From contig NZ_NPKI01000043.1 of the NCBI RefSeq assembly GCF_002284565.1, positions 1 to 64,000 of the forward strand: DNA of 64,000 nt, given 5' to 3'. Numbering within the stretch: the first letter of the stretch is position 1; each line of letters starts with the position of its first letter. Shown here in pieces: positions 1-64,000 of the stretch. Source of the stretch: Mesorhizobium mediterraneum. GTDB lineage: Bacteria > Pseudomonadota > Alphaproteobacteria > Rhizobiales > Rhizobiaceae. The translations under genes and the position numbers were made by a program. Under the pieces are notes generated by a model. It ran no database searches and was not told where the DNA came from. It saw only the letters and a list, made by a program, of their open reading frames with translations.

Positions 1-320
1 CGCCCCATTGCTCGACTTACGTTTCATCATTGGCACCTATACAGATTGCAAACCCGTCGCGTGCGGCCATCGCGGTGCGCCTTCGGGAGCGATCACACAA
101 ACCACCGATCTATATCCGCAAGAGCCAGTACCTCAATAATCGGATCGAACAGGATCACCGGCGCATCAAGCGCCGCATTGGGATCCATGCTCGGCTTCAA
201 GTCTATGGAGAATGCCCAGATCACCCTCTGCGGCACCGAGCTGGTCCACATGATGCGAAAGCGCAGGCGAGGTTCGCCTACCATCCGAGTCCGTCAATTG
301 CCGAGCAATTCGAAAGCTCA
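1..320 (+). pseudogene. IS6-family transposase C-terminal remnant
   Basis: Translation in two plus frames gives pieces typical of the C-terminal part of IS6-family DDE transposases: YLNNRIEQDHRRIKRRI, then MLGFKSMENAQ and ELVHMMRK in a second frame, then a return to the first frame with FAYHPSPSIAEQFES. The frame changes show that it is broken. The N-terminal part lies left of the window or is lost. No terminal repeat was identified. Confidence 0.7.
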
Positions 321-558
321 CCGCCTGAGCAATGCTTCCAGGCGACGCTCTTCCCGTCCACATCCCGGAATTGCGAGAGAGCCCTGGAGAGACATCGCCA
401 GTGTCTGATCAGTCAAGTATGAGCAAGATTTCGCCGCTGTCGGTCTCCAGTGCCATAGCTTGCGGCCGGAAGCCCTGTACAGGTGGCAAGTGCCAAGACG
501 CTGGCGCACTTCGTATTTGTTGCATCCAATTTCGCCAGCGAATTTTGCGGCAGCGTGG

Positions 559-1260
559 TCATGGCCGCTCCTCCGTTGGCGCGCTGGCCTTCTCGGGCAC
601 CTGGAAAACCCAGTAGTGAGCGTTCTCCTCGGCGAGGTATCTGGCGTCGTTTAGACGCTGCACCAGCACAAGAACGCCCGCATCCTGCAGACGCTGCACC
701 TCGCTGTCAAAGCCCGTGGCCTCCACATAGCTCGTGCGGGTGCTCGCGATGACAAATCCCTTTGGGCGCGTGACGCGAGCCAGTTCGCGCAGCCCCTGAG
801 GTCGAACATGCCTGAGCACGAAGACGCCGCAGCAGACCGTGATGTCATAGCTCGCGCTGGCGTGGTCGGAAGGGGGGCCGTTAAGGTCAACATTGCTTCG
901 GACATGGCGGTAGACGCGGGTTTGTCTGGCCTTTTCGGCCATCTCCTCGAAGAGGTCTATCCCGTCGATCAACTGGAAGCCTAGGCGTTTCAGCTGCAAG
1001 CCGACGAGGCCCGTTCCGCAGCCAGCGTCAAGGATTGTAATGACTGCTCGCTCCTTGGCAAAATAGGCCGTCTGGGTGGCAGCCGCCAGTTCCGCTACGA
1101 CGGTCGGCCCGCAGTACCCCATTCGGCCGAGATCGAGATCATAGGTACCGGCCCCATCGCGATAGGACTTGGATAAATAACCGGCATTCGTCTCGAATGA
1201 ATGGGAAGCCTTCTGTCGTGCGGTTTGGTCACGCGCCGATTGCTGATCGGGGGCTTTCAT
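559..1260 (-). CDS. class I SAM-dependent methyltransferase (copy 1)
   Basis: A 233-residue cytoplasmic methyltransferase. Motif I is LDAGCGTGLVG (about residue 100), followed by the acidic end of strand 2 (IDGIDLFEEM). The later Rossmann strands are DITVCCGVFVL and ARVTRPKGFVIAS. The ATG at 1260 is preceded by AAGGAGA at good spacing. It resembles small-molecule methyltransferases of the WBSCR27-like type, but the substrate cannot be told. It is a tandem paralogue of the gene at 2213-2887, with matching sequence also beyond the stop codon, so the two arose by local duplication. All three methyltransferase genes at this end point the same way and may share transcription. Confidence 0.85.
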   Translation of the reverse strand: MKAPDQQSARDQTARQKASHSFETNAGYLSKSYRDGAGTYDLDLGRMGYCGPTVVAELAAATQTAYFAKERAVITILDAGCGTGLVGLQLKRLGFQLIDGIDLFEEMAEKARQTRVYRHVRSNVDLNGPPSDHASASYDITVCCGVFVLRHVRPQGLRELARVTRPKGFVIASTRTSYVEATGFDSEVQRLQDAGVLVLVQRLNDARYLAEENAHYWVFQVPEKASAPTEERP

Positions 1261-1329
1261 AACAGTTCTCCTTTTTGGGTAGACGAGATGCGGTATACTC
1301 TTCAGCGAGCCAACGGCCTCTAATGGATC

Positions 1330-2100
1330 TAGTCTCTTTTCGTTATGGTATTGCCCAGTATGACTTTCCCGCCCAAAGAAGGGCCTCTACTAGGCTCCAG
1401 GTGATCACGTCGCAAATCAGGGCATTGCTCAGGTCCATGCCGCGTCCGAGATCAAGCTCCTCGGCAAGGATCAAGGGATCGACGTGGGTGAGCTCGCCGG
1501 CCAGGCACTCGATCAGGCGTATCCGGATGTCGGCATGCGGGACGTCGTGGAGCGGACAGACATATCGGGGATCCGTCCGACCGCATCGGTCAGGAATTCT
1601 TGGTCTGACGGATGCGCGGGGTCGGCACCGTACTTGGATGGCGCGCGATAGTCCGGCACTTGCAGTCGAACGCCGAAAGCCACCTGCGCCGGTTCGACAA
1701 CGCCTAGACGCTTGTCGTATCGGTCCAACTTCCGTTGGCCATAGCGGTTTTCCCCCGAGCGCCCGATGCGCAATCCTACGCCGAGTTCGTCAGCTAGCTG
1801 AATAGTCAGGTCCATATCCGCGATCTCCAGAGTGCAAAAGTGATCATAGCGGCCATCCAGGAGTAAGGGGGAACTGTCCGACTGCGACGGAACCCACAGA
1901 CGTGCGCCACGCCTGCTGCGCCGGTACCCCGCGTACGCTTCGGCAGAACGCGCCGCCGCTGACGACGGCATGAGCGTAAAAGAGCGGGTTCGTCTGTAGT
2001 TTGACTGACTGGCCATTACCGATGACTCCGACATGGACGAAGACAGCTTCCAAGTTGATAACAGCATCTCGCTTCGCATATAGACCTCGTGTCGCTTGAC
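1330..2100 (-). pseudogene. dehydrogenase remnant, possibly 3-hydroxyisobutyrate dehydrogenase-like
   Basis: No single reading frame covers this gap between two methyltransferase genes. Minus-strand pieces in different frames give VFVHVGVIGNGQSVKLQTN, then LEIADMDLTIQLADELGVG. These resemble the GxGxxVKLxNN region and NAD_binding_11 domain of 6-phosphogluconate/3-hydroxyisobutyrate dehydrogenase-type proteins. A further open stretch without a start codon (about 1330-1560) reads ECLAGELTHVDPLILAEEL and is unrecognised. Family assignment is by eye and tentative; a decayed coding region is more certain than its identity. Confidence 0.4.
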
Positions 2101-2212
2101 AATTCTCCTTGATTGCGTCCGCATGGGCGACAAACGCGTCCCAGCTCTTTGCATTTCGCCAACGAGATTTGCGGCAGCTTAATCATAGCTGCTGTCCCTT
2201 GGCGCGCTGCCT

Positions 2213-2887
2213 TTATGGCGCAATCCGCAAAACCCAGTAGTGCGCGTACTCGTCCGCGATGTATCTGCCATCAGCTAGACATTGGGCCGGCATGACGACG
2301 CCCCCACGCTGAAGACGCCGCAGCTCGTCTTCAAAGGACGTGGCCTTCAGATACCGCCTGCTAGTGCTTGCAATAACGAATCCGTTCGGGCGCGTGACGC
2401 GAGCCAGCTCGCGTAGCCCATCCGGCCGGACTTGCCCGAGCCCGAACACGCCGCAGCAGACCGTAATGTCATAGCTCGCGGTGGGGTATTGGGACAGCGC
2501 CCCGTTAAGATCGACGTCGACTTGGATATTGCGGTAGACGCCGGTTCGCCGCGCGTTTCCGGCCATCTCTTCCGTAAGATCGAACCCGTCAATCAACTGG
2601 AAGCCAAAGCGTGAAAGTTGCACGCCAACGAGGCCTGTTCCGCAGCCTGCGTCCAGGACTGTGATGGCTCCTCGCTCGCTCGCGAGATAGGCAGTCTGCA
2701 CAGCACCCGCCAGTTCCGACACGATCATCGGTGCGGAGTACCTCTCGCTCCCGACATCCAGATCGTACGAACTCGCCCATTCTCGATAGAATCGTGCCAA
2801 GCGACCGGCGTCGCCTTCGAGGTAGGAAATCTCGGCGCGTTTTCGCGCGGATTGGTCCAGTACCGTTTCTCGATCGGGACTGTTCAT
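2213..2887 (-). CDS. class I SAM-dependent methyltransferase (copy 2)
   Basis: A methyltransferase of about 224 residues with motif I LDAGCGTGLVGVQL, strand 2 end LIDGFDLTEEM, strand 4 DITVCCGVFGL and strand 5 LARVTRPNGFVIAS. The ATG at 2887 was chosen over the upstream one at 2941 because GGAGGAA lies just before it and the alignment with copy 1 begins there. It is clearly paralogous to the gene at 559-1260 along its whole length. The C-terminal YAHYWVLRIAP matches AHYWVFQVPE in copy 1. Substrate unknown. Confidence 0.85.
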   Translation of the reverse strand: MNSPDRETVLDQSARKRAEISYLEGDAGRLARFYREWASSYDLDVGSERYSAPMIVSELAGAVQTAYLASERGAITVLDAGCGTGLVGVQLSRFGFQLIDGFDLTEEMAGNARRTGVYRNIQVDVDLNGALSQYPTASYDITVCCGVFGLGQVRPDGLRELARVTRPNGFVIASTSRRYLKATSFEDELRRLQRGGVVMPAQCLADGRYIADEYAHYWVLRIAP

Positions 2888-3059
2888 GACAGTTCCTCCG
2901 TGCAGGGTTGATGGCATTTGGCGCAGCCGTGGCCGAGACATTTAGTTGCCCGTTGTCATTGCAGAGCCATGGCTGTCGGACCATGTGCCCCAGATAATCA
3001 CGTCTTGGTTCAGGGACTCGGTAAGACGTGGCACATACGCTTTTCGAAGTCGGAGACCA

Positions 3060-3830
3060 CTATCGAAGATCAGCCGACGAAAAGGTCCCGGATAATAGGC
3101 TAGTTCGGGAGTAAACGGAGATATGACGTTTGCTCCCTTCGGTGAACGCACCTCCCGCCCAATCTCCCCAACGTTCTACGAGCTTCAGCCCTACCAGCTC
3201 GGCCATAGTATCGAGTTCTTGATGATAAACATAACGGGCACGATGTGGTAAACGTCTGACCGATGTACCAGAAAACCAGAGGAGGCTTGAAACCAAGTTC
3301 TGGTTCAGGGGATCGTGCACATGCGCATTGAGAATCGTGTTTTCATGATCCACAAACAACGTAGTAATTTTCTGGCCGTTCACGAAACCTTCCAGGGCCG
3401 GCACATCAAGTTCGAGCACCAAACTTCCCTGATCATCCAGCACCTCCGCGACAGATCGGAAGCAAGCCAATTGAGCTTCGCGTGTGAAGAGGACCTTGAA
3501 CGTATTATAGACACAATATACCAGACGATAGCGTTGCTCCGATCTGAAATCGGCAATGTCGCCTTTCCAAGCCTTGACCATATCGGTGCGCTCTGCGAGA
3601 ACTTGCAGCATGCTATCCGAATTGTCGATACCTTCGACCCTGACGCCGCGCTCACTCAGCGGTACCGCCACGCGTCCGTCGCCAATACCAAGTTCAAGAG
3701 CATTTCTTCCGCTTGAATAGCGCTCAAGAAAATTCACAGTATCGAGTACTTCAGCCGTTTTACCATGCAATCGCACAAATTCTTCATAGTTCAGAGCCCA
3801 TTTCTGGTCGTAGACAAAGTCGTCATCCAT
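3060..3830 (-). CDS. class I SAM-dependent methyltransferase (copy 3, divergent)
   Basis: About 256 residues. Motif I is ALELGIGDGRVAVPL (near residue 45), motif II VEGIDNSDSM and motif III/IV VYCVYNTFKVLFT, followed by the strand-5 region LVLELDVPALEGF. The ATG at 3830 has AGGAGAA upstream. It is only distantly related to the other two methyltransferases here and resembles methyltransferase-25 or UbiG-like small-molecule enzymes. It is the first of the three genes in transcription order, so the promoter is probably between 3831 and about 3990. Substrate unknown. Confidence 0.85.
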   Translation of the reverse strand: MDDDFVYDQKWALNYEEFVRLHGKTAEVLDTVNFLERYSSGRNALELGIGDGRVAVPLSERGVRVEGIDNSDSMLQVLAERTDMVKAWKGDIADFRSEQRYRLVYCVYNTFKVLFTREAQLACFRSVAEVLDDQGSLVLELDVPALEGFVNGQKITTLFVDHENTILNAHVHDPLNQNLVSSLLWFSGTSVRRLPHRARYVYHQELDTMAELVGLKLVERWGDWAGGAFTEGSKRHISVYSRTSLLSGTFSSADLR

Positions 3831-4079
3831 CACGGATTCTCCTGTCACTCTGCTAACTTATTTTCAAGTCGGCCCATCACTGTTCTTGGCCACTATCGCA
3901 AAGAAGTAATAGCGAAAGTCGTGCCAACTCCGCTAGAAAAGTCTCAGAAAAATGTTCTACATGTTTTTTAACGACTTACATCGTGATTCGGCGGGAACCA
4001 AGTCGAGCAGCCCCGGGTCGCTCATGCGACAAACCCGACAGGAATGTCGGGTGCCCGACATCCCGAATTGCAAAAGCGA

Positions 4080-4625
4080 GTAAGGACCGGCGACACACGC
4101 CGTGCAGCCGCTCATCGGCGAGGTCAGCCGGGAGTTTGTGGCGCTGTATTCACCGGTCAGTCGGCCTCGATCCCGCCGGAAAAGCTGCTCAGGGTGATGC
4201 TGCTTGCGGGCGTTCTATTCGATCCGCTCGGAGCGGCTTTTGATAGAGCGGCTGCGACCTCGCAGCGAAGTTCTTGGCTGCGGTGCTGGCACAGCCCAAG
4301 GTGAAGAAGCTTCTATTCGGAACTCACTTAGCCATGTCCCATGAAGCACAGCTTGGCTCTCCTTGCCCCGTCCGTTGCGGTAGAGCCTGGCGTCGGGATC
4401 GGTGGTCGAGCCTTGCGTCTCGTTCGATCGTTTCTGGCCATGGAAGTCCGCTTCCGCATTTATGCTGCCAGTCAGCGTATCCGCAAGCGCATCAAAGAGG
4501 CGTTCGGCTGGATCAAGACCACCGCGAGAGAAGACGAACTTGGCGGGGTCGCGATCGCGTCGGATGGGCCTTCACCTTCGCTGCCGCCGAAGATCATCGG
4601 TGGGACCAGGTGACATGGCCAAGGT
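4080..4625 (+). pseudogene. IS5-family transposase remnant
   Basis: Scattered plus-strand pieces in changing frames match an IS5-type transposase: SIPPEKLLRVMLL near the N-terminus, then AVLAQPKVKKLL, then IRKRIKEAFGWIKTT and RDRVGWAFTFAAA near the C-terminus. The catalytic middle is mostly missing. The element is dead, with at least three frame changes and an internal deletion. Confidence 0.7.
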
Positions 4626-5014
4626 TCCAGCGATCGCCAAGGCCTTTGCCGGTAGCTGGAGTATCGTCGAAATGGATGTCTGCGATTTCCTCGATCTGGT
4701 CGGAGAGGCGCATCTGGGCTCAGCAAGAAATAGTCGTGCCTCAGAGCGCGGGGTATAAACGTCGCCAAGCCGTTCCCGTGGGGACGATGGGCAAGGCGAT
4801 TCTCGTTAGCAGCATCATCCCGGGGCGAACTCTCTCAGCAGATTGAGACGGCCTCGCTCTACTGACCCCATCGTGCGGCGGCCTAAGGACGACTGCGAAG
4901 CGAGTGACCCGCGGGGCGACATGGTCCGGGAAAATATCAGGAGGAGCTTGACCTCAACGACCCCAACCATCGAAGCCTGCTAGGGTCAGCATCCACTGTG
5001 CTTAGCCACAATGC
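4626..5014. other. gap with decayed coding traces
   Basis: The plus strand carries a short open stretch from the ATG at 4615 (MAKVPAIAKAFAGSWSIVEM), which looks like the start of a small hypothetical protein and then degenerates. Beyond about 4760 I recognise nothing. Confidence 0.3.
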
Positions 5015-5995
5015 TCACTTCCAGACGTGGTTTGCGACACGAAGGAAATTTTCTCCCATTATCCCCCTCACGTCTCTGTCCGAGTATCCGCGCATACTCA
5101 GAGTGTCGGCGATTTGCGGAAATGCTTCTGGGTCCATGAACCCGAGATTTGGCCCATTTGGATATTGCGAACTCGGCCAATAAACCGTGTTCCATGAGAG
5201 AACCAGGTCTTTGCAGTCTGGAAAGTAATCCAGCCCAATACCAACGTGTTTGGGGCCAACCAAATCCGCTTTGTGATCAATGTGTCTGACCAAGGCTTCA
5301 ACGCTGGCGTCACCCGTTCCCAAAAAGATACCTAGACCGGTTACACCGCTCACTCCGCCCTTTGCGGCGCAAGCTATTATCTGCTCATCAGAGATGTTAC
5401 GTTCATGACCGTAAACTGACTTGCAATTTGAGTGAGAGAATATCACGGGCTTTTCTGATATCTGAATTGCCTCCATCGAGGAGTTGTATGAAACGTGGGA
5501 ACAGTCGATCACCATTCCTATCCTGTTCATCTTCTCAACAATATTTCTGCCGAAATTGGTGAGGCCTTGGTCTTCGTCATGGCATCCGGATGCGGCTCCG
5601 TTGTTCCTATTGTATGTAAGAGTCATCTGCCGAACCCCAAGATCATAGTAGAGGCTCAACATCTCTAAGGAGCCATCGAGGGCACTCATCCCTTCAATGT
5701 CAAACACAATAGCTAGCTTGCGATCTGTCTTGGCCTGCCGGATATCCTTTTCACTTCGGACAATGATGCATTGGTGTGGGCGGGCTGCAACAGCCGCTCG
5801 GTAGACCGACAAATTCTTGATGCATTCGGACCACGGACTGACATCGGAACCGACATTGAGGGTCAACAATGTCACTCCAGAATCAATGTAGCGCTGCAGA
5901 TATGTTGGCTGGACAGCGTCGTCAAATATGATTCCCGAATGACTGTCCCATATCACGCCCCCGAAGCGCCGGCCTTCACCGCTCACAAGATGCAT
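5015..5995 (-). CDS. M19 (renal/membrane) dipeptidase-like protein A
   Basis: A 326-residue amidohydrolase-superfamily protein of peptidase family M19, which hydrolyses dipeptides, including some with a D-residue at the C-terminal side. Visible metal-site elements are WDSHSG (His19), FDIEGM (bridging Glu), SHSN (His) and GHERN (His), plus the catalytic-Asp region GIGLDY. The Asp of the usual HxD motif is Gly here (HSG). No signal peptide is seen, so it is probably cytoplasmic. It lies just downstream of a collapsed alanine-dehydrogenase-like gene whose promoter remains at 6341-6422. It is distinct from the closely similar pair at 7315 and 25426. Confidence 0.85.
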   Translation of the reverse strand: MHLVSGEGRRFGGVIWDSHSGIIFDDAVQPTYLQRYIDSGVTLLTLNVGSDVSPWSECIKNLSVYRAAVAARPHQCIIVRSEKDIRQAKTDRKLAIVFDIEGMSALDGSLEMLSLYYDLGVRQMTLTYNRNNGAASGCHDEDQGLTNFGRNIVEKMNRIGMVIDCSHVSYNSSMEAIQISEKPVIFSHSNCKSVYGHERNISDEQIIACAAKGGVSGVTGLGIFLGTGDASVEALVRHIDHKADLVGPKHVGIGLDYFPDCKDLVLSWNTVYWPSSQYPNGPNLGFMDPEAFPQIADTLSMRGYSDRDVRGIMGENFLRVANHVWK

Positions 5996-6425
5996 CCCTG
6001 CATCATGGTGCAGCGCTGCTCGACAGGCACATTATTGCAAGACCTTCGAGAAACCAATCCTGATGCTTCGAGCCCGCTAGCTGAAGTCCAAAAGCCGATC
6101 AACCGCACCCGATCAGGCTTTGCAACCCCGACCAGCTCCGCCTGATATTGGGCGCTTACCGGCGTGCCCTTCACTACTCCAAACCGGGGTTCCTTATGCC
6201 AAATCCGGGGTCCGATTACGCGGTCATTGAAATACTGGAAATTGTTGCCCATTTTTAAATTCCCAGGGTTTACATGGGGCGCGACATCGCTCCACGGTCG
6301 TCTGCATTTGTACGGCGGCTTTCGGCAGGTGGGCGCCATCAGATCTCTACTCCATCCTCATATGATCATCAAGTTATGTTATGTGAAGGTCTATTTTTAA
6401 AAGTGTCATGAATGTGTATAGATTG
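5996..6425 (-). repeat. collapsed copy: promoter region joined to 3' end of an alanine dehydrogenase-like gene
   Basis: Read on the minus strand, 6422-6341 matches 17561-17642 closely, including the shared string ACATAACATAACTTGAT and GAGGATGGAGTAGAGAT. Soon after (about 6290-6240) comes sequence matching the last codons of the alanine-dehydrogenase-like gene at 18140-19372, with shared AAAATGGGCAACAAT. Then follows the intergenic stretch matching 19420-19622, and then the dipeptidase gene. The whole coding body between promoter and 3' end is missing, so this is an internal deletion in a duplicated cassette. An extension of the dipeptidase frame passes through here without a convincing start. 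Confidence 0.75.
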
Positions 6426-6674
6426 GCACAACCGGTAACATGAATTACGTTTACAATTGTCGTGGACCATGGCCGAGGCCATGATGTTCTTCTGCTTGAG
6501 GATCGTCATGGCTTCACTTCAGGGCCTCGGGCCGCTTGTTTTCCAGCTGGCCTGAGACCCTGAACTTCCTCCAGATTTGGGTAGAGTCCGTCGATAAAAG
6601 GAGACAGACGATGCGACCCTCGCGGTTGACGGAGAGCACATATCGAGATGCTGAGTAGCAGGAGGCCGGCGCAA

Positions 6675-6815
6675 AGACGGTTGATGTTTGCCGCAAGCAT
6701 GCGACCTTCTACTAGTTCAAGGCCAAGTTCGGGGGATGGACGTGTCCGACGCCCGTGGACCTGAAGGCTCTGGAAGACGAGAACGCCCGGCTGGAGAAGC
6801 TCCCGGTCTCTCGCA
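6675..6815 (+). pseudogene. IS3-family OrfA fragment
   Basis: Plus-strand pieces VCRKHATFY, FKAKFGGMDVSDA and then, one frame over, LKALEDENARLEKL match the leucine-zipper part of IS3-family OrfA proteins. It has a stop and a frame change and ends abruptly. No OrfB was recognised downstream. Confidence 0.6.
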
Positions 6816-7059
6816 AGTGAACTGCTGTTGCAGCCGCCCCAGATCAGATCTTGCGCACACAACGGTATGCTGATCGACTGTTTCGTCAGTCACTATTTCC
6901 GAGCCTTGCACAGTCTCTCAGATCGCGGCGGCGTCGGCCGCGTCTTTCTTCTCCCACGCCGCACGTAGGCCTTGACCCTGTGGTCGGCTAACTTGATACG
7001 CTCCGCCTCAGCGCTGCGTGCAGGAACCGCTTTGATTCATTTCCAAATGCCGTTCCATT
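6816..7059. other. no recognised gene
   Basis: Neither strand gives a convincing product here. It lies between the IS3 fragment and an oxidoreductase remnant and is probably IS or deletion scar sequence. Confidence 0.3.
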
Positions 7060-7290
7060 CGAATGGAAACAGAGCTTGGAATTCAGCGAAGCTTTGTCGA
7101 ACTCTGCCTAGGCTCGTTTGCTAGCTCGGCAAGTGCATCATATCTCCGATCCCCGGACAACACATCTTTGAAGCTTCGGATGGTATCAGCCCCAGAGCCA
7201 ATCGTAATAGGCTCCCGGTTGCTTTGTTCATCACGGGCCGGAGGCTATTTGCTCCGACCAAAGATATATTTTCTGCGATAAAGTCTCCGG
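7060..7290 (-). pseudogene. remnant of FAD amino-acid oxidoreductase gene
   Basis: The plus-strand text around 7168-7200 (CATCTTTGAAGCTTCGGATG) closely matches 24354-24373 inside the intact oxidoreductase gene at 23993-25288. On the minus strand, decayed pieces read SLLRLALG and FAEFQALFP, matching LLRLGLG and FAEFRALFP of the intact protein. Only about 75 codons survive. It directly follows dipeptidase gene B, just as the intact oxidoreductase gene follows the third dipeptidase gene. Confidence 0.7.
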
Positions 7291-7314
7291 CAGCGGCAGC
7301 CGAATTCCAGCGCG

Positions 7315-8319
7315 CTATTCCCAGTTCATCGCCGCTACCCTCATGAAATTGGCTCCGAGGATACCGCTAACGACCTCGTTCGAGTAGCCACGAGCCGACA
7401 AGGCTGCGGTGAGTTTTGGGAATTCTTCAATGTCGATGAACCCTAGGTCGGATCCACTTGGATAATGTTCCGGCGGCCAGTAATCTTTGGCCTTCTCAAA
7501 CCGAGATGCCAACGCGTCCGTGATTTCTGCGAAGTCGGTTCCAATGCCCACGTGTTGCGGGCCAACCAGCTGACAAAGATAATCGATATGACGCACGAGA
7601 AGGTCGAGGTCCGACGACTTATTGTCTCCTGCTTTTGCCAGGTAGATTCGAATTCCTGTGACACCAATCACACCGCCTGTACTGGCACAGGCAATGGCTT
7701 GTTCATCCCAGATGTTCCGCGGGTGGTCATGCAGCACCCGGCTGTTTGCGTGAGTAATGACAATCGGCTTGGAAGAGGCTTCAGCCATGTCGATCGACAT
7801 CTTGGCGCTACAATGAGATCCGTCCACAAGCATGCCTACACGGTTCATCTCTCTGATAACATCCCGACCAAAGGGAGTTAGCCCTGTGTTGTGGCCGTGG
7901 CAGCCACCTCCTCCCTCGTTGTCTTTATTGTAGACAAAGCTGATTTGACGCACGCCTAACCGATGGTAAACCTCAACAAGATCCGTTGTCCCGTTTAGCG
8001 CGGACACGCCCTCAATATCCATGGACACTGCAAGCTTCCCGTCTCGTTTGGCGGAGAGAACGTCTCCAACGTTGGACACGGGGATGTATTTGTCACTGTT
8101 TTCGCCGAGCCAACGCCGATAGGCGCCGATCACCGGAAATGCCTGTTGCCAAGGTAACACGTCGTAACCAACATTGGTGCTAACATATGTAAACCCAGCC
8201 TTCCGGATGCGTTCCAAAGAGCTCACGTCTAGGGGTACCTGCGGGTCAATCCCGCAATGTGCATCCCAAATGATACTGTTTTGGAATAGGTCATCTATGT
8301 TCAACCGGCTTACATCCAT
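7315..8319 (-). CDS. M19 dipeptidase-like protein B
   Basis: A 334-residue family M19 dipeptidase. The start at 8319 (MDVSRLNIDDLF) is supported by GGAAGGAGTG upstream and by the identical start of its paralogue; the frame stays open upstream but that part is not conserved. Metal-site elements are WDAHCG (the normal HxD Asp is Gly), MDIEGVSAL, THANS, DHPRNIWDEQ and GIGTDF. It is about 80 percent similar by eye to the broken gene at 25426-26422 and much less similar to protein A. It is probably cytoplasmic, and its former partner oxidoreductase survives only as a remnant just downstream. Confidence 0.85.
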   Translation of the reverse strand: MDVSRLNIDDLFQNSIIWDAHCGIDPQVPLDVSSLERIRKAGFTYVSTNVGYDVLPWQQAFPVIGAYRRWLGENSDKYIPVSNVGDVLSAKRDGKLAVSMDIEGVSALNGTTDLVEVYHRLGVRQISFVYNKDNEGGGGCHGHNTGLTPFGRDVIREMNRVGMLVDGSHCSAKMSIDMAEASSKPIVITHANSRVLHDHPRNIWDEQAIACASTGGVIGVTGIRIYLAKAGDNKSSDLDLLVRHIDYLCQLVGPQHVGIGTDFAEITDALASRFEKAKDYWPPEHYPSGSDLGFIDIEEFPKLTAALSARGYSNEVVSGILGANFMRVAAMNWE

Positions 8320-8475
8320 CGAATTCACTCCTTCCGCTAATTGGCGCCCCTTCCAAATTGGGGCCGGATCTAGCTTAAACGATTGATTTTGCGCAGGATT
8401 CGGTTGTCTATCCAACCCTGCCACCGCCTCTCGCGAGCCACACCCGCCATGACCGAAGATATGTTGCTGCCGCTC

Positions 8476-8785
8476 TCGTTTCCAGCCGTTGGACGCAAGA
8501 AGATCCCAGCTGCGTTTGACGGCGGGCGCTTCACCTCGGGGTGGGCGTAATGCTTTTGGCCGCAGCCGAGCGACGCCTGCAACTGGCCGACAGGCTGGCC
8601 GCCGCAATCCACGATCCGCGCGATCCAGCGCGGGTGACGCACGCCATGGCCGACATTGTGCGCGCCCGCATCTTTGCGATCGCCTGCGGCTACGAGGATG
8701 CCAAACCATCTCGACCGGCTGCGCAGCGACCCGGCCTTCAAGCTCGCTTGCGGGCGGCTGCCCCACAGCGGGCTGGACTTGTGCA
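8476..8785 (+). pseudogene. IS1380-family transposase N-terminal fragment
   Basis: The plus strand reads MGVMLLAAAERRLQLADRL, then ARVTHAMADIVRARIFAIA, CGYEDA and DPAFKLACGRLPHSGLDLC. This is the N-terminal region of IS1380-type DDE transposases, with one frame change near 8700. It stops abruptly at about 8785, where IS630-type sequence begins. Confidence 0.7.
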
Positions 8786-9147
8786 AGTTTCTTGACGAGA
8801 TCGAGCGCAACGTACCACCGATCTCGACATTCACGTCGTCATGGACGACCACGGCACACACGAAGCCATGATCGCCATCGGTTCGCCAAGCGCCCGCGCT
8901 GGCACGTTCACTTCACTCCGACATCGGCATCATGGATCAATCAGGTCGATTCTTCTTCGCGCTGTTGACCGAACGCGCCCTCAAACGACGCGTGTTCCAC
9001 TCGGTCGCCGAGCTCGAGAAGGCTATCCACGCTAATATCAAGGCCCCCAATGTCGACCCAATACCCTTCCGATAGACCAAGTCTGCTGACGACATCGTGG
9101 CCAGCATCCAACGTTTCTACCTCCGCACTTTCGCGGCGAACGCCTAA
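8786..9147 (+). pseudogene. IS630-family transposase C-terminal fragment
   Basis: Immediately after the IS1380 fragment, pieces in several frames read EIERNVPP, LDIHVVMDDHGTH, RWHVHFTPTSASWINQV, FFALLTERALKRRVFHSVA and DDIVASIQRFYLRTFAANA. These belong to the DDE domain end of an IS630-type transposase. A stop and frame shifts interrupt it. Confidence 0.7.
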
Positions 9148-9410
9148 ATGAAACGACTTCAGAATCAGGACACTAGTTTGGTACTACAACAACATCCTCG
9201 GCCGCCCCGAAAAGAAGAAGATCATCTCGCGACCCTCTCGACCGGCGCAACCGCGAGCGGCGCTCGCAGATATGGAATGAAAGCGGCAGGTCCTGTACCG
9301 GAAAATCGCCGATCTATCGCTCACGTAAGAAGCGTGGGTCGGATGTCGATGAGTCCGTCACCAAAATGACCTCCCTTCTTTCCGTTCTCGAAGCGGCTGG
9401 AAGCGCGAAC
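9148..9410. other. no recognised gene
   Basis: The first bases look like the right end of the IS630 element. The rest holds only unsupported short frames. Confidence 0.3.
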
Positions 9411-10745
9411 TCAGCGCGCCATGATGCTGTCGACGAGATGCGCGCTCGCCGTCAACTTGTCGATCGACATCACCATATCCTCGATCTCTGCCGCTCGACT
9501 TTGTTGACCCGAAGCACGCATCAGCATATGGAACTTTGCGCTTATTTCCTGATCCGACAGCGGATTTTCTGCGCTCCCACGTGCAACAGCGGGCTGCGAG
9601 ACCAAGCGTTCGCCGTTTTTCAACACGATCGTAGCATCGGCCCATCGCTCGGCCGGAAAGCGGCTCGAGTACTCGGACGCCTCGACGAGCGTGATGAGGT
9701 TCGAGAGGCGGAGAAGCTCTGGATCACGTAGCGCAGCACCATCGATCTCCGCCGGGCCAACCTGCCCTCGCACTAGCAGCGCCGCGACGGGGAAAGGCAG
9801 GCTGTATTGCGCTTCCTCGGTCGTTCTCGGGCTGCGTGCAGCTAGCTTGCTCGCCTCGCGAAAGATTCTTATCGTTACGCCTTCGATCGCGCCAAGGTTG
9901 AAAGAGTGACCCCGGCGAAGGGCTGCGGCTGCCTCCATGGCCGGCTGCGCCCAGCGGCAGACGGGGTAAGCCTTGATGTATTGTTCCGAAAGTCGCCACC
10001 GGATGCCGAGGTCGCTCCACCATTCCGATACGTCCTCGCGCTCGGTGGTGATGGCCGGCGCGCCGGTGAACCCCTTTCCGGCAAGCACCGCGGCGGTTGC
10101 GCCAACCATCGCACCCCAACCGGAGCCGTCCTTCACCATGGTTGGATGTTCGATGCAGCGCATCATCTGGCTGCGAGGCCCGTTGTATTCGGCAATGCCA
10201 AGTGCGTGCCGGGTCTGGCCATGGGGCAGCCCCATGGTCCGGACGCCCACGGCTGCAACACCCAGCGCGACCCAAGCGCCTGACGTGTGGTAGTCGGCAA
10301 CGGTACCGTGTAGCGCGATGCCCGAACGGATTGCGATTTCGTATCCTACTATCAGGTCGGCGAGCATGTCGGCACCCGAGCGAGGCTTGGCATTCTCTGG
10401 CATTCTGGATTCTAAGAATGCCAGTAGCCCCGCCAACACACCGCAGCCGGCATGCCCCTTTGTCAGCGGATGCCCATCATGGGCATCGAAGCTATCGATC
10501 GTCATGGCATTCGCGAGCGCAGCGCCGGCGATGCTCGCCGAGCGACCGTCGAAGAAGAGACGACTGCCTTGCTGCGGCGCGGCGAAAAGTTGGAGCGCCG
10601 TCTCGCGCATGATCCGGCTTGCGTCGAGCTTCGATCCGGCTGCGGCGACGCCGATCAGATCGAGCAAGAAGCGCTTCGCATGCCGTTTGACATCTGACGG
10701 GATGGTGTCGGGTTCAACTCCGTGAATGAATTCGACCGCGTCCAT
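9411..10745 (-). CDS. MmgE/PrpD family protein
   Basis: A protein of about 444 residues of the MmgE/PrpD family (2-methylcitrate dehydratase, cis-aconitate decarboxylase or iminodisuccinate epimerase types). Typical elements are FLLDLIGVAAAG near the N-terminus, AMTIDSFDAHDGHPLTKGHAG (the conserved DxHD...HPxxxxxP-like region) and KAYPVCRWAQPAMEAA. The ATG at 10745 has GAGGAG upstream; the longer open frame to 10808 lacks support. It is 34 bases downstream of the FAD/GcvT gene and probably in one operon with it. The substrate cannot be assigned from sequence. Confidence 0.85.
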   Translation of the reverse strand: MDAVEFIHGVEPDTIPSDVKRHAKRFLLDLIGVAAAGSKLDASRIMRETALQLFAAPQQGSRLFFDGRSASIAGAALANAMTIDSFDAHDGHPLTKGHAGCGVLAGLLAFLESRMPENAKPRSGADMLADLIVGYEIAIRSGIALHGTVADYHTSGAWVALGVAAVGVRTMGLPHGQTRHALGIAEYNGPRSQMMRCIEHPTMVKDGSGWGAMVGATAAVLAGKGFTGAPAITTEREDVSEWWSDLGIRWRLSEQYIKAYPVCRWAQPAMEAAAALRRGHSFNLGAIEGVTIRIFREASKLAARSPRTTEEAQYSLPFPVAALLVRGQVGPAEIDGAALRDPELLRLSNLITLVEASEYSSRFPAERWADATIVLKNGERLVSQPAVARGSAENPLSDQEISAKFHMLMRASGQQSRAAEIEDMVMSIDKLTASAHLVDSIMAR

Positions 10746-10779
10746 GTAAATGCTCCTCGCTCCCTTGGCAGCGTCGGAA

Positions 10780-13200
10780 TTACGCCCTGAGCCTCGCGCC
10801 CTCGGCATCGAACGGTGGCTTTTCCAGAATGACCGCGTCGTGCGGCCGGCCGAGGATCGCGACGCTCACCTTGGCGCCTGCCTTGGCGGTCCCGGCCTTG
10901 ATGTAGCAGAGCGCCAGCGACATATTGACGGAATAGCCGAAGGCACCCGAGGAGACCTGGCCGACTGGCGTGCCGTCGGGCAAGAAAATCGGCTCGCCGC
11001 CGGTGGCATCAGCATCTAGGGCATCGATCGACAGAATCGCCAGCTTGTGGCGCGGCGTCTCCGAGGCGATCTTCTGATAGGCGTCCTTATTGAGGAAGTC
11101 GCCCTTGTCCAGCTTGATCAGGCGGTCGAGGCCGCTTTCCTGCGGCCAGTATTCCGGCGAATATTCACGGCTCCAGCTACCGTAACCCTTCTCAATGCGA
11201 AGTGACATCAACGCACGCGAGCCGACCGGTCCGGCGCAGAGGTCCGCGCCGGCATTGAGCAGCGCGTTATAGACATTGACCTGGTCGGCTGCCTTGCAGT
11301 GCAGCTCCCAGCCGAGGTCGCCGGTGAAGGACACGCGCAAGGCCACGACATCTACCCCGCCGACGACCATGCGCCGGGAGCGCATGAAGGGGAAGGCGGT
11401 GTTCGACAGGTTTTCGTTGGTAAGGCGAGACAGCAGTTCACGCGAATTCGGACCGGCAACATTGAAGCCGCCCAGTTCCTCGGTGCGCGACCGGAAGGTC
11501 GTGCCTTCCGGTAACGGCACCGACTTGAAGAAACGTTGATGGAAACGCTCGGCCATACCCGAGCCGACCACCATAAATTCATCGTCCGCCAGCCTGGTGA
11601 CGGTGAAGTCGCCGGCAATGCCGCCGCGCTTGCCGATCAGCGGCGTCAGGCAGGAATTGCCGACCTTGGTCGGCATGCGGTTGGCGAAAATCGCGTTCAA
11701 CCAGGCTTCCGCGTCCGGACCCTTCACTTCGTATTTGGCGAAATTGGAGATGTCGATGATGCCGGCATGCTCGCGCAACATGCGGGCTTCGCGGCCGACC
11801 GGCCCCCACCAGTTCTGGCGCGTGAAACCGATCGTTTCCTCGCGCGGTTCGCCTTCGGCCGCGAACCACAACGGATGCTCCCAGCCGAAATTGAGGCCGA
11901 AGACGGCGCCCATCTCTTTCTGCATTTCATAGACGGGCCGCGTCCGCACCGGGCGGCCGGCGGCGCGCTCCTCGTTCGGAAAATGGATCTTGAAACGGTG
12001 GCTGTACTGGTCGTGCACGCGCGCCTTGGTGAAGGCCTTGCCGGCCCAGTGGCCGAAGCGCGCCATATCCCAGCCGAACATGTCGAGCGTCGGCTCGCCC
12101 TCGATCATCCACTCGGCGGCAAGCTTGCCCATGCCGCCCGATTGCGAGAAGCCCGGGATGATGCCGTTGCAGCAGAAATAGTTGCTGAGCTCCGGCACCG
12201 GGCCGAACAGCACGGCGCTGTCCGGCGACCAGATCATCGGACCGTTGATCACCTTCTTCACGCCCGCGGCCGCGATCACCGGAACGCGCTGGATGGCGCG
12301 CATCATGTTTTCCTCGATGCGGTCGAGATCGTCGGGAAACAGCTCATGGCCGAAATCCATCGGCGTGCCGTCCTCGGCCCAGAATTTCATGTTGCGCTCG
12401 TAAGCGCCGATCAGCAGCCCCAGGCCTTCCTGGCGCAGATAATATTCGCCGTCGCGGTCGGCAACCGACGGCAGGCGCCGGCCCATGGAGGCGATTTCCG
12501 GAATGGTCTCGGTAACGAAATACTGATGCTCGGTCGGGATTAAAGGCAGCTGCAGGCCGGCCATGGCGGCGACCTCCCTGCCCCACAGGCCGGCGGCGTT
12601 GACCACCCATCGCGTGCGGATGTCGCCCCTCGGCGTGCGCACGATCCAGCTGCCGTCCGGCTGCGCCTCCGTCGCCGTGACCGGCATGAAGCGATGGATC
12701 TCGGCGCCGCGCTGGCGCGCGCCAGCGGCATAGGCAGCGGTCACGCCCGACGGGTCGACATTGCCGCCCTCCGGCTCGTACATGATGCAGCGTATGCCGT
12801 CGAAATCGACCAGCGGATGCAGCCGTTCCGCCTCGTCGCGTCCGACTTCGTAAAAATTCATCTTGTAGCGTCGCGCCTTGGCTTCCTGCAGCCGCAGCTG
12901 ATGCTCGCGCGCTTCGGTCTGGGCAAGATACAGCGAACCCGGCTGGAAGATGCCGCAGCCCTGGCTGGTCTCCGCCTCCAGCTCCTTGTAGAGTGCCATC
13001 GTGTAGTGCTGCAGCCGGCTGATGTTGGTGGAATCATGCAGGCCATGGATATTGGCCGCCGCGTGCCAGGTCGAACCGGAGGTCAGCTCGCTGCGCTCCA
13101 GCAGGACGACATCCGTCCAGCCGAATTTGGCAAGATGATAAAGGATCGAGCAGCCGATCAGACCGCCGCCGATGACAACGGCTTGTGCATGAGTACGCAC
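10780..13200 (-). CDS. FAD-dependent dimethylglycine/sarcosine dehydrogenase-like protein with GcvT domain
   Basis: An 806-residue two-part protein. Residues 1 to about 400 form a DAO-type FAD domain with VVIGGGLIGCSILYHLAKFG and GSTWHAAANIHG; the His in this motif is the covalent FAD site in dimethylglycine dehydrogenase. From about residue 430 the protein is GcvT-like and binds tetrahydrofolate (FAKYEVKGPDAEAWLN, FTGDLGWELH, ALMSLRIEKGYGSW). Such enzymes oxidatively demethylate dimethylglycine, sarcosine or 4-methylaminobutanoate and pass formaldehyde to tetrahydrofolate. Full length for the family. Its neighbours (a MmgE/PrpD protein, a LysR regulator and an MttB-like gene) suggest degradation of methylated amines. 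Confidence 0.9.
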   Translation of the reverse strand: MRTHAQAVVIGGGLIGCSILYHLAKFGWTDVVLLERSELTSGSTWHAAANIHGLHDSTNISRLQHYTMALYKELEAETSQGCGIFQPGSLYLAQTEAREHQLRLQEAKARRYKMNFYEVGRDEAERLHPLVDFDGIRCIMYEPEGGNVDPSGVTAAYAAGARQRGAEIHRFMPVTATEAQPDGSWIVRTPRGDIRTRWVVNAAGLWGREVAAMAGLQLPLIPTEHQYFVTETIPEIASMGRRLPSVADRDGEYYLRQEGLGLLIGAYERNMKFWAEDGTPMDFGHELFPDDLDRIEENMMRAIQRVPVIAAAGVKKVINGPMIWSPDSAVLFGPVPELSNYFCCNGIIPGFSQSGGMGKLAAEWMIEGEPTLDMFGWDMARFGHWAGKAFTKARVHDQYSHRFKIHFPNEERAAGRPVRTRPVYEMQKEMGAVFGLNFGWEHPLWFAAEGEPREETIGFTRQNWWGPVGREARMLREHAGIIDISNFAKYEVKGPDAEAWLNAIFANRMPTKVGNSCLTPLIGKRGGIAGDFTVTRLADDEFMVVGSGMAERFHQRFFKSVPLPEGTTFRSRTEELGGFNVAGPNSRELLSRLTNENLSNTAFPFMRSRRMVVGGVDVVALRVSFTGDLGWELHCKAADQVNVYNALLNAGADLCAGPVGSRALMSLRIEKGYGSWSREYSPEYWPQESGLDRLIKLDKGDFLNKDAYQKIASETPRHKLAILSIDALDADATGGEPIFLPDGTPVGQVSSGAFGYSVNMSLALCYIKAGTAKAGAKVSVAILGRPHDAVILEKPPFDAEGARLRA

Positions 13201-13342
13201 TACGTGAGCCCCTAGATGATGACCGCATCCAACTCAGCGGACGCTCATCCAAATCAGCTTAAAGAAATCGCAAAAGTTCGGGAAGCACCGGCGCGCATAG
13301 CTTGACCCTCCCATGACCAAATAAAACAAGGTCATTGACTCC

Positions 13343-14272
13343 TCAAAAATCGACGATGGGGTCTATCTGGCTCGTCGGAAGCACTGCAGGCATGAAGGTT
13401 TGGGCTTCCGAGAGTATCCACTCCCGCACCCTCTTGACCACAGCGCCCTTGGATGTCTGGCCCTCGGATAAATAGTAGTTCCAGGGGCTCGCGACCTGCG
13501 TCTCGAATGGCTCGACCAGCAGTCCGCGCTCCATATAGGTACGTGCGAGAGAAAGCGTAGTGACCACGCAGCCCGCCCCGTTGGCTGCGAGTTCGAGTGC
13601 TATGTTGGTGGAATTGGTAGACAGCCGCTTGTCGTTCGCGGCGGCATCGATGCGTAGTGCTGCCGCCATGCGCTGCCACTGCTCCTGACGCCCATGGACC
13701 GAAATCCAATTGGCCTCCAGCACGTGCTGTGGCACCTTAAAGCCATCCGGCCCCTCGAGGAAATGTGGCGCGCAGAGTAGTACAAGCCGGTCTTTCCAAA
13801 GCTGCAGCGCACCCTCCGGTCGATTGTCATAGCGCCTAATCGTAATGATGAAATCTGCGACCTGCTCGGCACGCTCCTCCCAGATCGTGCCATGCAGCAG
13901 GACCTCGATTTCCGGGTTTTGCTTGCTGAAGCTGGCTATGCACCGTGCAAGCCAGTTCTCAGCAAGGCTGGTGGGGCATGAGATGACCACCGTTTTGTTG
14001 CGAACAGCAGCGAGCACTGATTCCGTTGCGAAATCGATCTGGCTAAGCCCCTGGCGCAGGGTTGGCAGAAAAGCCTCGCCGATTTCTGTCAGTTCGAGGC
14101 TGCGCGGATAGCGAAGGAAGAGTTGGCGTCCGAGATATTGCTCGAGCGCGCGCACGTGGTTGCTGATTGCGGCCTGCGTATAGCCGAGTTCGTTTGCAGC
14201 TTCGGTGAAACTCAGATGCCGTGCGGCGCATTCGAAGGATCGTATATAGTTGAGCGGCGGAGGTGGCTTCAT
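13343..14272 (-). CDS. LysR-type transcriptional regulator (GcvA-like)
   Basis: About 309 residues. The N-terminal winged helix reads LNYIRSFECAARHLSFTEAA then LGYTQAAISNHVRALEQYLG, typical of the GcvA branch, followed by a substrate-binding domain. The start at 14272 (MKPPPPLNYIRSF) follows GGGGACA; the open frame upstream lacks family similarity. It is divergent from the mttB-like gene across a 281-base intergenic region and lies upstream, in the same direction, of the FAD/GcvT operon. It could control either side. Confidence 0.88.
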   Translation of the reverse strand: MKPPPPLNYIRSFECAARHLSFTEAANELGYTQAAISNHVRALEQYLGRQLFLRYPRSLELTEIGEAFLPTLRQGLSQIDFATESVLAAVRNKTVVISCPTSLAENWLARCIASFSKQNPEIEVLLHGTIWEERAEQVADFIITIRRYDNRPEGALQLWKDRLVLLCAPHFLEGPDGFKVPQHVLEANWISVHGRQEQWQRMAAALRIDAAANDKRLSTNSTNIALELAANGAGCVVTTLSLARTYMERGLLVEPFETQVASPWNYYLSEGQTSKGAVVKRVREWILSEAQTFMPAVLPTSQIDPIVDF

Positions 14273-14553
14273 GTTGTCCCCTTCTCGGCACACATTAGTT
14301 CCTTGCCCACATTGGCCGCAATAGGTTCCCACGCAATGACATTGTTTTTCTTGCTCATTGGCGGCGTTCTTATCGTGTGAAGAGCGCGTTCACTTTGGTC
14401 ATAGTTTACTGATGCATAGCGCGAAGGAATGTTGGTGGCAGATGTTGACGCCACTGCGCGGAATTTCACGGTTAGCCATTCTGAGCCGCCCATCCTTCCT
14501 GTCAATTGGACACTGTCGGCTTCGTGTATTGGAAAGGAAAGGGAAATTCGGCA

Positions 14554-16024
14554 ATGAACCAGGACAGGCGCAGCGGCGGACGACGGTCAAAGGTCGCGCG
14601 GGGCAGTGGGGGTGTTGCGCAATTGCCCTGGCAGAGCGTCAGGAATCCCTACCCACCGATGCAGCTCCTCGACGAGGAGCGGATGCAGAGGCTCCACGAC
14701 GCCTCGATGCGCATCCTGTCGGAACTCGGCATCCGTGTCATGAGCGAGCGGGTGATGGACCTGTTCGCTACCGCCGGTGCCATCGTCGATCGCGAGGATA
14801 AGATCATCCGCGTCGACGAAAGCCTGGTGTGCGAGGCGCTGCGGGCGGTGCCGTCATCCTTCACGCTGACCAGCCGCAATCCCGAAAAACAGGTGCATCT
14901 CGGCGGCAATTCGCTGGTCTTCGGACTGGTCGCAGGTCCGCCCAATGTCCATGACCGCATCAACGGCCGCCGTCAGGGCAATCTGCCCGACTACCAGAAC
15001 TTCATCCGGTTGGCACACCATTTCAACGCCATCCACATCATCGGCAACCAGGTGGTGGCGCCGATGGAGCTGCCCGCCAATGCGCGCCATCTCGACACCT
15101 ATCATGCCAATCTGACGCTGAGCGATCTCTCCTTCCACTGCACCGCGATTGGCCGCGCCCGTGCGATGGACGGCATCAACATGATGGCGATCGCGCGCGG
15201 CATCTCCGTCGAGGAAATGCGCGCCTCGCCGGGTGTCACGACCATCATTTCGGTCAACTCGCCGCGCCTGTTCGACGACGCGATGGCGGAAGGCCTGATC
15301 GCCATGGCCGAGCACGGCCAGCCAGTGACGGTGACGCCCTTCACGCTGATGGGCGCGATGACGCCGGTCACGCTTGCCGCCGCCCTTTGCCAGCAGAACG
15401 CCGAAGCGCTGTTCGGCGTGGTGCTGACGCAGCTCGTCAATCCCGGCACGCCGGTGATGCCAAGGCCAACATCATCGCCGGGCAGTTGGCACGGCGCTAC
15501 AATCTACCCTACCGCACCTCCAATGCGAATGCCTCCAATATAGTCGACCTGCAGGCCGCCTACGAAACCGAAATGGCGACCTGGAGCGCGGTGCTCGGCG
15601 GCGCCAATCTGATCTATCACGCGGCGGGCTGGCTGGAGGGCGGGCTGACGGCGTCCTACGAAAAGCTCGTGCTCGATGTCGAGATCTTGCAGAACATGAT
15701 GGAGTTCCTGCGGCCGCTGCCATTCCAGGAGGATGACCTTGGCTTCGACGCGATCAAATCGGTGCCGGCCGGCGGCCATTTCTTCGGCGCCGAGCACACC
15801 ATGTCGCGCTACACGACCGCCTTTTACCAACCGATGCTTTCCAACTGGCAAAATCACGGCGCCTGGGAGGAAGCCGGCGGCAAGGATGCGCTCGAACGGC
15901 CACCGATCTCTGGCAGCAGGCCCTGCACGATTACGAGGAGCCGGTGATGGACGTTGCGGTGCGCGAGGAGCTTGATACGTACATCGCACACCGGAAGGAA
16001 GAAATCGGATCCGGCGAGCCCTGA
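14554..16024 (+). pseudogene. trimethylamine/betaine methyltransferase (MttB family), broken
   Basis: Reads as a non-pyrrolysine MttB-superfamily corrinoid-dependent methyltransferase, starting MNQDRRSGGRRSK at 14554 and ending at the TGA 16022-16024. Two lesions are visible. Near 15460 the frame jumps: NPGTPVM is followed directly by AKANIIAGQLARRY in another frame, so about 65 bases holding the conserved YGGFTSNVDM-type segment seem to be missing. Near 15896 one base is missing, after which the original end (ATDLWQQALHDYEEP) is read in a third frame. The product is almost certainly non-functional. Relatives demethylate glycine betaine or similar amines. Confidence 0.8.
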
Positions 16025-16030
16025 CAGTTT

Positions 16031-16068
16031 CGGGATTGGGCACCGAGGTTGTCGGTGCTCTCCCGCCT
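16031..16068 (+). terminator. strong hairpin after the mttB-like gene
   Basis: CGGGA-TT-GGGCACCGA, loop GGTTG, then TCGGTGCTC-TCCCG folds into a stem of about 14 pairs with a two-base bulge and one G-T type mismatch. It starts seven bases after the stop codon. Only a weak T tract (CCTTTAG) follows, so intrinsic termination is likely but not certain. Confidence 0.5.
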
Positions 16069-16212
16069 TTAGATGTCCCGTCAAGTTCCGATAGCGAACA
16101 AGCACCAGATCAATGCGGTTGTGGCGGAAGCCCTAATCATGGCGTCGAGAGCGCCGCTAGAACCCTGGTCGGTGCTCCATAAATGGGGGCCGACCTCCTT
16201 TGAATCGAACAA

Positions 16213-16509
16213 TTGAAACAACACGACATGGCTGATGATCAGATCATCCTTTCCGAGCTTTCCGACGACGAGCTTTTTGTCAGAGATTCTTTTTGGTCAC
16301 TTGTGCAGGGTGATTTTGCGTCCTTTGATCTTGTGATGGGTCTCATCAGCGAACAACTCGGGAAAGAAACCGCGTTAGCTGTATGTCGGCACACGACTGC
16401 TTGGCATTGGCGCTCAGCATCCGACAGACAATGGGCCATCAACGCAAACCAGACCGGTGTTAGCAAGCCGATCGCTGAAGTCATTCGGATGATGGAGGAG
16501 CATATCTAG
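16213..16509 (+). CDS. small hypothetical protein
   Basis: A 98-residue acidic protein (or 93 residues from the Met at position 6), mostly helical by composition (SDDELFVRDSFWSL, IAEVIRMMEEHI). No motif or family was recognised. It is preceded by a GAACAATTGAAAC leader without a clear ribosome-binding site, so coding status is moderate. It stands between the mttB-like gene and an AraC remnant. Confidence 0.4.
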   Translation: MKQHDMADDQIILSELSDDELFVRDSFWSLVQGDFASFDLVMGLISEQLGKETALAVCRHTTAWHWRSASDRQWAINANQTGVSKPIAEVIRMMEEHI

Positions 16510-16519
16510 GATCCCCTGC

Positions 16520-16771
16520 CCTCCGAGATATCGCGAATGCGTCGGCCGATCCGAACGCCAGGTCGAACTACTGTTCCGCCAAGCGGTCTTTTTATCACCA
16601 ATGCGCTATTATCTGCATCTCAGCTTGGCACGTGCCAAAGCGTTTGATCGAAAAGACGGAACTGCCGATAGTCGAGATCGCAATCGCCTGTGGTTTTGCA
16701 TCTGCCTCGCATTTTTCAAAGTGTTTCCGTAATGCGTTTGGGACAAACCCAAGCGGTTGTCGGAACTGAAC
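16520..16771 (+). pseudogene. AraC/GlxA-type regulator, C-terminal HTH remnant
   Basis: Three overlapping frames give a recognisable AraC-family double helix-turn-helix: EISR, then GRSERQVELLFRQA and PMRYYLHLSLARAKA, then in the next frame IEKTELPIVEIAIACGFASA, SHFSKCFRNAFGTNP and a stop. Frame shifts occur near 16540 and 16652. The N-terminal sensor domain is absent. Confidence 0.7.
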
Positions 16772-17554
16772 ATGCTTCGATCAACGCGGAACCTCGTGAC
16801 CCTAGCTCGATAAATTACTTTAGGTCCGGTGGGCAGCATTTGGCCTGACAATGCGCGGGTCGGCCGTATCGTACAGCAGCTCGGCAACGACGCGGGGGGC
16901 TTGGCCTTGATGATCCATTGAACATCAGATATGCCTCGGTCACTTTGAACGTGCATCCTCCACAACATCGCGAGCTGTTTTTATTTCTGCGGATGAGGGG
17001 CGAGGCCATTGCCCCGCGCAAGATGGCGAGTGCGGGGAACTGACACCGCAGCGAAAGGGCCCATTACATGGGATAATCGCGGGAGCGGTGCCCCTATTGT
17101 GTGCTGAAATCCGGCTAACTGTTGCGGCGAGTTCCTGCTATTCTAGGTGATGCGCGCGATATCCGGTTTACTTACACCCGACCGGGACCACTCTCGTGTT
17201 CCCGTCTCCTGCCAGGCACCCTCTTCGGGCCGATGGCGTAATCGGCCCCACTTCCCTAACTAACCGCCTGTGAACACCATTCTACCCACCGTCCAAGATT
17301 GGAGGTCGGCAAGGACTCTCGAAACAAGGCCGGACGGGAAACCCTTCTACCAACCTTCTCGCCTAGCCCGGACTCCCAGCCCAAGTACCCCACAGGCAAA
17401 AAAGCTCGTGCTCCGCGAGCTGGTAAGCGTAGTGTCGTCGTAGGGTAAAACCACCAACACCGACACTCGGCCTCGGCCCAATGTGTCCCTAGCCGTCGCA
17501 ACGGCGACATAATCCACGCCAATTGTCAATGAAATTCATATTAACGTTTCTCTA
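16772..17554. other. no recognised gene
   Basis: About 780 bases with only short unsupported frames on either strand. No IS ends or RNA gene could be recognised. Confidence 0.35.
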
Positions 17555-17645
17555 TAAATGCATACACTTTCATGACACTTTAGCAAATTGACCTTAACAT
17601 AACATAACTTGATACTCATCTGAGGATGGAGTAGAGATTTGATGG
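17555..17645 (+). promoter_or_regulatory. duplicated upstream region of alanine dehydrogenase-like gene
   Basis: This AT-rich stretch is nearly identical to the reverse complement of 6341-6422. It contains a -35-like TTGACC (17589-17594) and, about 16 bases on, a -10-like TTGATACT. Conservation in both cassette copies, although the gene behind one was deleted, suggests a promoter or control region. It lies about 500 bases before the gene start, so a long leader or a lost gene between is possible. Confidence 0.45.
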
Positions 17646-18139
17646 TCCCCCACCTCGAAAGAGCCGTAAGCTGTAGCTTGTGTTCCAGTAAACATAGAGC
17701 AAACGCAAAATTGACTGTGGAGAAGAGATTATGGACAGCGGACGAATGATTGCCTCGGAGCTTCGAAGGTACGCAATCGGAGTTTCCGTTCAGTTTTCTT
17801 TGGTCCCCTCAAGAGAGCGTGTTTCCTGGGTGGCGCGAGGAAACTCGTCGTGGGAGCTAGGAAAACCTCTAATCCTCTCTAGGAGCAGCCCGCGGCTCGA
17901 GCGACAACTCGCGGACCGAGATTAATTCGTATCGGTGACCCCGTTGTCCCTGCTTCTTGCTCCGCCGCGGCTCGGCCTATCGTCTGATACTAAGAACCGA
18001 CCCTGCGTCAAGGCGACGCCCGCGGGCCAGACCGCGCGCACAAAGTGGCACACCAAAACTCGGCGGCCACACTCGAGCGGCATAGTCACGGCAGCGGATT
18101 GGAGTGCAGCGTGACCGAAGACTGCAAGGGGAGTTTTCA

Positions 18140-19372
18140 ATGATGAAGATCGGTGTTTTGAAGGAAATCAAAGAAGACGAGCGGCGTGTCGCACTCCAGC
18201 CGATCCAGGCGCAAGCTCTTTCGCGCCTCGGTCACGACATCTATGTCGAAATCGGTGCCGGGGAAGGGGCTGGATTCTCGGATGCGGATTATCTGGCATG
18301 CGGAGGAAAGGTTGCGGCGAAAGATGAGGTCTTGGCCCGGGCGCGGCTCCTCCTCAAGGTGAAGGCACCGCTGCGCTCAGAATATTCTGACTATGCTCCG
18401 CATCACATCCTCTTCACGTATCTGCATTTTGATGAGAACATTGATCCTCGGGATATCTCTGAACTCATCAGTAGAGGGTTTCTCGGGATTGCTTACGAGT
18501 GGGTGGGAAAAGGTGGCCAGTATCCATTGCTTGAGCCTATGAGCCGACTGACAGGTTATCTCTTCGCCCAGCGGGCGTTGGAGTTGTGCTCAAAGGAAAA
18601 AGGAGTGTTCTGCCCGCGAAATGAGAACCTTCTCCCCGGAGGGCAGGCCCTGATCATCGGATGCGGCAATATCGGTCTGTCCGCATTCAAATACTTGTCG
18701 GACCTCGGGGTTGCCTTGACCGTTGTCGCTCGAGGCCAGGAGGATTTCAATTGCAAAGCCAACGCGCGCTTCGAAACCGTGGGCGTCGACTACATCGGCG
18801 CAACCGGCACGAAACTGATCGTCATGAATAACAAGGATCCTTCACGCACTCAGGGCACCATTGCGGCGGCACTGCAGGAGATGGACATCGTCCTCAATTG
18901 TGCGGTGCGTCGCTCCGATCTTCCGAAGCGGAGAATGGAGTACCTGATCGACAGAGGCATGGTTAAAGCCATGCAGAGAGGCAGCATTTTGTGCGACTGT
19001 ACTGCGTGTGATCGCGATTTGGTCGAAACCTGTATTTCTTCTGCTTCGCTCTACCACTCGTATTTCGAAGAGAACGTCGTGCATTACAACTGCGATCATA
19101 TTCCGTCAATGGTGGCTAACACCGCGACCCGGCTGCTCACAGCGGGAACTTTCCCTTACATTCGATACATCGCCAGTCTCGAATCCTTGCAGGCCATCAC
19201 TGAACATGAAAGCCTGCGTAACGGAGTCTGTTGCTACGGTGGTCACCTGACTCACGCGCTGTCGGCGGAGAAGAAAGGCTTGCCGTATCGGCCTCTGAGC
19301 AATGTTGTTGAAGCGATGTCCGGCCATGTAGGCGTTAAGAATATTCAAAATGGGCAACAATATACGGTATGA
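18140..19372 (+). CDS. alanine dehydrogenase/transhydrogenase-family dehydrogenase
   Basis: A 410-residue protein of the AlaDH/PNT superfamily. The N-terminal catalytic domain has KEIKEDERRVALQP, LLLKVKAPL and FTYLHFDEN, matching the Arg, Lys and His of alanine dehydrogenase. The Rossmann NAD site is IIGCGNIGLSAFKYLSDLG (about residue 172). CDCTACDRDL holds the Asp that corresponds to the catalytic one. The ATG at 18140 follows AAGGGGAG. It could be an alanine dehydrogenase or a relative such as an opine-type or saccharopine-type enzyme; it is about 40 residues longer than usual AlaDH. In this cassette it was once followed by a dipeptidase gene. Confidence 0.8.
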   Translation: MMKIGVLKEIKEDERRVALQPIQAQALSRLGHDIYVEIGAGEGAGFSDADYLACGGKVAAKDEVLARARLLLKVKAPLRSEYSDYAPHHILFTYLHFDENIDPRDISELISRGFLGIAYEWVGKGGQYPLLEPMSRLTGYLFAQRALELCSKEKGVFCPRNENLLPGGQALIIGCGNIGLSAFKYLSDLGVALTVVARGQEDFNCKANARFETVGVDYIGATGTKLIVMNNKDPSRTQGTIAAALQEMDIVLNCAVRRSDLPKRRMEYLIDRGMVKAMQRGSILCDCTACDRDLVETCISSASLYHSYFEENVVHYNCDHIPSMVANTATRLLTAGTFPYIRYIASLESLQAITEHESLRNGVCCYGGHLTHALSAEKKGLPYRPLSNVVEAMSGHVGVKNIQNGQQYTV

Positions 19373-19732
19373 CAATGAGTGCGTATTCGGCCCCCGCATT
19401 CCGCGCAAAAGGGGCTCTGGTATGGGGTGGTGAAGGGCACACGGTGAGCGCCGCTAATACGGGCGGAGCTGGTCGGGGTTGCACAGCCTGATTGGGCGCG
19501 GATGATTGGCTTTTGGAGTTCAGCTTTGAGAGCGGATTTGATGCGCCTGGATTGGCTTCTGACGATCTCGCAATGACGTGTCTGCCGACCAACGGTACGC
19601 ACAATGCAGGGGAGGCATCTTGTGAACGGAGAAGGCCCGCGCTTTGAGGGCGTGATACGGGACAGTCATTCGGGAATCATATTTTTTGACGATGCTGGCG
19701 ACCCAACATATCTGCAGCGTCGTCTTCGGTGA
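19373..19732 (+). pseudogene. truncated dipeptidase A copy with its upstream spacer
   Basis: From about 19400 the sequence parallels the reverse complement of 6220-5990, the spacer before dipeptidase gene A. From 19605 to about 19732 it matches the first 40 codons of that gene: TCATTCGGGAATCATATTT and CCAACATATCTGCAGCG occur in both. Small insertions break the frame, and similarity ends near 19725. This is the 5' stub of a second dipeptidase A gene behind the alanine-dehydrogenase-like gene. Confidence 0.75.
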
Positions 19733-19814
19733 AAGGCTCGTCAACCAGTGACGAAAACGGCCTCGCGCACAGAATTCCTGGCAATCCCAGGCGCTGATGC
19801 ACACCCGGACTCTA

Positions 19815-19895
19815 TCACAGTTCACATGAGGCGATCCGCGGTTACGTGTTCTGCTCGTTCCTGACTCTGCTGCGCATTTCGCAAAAGCCGGACAA
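19815..19895 (+). pseudogene. possible IS1634-type transposase fragment
   Basis: A short plus frame reads EAIRGYVFCSFLTLLRISQK, resembling the IRGHVFCSFLALLL segment of IS1634/IS4-type transposases. It sits between two truncated genes and may mark the deletion event. Confidence 0.4.
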
Positions 19896-19980
19896 CGTCC
19901 ACAATGCCCACCGCATCGTGGTCCATGGCGACACATGTGAAAGAAAAAAGCCGCGCCCCTGTTGACCGGCATACCAGGCT

Positions 19981-20784
19981 TCAGCACGGTCCTCGGTCGG
20001 CCGGCATAGAGGAGCCGCACCGATGGAAATCCCATAGCACAATAACCATTGCCGGGATGAGCGCCGCGGCGATGCAGAAGACGATGCCGTCCTTGTTCTC
20101 CTTGACCATGCCGCCCCAGTCGGCGTCCGGCGGCTGCACGCCAAGGCCGAGGAAGGACAAGGTCGACAGGAACAGCACGGCATAGATGAAGCGCAGGCCG
20201 AGTTCCGAGACCAGCGGCGACAGCGCGTTGGGCAGGATCTCGCGGAAGATGATCCAGGCGCTGCCTTCGCCGCGCAGCTTGGCGGCTTCGACATAGTCCA
20301 TGACGTTGATGTCGACGGCGACCGCGCGCGACAGGCGGTAGACCCGGGTCGAATCGAGAATGCCCATCACCAGGATCAGCGTCACCAGGTTCGTCGGCAG
20401 CACCGAAAGCACGACCAGGCCCACGATCAGCGTCGGGATCGACATCAGGAGATCGATGAGGCGCGACAGGATGGTGTCGAACCAGCCGCCGAACACCGCC
20501 GCCGAGAAACCGAGAATGGCGCCGAGCGAGAAGGACAGCGCCGTAGCAAGCACGGCGATGAACAGCGTGATGCGGGCGCCGTAGATCATGCGTGACAGCA
20601 GATCGCGGCCGAGATTGTCGGTGCCCAGAAAGTGCGCCGCCGACATCGGTTCCCAGACGTCGCCGACGATCTCGGCATTGTCGTGCGGTGAAATCCACGG
20701 TGCGAAGATCGCCGCCAGCACGAACAGCGCGGTCAGCACCAGTCCGATCAAGGCGGGAATGGGGATGCGTCTTATGTCAAGCAT
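19981..20784 (-). CDS. dipeptide/oligopeptide ABC permease DppC-like, C-terminally altered
   Basis: An inner-membrane permease of the peptide/nickel family. The N-terminal helix is LIGLVLTALFVLAAIFAPWI, followed by HFLGTDNLGRDLLSRMIYGA and the EAA loop EAAKLRGEGSAWIIFREILP. The final transmembrane segment begins (AAALIPAMVIVLW) but the usual ending is replaced by FHRCGSSMPADRGPC, so the gene was cut near 20030. No DppD/DppF ATPase gene follows, although one normally does. It starts 9 bases after dppB ends. Confidence 0.8.
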   Translation of the reverse strand: MLDIRRIPIPALIGLVLTALFVLAAIFAPWISPHDNAEIVGDVWEPMSAAHFLGTDNLGRDLLSRMIYGARITLFIAVLATALSFSLGAILGFSAAVFGGWFDTILSRLIDLLMSIPTLIVGLVVLSVLPTNLVTLILVMGILDSTRVYRLSRAVAVDINVMDYVEAAKLRGEGSAWIIFREILPNALSPLVSELGLRFIYAVLFLSTLSFLGLGVQPPDADWGGMVKENKDGIVFCIAAALIPAMVIVLWDFHRCGSSMPADRGPC

Positions 20785-20793
20785 GCCCGCCCC

Positions 20794-21741
20794 TCACTTT
20801 GGATGTCTGAGACGCGGATTGGCGATGATCGCCGCTATGTCCGCGATGATGTTGAGGCTGATGTAGACGGCCGCGAAGATCAGGCCGACCGCCTGCACGA
20901 CAGGCACGTCGCGCTTGGTGACGTGGTCGACCAGATATTGCCCCATGCCGGGATAGACGAAGATCACCTCGACCACGACGACGCCGACGATGAGATAGGC
21001 GAGGTTGAGCATGACGACGTTGATGATCGGCGCGATGGCGTTCGGAAAGGCGTGTCTGCGGATGACCGCGAAGGCTGAAAGCCCCTTGAGCTCCGCGGTC
21101 TCGACATAGGCCGACTGCATGACGTTGAGGATCGCCGCGCGCGTCATGCGCATCATGTGGGCAAGCACGACCAGCGTCAGTGCGGTCGCCGGCAAGGCGA
21201 TGGCCTGCATGCGCTCGCCAAAGGGCATGCCGTCATAGACGGTCGAGATGGCGGGGAAGATCTGCCATTTCACGGCGAAGAAATAGACCAGGAGATAGCC
21301 GATGAAGAACTCGGGGAAGGAGGTCGAGGCCAGCGCCAGTCCGGAGATCAGCTTGTCCACCCAGCCATTGCGGTAGCGCACCGCGATCAGGCCGAGGATG
21401 ATCGCCAGCGGCACCGCGACGACCGCCGCCCAGAAGGCGAGGAACAGTGTGTTCCACAGCCGGCCCTTGATCGAGGTCGCGATATCCTGGCCGCTCGACA
21501 TGGGGGTGCCCAGGTCGCCGGTCAGCCAGTGGCAATACCTGACATACGCCGGGTCGTTCAGCCCGAGCTGCTCACGCAAATTGGCAAGCGACTCCGGTGT
21601 CGCCGATTGTCCGAGAATGGCTTGCGCGACGTCGGCGGTCAGAATCTGGGTGCCGGCGAAGATCAGGACCGAAATGGCCAAAAGCAAGATGATGCCCAGC
21701 GCAACGCGCTGGGCGATAAGCTTCACGATTGAAGATGACAT
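20794..21741 (-). CDS. dipeptide/oligopeptide ABC permease DppB-like
   Basis: A 315-residue permease with six expected membrane segments, first AQRVALGIILLLAISVLIFA. The family patterns LREQLGLNDPAYVRYCHWL and YVETAELKGLSAFAVIRRHA (EAA-type loop contacting the ATPase) are present. Full length and apparently intact. It lies between the binding-protein gene and dppC, in the usual order for a peptide import operon. Confidence 0.9.
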   Translation of the reverse strand: MSSSIVKLIAQRVALGIILLLAISVLIFAGTQILTADVAQAILGQSATPESLANLREQLGLNDPAYVRYCHWLTGDLGTPMSSGQDIATSIKGRLWNTLFLAFWAAVVAVPLAIILGLIAVRYRNGWVDKLISGLALASTSFPEFFIGYLLVYFFAVKWQIFPAISTVYDGMPFGERMQAIALPATALTLVVLAHMMRMTRAAILNVMQSAYVETAELKGLSAFAVIRRHAFPNAIAPIINVVMLNLAYLIVGVVVVEVIFVYPGMGQYLVDHVTKRDVPVVQAVGLIFAAVYISLNIIADIAAIIANPRLRHPK

Positions 21742-21757
21742 GAGCGCGGGGCGTGTC

Positions 21758-23342
21758 TCAGATCTGCAGCCAGCACTTGGAAAGTGCGTAGCCCCCCATC
21801 ATTTCCTGGTTGCCGTCCTCATACCAGCCGCCAACCTGCGGTCCAGTGGCGTCGATGAAGTCGTTGAACATCGGGACGATGGCGCCGCCTTCGTCACGGA
21901 CGATTTGGCCCATGTCGGCATAGAGCTTCTTGCGCTTGTCGACATCGAGTTCGCCGCGCGCCTGGAACAGCATCTTGTCGAACTTCTCGTTGAAGAAGCG
22001 GGTATCATTCCACTGGGCCTTGGAATAGTACGCAGTGGAATACATCTGGTCCTGAGTTGGACGACCGCCCCAGTAGGACGCAGAAAAGGGTTGCTTGTTC
22101 CACACTTCGGACCAGTAGCCGTCGCCGGGTTCGCGTTTGATCTCAAGGGTAATGCCAGCCTTGGCCGCGCTCTGCTGGTAAAGCTGGGCGGCGTCGACGG
22201 CACCCGGGAAGGCGACGTCGGAGGTGCGAAGGAGCACCGATCCCGAGTGCCCGGACTTCTTGTAGTGGAAAGCTGCCTTGTCGGGATCGAACGTGCGCTG
22301 CTCCATCTCCGTGAAGAGTGGATATGACTTGTTGATCGGCGTGTCGTTGCCGACGGAGCCGTAGCCCTTCAGGATCTTCTGTACGAGCTCCTCGCGGTCG
22401 ATGGCGTATTTCAGCGCGAGCTGCAGGTCGTTGTTGTCGAAAGGGGCAGTGTTGCAATGGGCGAGGAACAAGTAGTGGCCATGGCCACTAACGTTGCGGA
22501 TCGTGATCCCTGGGACACGCTTGATAAGTTCCACCACCTTGGGTTCGACCCGGTTGATCATGTGGACCTGGCCGCTCTGCAGCGCAGACATGCGGGCGGT
22601 GGTATCGTTAATGACGATGATCTCAATCTGCTCCGCGAAGCCGCGGTCGTTGCGCCAGTAATTGGCGAATTTCTCGCCGCCGAGGCGGACGCCGCCTTCA
22701 TTGACGGTGACCTTGTAAGGACCGGTGCCGATGCCTTCGGTCGGATTATCCTTGCCGCCATTGGGCTGGATCATTAGGTGGTAGTCGTCCATCAGGAAGG
22801 GAAGGTCGGCATTGGCTTCCTTGAGTGTGAAGACCACGTCCTGGCCGTCGACGGCAATCTTGTCGATGCCCTGCATGATGCCGAGCGCGCCAGACTTGGA
22901 ATTGGCGTCGGAATGGCGCTCCATTGTGGCGAGTACGTCCGTCGGAGTCATTTCCTTGCCGTTATGGAACTGGACACCCTTGCGGATTTTGAAGGTCCAG
23001 GTCTTCGCGTCCTTTGACGCGCCCCATTCCTCGGCGAGCGCGGGCTGGAGTTCGCGCTTGGCGCCGATCTGCACGAGCTGCTCGCCCCATTGGCGGCCAA
23101 AGAAATAGGCGACCTGGCTCTCGAAGATCGCAGGATCAAGACTGTCGGTGGCCGCCCCACCCTGCATGCCGGCCTTAAGCACGCCGCCCATGACCGGGCC
23201 CTTCGGCGCGCGCCGCAGCCGCTAGCATGGTGTTCGCGAAGGCGGCGCCAACACCGATCGCGGCCGCACGACCGAAAAACTCACGCCGAGACAATTTGCC
23301 TGTCGCGACGCTTTCACTGAGAAAACGGATTTCTTCATTCAT
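21758..23342 (-). pseudogene. peptide ABC transporter substrate-binding protein, frameshifted after signal peptide
   Basis: The mature part (21758-23191) is a full family-5 solute-binding protein: YKVTVNEGGVRLGGEKFANY, LQLALKYAIDREELVQKIL and DKRKKLYADMGQIVRDEGG are typical. Its export signal is in another frame: MNEEIRFLSESVATGKLSRR begins at 23342 and continues EFFGRAAAIGVGAAFANTML, a Tat-type signal (SRREFF) ending AAAARAEG. The two parts join if one base is removed near 23196 (GAAGGGCCCGGTCATGG). As written, the exported protein cannot be made. Confidence 0.8.
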
Positions 23343-23394
23343 CGTAATTCCCCATCGTGTGGGCCTTCATGGCTGTTGCTTGGGTTTGGCGCAC

Positions 23395-23450
23395 CTTACA
23401 ATGCCTGTCCAACAACGAATTGATATAGCGTGATGAGAAAATGATATCGG
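23395..23450 (-). promoter_or_regulatory. shared upstream element, copy A (before peptide transporter operon)
   Basis: The element TGTCCAACAACGAATTGATATAGCGTGATGA on the plus strand recurs at 26470-26520 with a few changes, there before a dipeptidase gene. It lies 55-100 bases upstream of the binding-protein start. A LysR remnant lies immediately beyond. A binding site for the nearby LysR regulator is a reasonable guess. Confidence 0.5.
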
Positions 23451-23514
23451 CGCCGAACGGTGTGACAAGCGTTCGGCGGTGGGGCGCTTTGTTTCTAGTT
23501 CTGCGATCCATTGC

Positions 23515-23632
23515 CCTTAAGGACGCGGGTAGAAAGGTCCGAAGAGCTGGCGCTGAATTGTCTTTTGGCCCTGCAGCAAACGACGGAAGCGGTTCCGGAT
23601 TCCGCTGCGATCTGATTTGGTACATGGCAACG
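23515..23632 (-). pseudogene. 3' remnant of a LysR-type regulator gene
   Basis: The minus strand reads NPEPLPSFAAGPKDNSAPAL and then RTFLPASL. It parallels NPEPFHIFAAWRKDNTAPVL at the C-terminus of the LysR protein encoded at 27312-28226. The match is also clear at the DNA level (AATCCGGAACC, AAAAGACAAT). About 35 codons remain, placed upstream of the transporter operon in the same orientation. Confidence 0.65.
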
Positions 23633-23639
23633 GGGTTAC

Positions 23640-23992
23640 CTGGCTCGCCTAGTGACGTCGACGCGCCGGACCGTCGACTGCATTTGTTAATTCCCGTGAT
23701 CAGCGGGGTTACGCGACGAAAAACCCTCCACGAAATCCGCCTGCCAAAAGCTCAGCATTGCACAACGCGCCGGGCGCAGAGTCAATTGAGCTTCACGATC
23801 ATAGGACAACACATCTGCCAAGCGACCCTCGATACCTCATCGGCCTCCAGTGCGACTAAAATCCGCGTCGATTCTATCTCCAACTACCGTCGCGCGACTA
23901 ATGCCGAATGTCCGAACACTCGAGGCGGCTGCCTGCTAGCCGAGTTTTAGGCCACACTTGGTGGGCAGATGATGTGCCTACGCGCTTGTTCC
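23640..23992. other. no recognised gene
   Basis: A short plus frame crosses this stretch but has no family features, and it is antisense to the LysR remnant at its start. Nothing else was seen. Confidence 0.3.
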
Positions 23993-25288
23993 TCAGGCCG
24001 CCTTGATCAATTCAAAATCACCGTCAGCAAACCTGGAGCACTTGAACCTCGTTAAGTCCAAAGATGGTGTTCCGTCGATAATCCATTGACTGACTTGCTT
24101 GCCCACGATCGGTCCGAGCGCGAAGCCATGACCGCTAAAACCACAAGCTGCTAAAACGTTCCAATTGCCTGGCAAGCGGTCGATAACTGGTATCAAGTCT
24201 GGCGTAAGATCGATCCGCCCAGCCCAGCTTTCTACTAGGACCAAGTCGCTAATATGGGGAAAAAGGGCCCGGAACTCGGCGAAATTTTGCTTCACTTTTC
24301 TGAGATTCGTTGCTGGCTCCGGAAGCGGCTTGTATTTCCCAATGCCAGGCAGGAGATCTTTGAAGCTTCTGATCGTATCTTGTCCCAGACCCAAACGTAG
24401 AAGGCCTTGGTTCTGTCGAAGTGCAGGAAGGAAGTAACGGAGATTCGTGAACGCTTCGAGGGTTAGATCGTAGTTGGTTCCGGCGTTCCGATAGCCGTTG
24501 CCGATGATGAAGGAGCCGTCCGGCCTGGGTCGATAGGCAGTCGTCGGCGCCCACATAGCTATCTCGGTAAAGGGCTTGGTAGTCGAAGTTCGACCTACCG
24601 ATGATCTGATGATCTGAATTGGAAGATTGTAGCCTAGTTTGGTCAGAAACTTCCTCGAGCCGATCCCGCTAGCTACAACCACTTTGTCACAATACTGCTC
24701 ACCCCTCTCAGTTCGAATGCCAGACACTCTGCCGTTCACTCTGATAAAGCCAGTGACGGCCTGATCGCTGAAGAGCTCCGCCCCCGCCGCCTGCGCCGCG
24801 CGGGCGAATGTGCGCGTCGATGCCTCGGGATCACCGTGTCCGTCATCGGGTGTGTAGAGCGCGCATCGCCAGTTGCCGGAAAGTTCGGGCAGCTTTTGCG
24901 TCAGTCTCTTGCTATCCAGGATTTCTGAAGTGAGGTTGTGTTTCTGAGCGTCCAGGTAGCTTGCTTCTACTAAGGCTTCGTCTTCGGTTGTTTCTGCGGG
25001 CATGAGGATGCCCGATTTCACGCGTCGCGTTGAATCAAACCCGAATTCTTCCGTGATTTCGTCCCAAAGTAACGAGGCTTCCGCGGCGAGAGGGATTTCC
25101 GCTGGGTGTCGTCCTTGTTTGCGGATGAATCCCCAAGCCCGGCTAGATTGTTCCCCGGCAATCGGCCCGCGGTCAAAAACCGCCACACGTATGCCCCGTC
25201 GTGCCAAGTAGAAGGCTGTTGAACAGCCGACGATCCCGGCGCCTATTATGGCCACATCGTAGCTTTTGTCGGATGCATTCTTCGCCAT
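23993..25288 (-). CDS. FAD-dependent amino-acid oxidoreductase (DAO family)
   Basis: A 431-residue flavoprotein of the D-amino-acid dehydrogenase/glycine oxidase group. The dinucleotide site is DVAIIGAGIVGCSTAFYLAR (residues about 9-28), followed by VAVFDRGPIAGEQSSRAWG. The C-terminal FAD-contact region is NVLAACGFSGHGFALGPIVG. The ATG at 25288 is the natural start. It lies about 135 bases downstream of the third dipeptidase gene, in the same direction, and a remnant of the same gene follows dipeptidase gene B. It may deaminate an amino acid released by the dipeptidase; the exact substrate is unknown. Confidence 0.85.
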   Translation of the reverse strand: MAKNASDKSYDVAIIGAGIVGCSTAFYLARRGIRVAVFDRGPIAGEQSSRAWGFIRKQGRHPAEIPLAAEASLLWDEITEEFGFDSTRRVKSGILMPAETTEDEALVEASYLDAQKHNLTSEILDSKRLTQKLPELSGNWRCALYTPDDGHGDPEASTRTFARAAQAAGAELFSDQAVTGFIRVNGRVSGIRTERGEQYCDKVVVASGIGSRKFLTKLGYNLPIQIIRSSVGRTSTTKPFTEIAMWAPTTAYRPRPDGSFIIGNGYRNAGTNYDLTLEAFTNLRYFLPALRQNQGLLRLGLGQDTIRSFKDLLPGIGKYKPLPEPATNLRKVKQNFAEFRALFPHISDLVLVESWAGRIDLTPDLIPVIDRLPGNWNVLAACGFSGHGFALGPIVGKQVSQWIIDGTPSLDLTRFKCSRFADGDFELIKAA

Positions 25289-25425
25289 TTGAGATCGGAG
25301 CCCCTTAGTGTATCTCAGTCGTTGCCCGCGATCAGATCGTCGAGTGTCTGGGAGAAATTCATTGTTCCGGCCGCCGATAGTTTACCCCGATGAAGGTCCA
25401 GGCGGCGGCCCCTGGTTGCGAAGTG

Positions 25426-26422
25426 CTACTCCCAGTTCATCGCAGCGACGCGCATGAAATTGGCACCGAGGATTCCGCTGATGTCCTTGTTGGTGTAGCC
25501 TCGAGCTGACAGGGCGGCAGTGATTTTCGGGAAAACTTCGATGTCGACGAAGCCAATGTCCGATCCACTTAATGTGCCGGCGGCCAGTAATCTTTGGCGT
25601 CTCGAACCGGGTTTCCAAGGCCTTCGTGATTTCTGCGAAATCGGTTCCGATGCCTACATGTTCGGGCCCGACCAGCTCGCAATAATAGTCAATATTGCGC
25701 ACAAGAAGATCTAGGTCAGACGTACTGTCGCCTACTTTTGCCAAGAATAGCCGAATTCCAGTAATCCCGATTACGCCGCCCGTGTTTGCGCAAGCAATCG
25801 CCTGTTCATCCCAGATATTTCGTGGATGATCGTGTAGTACCCGGCTGTTTGAGTGACTAATGATAATCGGCTTCGATGACGTTTCGGCCATGTCGATCGA
25901 CATTCTCGCGCCGCAATGCGTCCCATCTATAAGCATGCCAACCCGGTTCATCTCTTTGATCACCGCTCGACCGAAGTGAGTAATTCCGGTGTTTTCACCG
26001 TGGCAGCCGCCGCCGCCGGCATTGTCTTTGTTGTAGACAAAGCTGATTTGGCGCACTCCCAATCGGTGGTAGGTTTCGACGAGATCCGTCGTGCCGTTTA
26101 GCGCGGACACGCCTTCGATATCCATGGAGACCGCAAGCTTCCCGTCTCGTTTGGCGGCGAGGACGTCTGCGATGCTAGAGACGAGGGTGTACTTGTCAGT
26201 GTTCTCGCTCAGGAAGCGGCGATAGCCGGCGATCACCGGAAATGTCTCTTGCCATGGCAACACGTCGTAACCCACGTTGGTGCTGACATATGTGAACCCT
26301 GCCTTCCGAATACGTTCGAGCGAGTTGACGTCGATCGGCACCTGCGGGTCCATTCCGCAATGTGCATCCCAAACGATACTGTTTTGAAAGAGTTCATCTA
26401 CGCTCAGCCGGCTTACATCCAT
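25426..26422 (-). pseudogene. M19 dipeptidase-like protein, third copy, frameshifted at C-terminus
   Basis: Close paralogue of the gene at 7315-8319: MDVSRLSVDELFQNSIVWDA, the HCG variant of the metal motif, MDIEGVSAL, SHSNS, DHPRNIWDEQ and GIGTDF. After RFETPK the frame breaks. One base is missing near 25600 and about four near 25575, and the original end (DIGFVDIEVFP ... NFMRVAAMNWE) is found in another frame, ending at 25426. The last ~55 residues are therefore lost or replaced. As written, the frame runs on to 25382. Confidence 0.8.
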
Positions 26423-26465
26423 CGAAATCACGCCTTTTGGAAATTCGGATGGCGCAATTTCACGA

Positions 26466-26522
26466 GCGTTATGAGGCTTGTCCAACAGCGAATTGAGATA
26501 GCGTGATGACAAACTGAGATCA
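26466..26522 (-). promoter_or_regulatory. shared upstream element, copy B (before third dipeptidase gene)
   Basis: TGTCCAACAGCGAATTGAGATAGCGTGATGA differs from copy A (23395-23450) at only a few positions, and the similarity fades on both sides. It lies 45-100 bases upstream of the dipeptidase start, the same distance as copy A from its gene. This suggests a common operator or promoter for the transporter and the enzyme operon. Confidence 0.5.
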
Positions 26523-26581
26523 GTATTGAAGGGTCGGCAATTGGGCCCATTCGTATCCAGCCGTTTTGCACACCAAAGCAT

Positions 26582-26869
26582 CCGGTGCGCTTTTCAACCG
26601 CGGGCTGTCACGAACCTGGAGGATCAATATTGCGGGCGCGGTCTCGCAGCTTCAGGCCCACAGCGGGCGGGTCCCGGGGCATTGCCTAATGCGTGAGCCG
26701 AGGCCTTCCGGTAAGCAGATTTCGCTTATGAAATGTGATTAGCTTATCCCGAAAGCGCGAGAAGCACTGCACGTCCTCCTTTGTCTCCTCAAGGAGCTTT
26801 GCAGAACAGTTGCTAAGCATCGGTCTTACGCTCAAGCCTCAAAGCGGCCGTACCTAGAGCGCGTCCTGT
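26582..26869. other. gap without gene
   Basis: Nothing coding was recognised between the dipeptidase promoter element and the IS630 remnant. Confidence 0.35.
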
Positions 26870-27311
26870 TTAATCCGGTTCATATCCTGCGGCTTTGAAG
26901 TAGCCGGCACATTCGGCTGGGGTGAAGAGGTCGACGACCGCGCCGACCGCGTCCCACAACGCCTTGATGGTTCTCTCGGCCTTTGCTCGCAGCAGCGCCT
27001 TGAGTTTGGCGAAGGCGTTCTCAATCGGATTGAAGTCGGGACTGTAAGGCGGCGGGTAGAGCAGGCTCGCGCCTGCGGCCTCGATCGCGTCGCGCACGCC
27101 GGCGGCCTTGTGGGCGGGCAGGTTGTCCATGACGACCACCTCGCCCTCCGACAATGTCGGGACCAGCACCTGCTCGACATAGGCCAGGAACACGTTGGCG
27201 TTCATGGCGCCGTCGTAGATGAAGGGCGCAGTCATGCCCGTCAGCCGCAGAGCTCCCGGATTCAGCACGCGCCAGCATCCTTTGATGCCAGGCTGCCTTA
27301 CTGAGATTTGT
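26870..27311 (-). pseudogene. IS630-family transposase C-terminal half
   Basis: The open frame 26870-27325 gives the C-terminal DDE part of an IS630-type transposase: LTGMTAPFIYDGAMNANVFL, VVVMDNLPAHKAAGVRDAIE (second Asp region) and YSPDFNPIENAFAKLKALLR (final Glu region). The N-terminal half is absent, and the frame's first codons run into the LysR 3' end. The fragment lies between the LysR gene and the dipeptidase operon it may once have adjoined. Confidence 0.75.
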
Positions 27312-28226
27312 TTATGACTCCTCACCGGTTACGACGCGAATAAAATTTCGGAGAACTGGAGCCGTATTGTCTTTTCGCCAAGCAGCAAAAATGTGAAATG
27401 GTTCCGGATTGTTACGCAATGGCACAGCTGCGACCCGATCTGCGTACATAGCGGCCACGGACCGAGGAATCAAAATTATTCCAATGTTTTCCTCGACAAG
27501 CGCCAAAGCGCTGTCGTTGTCTTGCATCATGATGGAGGGTCGCGGCAAGAACCCAGCTTCACGGCAAATGTTGTTTATGCGGCGGGTATAAATCTGCCAT
27601 GACTCGCTCGACCACAGCAGTACATGCTCATTCTTTAAATCGAACGCAGAGACAGATCTTTTGCGTGCCAGCGGATGACATTTAGCAGATACCATAACCA
27701 TTTGATCTTCAAACAGATGGAATTGTTCCAGATCACTATCAACTATGGGTCCTACTAGAAAGCCTATGTCAACCTCGCCACTGCTAATGGTGCCCGGAGT
27801 GTTTTCAGGTGCCATCTCGGATGTACCTTGACTGCTCAGGCGTAAGTCCACGCCGGGGTAGAGTTTATAAAACCGTGCCAGTACTTTCGGCAAAAAGGTG
27901 TGGATCGAGATTTCGTTGTAAGCTATTCTCAACTGTCCAACCTCTCCCCTGATGGCAGTCAACGCTTTGATCGAGATGTCATCCAGATTTCCGACAATCG
28001 TCCTGGCGTATTGCAGCAATTTGAAACCTACAGAACTTGGCTTCACCCCACGAGCGCTGCGTTCAAACACAGGCACCCCCAACTCAGCCTCAAGTGTCTG
28101 AATTGTCCGACTGACAGCAGATTGCGATGTATTCAGGCGCTCAGCAGCGCGCCGGAAACCCCCTTCGTCGTCTACCGCAACCAACGCGCGAAGTTGCTGA
28201 AGGCTTATCCTTGGCGATCTCATCAT
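27312..28226 (-). CDS. LysR-type transcriptional regulator
   Basis: About 304 residues. Winged-helix part: LQQLRALVAVDDEGGFRRAA then LNTSQSAVSRTIQTLEAELG. The effector-binding domain follows (IAYNEISIHTFLPKVLARFY). The paired ATG at 28226 was preferred to the TTG at 28259 because family similarity begins there. The stop codon abuts an IS630 remnant, and the last residues could have been altered by it. The copy of its 3' end upstream of the peptide transporter operon suggests that it, or a lost duplicate, controls those operons. Confidence 0.85.
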   Translation of the reverse strand: MMRSPRISLQQLRALVAVDDEGGFRRAAERLNTSQSAVSRTIQTLEAELGVPVFERSARGVKPSSVGFKLLQYARTIVGNLDDISIKALTAIRGEVGQLRIAYNEISIHTFLPKVLARFYKLYPGVDLRLSSQGTSEMAPENTPGTISSGEVDIGFLVGPIVDSDLEQFHLFEDQMVMVSAKCHPLARKRSVSAFDLKNEHVLLWSSESWQIYTRRINNICREAGFLPRPSIMMQDNDSALALVEENIGIILIPRSVAAMYADRVAAVPLRNNPEPFHIFAAWRKDNTAPVLRNFIRVVTGEES

Positions 28227-28259
28227 TGCATCAGACCGTACCAAAAAGTCGTTAGACAA

Positions 28260-28753
28260 GCATCATCTAGCATCGAAGTGATTATCAATCTACCAGCTTC
28301 GCAGTTCACGCGCGACCGAACGACATGCAGGAAAACGAAGCTGCCAAAAGCTACGAGAACCCAATATCTGAGTATATGATGGCTTTCGAATGGGCTGGGA
28401 CCTGATCGGTTCCTCTAAGATAAAGCCGCGTTTGCGCGACCGCTGTGGCGCCGACGGCGCGTGGCATTGGCTGAAGGCGCTCATGGTCAGTCAACCGTGC
28501 GTGTTCGGTCTTAAGGCGACAAGCAGGGTATGGCCTATGGCGCCCGTGTGCCCGATGAGGAGAGTCACAATGCGCTAAACAAGCTGACACAGTTAAGTCG
28601 GCCCGCGAATAGAAGTTACGGGGGCAGTGTCGGTATCGCGCGCATATATAAATATTACAATAGGTCAGTTTATGCGCCACCACGCCGACAGGCTGTGCGT
28701 TTTGGCGCGACAATCATGGCGCAAAGCGCACGAGCGCTTTACCCTCCAAAATC
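28260..28753. other. intergenic region without recognised gene
   Basis: Only short unsupported frames occur. The region marks a change from moderate GC on the left to the very GC-rich DUF1403 gene on the right. Confidence 0.35.
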
Positions 28754-29706
28754 ATGATTCGCCTCGATCCCGCGACCGCCAGCCCCGCCGCGCCGCCGAC
28801 CGTCCCGGCCTGGGCGCTCGCCGGCGGCGGCGCGCTCAACGATGCGGACGCCGCCTTCCAGGCCGGCGCCGCCCTGGCTTCGCTCGACAGTCTGGCCCGC
28901 GCGCAAGTCAGCTGGGCCGGGGCCTGGCGCCAGCGGCTGGCGCTCAATTGCGCCGCTGCCAGCATGCGGCTCGCCGGCCGCGCCGAGGACGCGGCCGCCC
29001 TGCGCGACGCCTGGCAGCTTTGCCGGGCCCGCGCCGATCCCGGCCCCCACCGGTGCTATTTTGCGGCTGGCGGCAGTTGGCAGCGCAGCCGCCCGTTGCC
29101 GGCGCCGAGCGGCTCGAAAAGATCGTCGAGATGCTCGGACACCATTGGGGCGACGCGGCGTTCGCCGCGCTTTCCACAGAGATCGAAAACCTGGCGGCAT
29201 CGCAGCGGCCGGCGCCGTTCGCCGCGGCGGCGATCGCCGCTCACGTCGTCGCCATGCGGCCCGATGCCGAGCTCTTGGCCTGGTGGCTCGCCGACCTGGT
29301 GCTGGCGCAAGGCCTGCGCTGGCCGCGGCCGCTGCCGCTGCTGATGGCTCAGGCCTTTGGTCCGGCTTTTCGCGGCGAGGCCGGCGGCAAGCGCATCCGG
29401 CCCGGCGAAAAAAGTTTCGAGCGCGCGGTTTGCCTGGCGCTGGTTGCGGCGGCGGCAGACGCCTGCCGGCTGGCCGCCGAGCTATCGCGTCGTGCCGAAA
29501 AACTTCTAGTGGTGGCGCCAAAGCTGCGCGTGAAAGGCGCCGGCGACGTGATTTTTTTGCTTCTCAGTGAAGACGCCGTCTCCGGATCGCTGACGACCAA
29601 AACCCTGTCTCGTTTTGCCGCGCGGCGCTTGTTCGAGCGGCTGCAACAACTCGACGCCGTGCGCGAGCTCTCCGGCCGCACCACCTTTCGGCTGTTTGGG
29701 CTGTAG
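28754..29706 (+). pseudogene. DUF1403 family protein gene with a frameshift
   Basis: The first part starts at ATG 28754 (VPAWALAGGGALNDADAAFQ, QRLALNCAAASMRLAGRAED). The second continues one frame over from about 29070 (WWLADLVLAQGLRWPRPLPL, KLRVKGAGDVIFLLLSEDAV, ending LSGRTTFRLFGL). Together they form a full DUF1403 protein of about 318 residues, a family of unknown function frequent on rhizobial plasmids. The shift lies between 29040 and 29075. It is either a real lesion or a sequencing error, since the second half is well preserved. It ends two bases before scpB, so they form an operon. Confidence 0.75.
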
Positions 29707-29708
29707 CG

Positions 29709-30404
29709 ATGAGCGAAGCCTCCGCCCGCCGCAAGCCGAACGTTCAGCCTGTGCTGCTCGACACGGAACTGGATCACCTGCCGTCAGAACTGCGCTGGCG
29801 CGAGTGGATGGGCCGCGTCGAAGCGGTGATCTTCGCCGCCAGCGAACCGGTGACACGCAGTGTCCTCGCGCGGGTGGTGGGGAAGAACTGCAATCTCGAG
29901 CTGATCCCCGACGACATCCGCGCTGAGCTCGCCGGGCGCCCCTACGAGTTGGTCGCGGTCGCCGGCGGCTGGCAGCACCGGACCAAGAAAATTTTTGGTG
30001 ACGCAATCCGCGCCGCCTTCGGCACGGCAGCGGGCGAGGGGGCAAAAGAACTGTCGCAGACGGAGGCGCTTGTCTTGATGTGCATTGCCTATTTCCAGCC
30101 GATCACGCGTGGCGAGCTGTCTTCCTTCTTCGGCAAGGAGGTGTCGCGCGATCTGATCGGCGTGCTGCGCGCGCAAGACCTGATCGCCTCGGGGCCGCGT
30201 AGCCCGCAGCCGGGGGCGCCCTATACCTATGTGACGACCAAAAATTTTCTGTTGCAGTTCGGGCTCGACACGCTGCGCCAGCTGCCGGACTTCGAGGCGC
30301 TCGAAGACGCTGGGCTGCTGTCGAAGGAGAAGCTGCTGGCGGGCGACATCGTGCTTGGGTTTTCTTCTAACCGTCAAAACGTCGACCCAAAGATCGAGTA
30401 TTGA
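29709..30404 (+). CDS. scpB: ScpB-type SMC-associated protein
   Basis: A 231-residue ScpB homologue. Such proteins are winged-helix partners of SMC-kleisin complexes that compact and segregate DNA. Visible features are WMGRVEAVIFAASEPVTRSV near the N-terminus, LSQTEALVLMCIAYFQPITR (first winged helix) and ISxxF-like FFGKEVSRDLIGVLRAQDLI (second). It directly follows the DUF1403 gene. No ScpA or SMC gene is nearby. This accessory version is shared by many rhizobial plasmids, where its role is unknown; it may act in plasmid maintenance or partition. Confidence 0.85.
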   Translation: MSEASARRKPNVQPVLLDTELDHLPSELRWREWMGRVEAVIFAASEPVTRSVLARVVGKNCNLELIPDDIRAELAGRPYELVAVAGGWQHRTKKIFGDAIRAAFGTAAGEGAKELSQTEALVLMCIAYFQPITRGELSSFFGKEVSRDLIGVLRAQDLIASGPRSPQPGAPYTYVTTKNFLLQFGLDTLRQLPDFEALEDAGLLSKEKLLAGDIVLGFSSNRQNVDPKIEY

Positions 30405-30798
30405 CTGTTCGGTGGCCCGTATTGACGTGAAGGCACTCGGCATCGTGCACCCCCCAGGGACGGTGCACGGAAAGGGGGCGACGCTTAGGCGGGATTGTCC
30501 CTAACACGGGAGCGAAGCGAAAGGCGCGGGCAGCAACGGGACAAGACGGCCGCGTTGCCCATGCCTTACCGCCACCCGCGACGGCGAAGATGCATAGGCT
30601 CGACAGGATCGGGTGCCTTTCTGCTGCGGAAGCCGGACTTGGACGGCTGCCGTTTCACCAGACGCCTCTTACGGGAGAAATCTTGCAGGGTCGCTGTGTC
30701 AAGTGCGGCCACCGTCACAGCGCCGGCAGGCGGCAATATTGCGGTTTTGTCACGTTTGTGGCACCATATGGTGTGCTTTTAATCCACTCATCCACTAG
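30405..30798. repeat. non-coding stretch with inverted repeat 30444-30469
   Basis: After the scpB stop, CGTGCACC (30444-30451) and GGTGCACG (30462-30469) form a perfect 8-base inverted repeat with a 10-base loop. No T tract follows, so it may be a protein-binding palindrome or a weak terminator. The rest has short frames without support, though a small Cys-rich peptide frame (CVKCGHRH near 30695-30720) is present. Confidence 0.4.
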
Positions 30799-31014
30799 AT
30801 GGAGTGCGCCACATGCGTGAACCGGGACTTGACGGCCGCCAACCGCGATCAGGACGAACGAATCAGCGAAAAACATGGAAATACCAAGGTCGAGACGCTG
30901 CGTCAGACCTACGGCGAGGACTTCGCCCCCGGGGTCCGGGGCGACGCCAAGCTGTCAACACTGCTCAAGCGGGAAGGCGTCTCGTCGTTGAGCCAGCTTC
31001 TGAAGAAAAAGTAG
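30799..31014 (+). CDS. small conserved-looking hypothetical protein
   Basis: A 71-residue basic protein. The part from ERISEKHGNTKVETLRQTYG to the end (LSTLLKREGVSSLSQLLKKK) resembles small rhizobial proteins of unknown function that contain an ISEKHGNTxVxTLRxTYG pattern. The exact start is uncertain because the first 15 residues look unlike the rest. No function can be given. Confidence 0.5.
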   Translation: MECATCVNRDLTAANRDQDERISEKHGNTKVETLRQTYGEDFAPGVRGDAKLSTLLKREGVSSLSQLLKKK

Positions 31015-31099
31015 CCGAACTGGCCACGGGCGCTGGGCCTCTAGCGGTGGCTTCGGTAATAGGGACGGACATATGAGCTATGAATGAGTGGGACGCAGC

Positions 31100-31891
31100 A
31101 TGGCGGACGATGGCTCCAGTGCAAAGAACGACCCGATTATTGCCCCCACCACGGACCCCAAGCGTGAGCTCGGTCGCACCTTCGTCGAGGTTATCGCATC
31201 AACAAACCCAATCACGGGCGGCTTGGCGCGGCTCTATCAGGTTACCCATCCTTCCAAATCGACGCGGGATCGCGAAGAGTGGCAACGCGCGATCTCCGAA
31301 CGCACCAATGAACACGGTAAGCGTCTTGATCGCCATTGGGCGCTGCTTTCACCGCCGGCAGAGACGCTGGCGGGCCTATCGGCCCGACTCGTTGAGTTTT
31401 TGGCACGCGCATGTCCAGACGGCCTAGCGGAACATTTCCACGACCTCGATGAAGTGTTGGCCGCCCTGCCGGGAACGACCGCAGACGAACTTCGCGAAGC
31501 GGCCGAGGATTTGGTCTCGTTTGAACTTGTCGATAAACGGTCGCTGATCGGCGCCGACAGGCTGCGACCCACTCAACGTTTCTATGAGCAGTTCGATCAT
31601 CAGGTGATGGTCGAATGGGGTAGCGAGGGAACCCGTCGGGATGCCGCCAAGGTTGCGTCGCTCATACTTGAAACGGGTGAAAGCCAATCACCCGAGCTCC
31701 TGGCGCTGACGGGGTGGCCGTTGCGTCGCTTCAATCCCGCTCTTGCCCATTTGAAGAACGAGCATCCCGACTGGGGCTGGCGGGATCAATCCGGTTCCGA
31801 TTTTCCGAGCTTGGGACTGCTGATCGGCCCGAAGGAAAAAATGGGACTTCGCCGATTCACCGGAGCGGTCGAGCGAGAAGGCAGTACATGA
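31100..31891 (+). CDS. hypothetical protein
   Basis: About 263 residues starting MADDGSSAKND at 31100. The protein is soluble and rich in charged residues, with likely helices throughout, and no signal or membrane segment. A possible winged-helix-like part is PTQRFYEQFDHQVM. I recognise no family. It stands at the left edge of a group with cyclase-like, HipBA and HEPN-motif genes and could belong to that set. Confidence 0.6.
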   Translation: MADDGSSAKNDPIIAPTTDPKRELGRTFVEVIASTNPITGGLARLYQVTHPSKSTRDREEWQRAISERTNEHGKRLDRHWALLSPPAETLAGLSARLVEFLARACPDGLAEHFHDLDEVLAALPGTTADELREAAEDLVSFELVDKRSLIGADRLRPTQRFYEQFDHQVMVEWGSEGTRRDAAKVASLILETGESQSPELLALTGWPLRRFNPALAHLKNEHPDWGWRDQSGSDFPSLGLLIGPKEKMGLRRFTGAVEREGST

Positions 31892-32206
31892 ACCAGTGTC
31901 TCGGTTCTCGACGCCCTCCCGGCCCTGATCGAGGCTGCATGCGTGAGACTGAGACCGCACGTGGAGTTCTGGACCGAGGCGTGGCGCTCACTGCAAGTTA
32001 TGGGTCGCATCCTATTGGCGAACTTCGATGCCGCACGATGAGGTACTTTGCGGCTAATGCCCTATGAGGGGATGGATCAAGGACATCAGGGCATACCATC
32101 GCGCAATGGCCACCGATGATAAGGACGCGGCCCCGCCATCATTCGACGGTGTTCTCTCCGCGATTGAGAAGTTCCGGAGACCATTAATAGTGCGGTCCGA
32201 TTGCCT
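31892..32206. other. intergenic, nothing recognised
   Basis: Convergent space between the hypothetical gene and the cyclase-like gene, with short frames only. Confidence 0.35.
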
Positions 32207-33013
32207 TCATGAACTGACGACTAACCCTCGCAGAAACGACATCGGATCGAGGTCGTATTCTGCCATAACCGCTTCAGCCGACCGGCGACCGAACTGGGCA
32301 ATAATCTCGTCAACTATCGAATTGTGATAACCGGCAAGCCACTCGAACTTCTCGCGTACGCGGCCGCTCGTCGCGGCCAGCTTGCCGCGGACGAGCTCCG
32401 CATGGCGTTCGAGGAAAACGAAATAGCCGGCAGGGTCGTCAAACTCGGACTCGCTTGCCCCAAGATAGTCGATGAAGCGTTTCCCGTCCGCGTCGACCCG
32501 CAGCAGACGGTCCACATGTCGCAGCTCCTCCTCGAGGTCGTGATCCTGCTGGCGCAGCCGCGCATCGTCGAGAAAGCTCTGATATGCAGCCTCATCCACG
32601 AGGATGCGGGGGTGAACCGCCTCATCGGTCTCGATTTCATAGGCGCGGACCATAGCAGGCCCGAAAACCGGTCCTTTGCCGTCGAGTCCGACATGAGCCT
32701 TGCCAACGGCGACGCCGGCGCGGATCACCACCCCGTGCCCAATGCACTCGACTTGAGCATGAAGCAGATCGAGCAATTCGTGGAAGAAGGCGCCATCATT
32801 GTACTGGGTATCGAAGACACGGACCCGCACGACCGCGTCCGATACAGAGTCTGCAAAGGCGCGGCTGAGCAGGCGGGGCTCCTTCACTCGGCGGATCGGG
32901 AGTTCTTCGACCGGCGCGGTGAACTCTCGCAGTTGCAGCAGCACATCACGAATGTCATAGGCATGCCGCGTTTCAAGGAGGTTGCGGAAGCCCAGCACGT
33001 CGATGAAGCTCAC
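32207..33013 (-). CDS. class III nucleotidyl cyclase-homology protein
   Basis: A 268-residue soluble protein whose N-terminal half looks like a class III cyclase homology domain. FIDVLGF sits at residues 3-9, with Asp in the first metal position; AFADSVSDAVV carries the second metal-site Asp; VIRAGVAVGKAHVGLDGKGP and VFGPAMVRAYEIE are the later strand-loop elements. The GTG start at 33013 is set by a GTGA overlap with the stop of the 46-residue gene upstream. No sensor or membrane domain is present. It resembles the stand-alone cyclases found in phage-defence loci, but no effector gene is adjacent in the same operon. Activity and base preference are unknown. Confidence 0.6.
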   Translation of the reverse strand: MSFIDVLGFRNLLETRHAYDIRDVLLQLREFTAPVEELPIRRVKEPRLLSRAFADSVSDAVVRVRVFDTQYNDGAFFHELLDLLHAQVECIGHGVVIRAGVAVGKAHVGLDGKGPVFGPAMVRAYEIETDEAVHPRILVDEAAYQSFLDDARLRQQDHDLEEELRHVDRLLRVDADGKRFIDYLGASESEFDDPAGYFVFLERHAELVRGKLAATSGRVREKFEWLAGYHNSIVDEIIAQFGRRSAEAVMAEYDLDPMSFLRGLVVSS

Positions 33014-33150
33014 AACGGCTCGTAGCCCTCTCCTGGCACGCGAGCGGCGGTCTCCGCTGCGCGCTTTGCATGCGCCCTTTGCTTGCGCGCAGAAGATCGC
33101 TCGACCGAACGCAATGCTTCGTCGAGCGTTTCATATTGTTTTCTGGGCAC
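33010..33150 (-). CDS. 46-residue basic protein coupled to the cyclase-like gene
   Basis: A short frame from GTG 33150 reads PRKQYETLDEALRSVERSSA and continues with Lys/Arg/Ala-rich sequence (KQRAHAKRAAETA) to the TGA at 33010-33012. It is preceded by GAGGGAG and GAGGGG. Its stop overlaps the GTG start of the cyclase-like gene (GTGA), a classic sign of translational coupling. One amphipathic helix is likely. Function unknown. Confidence 0.55.
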   Translation of the reverse strand: MPRKQYETLDEALRSVERSSARKQRAHAKRAAETAARVPGEGYEPL

Positions 33151-33251
33151 CCCTCAAACTCCCTCATCATCCGCAGCGCCGGTGGCCCGGTATCCTGATG
33201 CGTTATTTTGTATCGATGAAGCGCTTTCAATCATCATTCTATATCAGGCGG

Positions 33252-33310
33252 TTGACACGAGCCGCAGATCATAGATATATGACCCCGATCACAGCAGATT
33301 TGTGATCGGG
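33252..33310 (+). promoter_or_regulatory. hipBA promoter and operator palindrome
   Basis: TTGACA at 33252-33257 and an AT-rich -10 region (GATATAT, 33274-33280) are followed by a perfect inverted repeat, CCCGATCACA (33284-33293), 7-base spacer, TGTGATCGGG (33301-33310). It ends ten bases before the hipB start. This arrangement fits autorepression by the HipB-HipA complex. Confidence 0.7.
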
Positions 33311-33320
33311 ATTCTATATC

Positions 33321-33908
33321 ATGTCCTATCAGAGCGAAAGCCTGATCGCGCAAACTCGCGAGGTCCGCGAGGCCTCCGGCGTTAGTCAGCGTGCGCTCAG
33401 CGAGAGGGCCGGGCTCACGCAGAGCCATATCTCGCAAATCGAGAGCGGCAAAATGGAGCCGGGGCTGTCGAGCTTCATCGATATGACCCGAGCGCTCGAT
33501 CTCGAGCTCATGCTCGTGCCGAAGAGACTAGTGCCGGCGGTGCTGAGCTTAGTCAAGGCCCAAGCAGCGCCAGACATGCATATCCACGCCGGTCAGCCAA
33601 ACGACAAGCGCTTTGCCCGCGCGGAGCGCTTGGTCAAGAAAATGAAGCACCTCTACGGGAGCTCGGCCGACCTTGATCGCATCGAGGAGACACTGCGATT
33701 CCTACGCCGGGTGAGCCTCGGGGATCAGGAGATGCAGCTGGTGCGCGAACTGATTGCCCGCCTCGAGCGCTACCAGGCCAGCGACCAAGCGGCGCCCATC
33801 GCCCGAGAGATCGCGCAGAACCTGCAGCGGTTGCGCAATTCCATCGCCCATCGCGCGATCTCTGAGCCGAGGCCGGCCTACTCGCTGGATGGAGACGACG
33901 ATGCCTGA
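33321..33908 (+). CDS. hipB: HipB-like antitoxin with extended C-terminus
   Basis: A 195-residue protein. Residues 6-70 are an XRE-type helix-turn-helix (REVREASGVSQRALSERAGL, TQSHISQIESGKMEPGLSSF). The remaining ~120 residues are a helical extension absent from short HipB proteins; its end contains RNSIAHR, similar to the Rx4H motif of HEPN proteins. It should bind the palindrome just upstream and hold HipA inactive. The stop overlaps the hipA start by 8 bases. Confidence 0.8.
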   Translation: MSYQSESLIAQTREVREASGVSQRALSERAGLTQSHISQIESGKMEPGLSSFIDMTRALDLELMLVPKRLVPAVLSLVKAQAAPDMHIHAGQPNDKRFARAERLVKKMKHLYGSSADLDRIEETLRFLRRVSLGDQEMQLVRELIARLERYQASDQAAPIAREIAQNLQRLRNSIAHRAISEPRPAYSLDGDDDA

Positions 33909-35130
33909 CGTCTCGGTTCTCGAGGTGCGGCTCTACAACGAGCCCATCGGAACTCTGACCCATCTGCAGGGAGATCGGACGATCTTTGCCTTCAACGAAG
34001 CCTACGTCGAGAACGCGGATCGGCCCACCCTCAGCCTTTCGTTCATGGACGATCTGGGCGGCCTCATTACCAAAATTCGACCCACCCAGCGAGTGGTGCC
34101 GCCATTTTTCTCGAACCTGCTGCCCGAGGGAAGCATGCGGCGCTATCTTGCCGAGCGAGCAGGCGTGAACCAGCAGCGGGAATTCTTCCTACTCTGGGTG
34201 TTGGGCCTCGATCTCCCGGGAGCTCTGTCGATCCATCCCGCGGCCGGCGAGGCCCTGCCGCCGGGTGCCGACGATGCCTTGCCGGAGAATGCCAAGCCCA
34301 ACGCCTTGCGCTTTTCGCTCGCCGGCGTGCAGCTGAAATTCTCCGCGTTCGAGAACGCCGGAAAGGGCGGCGGCCTCACAATTCCCGTCGAGGGCGTCGG
34401 GGGCTCCTGGATCGTCAAGCTCCCCTCCCAGCAGTTCGCCGGCGTTCCGGAAAACGAGTTCTCGATGATGACGATCGCCGGTATGATCGGTATGGAGGTG
34501 CCCGTCATCAACCTGATCGATCTCAATGCGATCGCCGGTATTCCAGAAGGCATCGGCGAGTTGAAGGGGCAAGCGCTTGCGGCCAGTCGTTTCGACCGCA
34601 CCTCCGACGGCCCCGTTCACACCGAGGATTTCGCGCAGGTCTTCGGTGTCTTTCCGGACGACAAGTACAAGCGAGCGAGCTACGCAAACATCGCTCGCGT
34701 CATCGGCACGGAAGCGGGAGACGCCGGGGCCATCGAGTTTGTCCGGCGGATGGTGTTTAGCGCGTTGATCGGCAATGGCGACATGCACCTCAAGAACTGG
34801 TCGCTGATCTATCCGGACCAGCGGTCGGCCGCGCTTTCGCCGGCTTACGACCTGGTGTCGACCATTCCCTATATGAAGGGCGAGGACACGGCTGCGCTCA
34901 ACTACTCTCGGACAAAGAAGATGGCCGAGCTCAATGCCGATGAACTACGCCACCTGGCGGCCAAGGCGCTCCTGCCCGAAAAGCTCGTCATCGACACCGC
35001 CGCCGAAACCGTCCAGCGATTTCGGCTGGCGTGGCAGGCCGAGAAGGGCAACCTTCCCCTCACGCATACCGTCGTGGAGGCGGTCGATGCCCACGCCCCG
35101 ACCGTGCCGCTCTATAGTGAACTCGCATAG
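33901..35130 (+). CDS. hipA: HipA-like Ser/Thr kinase toxin
   Basis: A 409-residue HipA-family kinase, toxin of a type II toxin-antitoxin pair. The start ATG 33901 (MPDVSVLEVRLYN) lies inside the end of hipB. Features: an N-terminal HipA domain (PPFFSNLLPEGSMRRYLAER), the nucleotide-binding region LAGVQLKFSAF and GGSWIVKLPS, catalytic GNGDMHLKNWSL (Asp and Asn) and SPAYDLVSTIPY (metal Asp). All key residues are visible. Family members phosphorylate aminoacyl-tRNA synthetases such as GltX and cause growth arrest; the target here is unknown. Confidence 0.88.
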   Translation: MPDVSVLEVRLYNEPIGTLTHLQGDRTIFAFNEAYVENADRPTLSLSFMDDLGGLITKIRPTQRVVPPFFSNLLPEGSMRRYLAERAGVNQQREFFLLWVLGLDLPGALSIHPAAGEALPPGADDALPENAKPNALRFSLAGVQLKFSAFENAGKGGGLTIPVEGVGGSWIVKLPSQQFAGVPENEFSMMTIAGMIGMEVPVINLIDLNAIAGIPEGIGELKGQALAASRFDRTSDGPVHTEDFAQVFGVFPDDKYKRASYANIARVIGTEAGDAGAIEFVRRMVFSALIGNGDMHLKNWSLIYPDQRSAALSPAYDLVSTIPYMKGEDTAALNYSRTKKMAELNADELRHLAAKALLPEKLVIDTAAETVQRFRLAWQAEKGNLPLTHTVVEAVDAHAPTVPLYSELA

Positions 35131-35192
35131 TAGGGAGTGATGGGAGCGTTCGTCAGCACCCAGCACCCGACCATCAATCGAGAGGGCAGGAC

Positions 35193-36056
35193 ATGTCGCC
35201 TCAGGAGCCATCGCTAGAGTTTGTATGCCCGCGATGTGGGGATACGAGCAGCGAGACCATTGAGGAAGTCCCGAGCTATGACGTCTTGGCGGACCGGGAG
35301 TCCGACGCGCAGGGCTATGTCGAACAGACGGTGACTTGCAGTGGCTGCGAGCACCAATTCGCTGTCAGTATCCGAAACACCGGGGCCTGCCTCGTGGCCG
35401 AACTCGCGGATCACAAGACGCATGTGAGGGTGATCGATGATCCGACCCACGAGCCTGACGGCCCATGGGAAGCGGAAGCCTACCAGCGCGAGAACCTGCC
35501 GGAGGATCCTGCAAAGATCTTCAAATTCGCAACCTACGACATCGGTCACGTCGCAGCCGAGATGGAGGGGCGCGGGCTCGGTGACGCGCTGAACCGCATG
35601 CTGCTCGTCCAGTACTTTTCCGCCATCGAAGCATATCTCAGCGATCGTCTCATCAGACTGGTGCTCGACGATCCGAAGGCAATGTCAGCTTTGGTGAAGG
35701 GCAACAAGGAGTGGGTTGGGGACAAGATCGAAGTCGTTGAACTCGCGTCCAATCCGAACGCTTTTCGGGATTGGGTACATATGCGGTTGCGCGAGCTGAT
35801 GTACCATAACTTCGTGAAGATCGATCTGTACTATCGGAGCGCCCTCGGCTCGACCATTTTTCCAGATGAGGCGACCAAGAAAACGCTTATGGCGTTCGTG
35901 CCGGTGCGGCACGATTGCGTCCACCGCTACGGCCGCGATCACGACGGCCGAGAGCGATCCATAAGCAAGCCCGACCTTGAAAGGCTGAGCGACACCCTCG
36001 AAGGCATGGTCACTCATCTCGAGGCTGCATTCGCTCGGCGCGGGAAAGAGGGCTGA
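35193..36056 (+). CDS. zinc-ribbon protein with HEPN-like RHxxxH motif
   Basis: A 287-residue protein. CPRC (12-15) and CSGC (49-52) form a probable zinc ribbon. A helical region follows with RMLLVQYFSAIEAYLSDRLI (135-154). Near the C-terminus VPVRHDCVHRYGRD (residues 237-249) matches the Rx4H motif of HEPN proteins, many of which are RNases in toxin-antitoxin or abortive infection systems. The ATG is preceded by GAGAGGGCAGGAC. It follows hipA by 62 bases in the same direction, so co-expression is possible. HEPN assignment is by motif only. Confidence 0.6.
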   Translation: MSPQEPSLEFVCPRCGDTSSETIEEVPSYDVLADRESDAQGYVEQTVTCSGCEHQFAVSIRNTGACLVAELADHKTHVRVIDDPTHEPDGPWEAEAYQRENLPEDPAKIFKFATYDIGHVAAEMEGRGLGDALNRMLLVQYFSAIEAYLSDRLIRLVLDDPKAMSALVKGNKEWVGDKIEVVELASNPNAFRDWVHMRLRELMYHNFVKIDLYYRSALGSTIFPDEATKKTLMAFVPVRHDCVHRYGRDHDGRERSISKPDLERLSDTLEGMVTHLEAAFARRGKEG

Positions 36057-36310
36057 GGCGGGCGCCATGTCTATTCATTCCGTGGTCGTCGACGGGCCGC
36101 TGGCCATGCGAATACAACGGCTCAATGCGGCTCGTGAAGGAGCCACGGGGCGCCAGATACTGACCCTCCCCCTTCTTGCCGCACGCCTCGCCGGCGGCTT
36201 TATCGGGCCGGCGTCACAGGAGATCTTTCAGCGATCAAGTTCAGCCGCGGGGACGCAGCCGAATTTCGGCTGAGGAATAGTGCGGCCTGTAGCCGCGGGG
36301 TGGAGGGGGC

Positions 36311-36562
36311 GTGATCACGGGCTTGAGAAGATTTGAGAGACCAGTCGTCGTTCAGGTCAGCCGTCACGGCTCGGAGCGCATTGTGCTCGATGTCAATGAC
36401 GCGGCAACTATCTTGATGCGGGATCTCCGTTCTCAGACCAAGAAACGCAACGCAGCGATGGACGCCTGTCTACAGGTATTGCGTGGTGAGGCTCACCCAC
36501 CAGCTGCTCGGCGGGCTTTCGTCGCGGCCGCGCTCGAAGCGAAGATTCTACGCATGGATTAG
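36311..36562 (+). CDS. DUF982 family protein
   Basis: An 83-residue protein with the layout of DUF982, a family expanded in Rhizobiales: FERPVVVQV at the start, a middle VLDVNDAATILM and the end CLQVLRGEAHPPAARRAFVA. The function of the family is unknown. It starts with ATG at 36311, after GGAGGGGGCG. Confidence 0.7.
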   Translation: MITGLRRFERPVVVQVSRHGSERIVLDVNDAATILMRDLRSQTKKRNAAMDACLQVLRGEAHPPAARRAFVAAALEAKILRMD

Positions 36563-36993
36563 AGCTAAGTGGGCTCAAAAAGGGGATCTGCAAGAGCGGC
36601 GGAATGGGATTCAGCTCCTCGCTGTGGCGGAGAACAGCAGTTGTGACGAGCAAATTGGCTCGCGCATCAATACCTGCTCTTCGAGCCAATGCAGCCCGGC
36701 TATGAAGGCGCCGGATGTTGCACCGGAATGGGCGAACTCTGGGCGGCATGCCTGGTGCCCTCCTTCTCTCGCTCGAAGCGGAAAATCGGAAGCCTGCCAA
36801 TTTGCGCGTGGTCGTAGGCGGGGTGCAGCAGAGTGGATCGATGGCCTGTATGAGGCGGCCTGGATTGAACAGGTTCCGCCGGCAGACCGGGCCAACTACT
36901 GAACAGAAATGCTCCTCGGCAACATCGCGGAAAAGGGCGCGTCGTAATCTGGAGCACTACCAAACCCCTGTCGCTGACAGCCCTTCCATGGAA
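36563..36993. other. no recognised gene
   Basis: Several short frames on both strands, none with family features. It separates the DUF982 gene from the dehydrogenase pseudogene. Confidence 0.35.
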
Positions 36994-38365
36994 TCAGATC
37001 CCGCCCATGCAGAGGTATTTCATTTCAAGATAATCCTCGAGCCCGTGCCACCTCGCGCCCGATACCAGACTGCTTCACGCCGCCAAAGGGGGCTGCTTCG
37101 GAGGACATGCGCCCGGTTTTGATGCCCACCATGCCGTATTCCAAGGCTTCCGCCACACGCCACACGCGCTTGAGGTTGGACGCATAAAAATAGGCGGCCA
37201 GCCCGTAGATCGTGTCGTTAGTTTGATAGACGACCTGATCCGCATCATCGAAGCGAATGACCGGAGCCAACGGCCCGAATGTCTCTTCGTGCGCCACTGT
37301 CATCTCGCTGGAGACCTGGGTGAGCACCGTCGGCTGGAAGAACGTACCGTCCTTGCCGATGCGTTCGCCTCCGCATTGAACTATACCGCCCTTTGCGACG
37401 GCATCGGCGATATGGGATTCGATGTTGGCAAGTGCACGCTTGTCGATCAGTGGTCCGACAGCCACGGCCGGATCGAAGCCGTCCCCTACCGAAAGGCGGC
37501 GGACCTTCTCCACGAATTTGTCGACGAATTCATCGTGGACGTTCGACTGGACATAAAGGCGGTTGGCGGAAACGCATGTCTGACCGGCATTGCGGAACTT
37601 CGCCTGCATCGCGCCGTCTACGGCCGCATCGATATCGGCATCGTCAAAAACGATGAAAGGGGCGTTGCCGCCAAGCTCGGGGCCGACCTTCTTGATCTGA
37701 TCCGAGCACTGTCGCATCAGGAGCCGACCGACCTCGGTTGAGCCGGTGAAGCTGATCTTGCGGACCTTCGCGTTTGTGCAAAGTTCACGGCCGACCGCAT
37801 CGCCATCAGATGCATAAACCAAGTTGACAACACCTTCGGGAAAGCCGGCCTGGTGGGCGAGAGCGAACATCGCTCCCGCCACGAGCGGCGTTTGTTCAGC
37901 AGGCTTGAGCACGATCGTGCAGCCCGCCGCCAACGCCGGCGAGATCTTGCGCGCCACCATCGACGCGGGGAAATTCCATGGCGTGATTGTTCCGACGACG
38001 CCGATCGGCTGCTTGATCACGATCATGCGCCGGTCCGTCGAGGGCGGGGAGATCGTCTCGCCATAGATGCGATTGGCCTCTTCAGCGTACCATTGCAGAT
38101 ACGCGGCCGCATGTGTTACCTCCGATTTTGCTTCAGCAAGCGGCTTGCCCGTCTCTGCGGTCAGGATAGCTGCGAGATCATCGGTGTGATCGACGATCAG
38201 CTGATGCCATAGCCAGAGCATGTCGCTGCGTTCCCGGCGGTCAACGCCGCCCGTGCAGCTTGCGCGATATAGGCTTTGTCGACCGCTGCGCGCGTCTCCT
38301 CAGCACCCATATGTGGAAGTTCTGCCAGCAATTCGCCGGTCTATGGGTTGAGGACCCAAACGCGA
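36994..38365 (-). pseudogene. NAD(P)-dependent succinate-semialdehyde dehydrogenase-like gene, broken
   Basis: The central frame (37025-38221) is a typical aldehyde dehydrogenase: GVVGTITPWNFPASMVARKI, TFTG-like ISFTGSTEVGRLLM, GPELGGNAPFIVFDDADIDA (Glu) and the catalytic Cys in FRNAGQTCVSANR. Upstream, an open stretch reads TGELLAELPHMGAEETRAAV but is cut by an in-frame TAG at 38341-38343 and a frame change near 38240. At the end, one base is missing near 37060, and the true ending LEDYLEMKYLCMGGI lies in another frame, with stop at 36994. Three lesions make it non-functional. Confidence 0.8.
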
Positions 38366-38617
38366 CACCCACGATTGCGCTGGGGCAGGGCGACGTTTTG
38401 CTTGGGTGAAAGTGGTAGCGCCACAACATTGCGGCAGTCGAGACGGGCCGCAAGGCTCATGGTCGGCATTCTCGATCTGTGCATCACAAAGCAGTTGTTT
38501 CCTGAGCACCTTCTTGGACCCGGCCGGTATCCGGCATTGAGTGCCGGAGGTGAAACCAGACGGCTACAGTCAAGGCGGGGGTCTTCCCGCCTTTGCGTCC
38601 GCGCGCCCAAACAACGT

Positions 38618-39079
38618 TCAGACCGCGCCGTTATTGCGGGCTCTCTTTGCTGGGGCAGCCTGTTCGGCTTGGTGAGGCTTTCGACCCAGGCCGATAGTCT
38701 TGGCCAAAGCTGAGCGCGCCGCGGCATAGTTCGGCGCGACCATCGGATAGTCTGCCGGCAGACCCCACTTGGCACGGTATTCGTCGGGCGTAAGGCCGTA
38801 GTGGGTAGAGAGATGCCGCTTCAGCGACTTGAATTTCTTTCCGTCCTCCAGGCTTATGATGTAGTCGGGCGTGACTGACTTCCTGATGGGAACCGCAGGT
38901 GTGAGCGCTTCAGGCTTGGCAACCAGGCCGCCGATCGTGCCCTTCAACGCGGCATGCACCTGGGCGATCAGGGCCGGAAGCTCGCCCACGGGGACTGGAT
39001 TGTTCGAAACGTAGGCAGATACGACGGCGGCGGTGAGCTCGATCACGGGATCAGTATTGTTCGCGGTTTCTTCTGTCAC
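38618..39079 (-). CDS. Ros/MucR family transcriptional regulator lacking the zinc Cys
   Basis: A protein of about 153 residues. The GTG at 39079 was chosen because AGGAG lies seven bases before it and family similarity starts at TEETANNTDPVIELTAAVVS. The DNA-binding domain reads PDYIISLEDGKKFKSLKRHL, then STHYGLTPDEYRAKWGLPAD. Ros and MucR have Cys where this protein has Ser (IIS versus IVC), as in several Mesorhizobium loti Ml proteins that fold without zinc. Such proteins bind AT-rich DNA in an H-NS-like way and control exopolysaccharide, motility and symbiosis genes. Confidence 0.85.
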   Translation of the reverse strand: MTEETANNTDPVIELTAAVVSAYVSNNPVPVGELPALIAQVHAALKGTIGGLVAKPEALTPAVPIRKSVTPDYIISLEDGKKFKSLKRHLSTHYGLTPDEYRAKWGLPADYPMVAPNYAAARSALAKTIGLGRKPHQAEQAAPAKRARNNGAV

Positions 39080-39121
39080 GAATGCTCCTGTTCTGATCGC
39101 CCCGGCAAAGTTCCTCTTCAT

Positions 39122-39440
39122 TAGTGAAGGCAGCCCCAGAACGCAATGAAAGTTGCGTTAGGTCTGCCCTGATATCGTGTTCTCAAGGCGCGGCCTGAGC
39201 CATGCGCACATCGATGGTACATCGCGACCCGCTCAAACCTTGATGGCGGAACGGTCGCTTGGGTCCGGCACGGCGCTTTGGCCAATTTCCAGCAGAATGG
39301 TTTGGTTCGGCTTCGAAACAGCGGTCAAGAATTACTTCGGCTCGGCATCTATTATGCCCTCATCCTGCCACTGTGCATAGGCAAGTGCGCAAAGGGGGGA
39401 TCTTCACCGCTCCTGTACACAAAAAGAGAGGCTCGGCCAA
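39122..39440. other. intergenic, nothing recognised
   Basis: Divergent space between the MucR-like gene and the first MFS gene. It should hold promoters for both, but no clear consensus was seen. Confidence 0.35.
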
Positions 39441-41093
39441 ATGAGCAGGATGGCGCGTGCGGACGCGGCTTCAGTTTCGTCGGCGACGTTTGCACCGCTG
39501 GAGAACCCCACTTTTCGTGTGATCTGGCTTGCCGCACAGGTCTCCAGCTTGGGCTGGCTGTTTCAGACAGTAGCGGTCAGCTGGGTGATGGCAACCATCT
39601 CGAGCTCGGACGTGATGGTCGCGCTTGTGCAGACGTCCACGACGCTGCCCGTATTTATTCTGTCGATCTTTGCCGGCGCCATTGCCGATAATTTCAGCCG
39701 CCGCAAAGTGATGGCGCTGGGTTGGTGCGTGATCGCGCTGTCTTCGACAATGCTGACTGCCCTTGTCGGGCTGGGCTTTTACAATCCATGGATGATCCTC
39801 GCATTTAGCTCCTTGGCTGGATGCGGCGCCGCCTTCACTGATCCAGCTTGGCATGCCTCCGTCGGCGACGTCCTGCGAAAGCGTGAAGTTCCGGCCGCGG
39901 TCACACTTATCTCTGTTGGCTACAATGCCATGCGCAGCATCGGTCCGGCGCTCGGAGGCGTCGTTGTAGCCTCTTTCGGACCGCTGACGGCTTTCTCGGT
40001 GGCGACCCTGACCTGCTTTGCCATGCTGTGGGCAATAGCGATTTGTAAATGGAGCGGCCGCTCTTCGCCCCTTCCGCGTGAGCCATTGACCACGGCCATC
40101 CATGACGGCGTGCGCTTCACGGCCTTGTCGGGAGAGATCAAGGCGGCAATCGCGCGCGGAACTCTATTTGGACTGACCAGTATCTCGATACTGGCGCTGC
40201 TGCCTCTCGTCGCCCGTGATCAACTGGGGGGAGGCCCGATAGCCTATGGTGTCCTGATGGCCGGATTTGGGGTGGGGGCCTTGTGCGCCGGCATCTCCAA
40301 CAACGTGCTGAGACAGTCGCTATCGCAGGAGCGGCTGACGACACTGGCGTGCATAGCCTGCGCCGCTTGTTGCCTGGCGCTTGCTTTAACACCGTCACTG
40401 GTCGTGGCGAGTGTTGCCCTCACCCTCGGCGGCGCGGGCTGGGTCGTCACCTGGACGGGGCTTGACGTAAGCGTGCAGTTGTCGAGCCCACGGTGGGTCG
40501 TTGGTCGCTCGCTGTCGATCTACTCTGCCCTGTCATCGGGCGGCATCGCCGCCGGCAGCTGGGTGTGGGGTATGGTGGCTGAGAACTATTCGCTCAGCCT
40601 GGCGCTGGAGAGTTCCGCTGGCGCTCTGCTGTTGGTTGCCGCCACCGGGTTCCTGCTCCCAATCCGTCAATGGATAGAGTCTGACCTCGATCCTCTTGCC
40701 TTCGAAACGCCAGAGCTCGCCCTGGACTTGAAGTCGAGAAGCGGGCCTATCGTCGTCAAAATCGAGTACTCAATCCCGGAGCCAAATGTCGAAGCTTTTC
40801 TGGACCTCATGCGCGAACGCCGCCGGGTGCAAAGCCGCGTCGGTGCCCGGCACTGGAATCTCCAGCGCGATCTGCAGGAGCCGTTGCATTGGACGGAGAC
40901 ATTCCGCACGCCGACCTGGATGGACTTCCTTCGCTTGAACCATCGTCTCACTGGGGCGGACAAAGAGCTGGACCTACGCCTCCTCGAATTGCACGTGGGA
41001 GAGATTTTACCTCGCACCAGGCTTTCGATTGAGCGGCCGACCGGGGGAACCCGCAAGCGGGATCAGTCGACGGGGTTGCTTTTCCGACGTTGA
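39441..41093 (+). CDS. MFS exporter with C-terminal ABM-like domain (copy 1)
   Basis: A 550-residue inner-membrane protein. Residues 15-410 form a DHA3/EntS-type MFS transporter of 12 expected helices (VSSLGWLFQTVAVSWVMATI, the motif A region GAIADNFSRRKVMALGW, GYNAMRSIGPALGGVVVASF). The last ~130 residues (VKIEYSIPEPNVEAFLDLMR ... HWTETFRTPTWMDFLRLNHR) resemble an antibiotic-biosynthesis-monooxygenase (ABM) fold. Two paralogues lie at 48932 and 51462. It probably exports a small molecule; the role of the fused domain is unknown. Confidence 0.85.
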   Translation: MSRMARADAASVSSATFAPLENPTFRVIWLAAQVSSLGWLFQTVAVSWVMATISSSDVMVALVQTSTTLPVFILSIFAGAIADNFSRRKVMALGWCVIALSSTMLTALVGLGFYNPWMILAFSSLAGCGAAFTDPAWHASVGDVLRKREVPAAVTLISVGYNAMRSIGPALGGVVVASFGPLTAFSVATLTCFAMLWAIAICKWSGRSSPLPREPLTTAIHDGVRFTALSGEIKAAIARGTLFGLTSISILALLPLVARDQLGGGPIAYGVLMAGFGVGALCAGISNNVLRQSLSQERLTTLACIACAACCLALALTPSLVVASVALTLGGAGWVVTWTGLDVSVQLSSPRWVVGRSLSIYSALSSGGIAAGSWVWGMVAENYSLSLALESSAGALLLVAATGFLLPIRQWIESDLDPLAFETPELALDLKSRSGPIVVKIEYSIPEPNVEAFLDLMRERRRVQSRVGARHWNLQRDLQEPLHWTETFRTPTWMDFLRLNHRLTGADKELDLRLLELHVGEILPRTRLSIERPTGGTRKRDQSTGLLFRR

Positions 41094-41238
41094 TCGCATC
41101 GGCTTCGGTGGGATGGTGACTGATCATCGATCACCCTTTGGGGCATCGAGCTATTGGCGCACTCGATCATGGTCCGCACAGTGAGCAAATCGGGCGGTTC
41201 AGCTTTTGGGGCTTCCAGCAGGCGAGCGATGCCGGCGG

Positions 41239-42066
41239 TCAGCCGCTGCGGCGAGTTTCGGCGCCATGGTTTTCGGTTCGGGACACGCCGAGCCGGGACA
41301 AAACCTCGTCGCGAAGGCCAATGAAATTCGGATCGGAGCGGTCGCGGGAGACTGCGTCGGTGACGGGCAGGATCGTGGCGATCCGCCCGGGGTGGGGATG
41401 CATGACGACGATCCGATCTCCAAGGTAGACGGCTTCATCGACGTCGTGCGTGACGAGCACGGCGGTCGTGCCACTCGTTCCGGACGATTCTTTGAAGTTC
41501 GTCCTGCAGGCGCAGCCGGGTCAGTGCGTCGAGGGCCCCGAAGGGCTCATCGAGCAGCAGAAAGCGCGGCTTGGTGACAAGCGCCCGGGCGATCGCCACA
41601 CGCTGCGCCATGCCGCCCGACAATTGGGCAGGATAGGCTTTGGCAAATTGCTCGAGGCCGACCAGATGCAGATGGTCGCGAACGAGTTGGCCCCGCTCAG
41701 CCGCGCCCAACCCGCTTTGGCGCAGCGCCGCCGCCACATTGGCCTCGACATTGAGCCAGGGCAAAAGCCTATGCTCCTGAAAACGATCGAGCGGTCGAGA
41801 CCAGGCCGTTCCACCCTGTGCCCATCGACCTGGATCTCGCCGTCATAGTCGGTGTCGAGGCCGAGAACCAGCCGCAGCAAAGTGGATTTGCCGCACCCCG
41901 AAGATCCCACGATGCTGACGAACTCGCCCTCGTTGACTGCAAGATGGACATGCGACAGCGCCTGGACCTGCCGGCCGGCGACCCTGAACCTCTTGCTGAC
42001 GTCAGCAATCTCCAGAGCGCAGCTTTGGCCACGCCCCCGGTCGAACGTGGCGACAGGGCCGCTCAT
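41239..42066 (-). pseudogene. sulfonate/taurine-type ABC ATPase, frameshifted
   Basis: SsuB/TauB-like ATPase in three frames. From ATG 42066: ALEIADVSKRFRVAGRQVQA and the Walker A IVGSSGCGKSTLL. After a missing base near 41770: [14 protein letters not shown]-type sequence, signature [15 protein letters not shown] and Walker [15 protein letters not shown]. After a second shift near 41460: [20 protein letters not shown] (switch His). All motifs exist but not in one frame. The start overlaps the permease stop (ATGA). Confidence 0.8.
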
Positions 42067-42887
42067 GGGATCCTCCAGCGCAGAAGGCGATGCTCCAGGG
42101 CGCCGGCGACGACATTGAAGACCACGCCGACGCCACCGAGCAAAAGAATGCACAGCAACAGCAGATCCATGTGGAACAGGTGCTGGCCCTCGTTCATGCG
42201 CCCGCCGAGACCGGGTGCGATGTTGAGCAGAAGCTCGGCGCCCACCGTAGCGGTCCAGGCGTAAATCAGCGCCGAATGCAGGCCCGTGAAGATTTGTGGC
42301 AGCGCACCCGGGATGGCGATGATCCAGGCAAATTCGAACCAGCCGAAGGTCAGGACGTCGGCAAGCTCGCGATAGCTCCGCGGGATGCCTGACACTCCCT
42401 GCCAGGTGTTGATCAGGGCCGGCTGAAACGCCGCGAGCGCGATGAAGACGACCTTGCCGGCCTCGCCGCCGCCGAACCACATCGAGATGAGGGGAACCCA
42501 GGCGAACAGGGCGATCTGACGGTGTACCAGCAGCACCGGCCCGAGCAGGCGTTCAATGATGCGGGAAAACCCGATCGCCAAACCAAGCGCGATTCCCGCC
42601 ACACTGCCACAGGCGAACCCAATCAGGTCGCGCTGCAGGCTCGCCAGTAGATTGAAGCCGAGGCCGCCGTCGCCGAACTCCGCAATGCCACGGGCCACCA
42701 CTGCTTCGAGCGGCGGCACAAAACGCGCGTCGGCAACGCCGGCGTGCGCGAGCAACTCCCAGATCGCCAGCAGCGTAATCGGTAAGGCAAGCGGCCGCAG
42801 ATATCGGCTGACAAGGCGGAAGGGCGGCGGGGCGATAGGAACGCTGTGCGACAGCCGCTCCAGACCCATAATTGTGATCAGGCTCAT
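42063..42887 (-). CDS. ABC permease, SsuC/TauC-like (second of two)
   Basis: A 274-residue BPD_transp_1 permease of the nitrate/sulfonate/taurine group. Helices include LRPLALPITLLAIWELLAHA at the start, and the EAA-type loop reads YRELADVLTFGWFEFAWIIA. It overlaps the preceding permease by four bases (ATGA) and the ATPase gene likewise, showing a tightly packed operon. Apparently intact. Confidence 0.88.
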   Translation of the reverse strand: MSLITIMGLERLSHSVPIAPPPFRLVSRYLRPLALPITLLAIWELLAHAGVADARFVPPLEAVVARGIAEFGDGGLGFNLLASLQRDLIGFACGSVAGIALGLAIGFSRIIERLLGPVLLVHRQIALFAWVPLISMWFGGGEAGKVVFIALAAFQPALINTWQGVSGIPRSYRELADVLTFGWFEFAWIIAIPGALPQIFTGLHSALIYAWTATVGAELLLNIAPGLGGRMNEGQHLFHMDLLLLCILLLGGVGVVFNVVAGALEHRLLRWRIP

Positions 42888-43726
42888 CGTGGGGTCTCCG
42901 GACGCCAGCGTTGCAGATGGCTTTCGGCAAGCGTGAGCAGGCCATGGATCACCAATCCTATGAGGCCGACGACGATCATGGCCGAAAGAACGAGTTCCAA
43001 TTGAAAGAGCTGACGGCCATATGCCATCAGGTATCCGAGTCCTTCGAAGGATGCGATGAGCTCTACCGCAACCAGGGCCTGCCAGCCGTTGGCAAGGCCT
43101 TCGCGCAGCCCTGTGAAGATCGACGGCACGGCGGAAGGCAGCACGATCATAGTAAGTTTCGACCAGCGGCTGAACGAAAGGACGCGGCCAAGCTCTAGAT
43201 AGGCTTCCGGGACGTCGCGCACGCCTTGGGAGGTGTTCAGTACGACTGGAATGAAGGCTGACCAGCCGATGACGATGATCTTCAGGCCTTCGTCGATCCC
43301 GACTGTCAGGATGATGATCGGCATCCAGCCGAGGGTCGGGACCTGGCTGAGGGCCAGGAACAGCGGATCGACGAAGTCGCGAAGGGTCTTCGACAGGCCA
43401 ACCGCAGTGCCGAATACCAGGCCCGCCAGCGCGCCCGCAGCAAATCCCTCCGCAACGCGCTCAAGGCTGGTAACCGTGCTGGAAAGCAGCGAGCCGTCCT
43501 GGATGGCATCCAACAAAGTGTCGACCACGACCCATGGCGGCGGCAGGATCTGCTCGGGCAATTGGCCGAGCAGAGCTGCCACCGTCCAGGCCGTCAGAAG
43601 GCCCAACGGCACCACCAGGCCAAGAACCAGGGTGCCGGCAGCCGGGAGGATGCGGCGCCGATTGGGGGCAACACCGGCGGTGCTGTCCCCATGGCCAGTC
43701 TGGGCCGCGCGGTGGCCGGCGCCCAT
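42884..43726 (-). CDS. ABC permease, SsuC/TauC-like (first of two)
   Basis: A 280-residue permease with first helix LVLGLVVPLGLLTAWTVAAL, GTAVGLSKTLRDFVDPLFLA and the EAA loop PEAYLELGRVLSFSRWSKLT. Intact. Two different permease subunits in one operon suggest a heterodimeric channel, whereas SsuC usually forms a homodimer. It follows the binding-protein stop by one base. Confidence 0.88.
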   Translation of the reverse strand: MGAGHRAAQTGHGDSTAGVAPNRRRILPAAGTLVLGLVVPLGLLTAWTVAALLGQLPEQILPPPWVVVDTLLDAIQDGSLLSSTVTSLERVAEGFAAGALAGLVFGTAVGLSKTLRDFVDPLFLALSQVPTLGWMPIIILTVGIDEGLKIIVIGWSAFIPVVLNTSQGVRDVPEAYLELGRVLSFSRWSKLTMIVLPSAVPSIFTGLREGLANGWQALVAVELIASFEGLGYLMAYGRQLFQLELVLSAMIVVGLIGLVIHGLLTLAESHLQRWRPETPR

Positions 43727-43727
43727 C

Positions 43728-44820
43728 TTAGTTGCTCGCCGCTTTGGTGTGTTCGACTTCGCCCTCGGTCACTTTCTGGCCTCTCGAGTCGAAGGTGGAC
43801 CAGTAGTTCTCGAGCTTCAGGTCTACCAGGGCCTGCTTGAGGTACTTGGTCTCGAACCAACTGTCGATGTCGACGTCCTTCTTGATCAGGCCATAGGCTT
43901 TGGCGCGCGCCGCCTGATCTTTTGTAGCGCGCCATAATGAAGTCATCGACTACAGGCGACAGGCGGTGCGCCAGGCGCTCGTCTTTGAAATCGGCCTCGA
44001 AGCTTTCGACCGGCAGGCCGGCCTTCGACCAGAGCTCGAAGACTGCCTGGCGATTGGCCTCGTCCGAGCCGAAGCGCGCGCCCTTGACGAAGGCACGCAC
44101 GACCTTGGCGGTGAACTCTGGGTGGGCCTTCTCGAACTCCGCGGTGACGAGGAGCCCGGCGTTGCGCCCGAGGGTCGGGTCGTCGTTCTTGGTCGAGTAG
44201 ATGATCTTGACCGCGCCACGTTTCGCGAGGTCGAGATATTCCGAGCCGCCGAAGGAAGCCTCGACATTGCCCGAGATGAGCGCGGCCGTGGCGGAATTCG
44301 AGTCGAGACTGACGAAGCGGATATCTTTTTCGGCAAGGCCGTGTTTTTCGAGGACGCGGTCGGTGGCGATCTGCAAATTGGTGCCGCGGAACTGCGCCAC
44401 CTTATGGCCCTTCAGGTCCTCCACCGTCTTGAGCTGTGAATCCGGAGGTACGGCGAGATAAAGCGCATCATGGCTGCCGGCGGAGGCCAGATATTTGGTC
44501 TGAAGACCGCGCGAGCGGCCGACGATCGAAGGCAGATCGCCGAGGCCAGCGGCGAAGTCAAGTTGGCCGGCGGCAAGCGACTCGTTGAGAGCCGGGCCGG
44601 CTCCGCGGAAGAACGTCCATGTGATCTTTGCGTCGGGCACGTCCTTGAACTCGGCCTCGACAAGCTTCTGCACATTGGCCACGGCGACATAGTCGCCATA
44701 GGCATAGGGCCGGTCGTCGATGCCGGTTCCGGGATAGCCGATGCGGATGAGGGTCTCGGCCGACGCGGGAGCGGAGGCGAGAAGGCCGCCGATCAGGGCT
44801 GCGATATGCGCGAATTTCAT
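43728..44820 (-). pseudogene. aliphatic sulfonate/taurine-type substrate-binding protein, frameshifted
   Basis: SsuA-like periplasmic protein with a clear signal peptide (MKFAHIAALIGGLLASAPAS, cut after ASA) and typical body (FFRGAGPALNESLAAGQLDF, LASAGSHDALYLAVPPDSQL, GVEASFGGSEYLDLA-type loop). Near 43925 one extra A in TACAAAAGATCAG shifts the frame after DDFIMARYK. The true last ~70 residues (KDQAARAKAYGLIKKDVDID ... GEVEHTKAASN) lie one frame over and end at 43728. As written, the protein has a wrong C-terminus. Confidence 0.8.
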
Positions 44821-44848
44821 GAGTGAGGATCCTGGCTGGAGGGAAGGG

Positions 44849-45777
44849 TCAGGCGGCGCGGGTGACGGCGTCGCGAACCAGCTTCTTGCGGTGACGCTGT
44901 GGCGGCCGTCGACGCTCACCGGAACGTCGCCGTCGAGAGTGGTGCGGCGCACGACACGGGCGCGGTCGCCATAGTCGTTGACGGCGTAATGCTGGGTGGC
45001 ACGGTTGTCCCAGATGGCGACGTCGTTTTCTCGCCAGCGCCAGCGCACCGTGTTTTCGATGCGCAGGACATGAGACTGGAGCAGGGCGTAGAGCTGCTCG
45101 GAATCGCTCTTGGAATAGCCGACGAAACGCTGCACGAAGGAGCCGAGTATGAGCGAGCGCTCACCGGTTTCCGGATGGACGCGCACCACGGGATGGTCGG
45201 TCTCGTAGACGGTGGAAGCAAAGACCTCTTCATAGTGGCGGCGATCGGCTTCGCTGGCATGCGGGCGCTGTGCGGCATAGTCATAGGCATTGCTATGAGT
45301 TGCCCACAGCTGTTCGGCGGTCGCCTTGAGCGCCGGTGGCAGGCTGTCGTAGGCGGCCACTGTGTTGGACCAAACCGTATCACCGCCAACCTCGGGAATG
45401 GTTACGCCGCGCAGGATCGAGATCTTGGGATAGGCGTCAACGAAGGTAACGTCAGTGTGCCAGGCATCGGCGCGGCCACCGCGCGAGGAGTCAAGTTCAA
45501 GAATCGAGGGTGTGCCGTTGCGGACATGCTCGGTTGGATGTGGAACGAGATTGCCGAGGCGCTTGGAAAAACGCTCCTGCTCGGCATCGGTGAGCTGATC
45601 CTGGTCGCGGAAGAAGATCACCTTGTGCTGCAGCAGAGCGGCATTGATGGCGGCGATCGTCTCGCCGGAAAGGTCGCCCGAAAGCTTGATGCCGCCGATC
45701 TCGGCGCCGATCCGCGCGGCGACCGGTTTGATAGTCAGCGAGGATGCCGTAGGGCGGGTCTGCGTTGATATGGTCAT
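44849..45777 (-). CDS. TauD/TfdA-family alpha-ketoglutarate dioxygenase
   Basis: About 308 residues, Fe(II)/2-oxoglutarate dioxygenase. Metal and cosubstrate residues: WHTDVTF (His and Asp), TVWSNTVAAYDSL, and WDNRATQHYAVNDYGDRARV (second His and the Arg that binds 2-oxoglutarate). Such enzymes release sulfite from taurine or sulfate from alkyl sulfates. All catalytic residues are intact, but one base is missing after HSVTAR near 44885. The natural ending KKLVRDAVTRAA and stop at 44849 are therefore out of frame, and the frame runs straight on into the binding-protein gene. Confidence 0.8.
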
Positions 45778-45846
45778 GAGGGACTGCTCCTTGGTTTGGG
45801 CCGCCGGCGTGGCTCGGCCCTTTGCCGGTGGTTGAAGGGAGTTGGC

Positions 45847-47208
45847 TTATTCGGCCGCCTGACCGGCAGGCTCGCGGTGAGGGGCACGATGAGCGGGATG
45901 CTTCAATCCGAGGTTCTCGCGAAGGGTAGAGCCTTCATATTCGGTGCGGAAAAGGCCACGTCGGCGCAGCTCGGGGATGACCAGCTCGATGAAATCATCG
46001 AGCCCGCCGGGCACGGTCGGCGGCATGATGTTGAAGCCATCGGCGCCGCCTTTGGTGAAGCGCTCTTCGAGTTGGTCCGCAATGGTCTCGGCCGTCCCGA
46101 CAAGCTGCCAATGGCCGCGCGCCCCGGCAATCGTTTCATAGAGCTGACGGATGGTGAGATTGTCCCGCCGGGCGAGATCGATGATCAATTGCTGGCGGCT
46201 CTTGCCGCGCTCGGTTTCGCTCAGGTCCGGCAGCGGCCCGTCGAGCGGATAGGCGGAAAGGTCGACCCCGCCGGAGAGGTTTGACAGGAGCTCCAGCCCG
46301 ACATCGGGGTGGATCAGCGACTGGATCTTCTCGAACTTTTCGCGCGCCTCGCCTTCCCTTTGCGCCACCACCGGAAAGACGCCCGGCATGATCTTCAAAT
46401 CATCGGGATGGCGGCCATACTTCTCGAGACGTCCCTTGAGGTCTGCGTAGAAGCTCTGCGCATCCGGGAGTGTCCGCTGGGCGGTGAAGACAACCTCCGC
46501 GGTGCGGGCCACCAATTCTTTGCCCGTCTCGGAAGAGCCGGCCTGAACGACTACCGGGTGACCCTGCGGCGAACGCGAGACCGTCAGCGGTCCGCGCACC
46601 CGGAAATGGCGTCCGCTGTACCCGAGGATATGCAGTTTCTCCCGGTCGAAGAACAGGCCGCTTTCCTTGTCGCGCAGAAAGGCATCATCCTCCCAGCTGT
46701 TCCAAAGGCCGAGCACGACATCAGCGAATTCTTCCGCCCGTGCGTAACGGTCCTGATGCGCGAACTGGCTGATGTTGCCGAAGTTCTGCAATTCGAGCGG
46801 ATTGGACGAGGTCACGAGGTTCCAGCCGGCCCTCCCGGCGCTGATCTGATCGAGCGAGGCGAATTTGCGGGCCAGATTGAACGGCTCGTTGAACGTGGTG
46901 GAGGCTGTTGCCACCAGGCCGATGCGCTCCGTCACCACGGCAAGCGCCGACAGCAGCGTCACAGGCTCGAAGCCGACTGCCCACTCGTCGGTCCGGGAGA
47001 GGGACTTGAGATCATCCGTATGGGCCGCGACCCCGTCAGCCAGGAAGATCAGGTCGAATTTCGCACGTTCTGCCGCCTGGGCGAATGCGATGCGCCGGCT
47101 GAGGCTTGTCGTCGCGTCCGCGGCGGTGTCCGGGTGGCGCCATGCCGCCACATGGTGGCCAGCAGGATACATAAAGGCGCCTAGCCGCAGCTTGCCAACC
47201 TTGCTCAC
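45847..47208 (-). CDS. LLM-class FMN-dependent monooxygenase (NtaA/SnaA/DszA family)
   Basis: About 453 residues, TIM-barrel flavin monooxygenase working with a separate FMN reductase. The GTG at 47208 (VSKVGKLRLGAFMYPAGHHV) was chosen because AAGGAGA precedes it. Typical segments: FDLIFLADG, DEWAVGFEPVTLLSALAVVT, SAGRAGWNLVTSSNPLELQN, GHPVVVQAGSSETGKELVAR. Relatives oxidise nitrilotriacetate, dibenzothiophene sulfone or dimethyl sulfide. In this operon with sulfonate-type transport and TauD it probably cleaves a C-S bond. Confidence 0.88.
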   Translation of the reverse strand: MSKVGKLRLGAFMYPAGHHVAAWRHPDTAADATTSLSRRIAFAQAAERAKFDLIFLADGVAAHTDDLKSLSRTDEWAVGFEPVTLLSALAVVTERIGLVATASTTFNEPFNLARKFASLDQISAGRAGWNLVTSSNPLELQNFGNISQFAHQDRYARAEEFADVVLGLWNSWEDDAFLRDKESGLFFDREKLHILGYSGRHFRVRGPLTVSRSPQGHPVVVQAGSSETGKELVARTAEVVFTAQRTLPDAQSFYADLKGRLEKYGRHPDDLKIMPGVFPVVAQREGEAREKFEKIQSLIHPDVGLELLSNLSGGVDLSAYPLDGPLPDLSETERGKSRQQLIIDLARRDNLTIRQLYETIAGARGHWQLVGTAETIADQLEERFTKGGADGFNIMPPTVPGGLDDFIELVIPELRRRGLFRTEYEGSTLRENLGLKHPAHRAPHREPAGQAAE

Positions 47209-47327
47209 CTTCAGTCTCCTTTTCAGCCACAACAGAAATTCACGATCAGGACGACGTGTTGCCGGGATGCGATCGATCGGGATCTCGGCGGCGGCCAAGG
47301 TTGCCGATGCCCCCCATCCGGCCGCGC

Positions 47328-47861
47328 TCAGGCGGCCAGGCTGACGTTGCCCGTCTCTCCAACCAGCCGGCAGGCCTCGATAACGGCTTGTTCGGTGCGG
47401 TTGCGGATCGCTTCGGATACGATGACGCCATCGGCGAAGTCTCGGTCGGAGGCGTAGATGCCTGTCGGGATGGTCAATGCTTCGAAGAAGCCGAAGAGCG
47501 GCCGAAGCTGATGTTCCACCACGAGGGAATGACGTTCTCCGCCTCCTGTCGCCACGAGGATGATTGGCTTTCCTTTGAGCGAGGACGGTTCCAGCAGATC
47601 GAAGAAATGCTTGAAAAGCCCGGTGTAGCTGCCTTTGAACTTCGGCGAGCCAACCACCAGGACAGCGGCGTTCGACAATTGCTCGATGATGTTTCGGGCC
47701 GAAAGGTCAAGGTCGCCAAGCCGCTTAGACTGCGCAAAGGAAGGGCCTAAATCCTGGATGTCGAAAGTAGCTGAGGATGCGCCAATCTTCTTCGCTACTT
47801 GTCCGACTATGTGGTCGACAAACCCCCTTGTCTTCGAAGGGCGAGTAAGATTGCGGTAGAG
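47328..47861 (-). pseudogene. NADPH-dependent FMN reductase (SsuE/MsuE family), start missing
   Basis: The frame is open from 47861 to 47328. It reads LTRPSKTRGFVDHIVGQVAK, DIQDLGPSFAQSKRLGDLDL, then the flavodoxin-like core LSNAAVLVVGSPKFKGSYTG and VATGGGERHSLVVEHQLRPL. The usual first ~15 residues are absent: a TAA occurs at 47862-47864 and no ATG or good GTG/TTG start precedes the conserved part. An internal TTG at 47678 would give only a truncated protein. It would have supplied reduced FMN to the neighbouring monooxygenase. Confidence 0.7.
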
Positions 47862-48931
47862 TTAAAAGAGGGAGCAGATTTCAAAAATAGGGGGCCAATC
47901 GGATGAAGTTTGCGGAACATAGACTGCATGGGGTCAATCCATGTTGACTGAAAGCATCGGCTGTGCTGCCTGCCGCTCACGACTTGGGGTTGATCACCCC
48001 TTCGACCCCTTGGCGCACGCACATGCTCCGCGATTGACAAAGCGTACGAGCAGGTCGGATCTCGATCAGGAGGCCGTTACGCGGAGTGTGCGCGCGCGGA
48101 CAGCGGCGCGAAGTCATCTCGATCGGGCAAACTGGATGGTCACGACCGGTTATAAGTTGTTCTCGGAACGAGAGTGAACGGGCGGCGACACGCGCTGCTT
48201 GTCAGACCCAATCACGGCGTGCCCACGAGAGGCGGATGGAGGGATAGTTGCCAAGCCTGCTCGTGTAAAAGGCAGGCGCTGATTGCGTCTGTGCGCTCAA
48301 CGGCGGCCGCGGCCATGGCTTGGAAGGCGCAGCAAGACGGACACGTTGAAATCGTGTCGGGGGTGCGCGTCAAAGCCGGGCGATATTCCAACGTCATCAC
48401 AAGAGCCGGAAGCATGTATATTCGCGACCTGGTAAGCCGCGCGGTGACGGCGTGTCGGAGGTTGAGAAGCTCGACCCGGGGCTCTCTTGCATTTCACCAT
48501 GACTGCTACCGGATTTCGCCTGCCGAGTGCCGTCTGGCATCGCCAAGGAGTAGATCGAGGCCAGCGGCTTAGAACGTCCTAATTGCCGGAAGAATTAACT
48601 TGAGACATTCCAGGCGATAATGCCGGATCCGCCCAGATTGGACTGGCCGCCGAGTAGCCCAGAGCTGGCTCACTCCGGGCGGTTTGACAAGCCGGCCTTC
48701 GTGGCTGTAGCACGATCCAAAGCTGAAAGTCGCAAGGCAGAACTGAACAGCCCTTCGGGCTGCGACCCTGACCCAGCTTACACCCAATTCGGCGCCCCAT
48801 CGCGCATCAGCTTGGTGATGCAATATCTCCGGTTGAGAGCGCGATTACGGAACTTGGTTGTGACGCAGCTGTGCGCAAACGCGCAGCTGTCAGCAGGTGA
48901 GCGAAGAAGCATTTGATGGAGGTGAGAAGTC
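47862..48931. other. about 1 kb without a recognised gene
   Basis: Short frames occur on both strands (the longest 48174-48572, plus), none with family features. The end holds the ribosome-binding site GGAGGTGAG of the second MFS gene. Confidence 0.35.
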
Positions 48932-50578
48932 ATGCGGCCCGAAAATTCCTCGCCCTTCGCGGCAGCCACACTGATGCCTCTTCAGAACCCGGTCTTTCGT
49001 TCGATCTGGACTGCCACGCAGATTTCAAGCCTCGGCTGGCTCGTTCAGAGCGTGGGTATCAGCTGGCTCATGGCGACGACTTCAGCCTCCGACCTGATGG
49101 TCGCGCTTGTTCAGGCTGCGTCGACACTGCCGGCCTTCTTCTTGTCTATCCTTGCTGGAGCTATTGCCGACAGTTTGAGCCGTCGCGGGGTGATGCTTGC
49201 CGGACATTGTCTGATCGCACTGGCATCCATGACGCTGGCTCTCTCGGTGGGGCTCGGCTTTGCCAATCCATGGCTGATCCTGGGGCTCAGCTTCTTGGCC
49301 GGATGCGGTTTCGCCTTGAATGATCCAGCCTGGCATGCCTCCGTCGGGGACATCCTGGAAAAGCGCCATATACCGGCTGCAGTCACGCTGATGTCGGTGG
49401 GTTACAACGTTGTTCGTAGCATAGGCCCAGCGCTGGGCGGTGCGATTTTGGCCTTCCTGGGACCTCTCACGGCTTTCGCTTTTGCGGCGCTGAGCGACCT
49501 GGTCCCATTGAGCGCTGTCCTGCGCTCGAAATGGCGGGTGCGCTCTTCGCCTCTTCCCCGCGAGCGGATGACAACTGCCATTCATGATGGCATGCGCTTC
49601 ACAGCAATCTCGTCAGAGATTAGAGTGGCGATTGTGCGTGCAACCCTGTTCGGGCTGTCAAGCATCTCGATCCTTGCTCTGCTCCCGCTTTTGGTCCGCG
49701 ACCAGCTCGCGGGCGGCCCAATCGTTTACGGCGTCCTCTTGGCCGGCTTCGGCGCCGGCGCCTTTGTCGCGGGTATCAGCAACGGCTATCTGAGGCGCAT
49801 CGCTTCGCAAGAACTGTTGATCACGCTTGCGTGCATAGGCTGCTCAACGTGCTGCCTTTTGCTTGCTCTCACCTCATCGGTGGCTGTTGCGGCGATCGCG
49901 CTCGCCATCGGCGGCGCAGGCTGGGTTGTGACCTGGACCGGAACCGACGTGTGCGTGCAGCTGGCAAGCCCCAGGTGGGTCGTTGGTCGCACTCTATCGA
50001 TCTACTACGCTTTGACCTATGGCGGCATGGCAGCTGGCAGCTGGATCTGGGGTGCGGTTGCGCAGAACTACTCGATCACCTGGGCCTTGGAAGGCGCTGC
50101 AGTGGCGTTGCTGCTTGTCGCAGCAGCGGGAAAGATATTGCCCATTAGACTTTGGGAAGAATCGGATCAGGGCGCTTCCGACTTCACTCCACCGGAACTG
50201 GCACTCACTGTCAGGCCGAGGAGTGGTCCGATCGTGGTCAAGGTGGAATATTCGATTCCCGAAGCCAACATCGAGGCTTTCCTGCATTGCATGCGCCAAC
50301 GGCGGCGCGTCCAGAGCCGTGCCGGTGCGCGCAACTGGACGCTCCAGAGAAACCTTCTGAATCCGACGCTGTGGACCGAGACATTCCGCACGCCCACCTG
50401 GACGGATTATCTTCGTCTAAACCATCGGCTGACCGTGGCTGACAGGGAACTGGGCGAGCGCCTTGCCGCTCTGCAGGTCGGTGATTGTCCTCCTCGTCTG
50501 ACACTTTCGATCGAGCGATCGACAAGCCCGGCGTCCGACAGGCAAGTTCAGCCTGTGCCGTTTGTGTCGCGTCCCTGA
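48932..50578 (+). CDS. MFS exporter with C-terminal ABM-like domain (copy 2)
   Basis: A 548-residue paralogue of the gene at 39441, intact. MFS part: ISSLGWLVQSVGISWLMATT, GAIADSLSRRGVMLAGHCLI, GYNVVRSIGPALGGAILAFL. ABM-like tail: VKVEYSIPEANIEAFLHCMR, ARNWTLQRNLLNPTLWTETF. GGAGGTGAGAAGTC precedes the ATG. It probably exports the same kind of compound as copy 1. It stands alone, with no regulator adjacent. Confidence 0.87.
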   Translation: MRPENSSPFAAATLMPLQNPVFRSIWTATQISSLGWLVQSVGISWLMATTSASDLMVALVQAASTLPAFFLSILAGAIADSLSRRGVMLAGHCLIALASMTLALSVGLGFANPWLILGLSFLAGCGFALNDPAWHASVGDILEKRHIPAAVTLMSVGYNVVRSIGPALGGAILAFLGPLTAFAFAALSDLVPLSAVLRSKWRVRSSPLPRERMTTAIHDGMRFTAISSEIRVAIVRATLFGLSSISILALLPLLVRDQLAGGPIVYGVLLAGFGAGAFVAGISNGYLRRIASQELLITLACIGCSTCCLLLALTSSVAVAAIALAIGGAGWVVTWTGTDVCVQLASPRWVVGRTLSIYYALTYGGMAAGSWIWGAVAQNYSITWALEGAAVALLLVAAAGKILPIRLWEESDQGASDFTPPELALTVRPRSGPIVVKVEYSIPEANIEAFLHCMRQRRRVQSRAGARNWTLQRNLLNPTLWTETFRTPTWTDYLRLNHRLTVADRELGERLAALQVGDCPPRLTLSIERSTSPASDRQVQPVPFVSRP

Positions 50579-51461
50579 GTTCGTCCGAAAGAGCACCACG
50601 CTCGGCGGGAAGGAGTGCCGTTTCCCTTTTTTGAGAGTCGCTGAAAAGCCCTTCGCCTAAACCGGATTATTGTGGGTCTTCTGTCGTATTTGCGACGCGC
50701 ATCGCGAGGTAGGATGGCAGTCGAAAGCTCAGAAGGAACAATGGAGCTAGTCGCCCGGCCAGCTCACATCTGGCTATAAACTCCGCAGCCCAGTTAGTGC
50801 CGTTGGGAAGGGTGACCAGCGTTAAGGCGGCACAGACCGCCACGCTCACACAGCCATTCTCCAGAGGGATGATCATCAACGGCCCGGCGGTGAGGAGGGT
50901 CAGCCGGCTGAAAGAGGACAATGGCAATGCCGCAATCACAAGACCGACGCTACGATACGGCCGGTTCACGGCTCGCCGGCCAAAAATGGAGGTCCGGCTT
51001 CGCAATCGAGGCACCGTCACGTGCTGTTCGCGGCCCCGGCGGCTTTGCAGTCTGCTGTCCCCAGAGCGAAGCCCGGACCAACTGAGCTTTGCGTCTTTTG
51101 GATCCCCGGTCGTCAGCACCACGGTTGTCGCGCCGAACTGCACGGGAGCGCCGTCGGTTGGAATCCCAGTCCGACCTGAGGTGCATTTCCTCCGGCTTCG
51201 AAGCTGTGACCGTGCCGATAGCTTCGCATCAATCATGCGCGGCTCGCTTTACTCGCGTTTCAGCCGTTTTTGAGGAAGTGACGCCGGTCCGAAAATAGGC
51301 GCGATCGGCCTGCGTGCCGTTCACACGATTTTCTCCTCTGGTCCATTTTCGAGCGGCAACAAGCGAGGTTAAAAGCGAAGCTGAACTACCCAGAACACTA
51401 CTTGGTATCGGATGCCCAGCGACGGGAGCTTGATCTCCTTGTCGGGAAGAGACTGATCGTC
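50579..51461. other. gap between MFS copies 2 and 3
   Basis: A minus frame (50667-51236) with hydrophobic stretches crosses this region (VGLVIAALPLSSFSRLTLLT), but it has no recognised family and no good start. I regard it as unproven. Confidence 0.3.
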
Positions 51462-53100
51462 ATGCCTTCGACCGACGAAAACGCATCCATAGGGTTGCTG
51501 GCGCCGCTGAAGAACCCGACATTTCATTCGATCTTTCTGGCTTCGCAGCTTTCGAGCCTGGGCTGGCTGATGCAAACGGTGGCGCTTGGCTGGCTGATGG
51601 CCACGGTTTCCAGCTCGGACGTTCTGGTTGCGCTGGTCCAGGCCTCGTCGACTTTGCCGGCGTTCTTTCTGGCAGTGTTCGTTGGCGCCATTGCCGACAA
51701 CTATAGCCGCCGCATGGTCATGATCGTCGGTCGCAGCCTGATGATGGCAGCCTCCGCCATGCTGACGATCCTGATGGCCTTGGGGGTTACCAATCCGTGG
51801 ATGATCCTTGCGTTCAGCTTTCTCGACGGCTGCGGCATCGCGCTCAGCGACCCCGCCTGGCGAGCCTCGATCGGCGATATGCTGGAGCGCCGCCAACTGT
51901 CGGCCGCGGTCACGCTGCTCAATGTCGGGTTCAACACGGTCCGCAGTGTCGGCCCCGCGCTCGGCGGCATCATCGTGGCTGCTTTCGGGCCACTTGTCAC
52001 ATTCGCGCTCACCACCTTGGGCTTTGTTGCCCCTCTCACTGCCTTGTGGCGCAACAAGTGGACGGTCCAGACCTCATCTCTCCCGCGCGAAGCCTTGATG
52101 ACCGCCGTGTTCGATGGCCTACGTTTCACGGCCATATCCTCGGAAATCAAAGCGACCATCGTCCGCTGCACCCTGTTTGGGTTTGCAAGCACCTCCACAT
52201 TGGCGCTGCTGCCGCTGGTTGCCCGCGACATTTTGAAGGGCGGTCCGGTCGGCTACGGTATCATGATGGGTGGCTTCGGCGCCGGCGCACTTGCGGCCGG
52301 GCTCATGAACCCGACGCTCAGGCGGACACCGACCCAGGAATGGCTGGTGGTTCTTGCCTGTATCGCGCCATATGTGAGGTTTCCCTTGCGCTCACGTCCT
52401 CCCTTGCAGTCACAACGGTCTGCCTTGCCGTTGGCGGCGCAGGCTGGGTAATGGCATGTCCGGACTTGGCGTGAACGTGCAACTGGCAAGCCCGCGCTGG
52501 ATCGTTGGCCGAACGATCTCGATCTATAGCGCGTTCACCTATGGCGGCATCGCCGCCGGCAGCTGGTTTTGGGGCGTTATCGTCCAAAACTACTCGCTTC
52601 CCTCGGCGATTGCTTGGTCGGCTCTGGCAACGCTGGCCGTCGCAGCACTCGGGTTCAAACTGCCGATCAGCAACCGTTCCGCGTCGGAGCTCGAGCCGTC
52701 GGGTGGCTTCTGCGCGCCGGCGGTCGCGCTTGATCTGAAACCAACGAGCGGGCCCATCCTTGTCACGACCGAATACGCGATCCTTGAGCAAGACGTAGAT
52801 CAATTCCTGGAAATCATGCAGAAGCGCCGCTATGCGCAAAGTCGCATCGGTGCTCGGCAATGGACACTCACGCGCGATGTTCAGCAGCCATCACGATAGG
52901 TCGAGTCGTATCAGACCCCAACCTGGACGGACTATCATCGCCTTCATCATCGCCTTACGGAAGCGGATGAAGAACTGGGCCAGGCACTCCTGAAACTCAC
53001 TGCAACGACGAGCCCACCACGAACAAGCATCCTGGTCGAGCGCCCCGCTGGCCCGGTGCGCAAGTCTCATTCGCCAATGGCGTATATATCGCACAAATGA
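51462..53100 (+). pseudogene. MFS exporter with ABM-like domain (copy 3), broken
   Basis: The start at 51462 (MPSTDENASIGLLAPLKNPT) and the MFS body (GAIADNYSRRMVMIVGRSLM, NVGFNTVRSVGPALGGIIVA) are clear. Frame changes occur near 52370 (after LACIA) and 52455 (after GGAGWVMAC). The ABM-like tail is then interrupted by TAG at 52897-52899, where the paralogues have Trp (ETFRTPTW versus ESYQTPTW). The remaining tail runs in frame to TGA 53098-53100. At least three lesions. Confidence 0.85.
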
Positions 53101-53230
53101 AGGAGGCGGGCTGGAACGAAGAATGTCATCCCGTTGAATTATTCGACGGGGTCATGTCAACACGGGCGGAAGCGCCCTGCGCGCCGCTGGCGTTCTTCCT
53201 GTGGCTGGAACGATTTGTGCGGCAAGTGAC

Positions 53231-54193
53231 ATGATGGTGGCGACGAACGATACTGCAGCAGTGGAACGGGTCGTTGCGGCCGCTTTGGAGGCGGAGTACC
53301 GCCTTTCGGCCGAGGTCCGCACGGTCGTCCGCGGCGTCAACTGGACGCTTGCTGCAGGGCCGGACGGAGCGCCAGTGGCCTATGTTCGCCTGTACCGGCC
53401 CGAAGGTCGGCCGAAGGCCGAGATAGCGGCCGAGCTTGCGGTGCTCGATGCCGTAGTGGCCACCGATCGACTGGACGTGGCAAGGGCCGTGGCTAGTCAG
53501 AAGGGGCAACTGCTGACGCAGCTGGAGGTGCCGGGGTCCGGCACCCGGCCAATGGCCGTGTTTCAGGTGGCGGCGGGCGAGCCGGTGCGCGCGCGTCCCG
53601 ATGATCTGCGGGCTGCCGGCGCGGCATTGGCCGACCTGCATGGTCAGACGCAGCTGGCCGCGCTCGCGCCCCAACGCGAGCTGGTGGCCGAGGCGGAGGT
53701 TGATCGGACCATCGCCCGGATTGAGGACGGCTTCGCCACTGAGCGCGCTAGGCTGGTGGCCGCGGTGGCCGATTTGCGCGCTCAAGGAATGAACCGGGCG
53801 GCGGGACCTGCAGGATTCTGCCACGGCGATTTTCGGCTGGCCAACCTGCACAGGACTATCGATCGAATTGTGATGTTCGACTTTGATGATTGCGGCCTTG
53901 GCCCACAGTGGCTCGATCTGGCCACCGTCGGCTGGTGGCTGGAACTGGCAACGGGCGACGGCGCCGCCGAGTTGTGGCGAGCGTTCCTCACTGGTTATGG
54001 TCGGGCGAAAGGCGACGCCGAGCTAGACAATTCCCTGCGGTGGCTTGTGGCAGTCCAGCACCTGCGGTCGCTGCGTTTCTTGCAGGACTACTGCCGCTTG
54101 GATGCCGAAACCTGGGTTGATGCCCTAGGGAGTGCCGCTGGTATGGTCGAGCGGGCTGCCAGCGGTTCCCTACGCTTCTTGAGGGGCTCGTGA
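53231..54193 (+). CDS. phosphotransferase (APH/kinase-like family)
   Basis: About 320 residues with aminoglycoside-phosphotransferase/homoserine-kinase-type motifs: GFCHGDFRLANLH (catalytic Asp and Asn) and VMFDFDDCGLGPQWLDLATV (metal-binding DFD). The N-lobe includes VAYVRLYRPEGRPKAEIAAE with the ATP-contacting Glu region. The ATG at 53231 was preferred to 53201, with modest support. It is followed almost directly by a GNAT gene. Such pairs occur in antibiotic resistance and in amino-alcohol metabolism; the substrate is unknown. Confidence 0.8.
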   Translation: MMVATNDTAAVERVVAAALEAEYRLSAEVRTVVRGVNWTLAAGPDGAPVAYVRLYRPEGRPKAEIAAELAVLDAVVATDRLDVARAVASQKGQLLTQLEVPGSGTRPMAVFQVAAGEPVRARPDDLRAAGAALADLHGQTQLAALAPQRELVAEAEVDRTIARIEDGFATERARLVAAVADLRAQGMNRAAGPAGFCHGDFRLANLHRTIDRIVMFDFDDCGLGPQWLDLATVGWWLELATGDGAAELWRAFLTGYGRAKGDAELDNSLRWLVAVQHLRSLRFLQDYCRLDAETWVDALGSAAGMVERAASGSLRFLRGS

Positions 54194-54221
54194 TAACCTC
54201 TTCGATGCCAGGCCGGCCGAC

Positions 54222-54653
54222 GTGCCGTGGCTGGCCGAGCTGCAGGCTGGGGAGGAATTCAACCGGTGGATTTCCACTCCGCCGCCTGTCGCAGAGCTTC
54301 GGACGGAAATCGAGGGGAAGCTGGTGGATATCGCGGCCGGGCGCGGCCACTACATTGTGGCCCGTTGGGCAGGAATGCCCGCGGGCTATGGGGCGGCCTA
54401 CCTGACCCCATGCCGGCGGCGGGCTCACATCGAGGTAGGAGTGCGCCCTGACCATTTCCACAAGGGGATCGGCACCGCGATCGTGGACGTGCTGATTCAG
54501 TACAAGCGGGCGGCATTCTTGGAGCGGCTGCTGGCGGTCGTGGATGCCCGCAACAAGGCCTGCCTGACCCTGCTACGCTCGCGCGGTTTCTTCGAGGCGC
54601 AGCCGGCTCCGAGGCCGGGCCTCGTTTCGTTGGTGCAGGACCCTGGAAACTGA
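54222..54653 (+). CDS. GNAT-family acetyltransferase
   Basis: 143 residues from GTG 54222. The acetyl-CoA motif A region is IEVGVRPDHFHKGIGTAIVD (Q/RxxGxG/A-type HKGIGT), then LAVVDARNKACLTLLRSRGF (motif B). In-frame sequence upstream (DNLFDARPADV) looks like the lost first strand, but no start codon is found before a TGA, so the N-terminus may be truncated. It lies just after the phosphotransferase gene. The acceptor is unknown. Confidence 0.65.
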   Translation: MPWLAELQAGEEFNRWISTPPPVAELRTEIEGKLVDIAAGRGHYIVARWAGMPAGYGAAYLTPCRRRAHIEVGVRPDHFHKGIGTAIVDVLIQYKRAAFLERLLAVVDARNKACLTLLRSRGFFEAQPAPRPGLVSLVQDPGN

Positions 54654-55210
54654 AAACTCGGCCCAAGATCGTGCCGCGGTTCAAGTCGCTCCGGGTGTAG
54701 ATCTGCGATCAGCGAGGTGATCGAAGACTTTGTTCGGCAGATTCGCGGGCTGCCGAATGTGATGAAGGAGTTGACGACCCGCTTCTGCCCTCCGCATGCG
54801 AGCCTGCGCACGACGGATCTCGAGTTTTTCGAGAACGGCTCGCATCAGCGCCCAGCCGTTTGCTCGAGTATCGTCATCGTCTGGAACCGCAAAGCGGTGA
54901 TCCGGCTTTGCCTCGAACGCGGCTTTGCTTGAGTCGACAATCGCATGAGCGACTCCAATGGAACGCCACGCATTAGTTCGCCGGCGATGCACGGGAAAGG
55001 CTTAACCGTGTGCGATTGCCAAATGTATGGAATTGCAAACAGCGATATGCGAAATTGCAATTGGCAAACGGTAAGCTCTCATTGGACGCTGCGTCCGCGA
55101 ACTGCGGGAGCTGGCGCGGTCCTGAAGAGCATAAGGCCATGCGCCGGTGGGGCGGCCGCAAATTCCATAAACAACGCGATCGCCAAGGCAGTGCGCGCCG
55201 CCCGAGGAAA
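54654..55210. other. no recognised gene
   Basis: Frames on both strands (for example minus 54681-54992) look like decayed coding DNA, perhaps IS-derived, but no family could be named. Confidence 0.3.
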
Positions 55211-56248
55211 CTACCGCTTCCGCCGCCAACCCAGGGCAGAGTTGTCCGCACACGACAGAAACCGTCTCAAGCTCAAACCGGCCAACAAAATGTAAGGCGG
55301 CATGGCAAGCGAATAGTGACCACAGTTCAATGCCAAAATAGTTAGCCTGGCTCCGGCGTTCTCCAGCCTCTGCATGAAACTCTCCGAGAGCGCCGGCAAT
55401 ACCACTTTGTCTCTCTTGGCCAACACGACGTGAAGATCGAGATCAGGCCTTGCCAGACTTTGTGCGTAGTTCTCTAAGTTAAGTGGACCCCAGGCCCTTC
55501 TGAGATCGGTCAGCTCAATCTCAGGCTCAAGGCTATCGCGTATCGATCGCGTCGCGCGGCCCGTCCAGACCATGTCCGCTAGACTCCCCGCCGTCAGGAA
55601 CAGCGAGGCTTTTGACACGGCCTGGTCGCGCGCAGCAATCAATCCCGCGACCCACGACCCTAAGCTCATACCAAGAACCGAAATCTCTCTATAGCCTTCG
55701 CTTTTCAACCAACGTATGAGCTTTCGCCCATCCAATACTGCCTGCCTTATGGACTGGATCGTTCGCCCGAGATTGGGGCTAAGCATATAATCGGCCTGGA
55801 CGGAGCCAGGACGGCTGCGCTCGAAGTGATACGGCATGGCAATCTCGACAACGGTGATACCACGCCGCGAGAAAAAACTGGCAATCCGACGGTTCCGCGT
55901 GCTTGCATTCCAATGGTGAAAGATCACCATCGCCCGATCAAACGACCCGCTTTCTGTGACTTTCGCCCAAACAACATTGTTCGGTTCGATATCAGTCGCA
56001 ATGTCCGACGGAAATTTTAGCCAGCCATCTTTCCATTCAAAACGCTCATCGCTCTCACTCGGCTCATCGAAAAAGGCTGGATCAGCCACGGCTTGGTCGG
56101 CAAGGACACAAAACTCCTCGATGCTTGCAATCTTCCCCGCGCCCGGAAAGGCGCGGTCCGCCTCAAGGATGAAATCCGTTGGTTTCTTCCCTACCTCACC
56201 GCGTCGCGCACGCCGCTCATCCCAACGATCAAGCCAGCTATGATACAC
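55211..56248 (-). CDS. rcgR: alpha/beta hydrolase, RcgR-like conjugation regulator
   Basis: A 345-residue alpha/beta hydrolase: nucleophile elbow SVLGMSLGSWVAGLI (GxSxG), acid loop VVLAKRDKVVLP, and C-terminal His in NCGHYSLAMPPY, in the right order. No signal peptide. It overlaps the upstream membrane-protein gene by 11 bases. This hydrolase-plus-membrane-protein pair beside VirB genes matches the rhizobial plasmid genes rcgR and rcgA, where RcgR inhibits conjugation and is thought to be a lactone hydrolase. Assignment rests on layout and fold, recalled from knowledge of the family. Confidence 0.6.
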   Translation of the reverse strand: MYHSWLDRWDERRARRGEVGKKPTDFILEADRAFPGAGKIASIEEFCVLADQAVADPAFFDEPSESDERFEWKDGWLKFPSDIATDIEPNNVVWAKVTESGSFDRAMVIFHHWNASTRNRRIASFFSRRGITVVEIAMPYHFERSRPGSVQADYMLSPNLGRTIQSIRQAVLDGRKLIRWLKSEGYREISVLGMSLGSWVAGLIAARDQAVSKASLFLTAGSLADMVWTGRATRSIRDSLEPEIELTDLRRAWGPLNLENYAQSLARPDLDLHVVLAKRDKVVLPALSESFMQRLENAGARLTILALNCGHYSLAMPPYILLAGLSLRRFLSCADNSALGWRRKR

Positions 56249-57851
56249 TGTGATTTTTTCCTAATTCGCTTGCTCGCCATCGACCAAATCCGGGATCAAA
56301 TAGGCCGTATGTCGCGAGCAGCACTCCAACGGCCAGCAGGATCGAAAAGCCAGCAAATGCATCGATCAGCAAGTAGCCAGCAACGAGTAACGCCACGACC
56401 GCCGACATCTTCCACAAGGGAACCTGAACCCGACTTCCGCCGCCTAACCGGATGGTCCCGTACACAAAAACAACACAGGTCGAAATAACGATAAGAAAGC
56501 TGCTGTAATGCGTCGGCATCCTATAGGCGATCCCGTCGCCCACGTCGTTGCCGCCATAGAAGGCTGACGACATATCGCCGACCAACCAAGCCACGATATT
56601 TTCTCCAGGCGATGTCAGGTAAGCACTCTGGAGCTTCATGACTATGGCGATCAGAACCCCCAAAACAGTACACCGAAAAATTCCGCGCATCACTCTGGGG
56701 CTGACTTGGTTGTGCTCGTGTTGATAATCCACTTCCGGCCGATTACTCGCTGCTTCTCCAATTCTCCAAAGATCATGGATCACCGTATAGAGCAAAATGA
56801 GACCTACGAAGAACAGATAAAAGCACAGGCACATGTATAGGTAAGCGAGCCCGGTGAATACGATCGCTTCTGGAACCGATATGACCTCAGGGCGCACAAT
56901 CGCTAACGAGCCCCAATCCGTCGCATAGTTGCCACCACCTTTCATCAGCGGGAGCAAACACACGCCGATCCACTGAAAAAGACCGGCGAACAGCACACAA
57001 ATCAAAAAAACCGCCCAATATGAATAGGAAGAAGCTTCTACGCTGCGCGCCCAGGCATCGTCGCTTTCCATCTTATTGCCATTCCCCACAAGCTTTGGGC
57101 GGCCTTCATCTTTCCAAAAGGTCACTAGCTCGGTCACGAAGGCAAAAAACAGTGGCAAAAATACCATGAAGACGAATGTCCAGTTCGCCGTCCAAAGAAA
57201 CCCAACCTGCTTGACGACGCCATCCGCCCGGCCATATGTCACGCTGTGAATCCCGGTAATATACGACAAAAACCCAAGAGCGGTGACACCCGCAAACACC
57301 GACGCCGGTAAATTCAGGGGAGATCCGTGACTAAAAAACGCCTCCGATTTCCTCGCCAAACCAAAACGCCGCCTCGGCCCCTTGACGTCAGTATCCCGTT
57401 TTAGCTCTGCCGGAGACGCTGTGTCGTCATCGAAGGTCGGAGCCAGTGCTGTATCTGGAATCTCCTGTGCAACACTGCTTTCGGCTCTCTTCCATTCTCG
57501 TCTCTTGGCCGATAACCGCGATTGCGCCGCACTAAGCTCCATCTGCCATTCGCTGGTTGCCACCGGATCATCGCACCCAAAAACCCTCGCCAGCCAACGG
57601 ATGTTGGCAGCGCTAATTCCCTTCTCGTTCTCTTGAAACCAAAGCTGCACTGTTCGCAGATCGACTCCAATCCGGTTGGAATCAATTTGTGAAATCGCTT
57701 CTGCAAGAAGCTCGGGCGTCCATGGGCCTGCAGGAAATCCATCTTTGCCCAATGGCCGACCCGCACCCGCAGCGGCCAATCGCTTGAATAATTCCTTGAA
57801 ATCACTCCCGTCTCTCGGCGGCGGGAGAAATAACTTTCCATTCTTAAACAA
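56238..57851 (-). CDS. rcgA: multi-pass membrane protein, RcgA-like conjugation protein
   Basis: 537 residues. The first ~110 form a soluble domain with a repressor-like fold pattern (GVDLRTVQLWFQENEKGISA, NIRWLARVFGCDDP). After a charged linker (to ~180) come about seven membrane segments, e.g. FVFMVFLPLFFAFVTELVTF, YWAVFLICVLFAGLFQWIGV, YMCLCFYLFFVGLILLYTVI and AVVALLVAGYLLIDAFAGFS. In Rhizobium favelukesii pRfaLPU83a, RcgA is essential for conjugative transfer; this gene has the same partner and location. It is divergent from the small gene at 57984. Confidence 0.6.
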   Translation of the reverse strand: MFKNGKLFLPPPRDGSDFKELFKRLAAAGAGRPLGKDGFPAGPWTPELLAEAISQIDSNRIGVDLRTVQLWFQENEKGISAANIRWLARVFGCDDPVATSEWQMELSAAQSRLSAKRREWKRAESSVAQEIPDTALAPTFDDDTASPAELKRDTDVKGPRRRFGLARKSEAFFSHGSPLNLPASVFAGVTALGFLSYITGIHSVTYGRADGVVKQVGFLWTANWTFVFMVFLPLFFAFVTELVTFWKDEGRPKLVGNGNKMESDDAWARSVEASSYSYWAVFLICVLFAGLFQWIGVCLLPLMKGGGNYATDWGSLAIVRPEVISVPEAIVFTGLAYLYMCLCFYLFFVGLILLYTVIHDLWRIGEAASNRPEVDYQHEHNQVSPRVMRGIFRCTVLGVLIAIVMKLQSAYLTSPGENIVAWLVGDMSSAFYGGNDVGDGIAYRMPTHYSSFLIVISTCVVFVYGTIRLGGGSRVQVPLWKMSAVVALLVAGYLLIDAFAGFSILLAVGVLLATYGLFDPGFGRWRASELGKNHSVS

Positions 57852-57983
57852 CTACTTGCAGGCTCTGGTTTCGCTTCGTTTCGCTAGTCTTCGTATCCTA
57901 TCGTGCCTTCGTCCCTGATCAACGTATTTCTCAACTCGATGCAACGGGCGAGGGGCGGGCCGCAAATCACTCAGAGCAGGACA

Positions 57984-58328
57984 ATGGCTGTTGAACTGGC
58001 GTGCAGCAACGAAGAAGCGCAGGAGACGGACGCAGTCGTGGATCTGATCGCGGCGCACCGCCGCGCCATTTCAGAGCTGGAGTGCCTCGGGAAACGTTTG
58101 ATGCACGCCGAAGAGGCCGAGGCGGCACTGATCGGTCCGCGGCTTGACGCAGCGATGAAAAGCGAGACGGTTATTCGACGGCAGGCAGCGATGGCGCCGG
58201 TCGCCAATATTTGCGAGCTGAAAATCAAAGCCGCATATTTTAAGCGGCTCATGAACAACGGTTGGTGCGACGTTGATGCGGGCGACCTGCATGAGCTGCT
58301 GCGATCTTTCCTCGACTTGCCGGTCTAA
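57984..58328 (+). CDS. hypothetical protein
   Basis: 114 residues from ATG 57984 (MAVELACSNEEAQETDAVVD), after AGCAGGAC. It is helical and acidic, and the pattern ICELKIKAAYFKRLMNNGWC, ending LHELLRSFLDLPV, suggests a compact helical bundle. No family recognised. It sits between rcgA and the T4SS accessory genes; its stop overlaps the stop of the convergent small membrane-protein gene. Confidence 0.55.
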   Translation: MAVELACSNEEAQETDAVVDLIAAHRRAISELECLGKRLMHAEEAEAALIGPRLDAAMKSETVIRRQAAMAPVANICELKIKAAYFKRLMNNGWCDVDAGDLHELLRSFLDLPV

Positions 58329-58489
58329 GAAAGGAGGGCGGAAATCCAAGACACGAGCGCGTGCCATGCGGCATAGGCCAGCGCCGGCGCCGCAATGATG
58401 GCAATGAATACGACCGCCCCGGCTATGGCACCGTCTGTGCGACCCTCGACAGGGTAGTGGTAGCGGTTCGATTGATCCTCGTGGTTCAT
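58325..58489 (-). CDS. small single-pass membrane protein
   Basis: 54 residues from ATG 58489 (MNHEDQSNRYHYPVEGRTDG) with one long hydrophobic stretch (AIAGAVVFIAIIAAPALAYA). The start is fixed by an ATGA overlap with the stop of the secreted-protein gene before it, so the two are translationally coupled. Function unknown; probably a component or accessory of the adjacent secretion locus. Confidence 0.6.
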   Translation of the reverse strand: MNHEDQSNRYHYPVEGRTDGAIAGAVVFIAIIAAPALAYAAWHALVSWISALLS

Positions 58490-59037
58490 TGATTGCGCTC
58501 CCCTGCCCCCTTCAGCAGAAGTTCGATGGGATGTTGAAACTTTATCGCCCAAAGACCATCAGCTTTCATCTTCGCGTTGAGCTCAGCCACCAGATAATTG
58601 GCGCTGACGGCGTTGCCCTTCTGGTCGGTGGCGGCAAACGCGTAACCGGTCGCAATGAGGGCGGTCCCAAGGTCGATCGTATTGCCGCCGAGTTTCGCCC
58701 CGCACACGACAAAAGTCGCATTGTCCAGGGCCAAGGCGATAGGCTGACAAGTTACGGCCGCCGTCGAAAAAAGCGCGGCCAGGTGGGCGAGCGAGACGTC
58801 GCCGCAATCGAGCTCCTTGCCATTGGCATCCAGGGCGATCGTGCCGCGCAAGCATGATTGCACGCCATAAAGCCGGTAGAGCTTGCCGCGGTCGCGCCAC
58901 GTATCTCCCGTCAGCAGTTCGACGCTTTTCGACACGAGGAAGGGCGCGGCTGTCGCGTTTGCTGGCGCGGCGCCTGCGGCGCTTACGGCGTGAGCGCACG
59001 TGAGTGCGAAGAACGCTGCGAGGCTAGTTCGCTTCAT
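58486..59037 (-). CDS. secreted SNase-fold-like protein (second of pair)
   Basis: 183 residues with signal peptide MKRTSLAAFFALTCAHAVSA. The mature part has a thermonuclease-like layout: GDTWRDRGKLYRLYGVQSCL, LDCGDVSLAHLAAL, VTCQPIALALDNATFVVCGA, then DLGTALIATGYAFAA. The Cys pattern suggests a periplasmic disulfide-bonded fold. The catalytic Arg/Glu set of active nucleases is not obvious. It overlaps the preceding gene by 14 bases, and next in the transcript is the small membrane protein. Confidence 0.55.
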   Translation of the reverse strand: MKRTSLAAFFALTCAHAVSAAGAAPANATAAPFLVSKSVELLTGDTWRDRGKLYRLYGVQSCLRGTIALDANGKELDCGDVSLAHLAALFSTAAVTCQPIALALDNATFVVCGAKLGGNTIDLGTALIATGYAFAATDQKGNAVSANYLVAELNAKMKADGLWAIKFQHPIELLLKGAGERNQ

Positions 59038-59644
59038 CGGTCTGGAACTGCTTGCCGAGATCGGAGGCATGTTCGAGATCGGGCCGCAGGGACTTGCCGT
59101 CCTTGTTGCGGCCGATCGCGGCCATGTCGAAGAAGACCATGGAATCGTCGTCATAAGCGACCGAATAAGGGTCGTTGGCATTGCCAGCCCCGACGAGCGC
59201 AAAGCATGAAACCGCGTCCGGAACGCCGGGCTGGCTTTTGAGGACCAGCGTCTTGCACAACACGACGGATGCGCGGGTGTTATAGACAGCGTCGTCGTAG
59301 TCCCGCACGGCCTTCGTGCAATCCCACTCCTCAGCCTTGTAGGTGATCTTGGGCTTCGGACAGGCCGCGAGGCCCCGCAGCCTATAGGTGACGCCGTTGA
59401 TGACGCGTTCGGTCGCGGACTTGATCTCCACCGGCCTGGTTAGCGCTGTTACGTCGCGCTGAAAAAGGCCTCCGCGTGCATCGTAGCGCTCGTAGACGAA
59501 GGTCTTTTCGCCAGGTTTGGCGAACTTCTGCAGATACGCGGTCGACGGCTGCTCGAACGGATGCGGCTCGTTCGTGCCCAGATCGGCGGCGCTTAGGATG
59601 GTGCCGTGGAGCAACAATGCCGCGAGGAAGAAAAACTGCTTCAT
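59024..59644 (-). CDS. secreted SNase-fold-like protein (first of pair)
   Basis: 206 residues, signal peptide MKQFFFLAALLLHGTILSAA. The body shows GVTYRLRGLAACPKPKITYK, WDCTKAVRDYDDAVYNTRAS and VVLCKTLVLKSQPGVPDAVS with CFALVG. It shares the YRLxGLxxC...DC...C pattern with the next gene, so the two are probably ancient paralogues. Divergent from virB1. It could belong to the nuclease-fold family or an unrelated TrbM-like accessory group; function unknown. Confidence 0.5.
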   Translation of the reverse strand: MKQFFFLAALLLHGTILSAADLGTNEPHPFEQPSTAYLQKFAKPGEKTFVYERYDARGGLFQRDVTALTRPVEIKSATERVINGVTYRLRGLAACPKPKITYKAEEWDCTKAVRDYDDAVYNTRASVVLCKTLVLKSQPGVPDAVSCFALVGAGNANDPYSVAYDDDSMVFFDMAAIGRNKDGKSLRPDLEHASDLGKQFQTDEAN

Positions 59645-59732
59645 CGGAAAAATGGCCTCGATTCTGCTTCTCGTATTGACACTTTACTTTGGCTCCATGT
59701 ACCCATAGTAAAATGTCAAAATCGGTAGCGCA

Positions 59733-60410
59733 ATGAAAAACCGGATCGCGCTTGCGGTTTCTCTCTCCGCCGTCATGGCGTCATTCGTCGCACATGCGGA
59801 TAACACGACCTCGACGCGCATCGCGGCGGCGTTTGCTCTGCCGGCCTACCCGGCCGTTTCGACCTTTTCCGATGCTGATCACGGATCGACGATTGGCGGC
59901 GGGTGTGCGCCGACGGATCGCAGGCGGGCCGCGGCCTTGGTGCGCCAGGTCGCCGAAGAAGAGGGCTTCGATCCCGATCTGAGCGAGGCGGTTGCCTGGG
60001 CAGAAAGCGACATGGGCGGCAAGCAAGGTCCCTCTCGCGCGGGCGCTCTCGGCATCATGCAGCTCATGCCGGCGACAGCGTCGCGTCTTGGTGTGGCCGA
60101 CAGATGTGACGCCAAAGCCAATATCCGTGCGGGCGTCCGCTATCTGAAAGCGCTTTATAAGGAGTTCCATGATCCGCTGTTGATGTTGGCGGCCTACAAT
60201 GCAGGCGAGCAGAATGTTTACAAAGCCAACGGCATCCCCGTGAACGACGAGACCACGAAATACGTGGTCAAGGTGCTCAATCGCTGGAAGCTCGGCAAGC
60301 TGATCAAGGCTCCCATTCCCAACCCTGTTGACGATTATCACACAGCCGCGACCGGCGGGGGCGATGGCGTCGCCTGGCAAGATGGTCACGTCATGGATTT
60401 TGGCAACTGA
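59733..60410 (+). CDS. virB1: VirB1-like lytic transglycosylase
   Basis: 225 residues, signal peptide MKNRIALAVSLSAVMASFVA. SLT domain: DPDLSEAVAWAESDMGG with the catalytic Glu, then GALGIMQLMPATASRLGV, ANIRAGVRYLKALYKEFHDP and LLMLAAYNAGEQNV. It cuts peptidoglycan in the periplasm so that the secretion channel can be built. First of the plus-strand T4SS operon; the next gene follows after 18 bases. Confidence 0.88.
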   Translation: MKNRIALAVSLSAVMASFVAHADNTTSTRIAAAFALPAYPAVSTFSDADHGSTIGGGCAPTDRRRAAALVRQVAEEEGFDPDLSEAVAWAESDMGGKQGPSRAGALGIMQLMPATASRLGVADRCDAKANIRAGVRYLKALYKEFHDPLLMLAAYNAGEQNVYKANGIPVNDETTKYVVKVLNRWKLGKLIKAPIPNPVDDYHTAATGGGDGVAWQDGHVMDFGN

Positions 60411-60428
60411 AAAAGGAGTGAGACGAGG

Positions 60429-60743
60429 ATGGATTACAAAAAGGCGGGCAGGTTCGCCCTGCAGTTTACGGCCGCCGCGGCGATCGGAACGGCGTTGGCG
60501 CCGGCGAGCGCATACGCGCAGTCGGCTGCCCCGGTCGAGGGGGTGCTTGAATGGTTTGTCGGTGTCCTGCAAGGCAGCATTGCCCGATCTTTCGGGATCA
60601 TAGCGGTTTGCTTTCTCGGCTTCCTCGCCATGACCGGCAGACTGGTGTGGATGATGGCGCTTTCGATCATCATCGGTATCGCTCTGGTGTTTGGCGCCGC
60701 AGCTCTGGTCGATTCCATCCGGTCCACCGCTGGAGGCGCGTGA
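60429..60743 (+). CDS. virB2: VirB2-like pilin
   Basis: 104 residues: a long signal peptide ending ASAYAQS (cleavage after AYA), then two hydrophobic helices (SFGIIAVCFLGFLAMTGRLV, and LSIIIGIALVFGAAALVDSI), the TrbC/VirB2 layout. It would form the conjugative pilus. An AAGGAGTGAGACGAGG leader precedes the ATG. Confidence 0.85.
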   Translation: MDYKKAGRFALQFTAAAAIGTALAPASAYAQSAAPVEGVLEWFVGVLQGSIARSFGIIAVCFLGFLAMTGRLVWMMALSIIIGIALVFGAAALVDSIRSTAGGA

Positions 60744-60746
60744 CCG

Positions 60747-61040
60747 ATGGAGGACGAAGAGGTCTATGTCGAGCCGGTCAGCCTGCCTCTAACGCGCCCG
60801 CCGATGAAATGGGGTGTGCGCTACGAGGTGTTCGCGCTCAACGGCATGGCTGCCGTCATCGGATTCATCGCGACCAGCAGCTTCACGCTCGGCCTCGGCC
60901 TATTCAGCGCGACCCATCTGATCAGCGCCTATCTGTGCCAGCGCGACCCATACATCTTCCACATAGTCGAACGACGACTGTCGAAACGGGACGCGGTCGC
61001 GAACTCGGGCTTTTGGGGCGCGAGGAGCTATTCGCCGTGA
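60747..61040 (+). CDS. virB3: VirB3-like inner-membrane protein
   Basis: 97 residues with VSLPLTRPPMKWGVRYEVFA, the usual VirB3 start, and one or two membrane segments (MAAVIGFIATSSFTLGLGLF). DPYIFHIVERRLSKRD follows. The stop overlaps the GTG of virB4. It works with VirB4 and the pilin. Confidence 0.85.
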   Translation: MEDEEVYVEPVSLPLTRPPMKWGVRYEVFALNGMAAVIGFIATSSFTLGLGLFSATHLISAYLCQRDPYIFHIVERRLSKRDAVANSGFWGARSYSP

Positions 61041-63439
61041 GCGTGAACGCCGACCTGAAATTCGCGAAAGCGCGCAAACGGGAAAAGCCTGTCGAGGCGC
61101 ATGTCCCCTATTTACGCCATGTCGACGACAACCTGGTCGTCACCAAAAGCGGCTTTCTGCTCGGCGTCATTCAGCTCAGCGGCCTGCCCTTCCAGACAAT
61201 GGATCAGGCAGAGCTCAACAACCGCATGTTCAATCGCAACACGACATTCCGCAACCTCTCCACGTCCCGCTTTGCCGCTTATGCGACCATCATTCGCCGT
61301 CATGTGACGCCAGAGATCGAAGGAGATTTCGAAAACCCTTTCGTGGCGGAGCTCGATGCCCGCTACATGGACGAGTTGGGCTCGAAGAACCTGTTCGTCA
61401 ACGAGGCTTTCCTGACGCTCATCCGCCGCCCGATGGTCGGGCGCGTCGGCTGGGTCGACAAGGCGCTCAACGCGTTCCGCATCAGCACGGCCGGCGAAGA
61501 GACTCGTGAAGAGGCCATGGCCGAATTGCACGATGTCCTCAATGGCGTCACCAAGGACTTTTCCGCATATGGCGCGCGGCTCCTGGGCGTTGTGACGCGA
61601 CGCGACAGCGTGTTCTCCGAACCTGCCGAGTTCATCGCCAAGATCCTTGCCGGCGGCGCGGATGTGGAAATGCCGCTGCCGCGCATGAGCTTGGCGAGCG
61701 CCTGTGCGACCCGGCAAATCTTCTTCGGCAAATCCGCTCTGGAGATCAGGGGAGCGCAGACCAGCAAGATTGGCGCCATGGTGTCCATCAAGGAATACCC
61801 GCCCTTCACGGCACCCGGGTCGCTTGATGGGCTGTTGCGGCTGCCGCATGAATTCATCCTCACGCAGTCGTTCGCGATTGAGGATCGCGTGACGGCCATG
61901 CGCCGCATCAACACCATCTCGAACCAGGTCAGCGGTTCGGATGAGGCCGGAACCACGGTCGAGGATTCAGTGCACGCCGGCGCCGACAAGCTTGCCGGTG
62001 GCGAGGTCGTTTTCGGACAACACCACATGACGGTAATGGCGCTCGCGGCCGACGTGCCAAGGCTGAACCGCTCCTTGTCCGACATCACCGCCGAACTGTC
62101 GCGCATGTCGGTCGTTCCGGTGCGGGAAACGCTCAACACCGAACTTGCGTTTTGGGCACAGCTGCCCGGCAATTTCAGCTACATTGCGCGCCGCGCCCTG
62201 ATCTCGTCGCTGAACTTTGCCGGGCTGTTCTCCGGCCACAATTTTCCCTCAGGCCAGCGTGAGGGACTGCACTGGAAGCGGCCGATCGCGCTCCTCGAGA
62301 CGACCAGCCAGACAGCCTATTATTTCAACTTTCACGTTCACGACGTGGGTCACTTCACCGTTTTCGGACCGACGGGTTCGGGCAAGACGGTCGTGCTGTC
62401 ATTCCTGATGGCGCAGGCGATGCGGATTTCGCCGCGGCCGCGATGCGTCTACTTCGACTATATGCGCGGCGCCGAGCTTTTCATCCGCGCGCTCGGCGGC
62501 CGCTACGAAGTCATGGAGCCGATGCAGGCCACCGGCTTCGCGCCGCTCCAGCTCGAAGACACGGCAGAAAACCGCACGTTTCTCGAGGGGCTGCTGCGCT
62601 ACATCCTGACCCCAGACGACGGTTCGCTCGACGTGGCCGAAATGCGCGTGATCAACACGGCCGTCGACAAGGTCTACAAGATCCCGCGCCAGCAGCGCAC
62701 GTTCGAGTTGCTGCCGGAAGTGCTGCGCGGCTCGCTGGCGCCGGGGATGAACGATCTCGCAGCGCGCATTGAACCGTGGCTCGATCCTGGCGACAAGGGC
62801 TGGCTTTTCAACAACCCCGTCGATCTCGTCGATTTCTCGAAGCCGGTGGTCGGGTTCGACATGACAAAAATCCTGGCCGACAAAAAATTCCGCTCGGCGG
62901 CCCTGCTTTACATCTTCCATCGGCTCGAAGAGATCATCGACGGCACGCCGCTTCTGATGTTCCTCGATGAAGGCTGGAAGCTGCTCGATGACGAGGTGTT
63001 TGCCGCCTTCATCAACGAGACGCTCAAAACAATCCGCCGGCGCAATGGTGTCGTCGGCTTTGGCACCCAGACCGCCGAGGATGTGGTGAACTCGTCGATC
63101 TCGTCCTCGCTGATCGAGCAGACGAAAACCAACATCTTTTTCCCCAATCCGAAGGCGAGCAAGGATTCCTACATGGCGCGTTTCTCGCTGACGGCGAAGG
63201 AGTTCGAGTTCGTGCGCCGTACGCCCAAGGAAACGCGCACGTTCCTGGTCAAGCACGACAGCGATTCCATAGTGGCCAAGCTCGACCTGTCGGCCATGCC
63301 CGATCTCATCAAGGTGCTGTCGACCAACGAAGCCAGCATCAAGGAATGCGAACGGCTGCGCGAGATTTACGGACAAGAGCCGGAAGCGTGGCTGCCTTAC
63401 CTTTGCGGATGGGAGAGCGAGCATGAAGAAGCGGCTTAG
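61037..63439 (+). CDS. virB4: VirB4-like T4SS ATPase
   Basis: 800 residues from GTG 61037 (SVNADLKFAKARKREKPVEA), with the start fixed by the GTGA overlap with virB3; the reading frame stays open upstream inside virB2 and virB3. Walker A VFGPTGSGKTVVLSFLMAQA lies near residue 443, Walker B PLLMFLDEGWKLL near 640, followed by GFGTQTAEDVVNS. Full length with all ATPase motifs. It powers pilus assembly and substrate transfer at the inner membrane. Confidence 0.92.
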   Translation: MSVNADLKFAKARKREKPVEAHVPYLRHVDDNLVVTKSGFLLGVIQLSGLPFQTMDQAELNNRMFNRNTTFRNLSTSRFAAYATIIRRHVTPEIEGDFENPFVAELDARYMDELGSKNLFVNEAFLTLIRRPMVGRVGWVDKALNAFRISTAGEETREEAMAELHDVLNGVTKDFSAYGARLLGVVTRRDSVFSEPAEFIAKILAGGADVEMPLPRMSLASACATRQIFFGKSALEIRGAQTSKIGAMVSIKEYPPFTAPGSLDGLLRLPHEFILTQSFAIEDRVTAMRRINTISNQVSGSDEAGTTVEDSVHAGADKLAGGEVVFGQHHMTVMALAADVPRLNRSLSDITAELSRMSVVPVRETLNTELAFWAQLPGNFSYIARRALISSLNFAGLFSGHNFPSGQREGLHWKRPIALLETTSQTAYYFNFHVHDVGHFTVFGPTGSGKTVVLSFLMAQAMRISPRPRCVYFDYMRGAELFIRALGGRYEVMEPMQATGFAPLQLEDTAENRTFLEGLLRYILTPDDGSLDVAEMRVINTAVDKVYKIPRQQRTFELLPEVLRGSLAPGMNDLAARIEPWLDPGDKGWLFNNPVDLVDFSKPVVGFDMTKILADKKFRSAALLYIFHRLEEIIDGTPLLMFLDEGWKLLDDEVFAAFINETLKTIRRRNGVVGFGTQTAEDVVNSSISSSLIEQTKTNIFFPNPKASKDSYMARFSLTAKEFEFVRRTPKETRTFLVKHDSDSIVAKLDLSAMPDLIKVLSTNEASIKECERLREIYGQEPEAWLPYLCGWESEHEEAA

Positions 63440-64000
63440 CAGCGTGATCGCCGCGGCCGCGATCATGCCTGGGCAGATCACAGCTCTCCCGGCGGTGGCC
63501 CAGGTCGCCGTCATCGACGGTTCCAATCTGGATCAGCGCGCGCAGGACGAAGAGCACAGCGAAAAATCGAACGAAACAAAATCCGACGAGAAGGAGAAGA
63601 AAAAGAGCCTCGTCTGCACCTATACGAACAAGTACAGGTCGCAAATGTTCAGCCGCTCCCCTGGCGAGGCGCTGAGCCGCGACGCCGAAAACGCAAAGCT
63701 CATCCGTTACTATGCGCAAAAATATGGCGTTCCGGAGGGCCTGGCGTTGTCGGTCGCCTACCAGGAATCCCGCTTGGACAGCTGTGCCGGCTCGCACACC
63801 GGCGTCAAGGGCGTGATGCAACTGACAAAGGGAACGGGCAGGCAACTCGGCTTCGATCGCGACATCAACGAGCAAAACATCGAGGGTGGCGTCAAATATC
63901 TCGGCAAAGGCGTCGCACAATGCGGCGCCAGCAATTACAGCTGCCTGGCGAGCTTCTATAACGGCTCGAATGCCGCCGAACAGGCTGAGTGGGCTTCGGG
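63423..64000 (+). CDS. second lytic transglycosylase in the VirB5 position (partial, runs off window)
   Basis: Starts at ATG 63423, overlapping the virB4 stop by 17 bases, and is open to the window end (192 codons). A signal peptide (MKKRLSSVIAAAAIMPGQIT) is followed by VAVIDGSNLDQRAQ, similar to the mature start of VirB5/TrbF-like proteins, and a Lys/Glu-rich linker. Then comes an SLT domain: LALSVAYQESRLDSCAG (catalytic Glu), GVKGVMQLTKGTGRQLGF and GGVKYLGKGVAQCG. It is thus a lytic enzyme where VirB5 is expected. Confidence 0.8.
   Translation, partial: MKKRLSSVIAAAAIMPGQITALPAVAQVAVIDGSNLDQRAQDEEHSEKSNETKSDEKEKKKSLVCTYTNKYRSQMFSRSPGEALSRDAENAKLIRYYAQKYGVPEGLALSVAYQESRLDSCAGSHTGVKGVMQLTKGTGRQLGFDRDINEQNIEGGVKYLGKGVAQCGASNYSCLASFYNGSNAAEQAEWAS

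Follow-up and report, generated by a model that had tools for sequence, protein, structure and literature searches.

Complementary gene losses in two inverted copies of an alanine dehydrogenase-like and M19 dipeptidase segment on a Mesorhizobium mediterraneum plasmid

Two copies of one segment

Two segments of the window, the whole stretch of 64,000 nucleotides of Mesorhizobium mediterraneum DNA analysed here (contig NZ_NPKI01000043.1, referred to as C38), probably derive from a single segment, underwent reciprocal loss and were then kept by selection to one working copy of each gene. Copy A, on the minus strand, has no counterpart of about 1.64 kb that holds the body of an alanine dehydrogenase-like (AlaDH-like) gene, but retains the last codons of this gene. 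In copy B, on the plus strand, the AlaDH-like gene is retained and the dipeptidase is reduced to about 33 codons. The features of both copies are listed below.

5015..5995, minus: intact M19 dipeptidase M19b (RS33690) of copy A, RefSeq start GTG at 5986, Pfam 288 bits
6013..6232, minus: tip of an IS21-family element in copy A, ~220 bp with the 3' end of istB in reverse, assigned by similarity to known IS21
6233..6294, minus: what remains of the 3' end of AlaDH in copy A, together with the 3' flank, with an in-register stop TAA at 6272-6270
6311..6466, minus: shared upstream segment of copy A, 80.5% to 17513-17668
17513..17668, plus: shared upstream segment of copy B, BLASTN match to copy A
18140..19372, plus: intact AlaDH-like gene of copy B, open frame with domain matches
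19371..19600, plus: copy B counterpart of the IS21 terminal remnant, from aligned IS21 copies
19622..19719, plus: first ~33 dipeptidase codons from the GTG start in copy B, ending at a patchwork of plasmid pieces

BLASTN of positions 4001-8000 against 16501-21500 returned two aligned blocks: minus 6466-6311 of copy A with plus 17513-17668 of copy B (128/159, 80.5%, E 5e-34), and minus 6294-5892 with plus 19309-19719 (324/417, 77.7%, E 2e-84). This likeness is far beyond chance. The order upstream segment, AlaDH 3' end, spacer and start of the M19 dipeptidase gene is common to both copies, and between the two blocks lie 1.64 kb with the AlaDH-like gene in copy B versus 16 bp in copy A. Elsewhere in the same genome, 5015-6470 is matched only by three pieces of 32-45 bp, all in the IS21 part. 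Between the copies, the IS21 part has 0.257 substitutions per site, the tail 0.233, the upstream segment 0.184 and the dipeptidase 5' part 0.114.

The initial annotation had traced minus 5015-6422 and plus 17561-19732 to one cassette. The pairwise DNA alignment that it proposed bears this out, with similarity well beyond one short motif and a common IS21 junction, although the limits of copy B are 17513-19719. Its description of the first copy was confirmed, as about 1.64 kb with the dehydrogenase is gone, the tail is kept and M19b is open. In the second copy the dehydrogenase is intact as described, and the dipeptidase breaks off about 33 codons after its GTG start instead of after about 40. 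The finding is thus real and its main reading largely right, as an instance of known processes and not a new phenomenon.

The shared 156 bp had been taken for a promoter region. That it is shared stands, while its function as a promoter is unproven: sigma-70-like matches occur in copy B at 17572-17600 and 17588-17616 (two in 17450-18160 versus 0.5 expected), and the promoter scan gave no minus-strand site in copy A at 6311-6466. The segment had no match in the 145 other genomes of the genus. Just upstream of copy B, 17334-17441 is about 72% identical to other Mesorhizobium plasmids, one of them with an adjoining annotated transposase.

The spacer

What had been regarded as a plain spacer is, by similarity, a remnant of an IS21-family element, an identification new to this analysis. 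All five IS21 copies aligned start with TGTCAATGA, the counterparts being TTTCAATGA in copy A and TGACAATGA in copy B. The tip lies at the identical place in both copies, right after the AlaDH 3' flank, and the IS21 part stops in both about 27 bp short of the dipeptidase start codon. This double junction common to A and B is the best evidence for a single origin, as an IS21 tip at the same place implies that the junction was formed once, before the copies split.

Identity of the spacer to known IS21 elements was 72-85% over the longer matches. A match to 5892-6470 was found in 62 of 146 genomes of the genus (61 besides its own) and in 40 of 394 genomes drawn from the family (39 besides its own), there often near contig ends. 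Among the matches listed, those of the other genus genomes all fell in query positions 232-461, about 6239-6010 (best four places or fewer per genome), and those of the family within 233-460 except for one match of 25 bases (best two places or fewer per genome). When copy B was used as query, 8 of 15 matching plasmid records had 'IS21-like element helper ATPase IstB' annotated under the match. Opposite-strand ORFs that read by eye as IstB and IstA adjoin one family match (L073), and istA and istB adjoin the spacer match in M. ciceri pMc1192 and Mesorhizobium sp. AR02. The spacer is like the IS21 family (istA/istB; M. ciceri pMc1192) in its terminal sequence and reversed istB 3' end, and unlike the pMc1192 element it consists of only about 220 bp, with no istA and no second end seen, so that it does not amount to a complete IS21 element.

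A start codon of the dipeptidase taken from IS21 was considered and rejected, since positions 6016-5960 of copy A are no more IS21-like than shuffled sequence (1125 to 1572 of 2000 shuffles as good against the five IS21 copies). The M19b start region in copy A aligns with the start of the M. plurifarium dipeptidase.

The dehydrogenase and the dipeptidase

By its domains, the dehydrogenase of the window is an AlaDH-like member of the alanine dehydrogenase/PNT superfamily. Its product scores 109.7 bits with AlaDh_PNT_N (cut-off 30.4) and 82.3 bits with AlaDh_PNT_C (cut-off 23), and its best solved relatives are alanine dehydrogenases (E 2.9e-48). The motifs VKAP and YLH, which we take to have catalytic roles, are kept. 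With the alanine dehydrogenase equivalog TIGR00518 it reaches 188.2 bits, below the cut-off of 391.85, and the name 'alanine-dehydrogenase-like' given initially holds for the domains and not at the level of the equivalog.

The copy B protein has 422 residues, and the alignment with its relatives stops at residue 405-406; a net loss of two nucleotides near the end has extended the frame to a TGA at the IS21 tip. The tail of copy B is native, because the AlaDH genes of genomes G055 and G085 match it up to 19346 and 19351. The tail of copy A (6290-6270) reads GCG ATG TCG CGC CCC ATG TAA, which agrees in length and register with the G085 AlaDH end (...ACG ATT TCA CTT CCC ATG TAG). Compared with 5000 mononucleotide shuffles, its likeness to the copy B tail was clear (none scored as well), to the G085 end fair (26 as good) and to the SOD10 end weak (126 as good, at a different spot of the tail). 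Likeness to the M. plurifarium AlaDH end was absent (1696 of 5000 as good).

The peptidase, previously called 'dipeptidase A', is indeed a dipeptidase by its domain, and is assigned to family M19 (membrane/renal type) by a Pfam Peptidase_M19 score of 288 bits (cut-off 26) over residues 26-322. In strain R31 it is annotated as 'dipeptidase'. M19b is 72% identical to its M. plurifarium orthologue, is free of stops and matches solved members of M19, of which the best aligned from residue 57 on only. The metal motif of M19 is usually HxD. At this place the M19b translation has HSG, as does the M. plurifarium orthologue, which makes the predicted activity uncertain.

Gene order in related genomes

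Orthologues of the AlaDH-like protein (85-89%) were found in three of the 145 other genus genomes (G038, G055 and G085), the others listed being at 31-39%; the holders are M. plurifarium STM8773, Mesorhizobium sp. SOD10 and a Mesorhizobium MAG. A relative in Methylobacterium indicum has 46% identity. Across the order, a search of 397 genomes with an E cut-off of 1e-60 returned the own genome only, in a draw that left out most Mesorhizobium and whose matches lacked the Methylobacterium relatives. M19b had an orthologue (72%) in one of the 145 genomes, G038, with the runner-up at 49%. SOD10 and G085 held no close relative of M19b, their best being at E 1.1e-24 and 3.5e-34 versus 7e-164 in G038.

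An intact cassette, for which other Mesorhizobium genomes had been suggested as a source, was not encountered: the AlaDH-IS21-dipeptidase unit was found in 0 of 145. The sole genus genome searched with both orthologues, M. plurifarium STM8773, carries M19b, the methyltransferase genes MT2 and MT1, and AlaDH in this order on a single strand. These genes are orthologous to those of the window with 72-85% protein identity, but AlaDH stands last, whereas in the ancestor of A and B it would stand first, ahead of the dipeptidase. The AlaDH-dipeptidase order is therefore probably derived, with a junction marked by IS21. In SOD10, AlaDH lies upstream of an MT1 relative. Plasmid pMaq22A_2p of Methylobacterium aquaticum encodes an AlaDH-like protein 47% identical to that of the window, and resembles the window in having MmgE/PrpD, FAD oxidoreductase, ABC transporter and LysR genes within 13 kb. 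It differs in the class V aminotransferase next to the gene and in that no M19 dipeptidase is listed in the stretch. In the parts of the literature available to us, no account of an AlaDH-IS21-dipeptidase locus was found.

Neighbouring genes and further duplicated blocks

Among the genes nearby, several more are duplicated and some are broken:

559..1260, minus: MT1 paralogue (75% DNA identity, 529-1165 versus 2153-2789; 58% protein identity to M. plurifarium MT1)
2213..2941, minus: SAM methyltransferase MT1, with methyltransferase domains, 78% to the M. plurifarium gene
3060..3848, minus: SAM methyltransferase MT2, downstream of M19b, with methyltransferase domains, 78% to the M. plurifarium gene
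7065..8333, minus: second duplicated pair, an FAD-oxidase remnant (7065-7212) and an intact M19a, from BLASTN against block B
20041..28275, minus: block B, with two permeases, a substrate-binding protein, FAD oxidase, M19a and LysR, some of them broken

The second duplicated pair is 69% identical to 24258-24405 and 80% to 25425-26436, with M19a in one open frame. Outside the window, block C (C38 73115-91321, about 18 kb) is collinear with M. plurifarium contig C5 at 48.9-66.9 kb (88-91%). Within the window, block B (20.0-28.3 kb) repeats many genes of block C at 72-85%, and some pieces of them are present in block A (7.1-8.3 kb); the window at 20.0-28.3 kb is thus a partial, more diverged paralogue of block C.

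The state of the copies differs between blocks. The substrate-binding protein is frameshifted in B and open in C, permease 1 is open in B and frameshifted in C, and permease 2 is open with a changed end in B and frameshifted in C. The FAD oxidase is a remnant in A, open in B and frameshifted in C, where the R31 annotation splits it into two genes, as expected. M19a is open in A and C and frameshifted in B, and both copies of LysR are open. Together with the AlaDH family (remnant in A, open in B) and the M19b family (open in A, fragment in B), all eight duplicated families tallied have at least one open copy, and no single block holds all eight. At the start of block C a CoA ligase and a regulator are frameshifted, with no second copy on the contig (E 1e-15), and the MmgE/PrpD gene of block C is broken, with a 51% paralogue in the window.

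Genes close by also code for a GcvT-fused FAD oxidoreductase and for MmgE/PrpD, LysR and ABC-transporter proteins. Gene families such as those near AlaDH and M19b presumably point to the breakdown of a methylated amino compound, and this is what the nearby genes suggest. A gene of the MTTB family (trimethylamine methyltransferase) at 14506-15947 is present in two overlapping frames and is apparently frameshifted. Relatives of MT1 and MT2 (E up to 1e-40) occur in 40 and 36 of 146 Mesorhizobium genomes, the own genome included, and are far more widespread in the genus than the AlaDH orthologue.

Selection, decay and the origin of the copies

The initial annotation had left open whether the complementary state reflects decay or selection keeping both functions. 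For selection, the absence of frameshifts can be cited. The noncoding parts of A and B contain 14 gaps in 447 aligned bases, none a multiple of three. Assuming that these parts are neutral, that half of the changes fall on each branch and that the gaps are correctly placed, 18.6 frameshifts would be expected in codons 1-395 of the copy B AlaDH and 13.7 in that portion of the copy A M19b which the two copies do not share; none was observed in either gene, which favours selection on both genes. The dipeptidase 5' part is more conserved between the copies than IS21 (93/104 versus 183/234, Fisher p 0.015), which would fit a period in which both copies were functional. The upstream segment did not differ significantly from IS21 in this respect (p 0.19).

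Pairwise dN/dS against M. plurifarium was 0.096 for M19b (with dS near saturation, about 2), 0.14 for AlaDH, 0.18 for MT2 and 0.35 for MT1; no ratio could be derived for the block B copies of the FAD oxidase and LysR, whose dS was saturated. As the closest relative of M19b stands at a dS of about 2, the constraint on this gene cannot be dated to the time after the split. AlaDH gave 0.25 against SOD10 and 0.26 against G085. On the window branch its ratio was 0.33, not significantly below 1 (bootstrap 0.15-2.0, 20 of 300 at least 1) and compatible with relaxed constraint. In a shuffle test of complementarity over the eight families (8 of 18 copies dead, LysR counted with both copies open; ALDH, the transporter ATPase, MT1, MT2, MmgE/PrpD and the frameshifted CoA ligase and regulator left out), 15% of shuffles left no family wholly dead, in a test that is blind to families now wholly deleted. 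With the block B substrate-binding protein counted as open (seven dead copies) this rose to 28%. Significance of the all-block complementarity by itself was thus not upheld. The proposal of selection on both functions is supported by the frameshift test, but not significantly by the branch ratio or the shuffle test.

In the sequence of events that we consider probable, the ancestral segment would have consisted of the upstream region, the AlaDH-like gene, the IS21 tip and the M19 dipeptidase. A rearrangement associated with IS21 would first have placed AlaDH ahead of the dipeptidase, and the gene order in M. plurifarium points to a dipeptidase-MT-MT-AlaDH run that was copied in tandem or rejoined. 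Either duplication of the unit or import of a diverged copy would then have given the plasmid a second, inverted unit. Copy A would have lost 1.64 kb including AlaDH, so that about 0.33 kb now separates the upstream segment from the dipeptidase, and the dipeptidase of copy B would have been truncated at 19719, the edge of a patchwork of pieces from other plasmids. Selection would then have retained a single functional copy of each gene, and the probable role of the genes is to take up and break down a methylated amino compound. To the right of copy B, 19718-19970 is composed of pieces present on other rhizobial plasmids (best 8 of 68 records); R. etli p42a bears no annotation over the first of these, at the dipeptidase stop, and a later piece falls within istB. 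Upstream of copy A, 6548-6910 belongs to a query stretch of which some part recurs on other plasmids, in 341 records, with a transposase annotation in one of the best 8 of 341 records. These two stretches are possible agents of the ending of the copies.

That the two copies are xenologues, imported with different plasmids on which the common IS21 junction was already present, is compatible with this sequence of events and, although somewhat unlikely, a real possibility. The noncoding distance between A and B (JC 0.18-0.26) is about the AlaDH dS to SOD10 or G085 (0.25), and importing seems to happen, as block C of the contig has 88-91% identity to M. plurifarium; on the other hand, no other genome or plasmid searched had the junction, the matches listed lying in the IS21 part apart from the one 25-base family match. 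Plain neutral decay, with complementary losses by chance and both survivors on their way out, seems unlikely to us. A single loss per copy has an even chance of being complementary, many neighbouring genes are broken, the wider pattern has P = 0.15 and the interval of the AlaDH branch ratio includes 1, but neither survivor has a frameshift where about 19 and 14 are expected.

It is very unlikely that copy A never had AlaDH and that the gene was inserted in copy B between the upstream segment and IS21. The copy A tail is short, and weak or absent in comparison with SOD10 and M. plurifarium; it nevertheless matches copy B (0/5000 shuffles) and G085 (26/5000) with an in-register stop at its end, and the tail of copy B is native, as seen from G055 and G085 (up to 19346/19351). 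The inverted orientation had also raised the prospect of inversion of the 11 kb between the copies. A functional inversion switch of this kind is extremely improbable, as the longest exact match between A and B is 26 bp, at about 78% identity, and two assemblies are collinear.

Reciprocal loss after segmental duplication is a general concept. As in other such cases, A and B each lost a different gene and jointly hold the full set; unlike them, the losses fall inside a two-gene unit whose order probably arose at an IS21 remnant. The locus offers a readable case of how a junction at a mobile element, together with duplication and a different loss in each copy, can yield two half-units that are jointly complete.

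The plasmid

Bases 1-96,218 of C38, the contig of the window, were compared with plasmid NZ_CP088152.1 (293,882 bp) of M. mediterraneum R31, without a single mismatch over the 96,218 bp, and the window is collinear between the two assemblies. NZ_CP088152.1 is a repABC plasmid of a strain from a chickpea nodule. It carries annotated VirC1, VirC2 and VirD1 genes (VirD1: Pfam, 127.7 bits) and a gene for a RolB/RolC-family protein (Pfam, 56.2 bits), all outside the window:

11034-13029 and 17445-18119 of NZ_CP088152.1: VirC/VirD1 and RolB-family genes

VirC/VirD1 and RolB/RolC-family genes on one plasmid recall Ti/Ri plasmids. In a wider reading, a single pathway that takes up and degrades a methylated amino compound would be present in three partial, scattered copies (about 0.5-8.8 kb, 17.5-28.3 kb and 73-91 kb of the contig) that have decayed into mutual dependence; in view of the VirC/VirD1 and RolB-family genes, the compound could be opine-like. 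We regard this as quite doubtful, and the frameshifted single-copy CoA ligase and regulator of block C argue against it. According to the R31 genome announcement, the nod, nif and fix genes are apparently on a chromosomal island (PMC10586107), so that the symbiosis genes would lie elsewhere than on the repABC plasmid. The announcement also names CCBAU 01399 and USDA 3392 as M. mediterraneum strains with draft genomes, and describes the use of R31 as a commercial chickpea inoculant (PMC10586107). If confirmed by expression and deletion of the genes, the locus would point to a catabolic pathway, so far uncharacterised, that this inoculant carries on a plasmid.

An Rfam scan of the window gave no matches. 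Further along the window, one gene occurs three times, at 39441-41093, 48932-50578 and 51402-52981; the copies have diverged to 65-69% DNA identity, and R31 annotates two of them as MFS transporter. The copy at 51402-52981 looks broken, and a fourth copy is located at 113.4-114.9 kb of C38.
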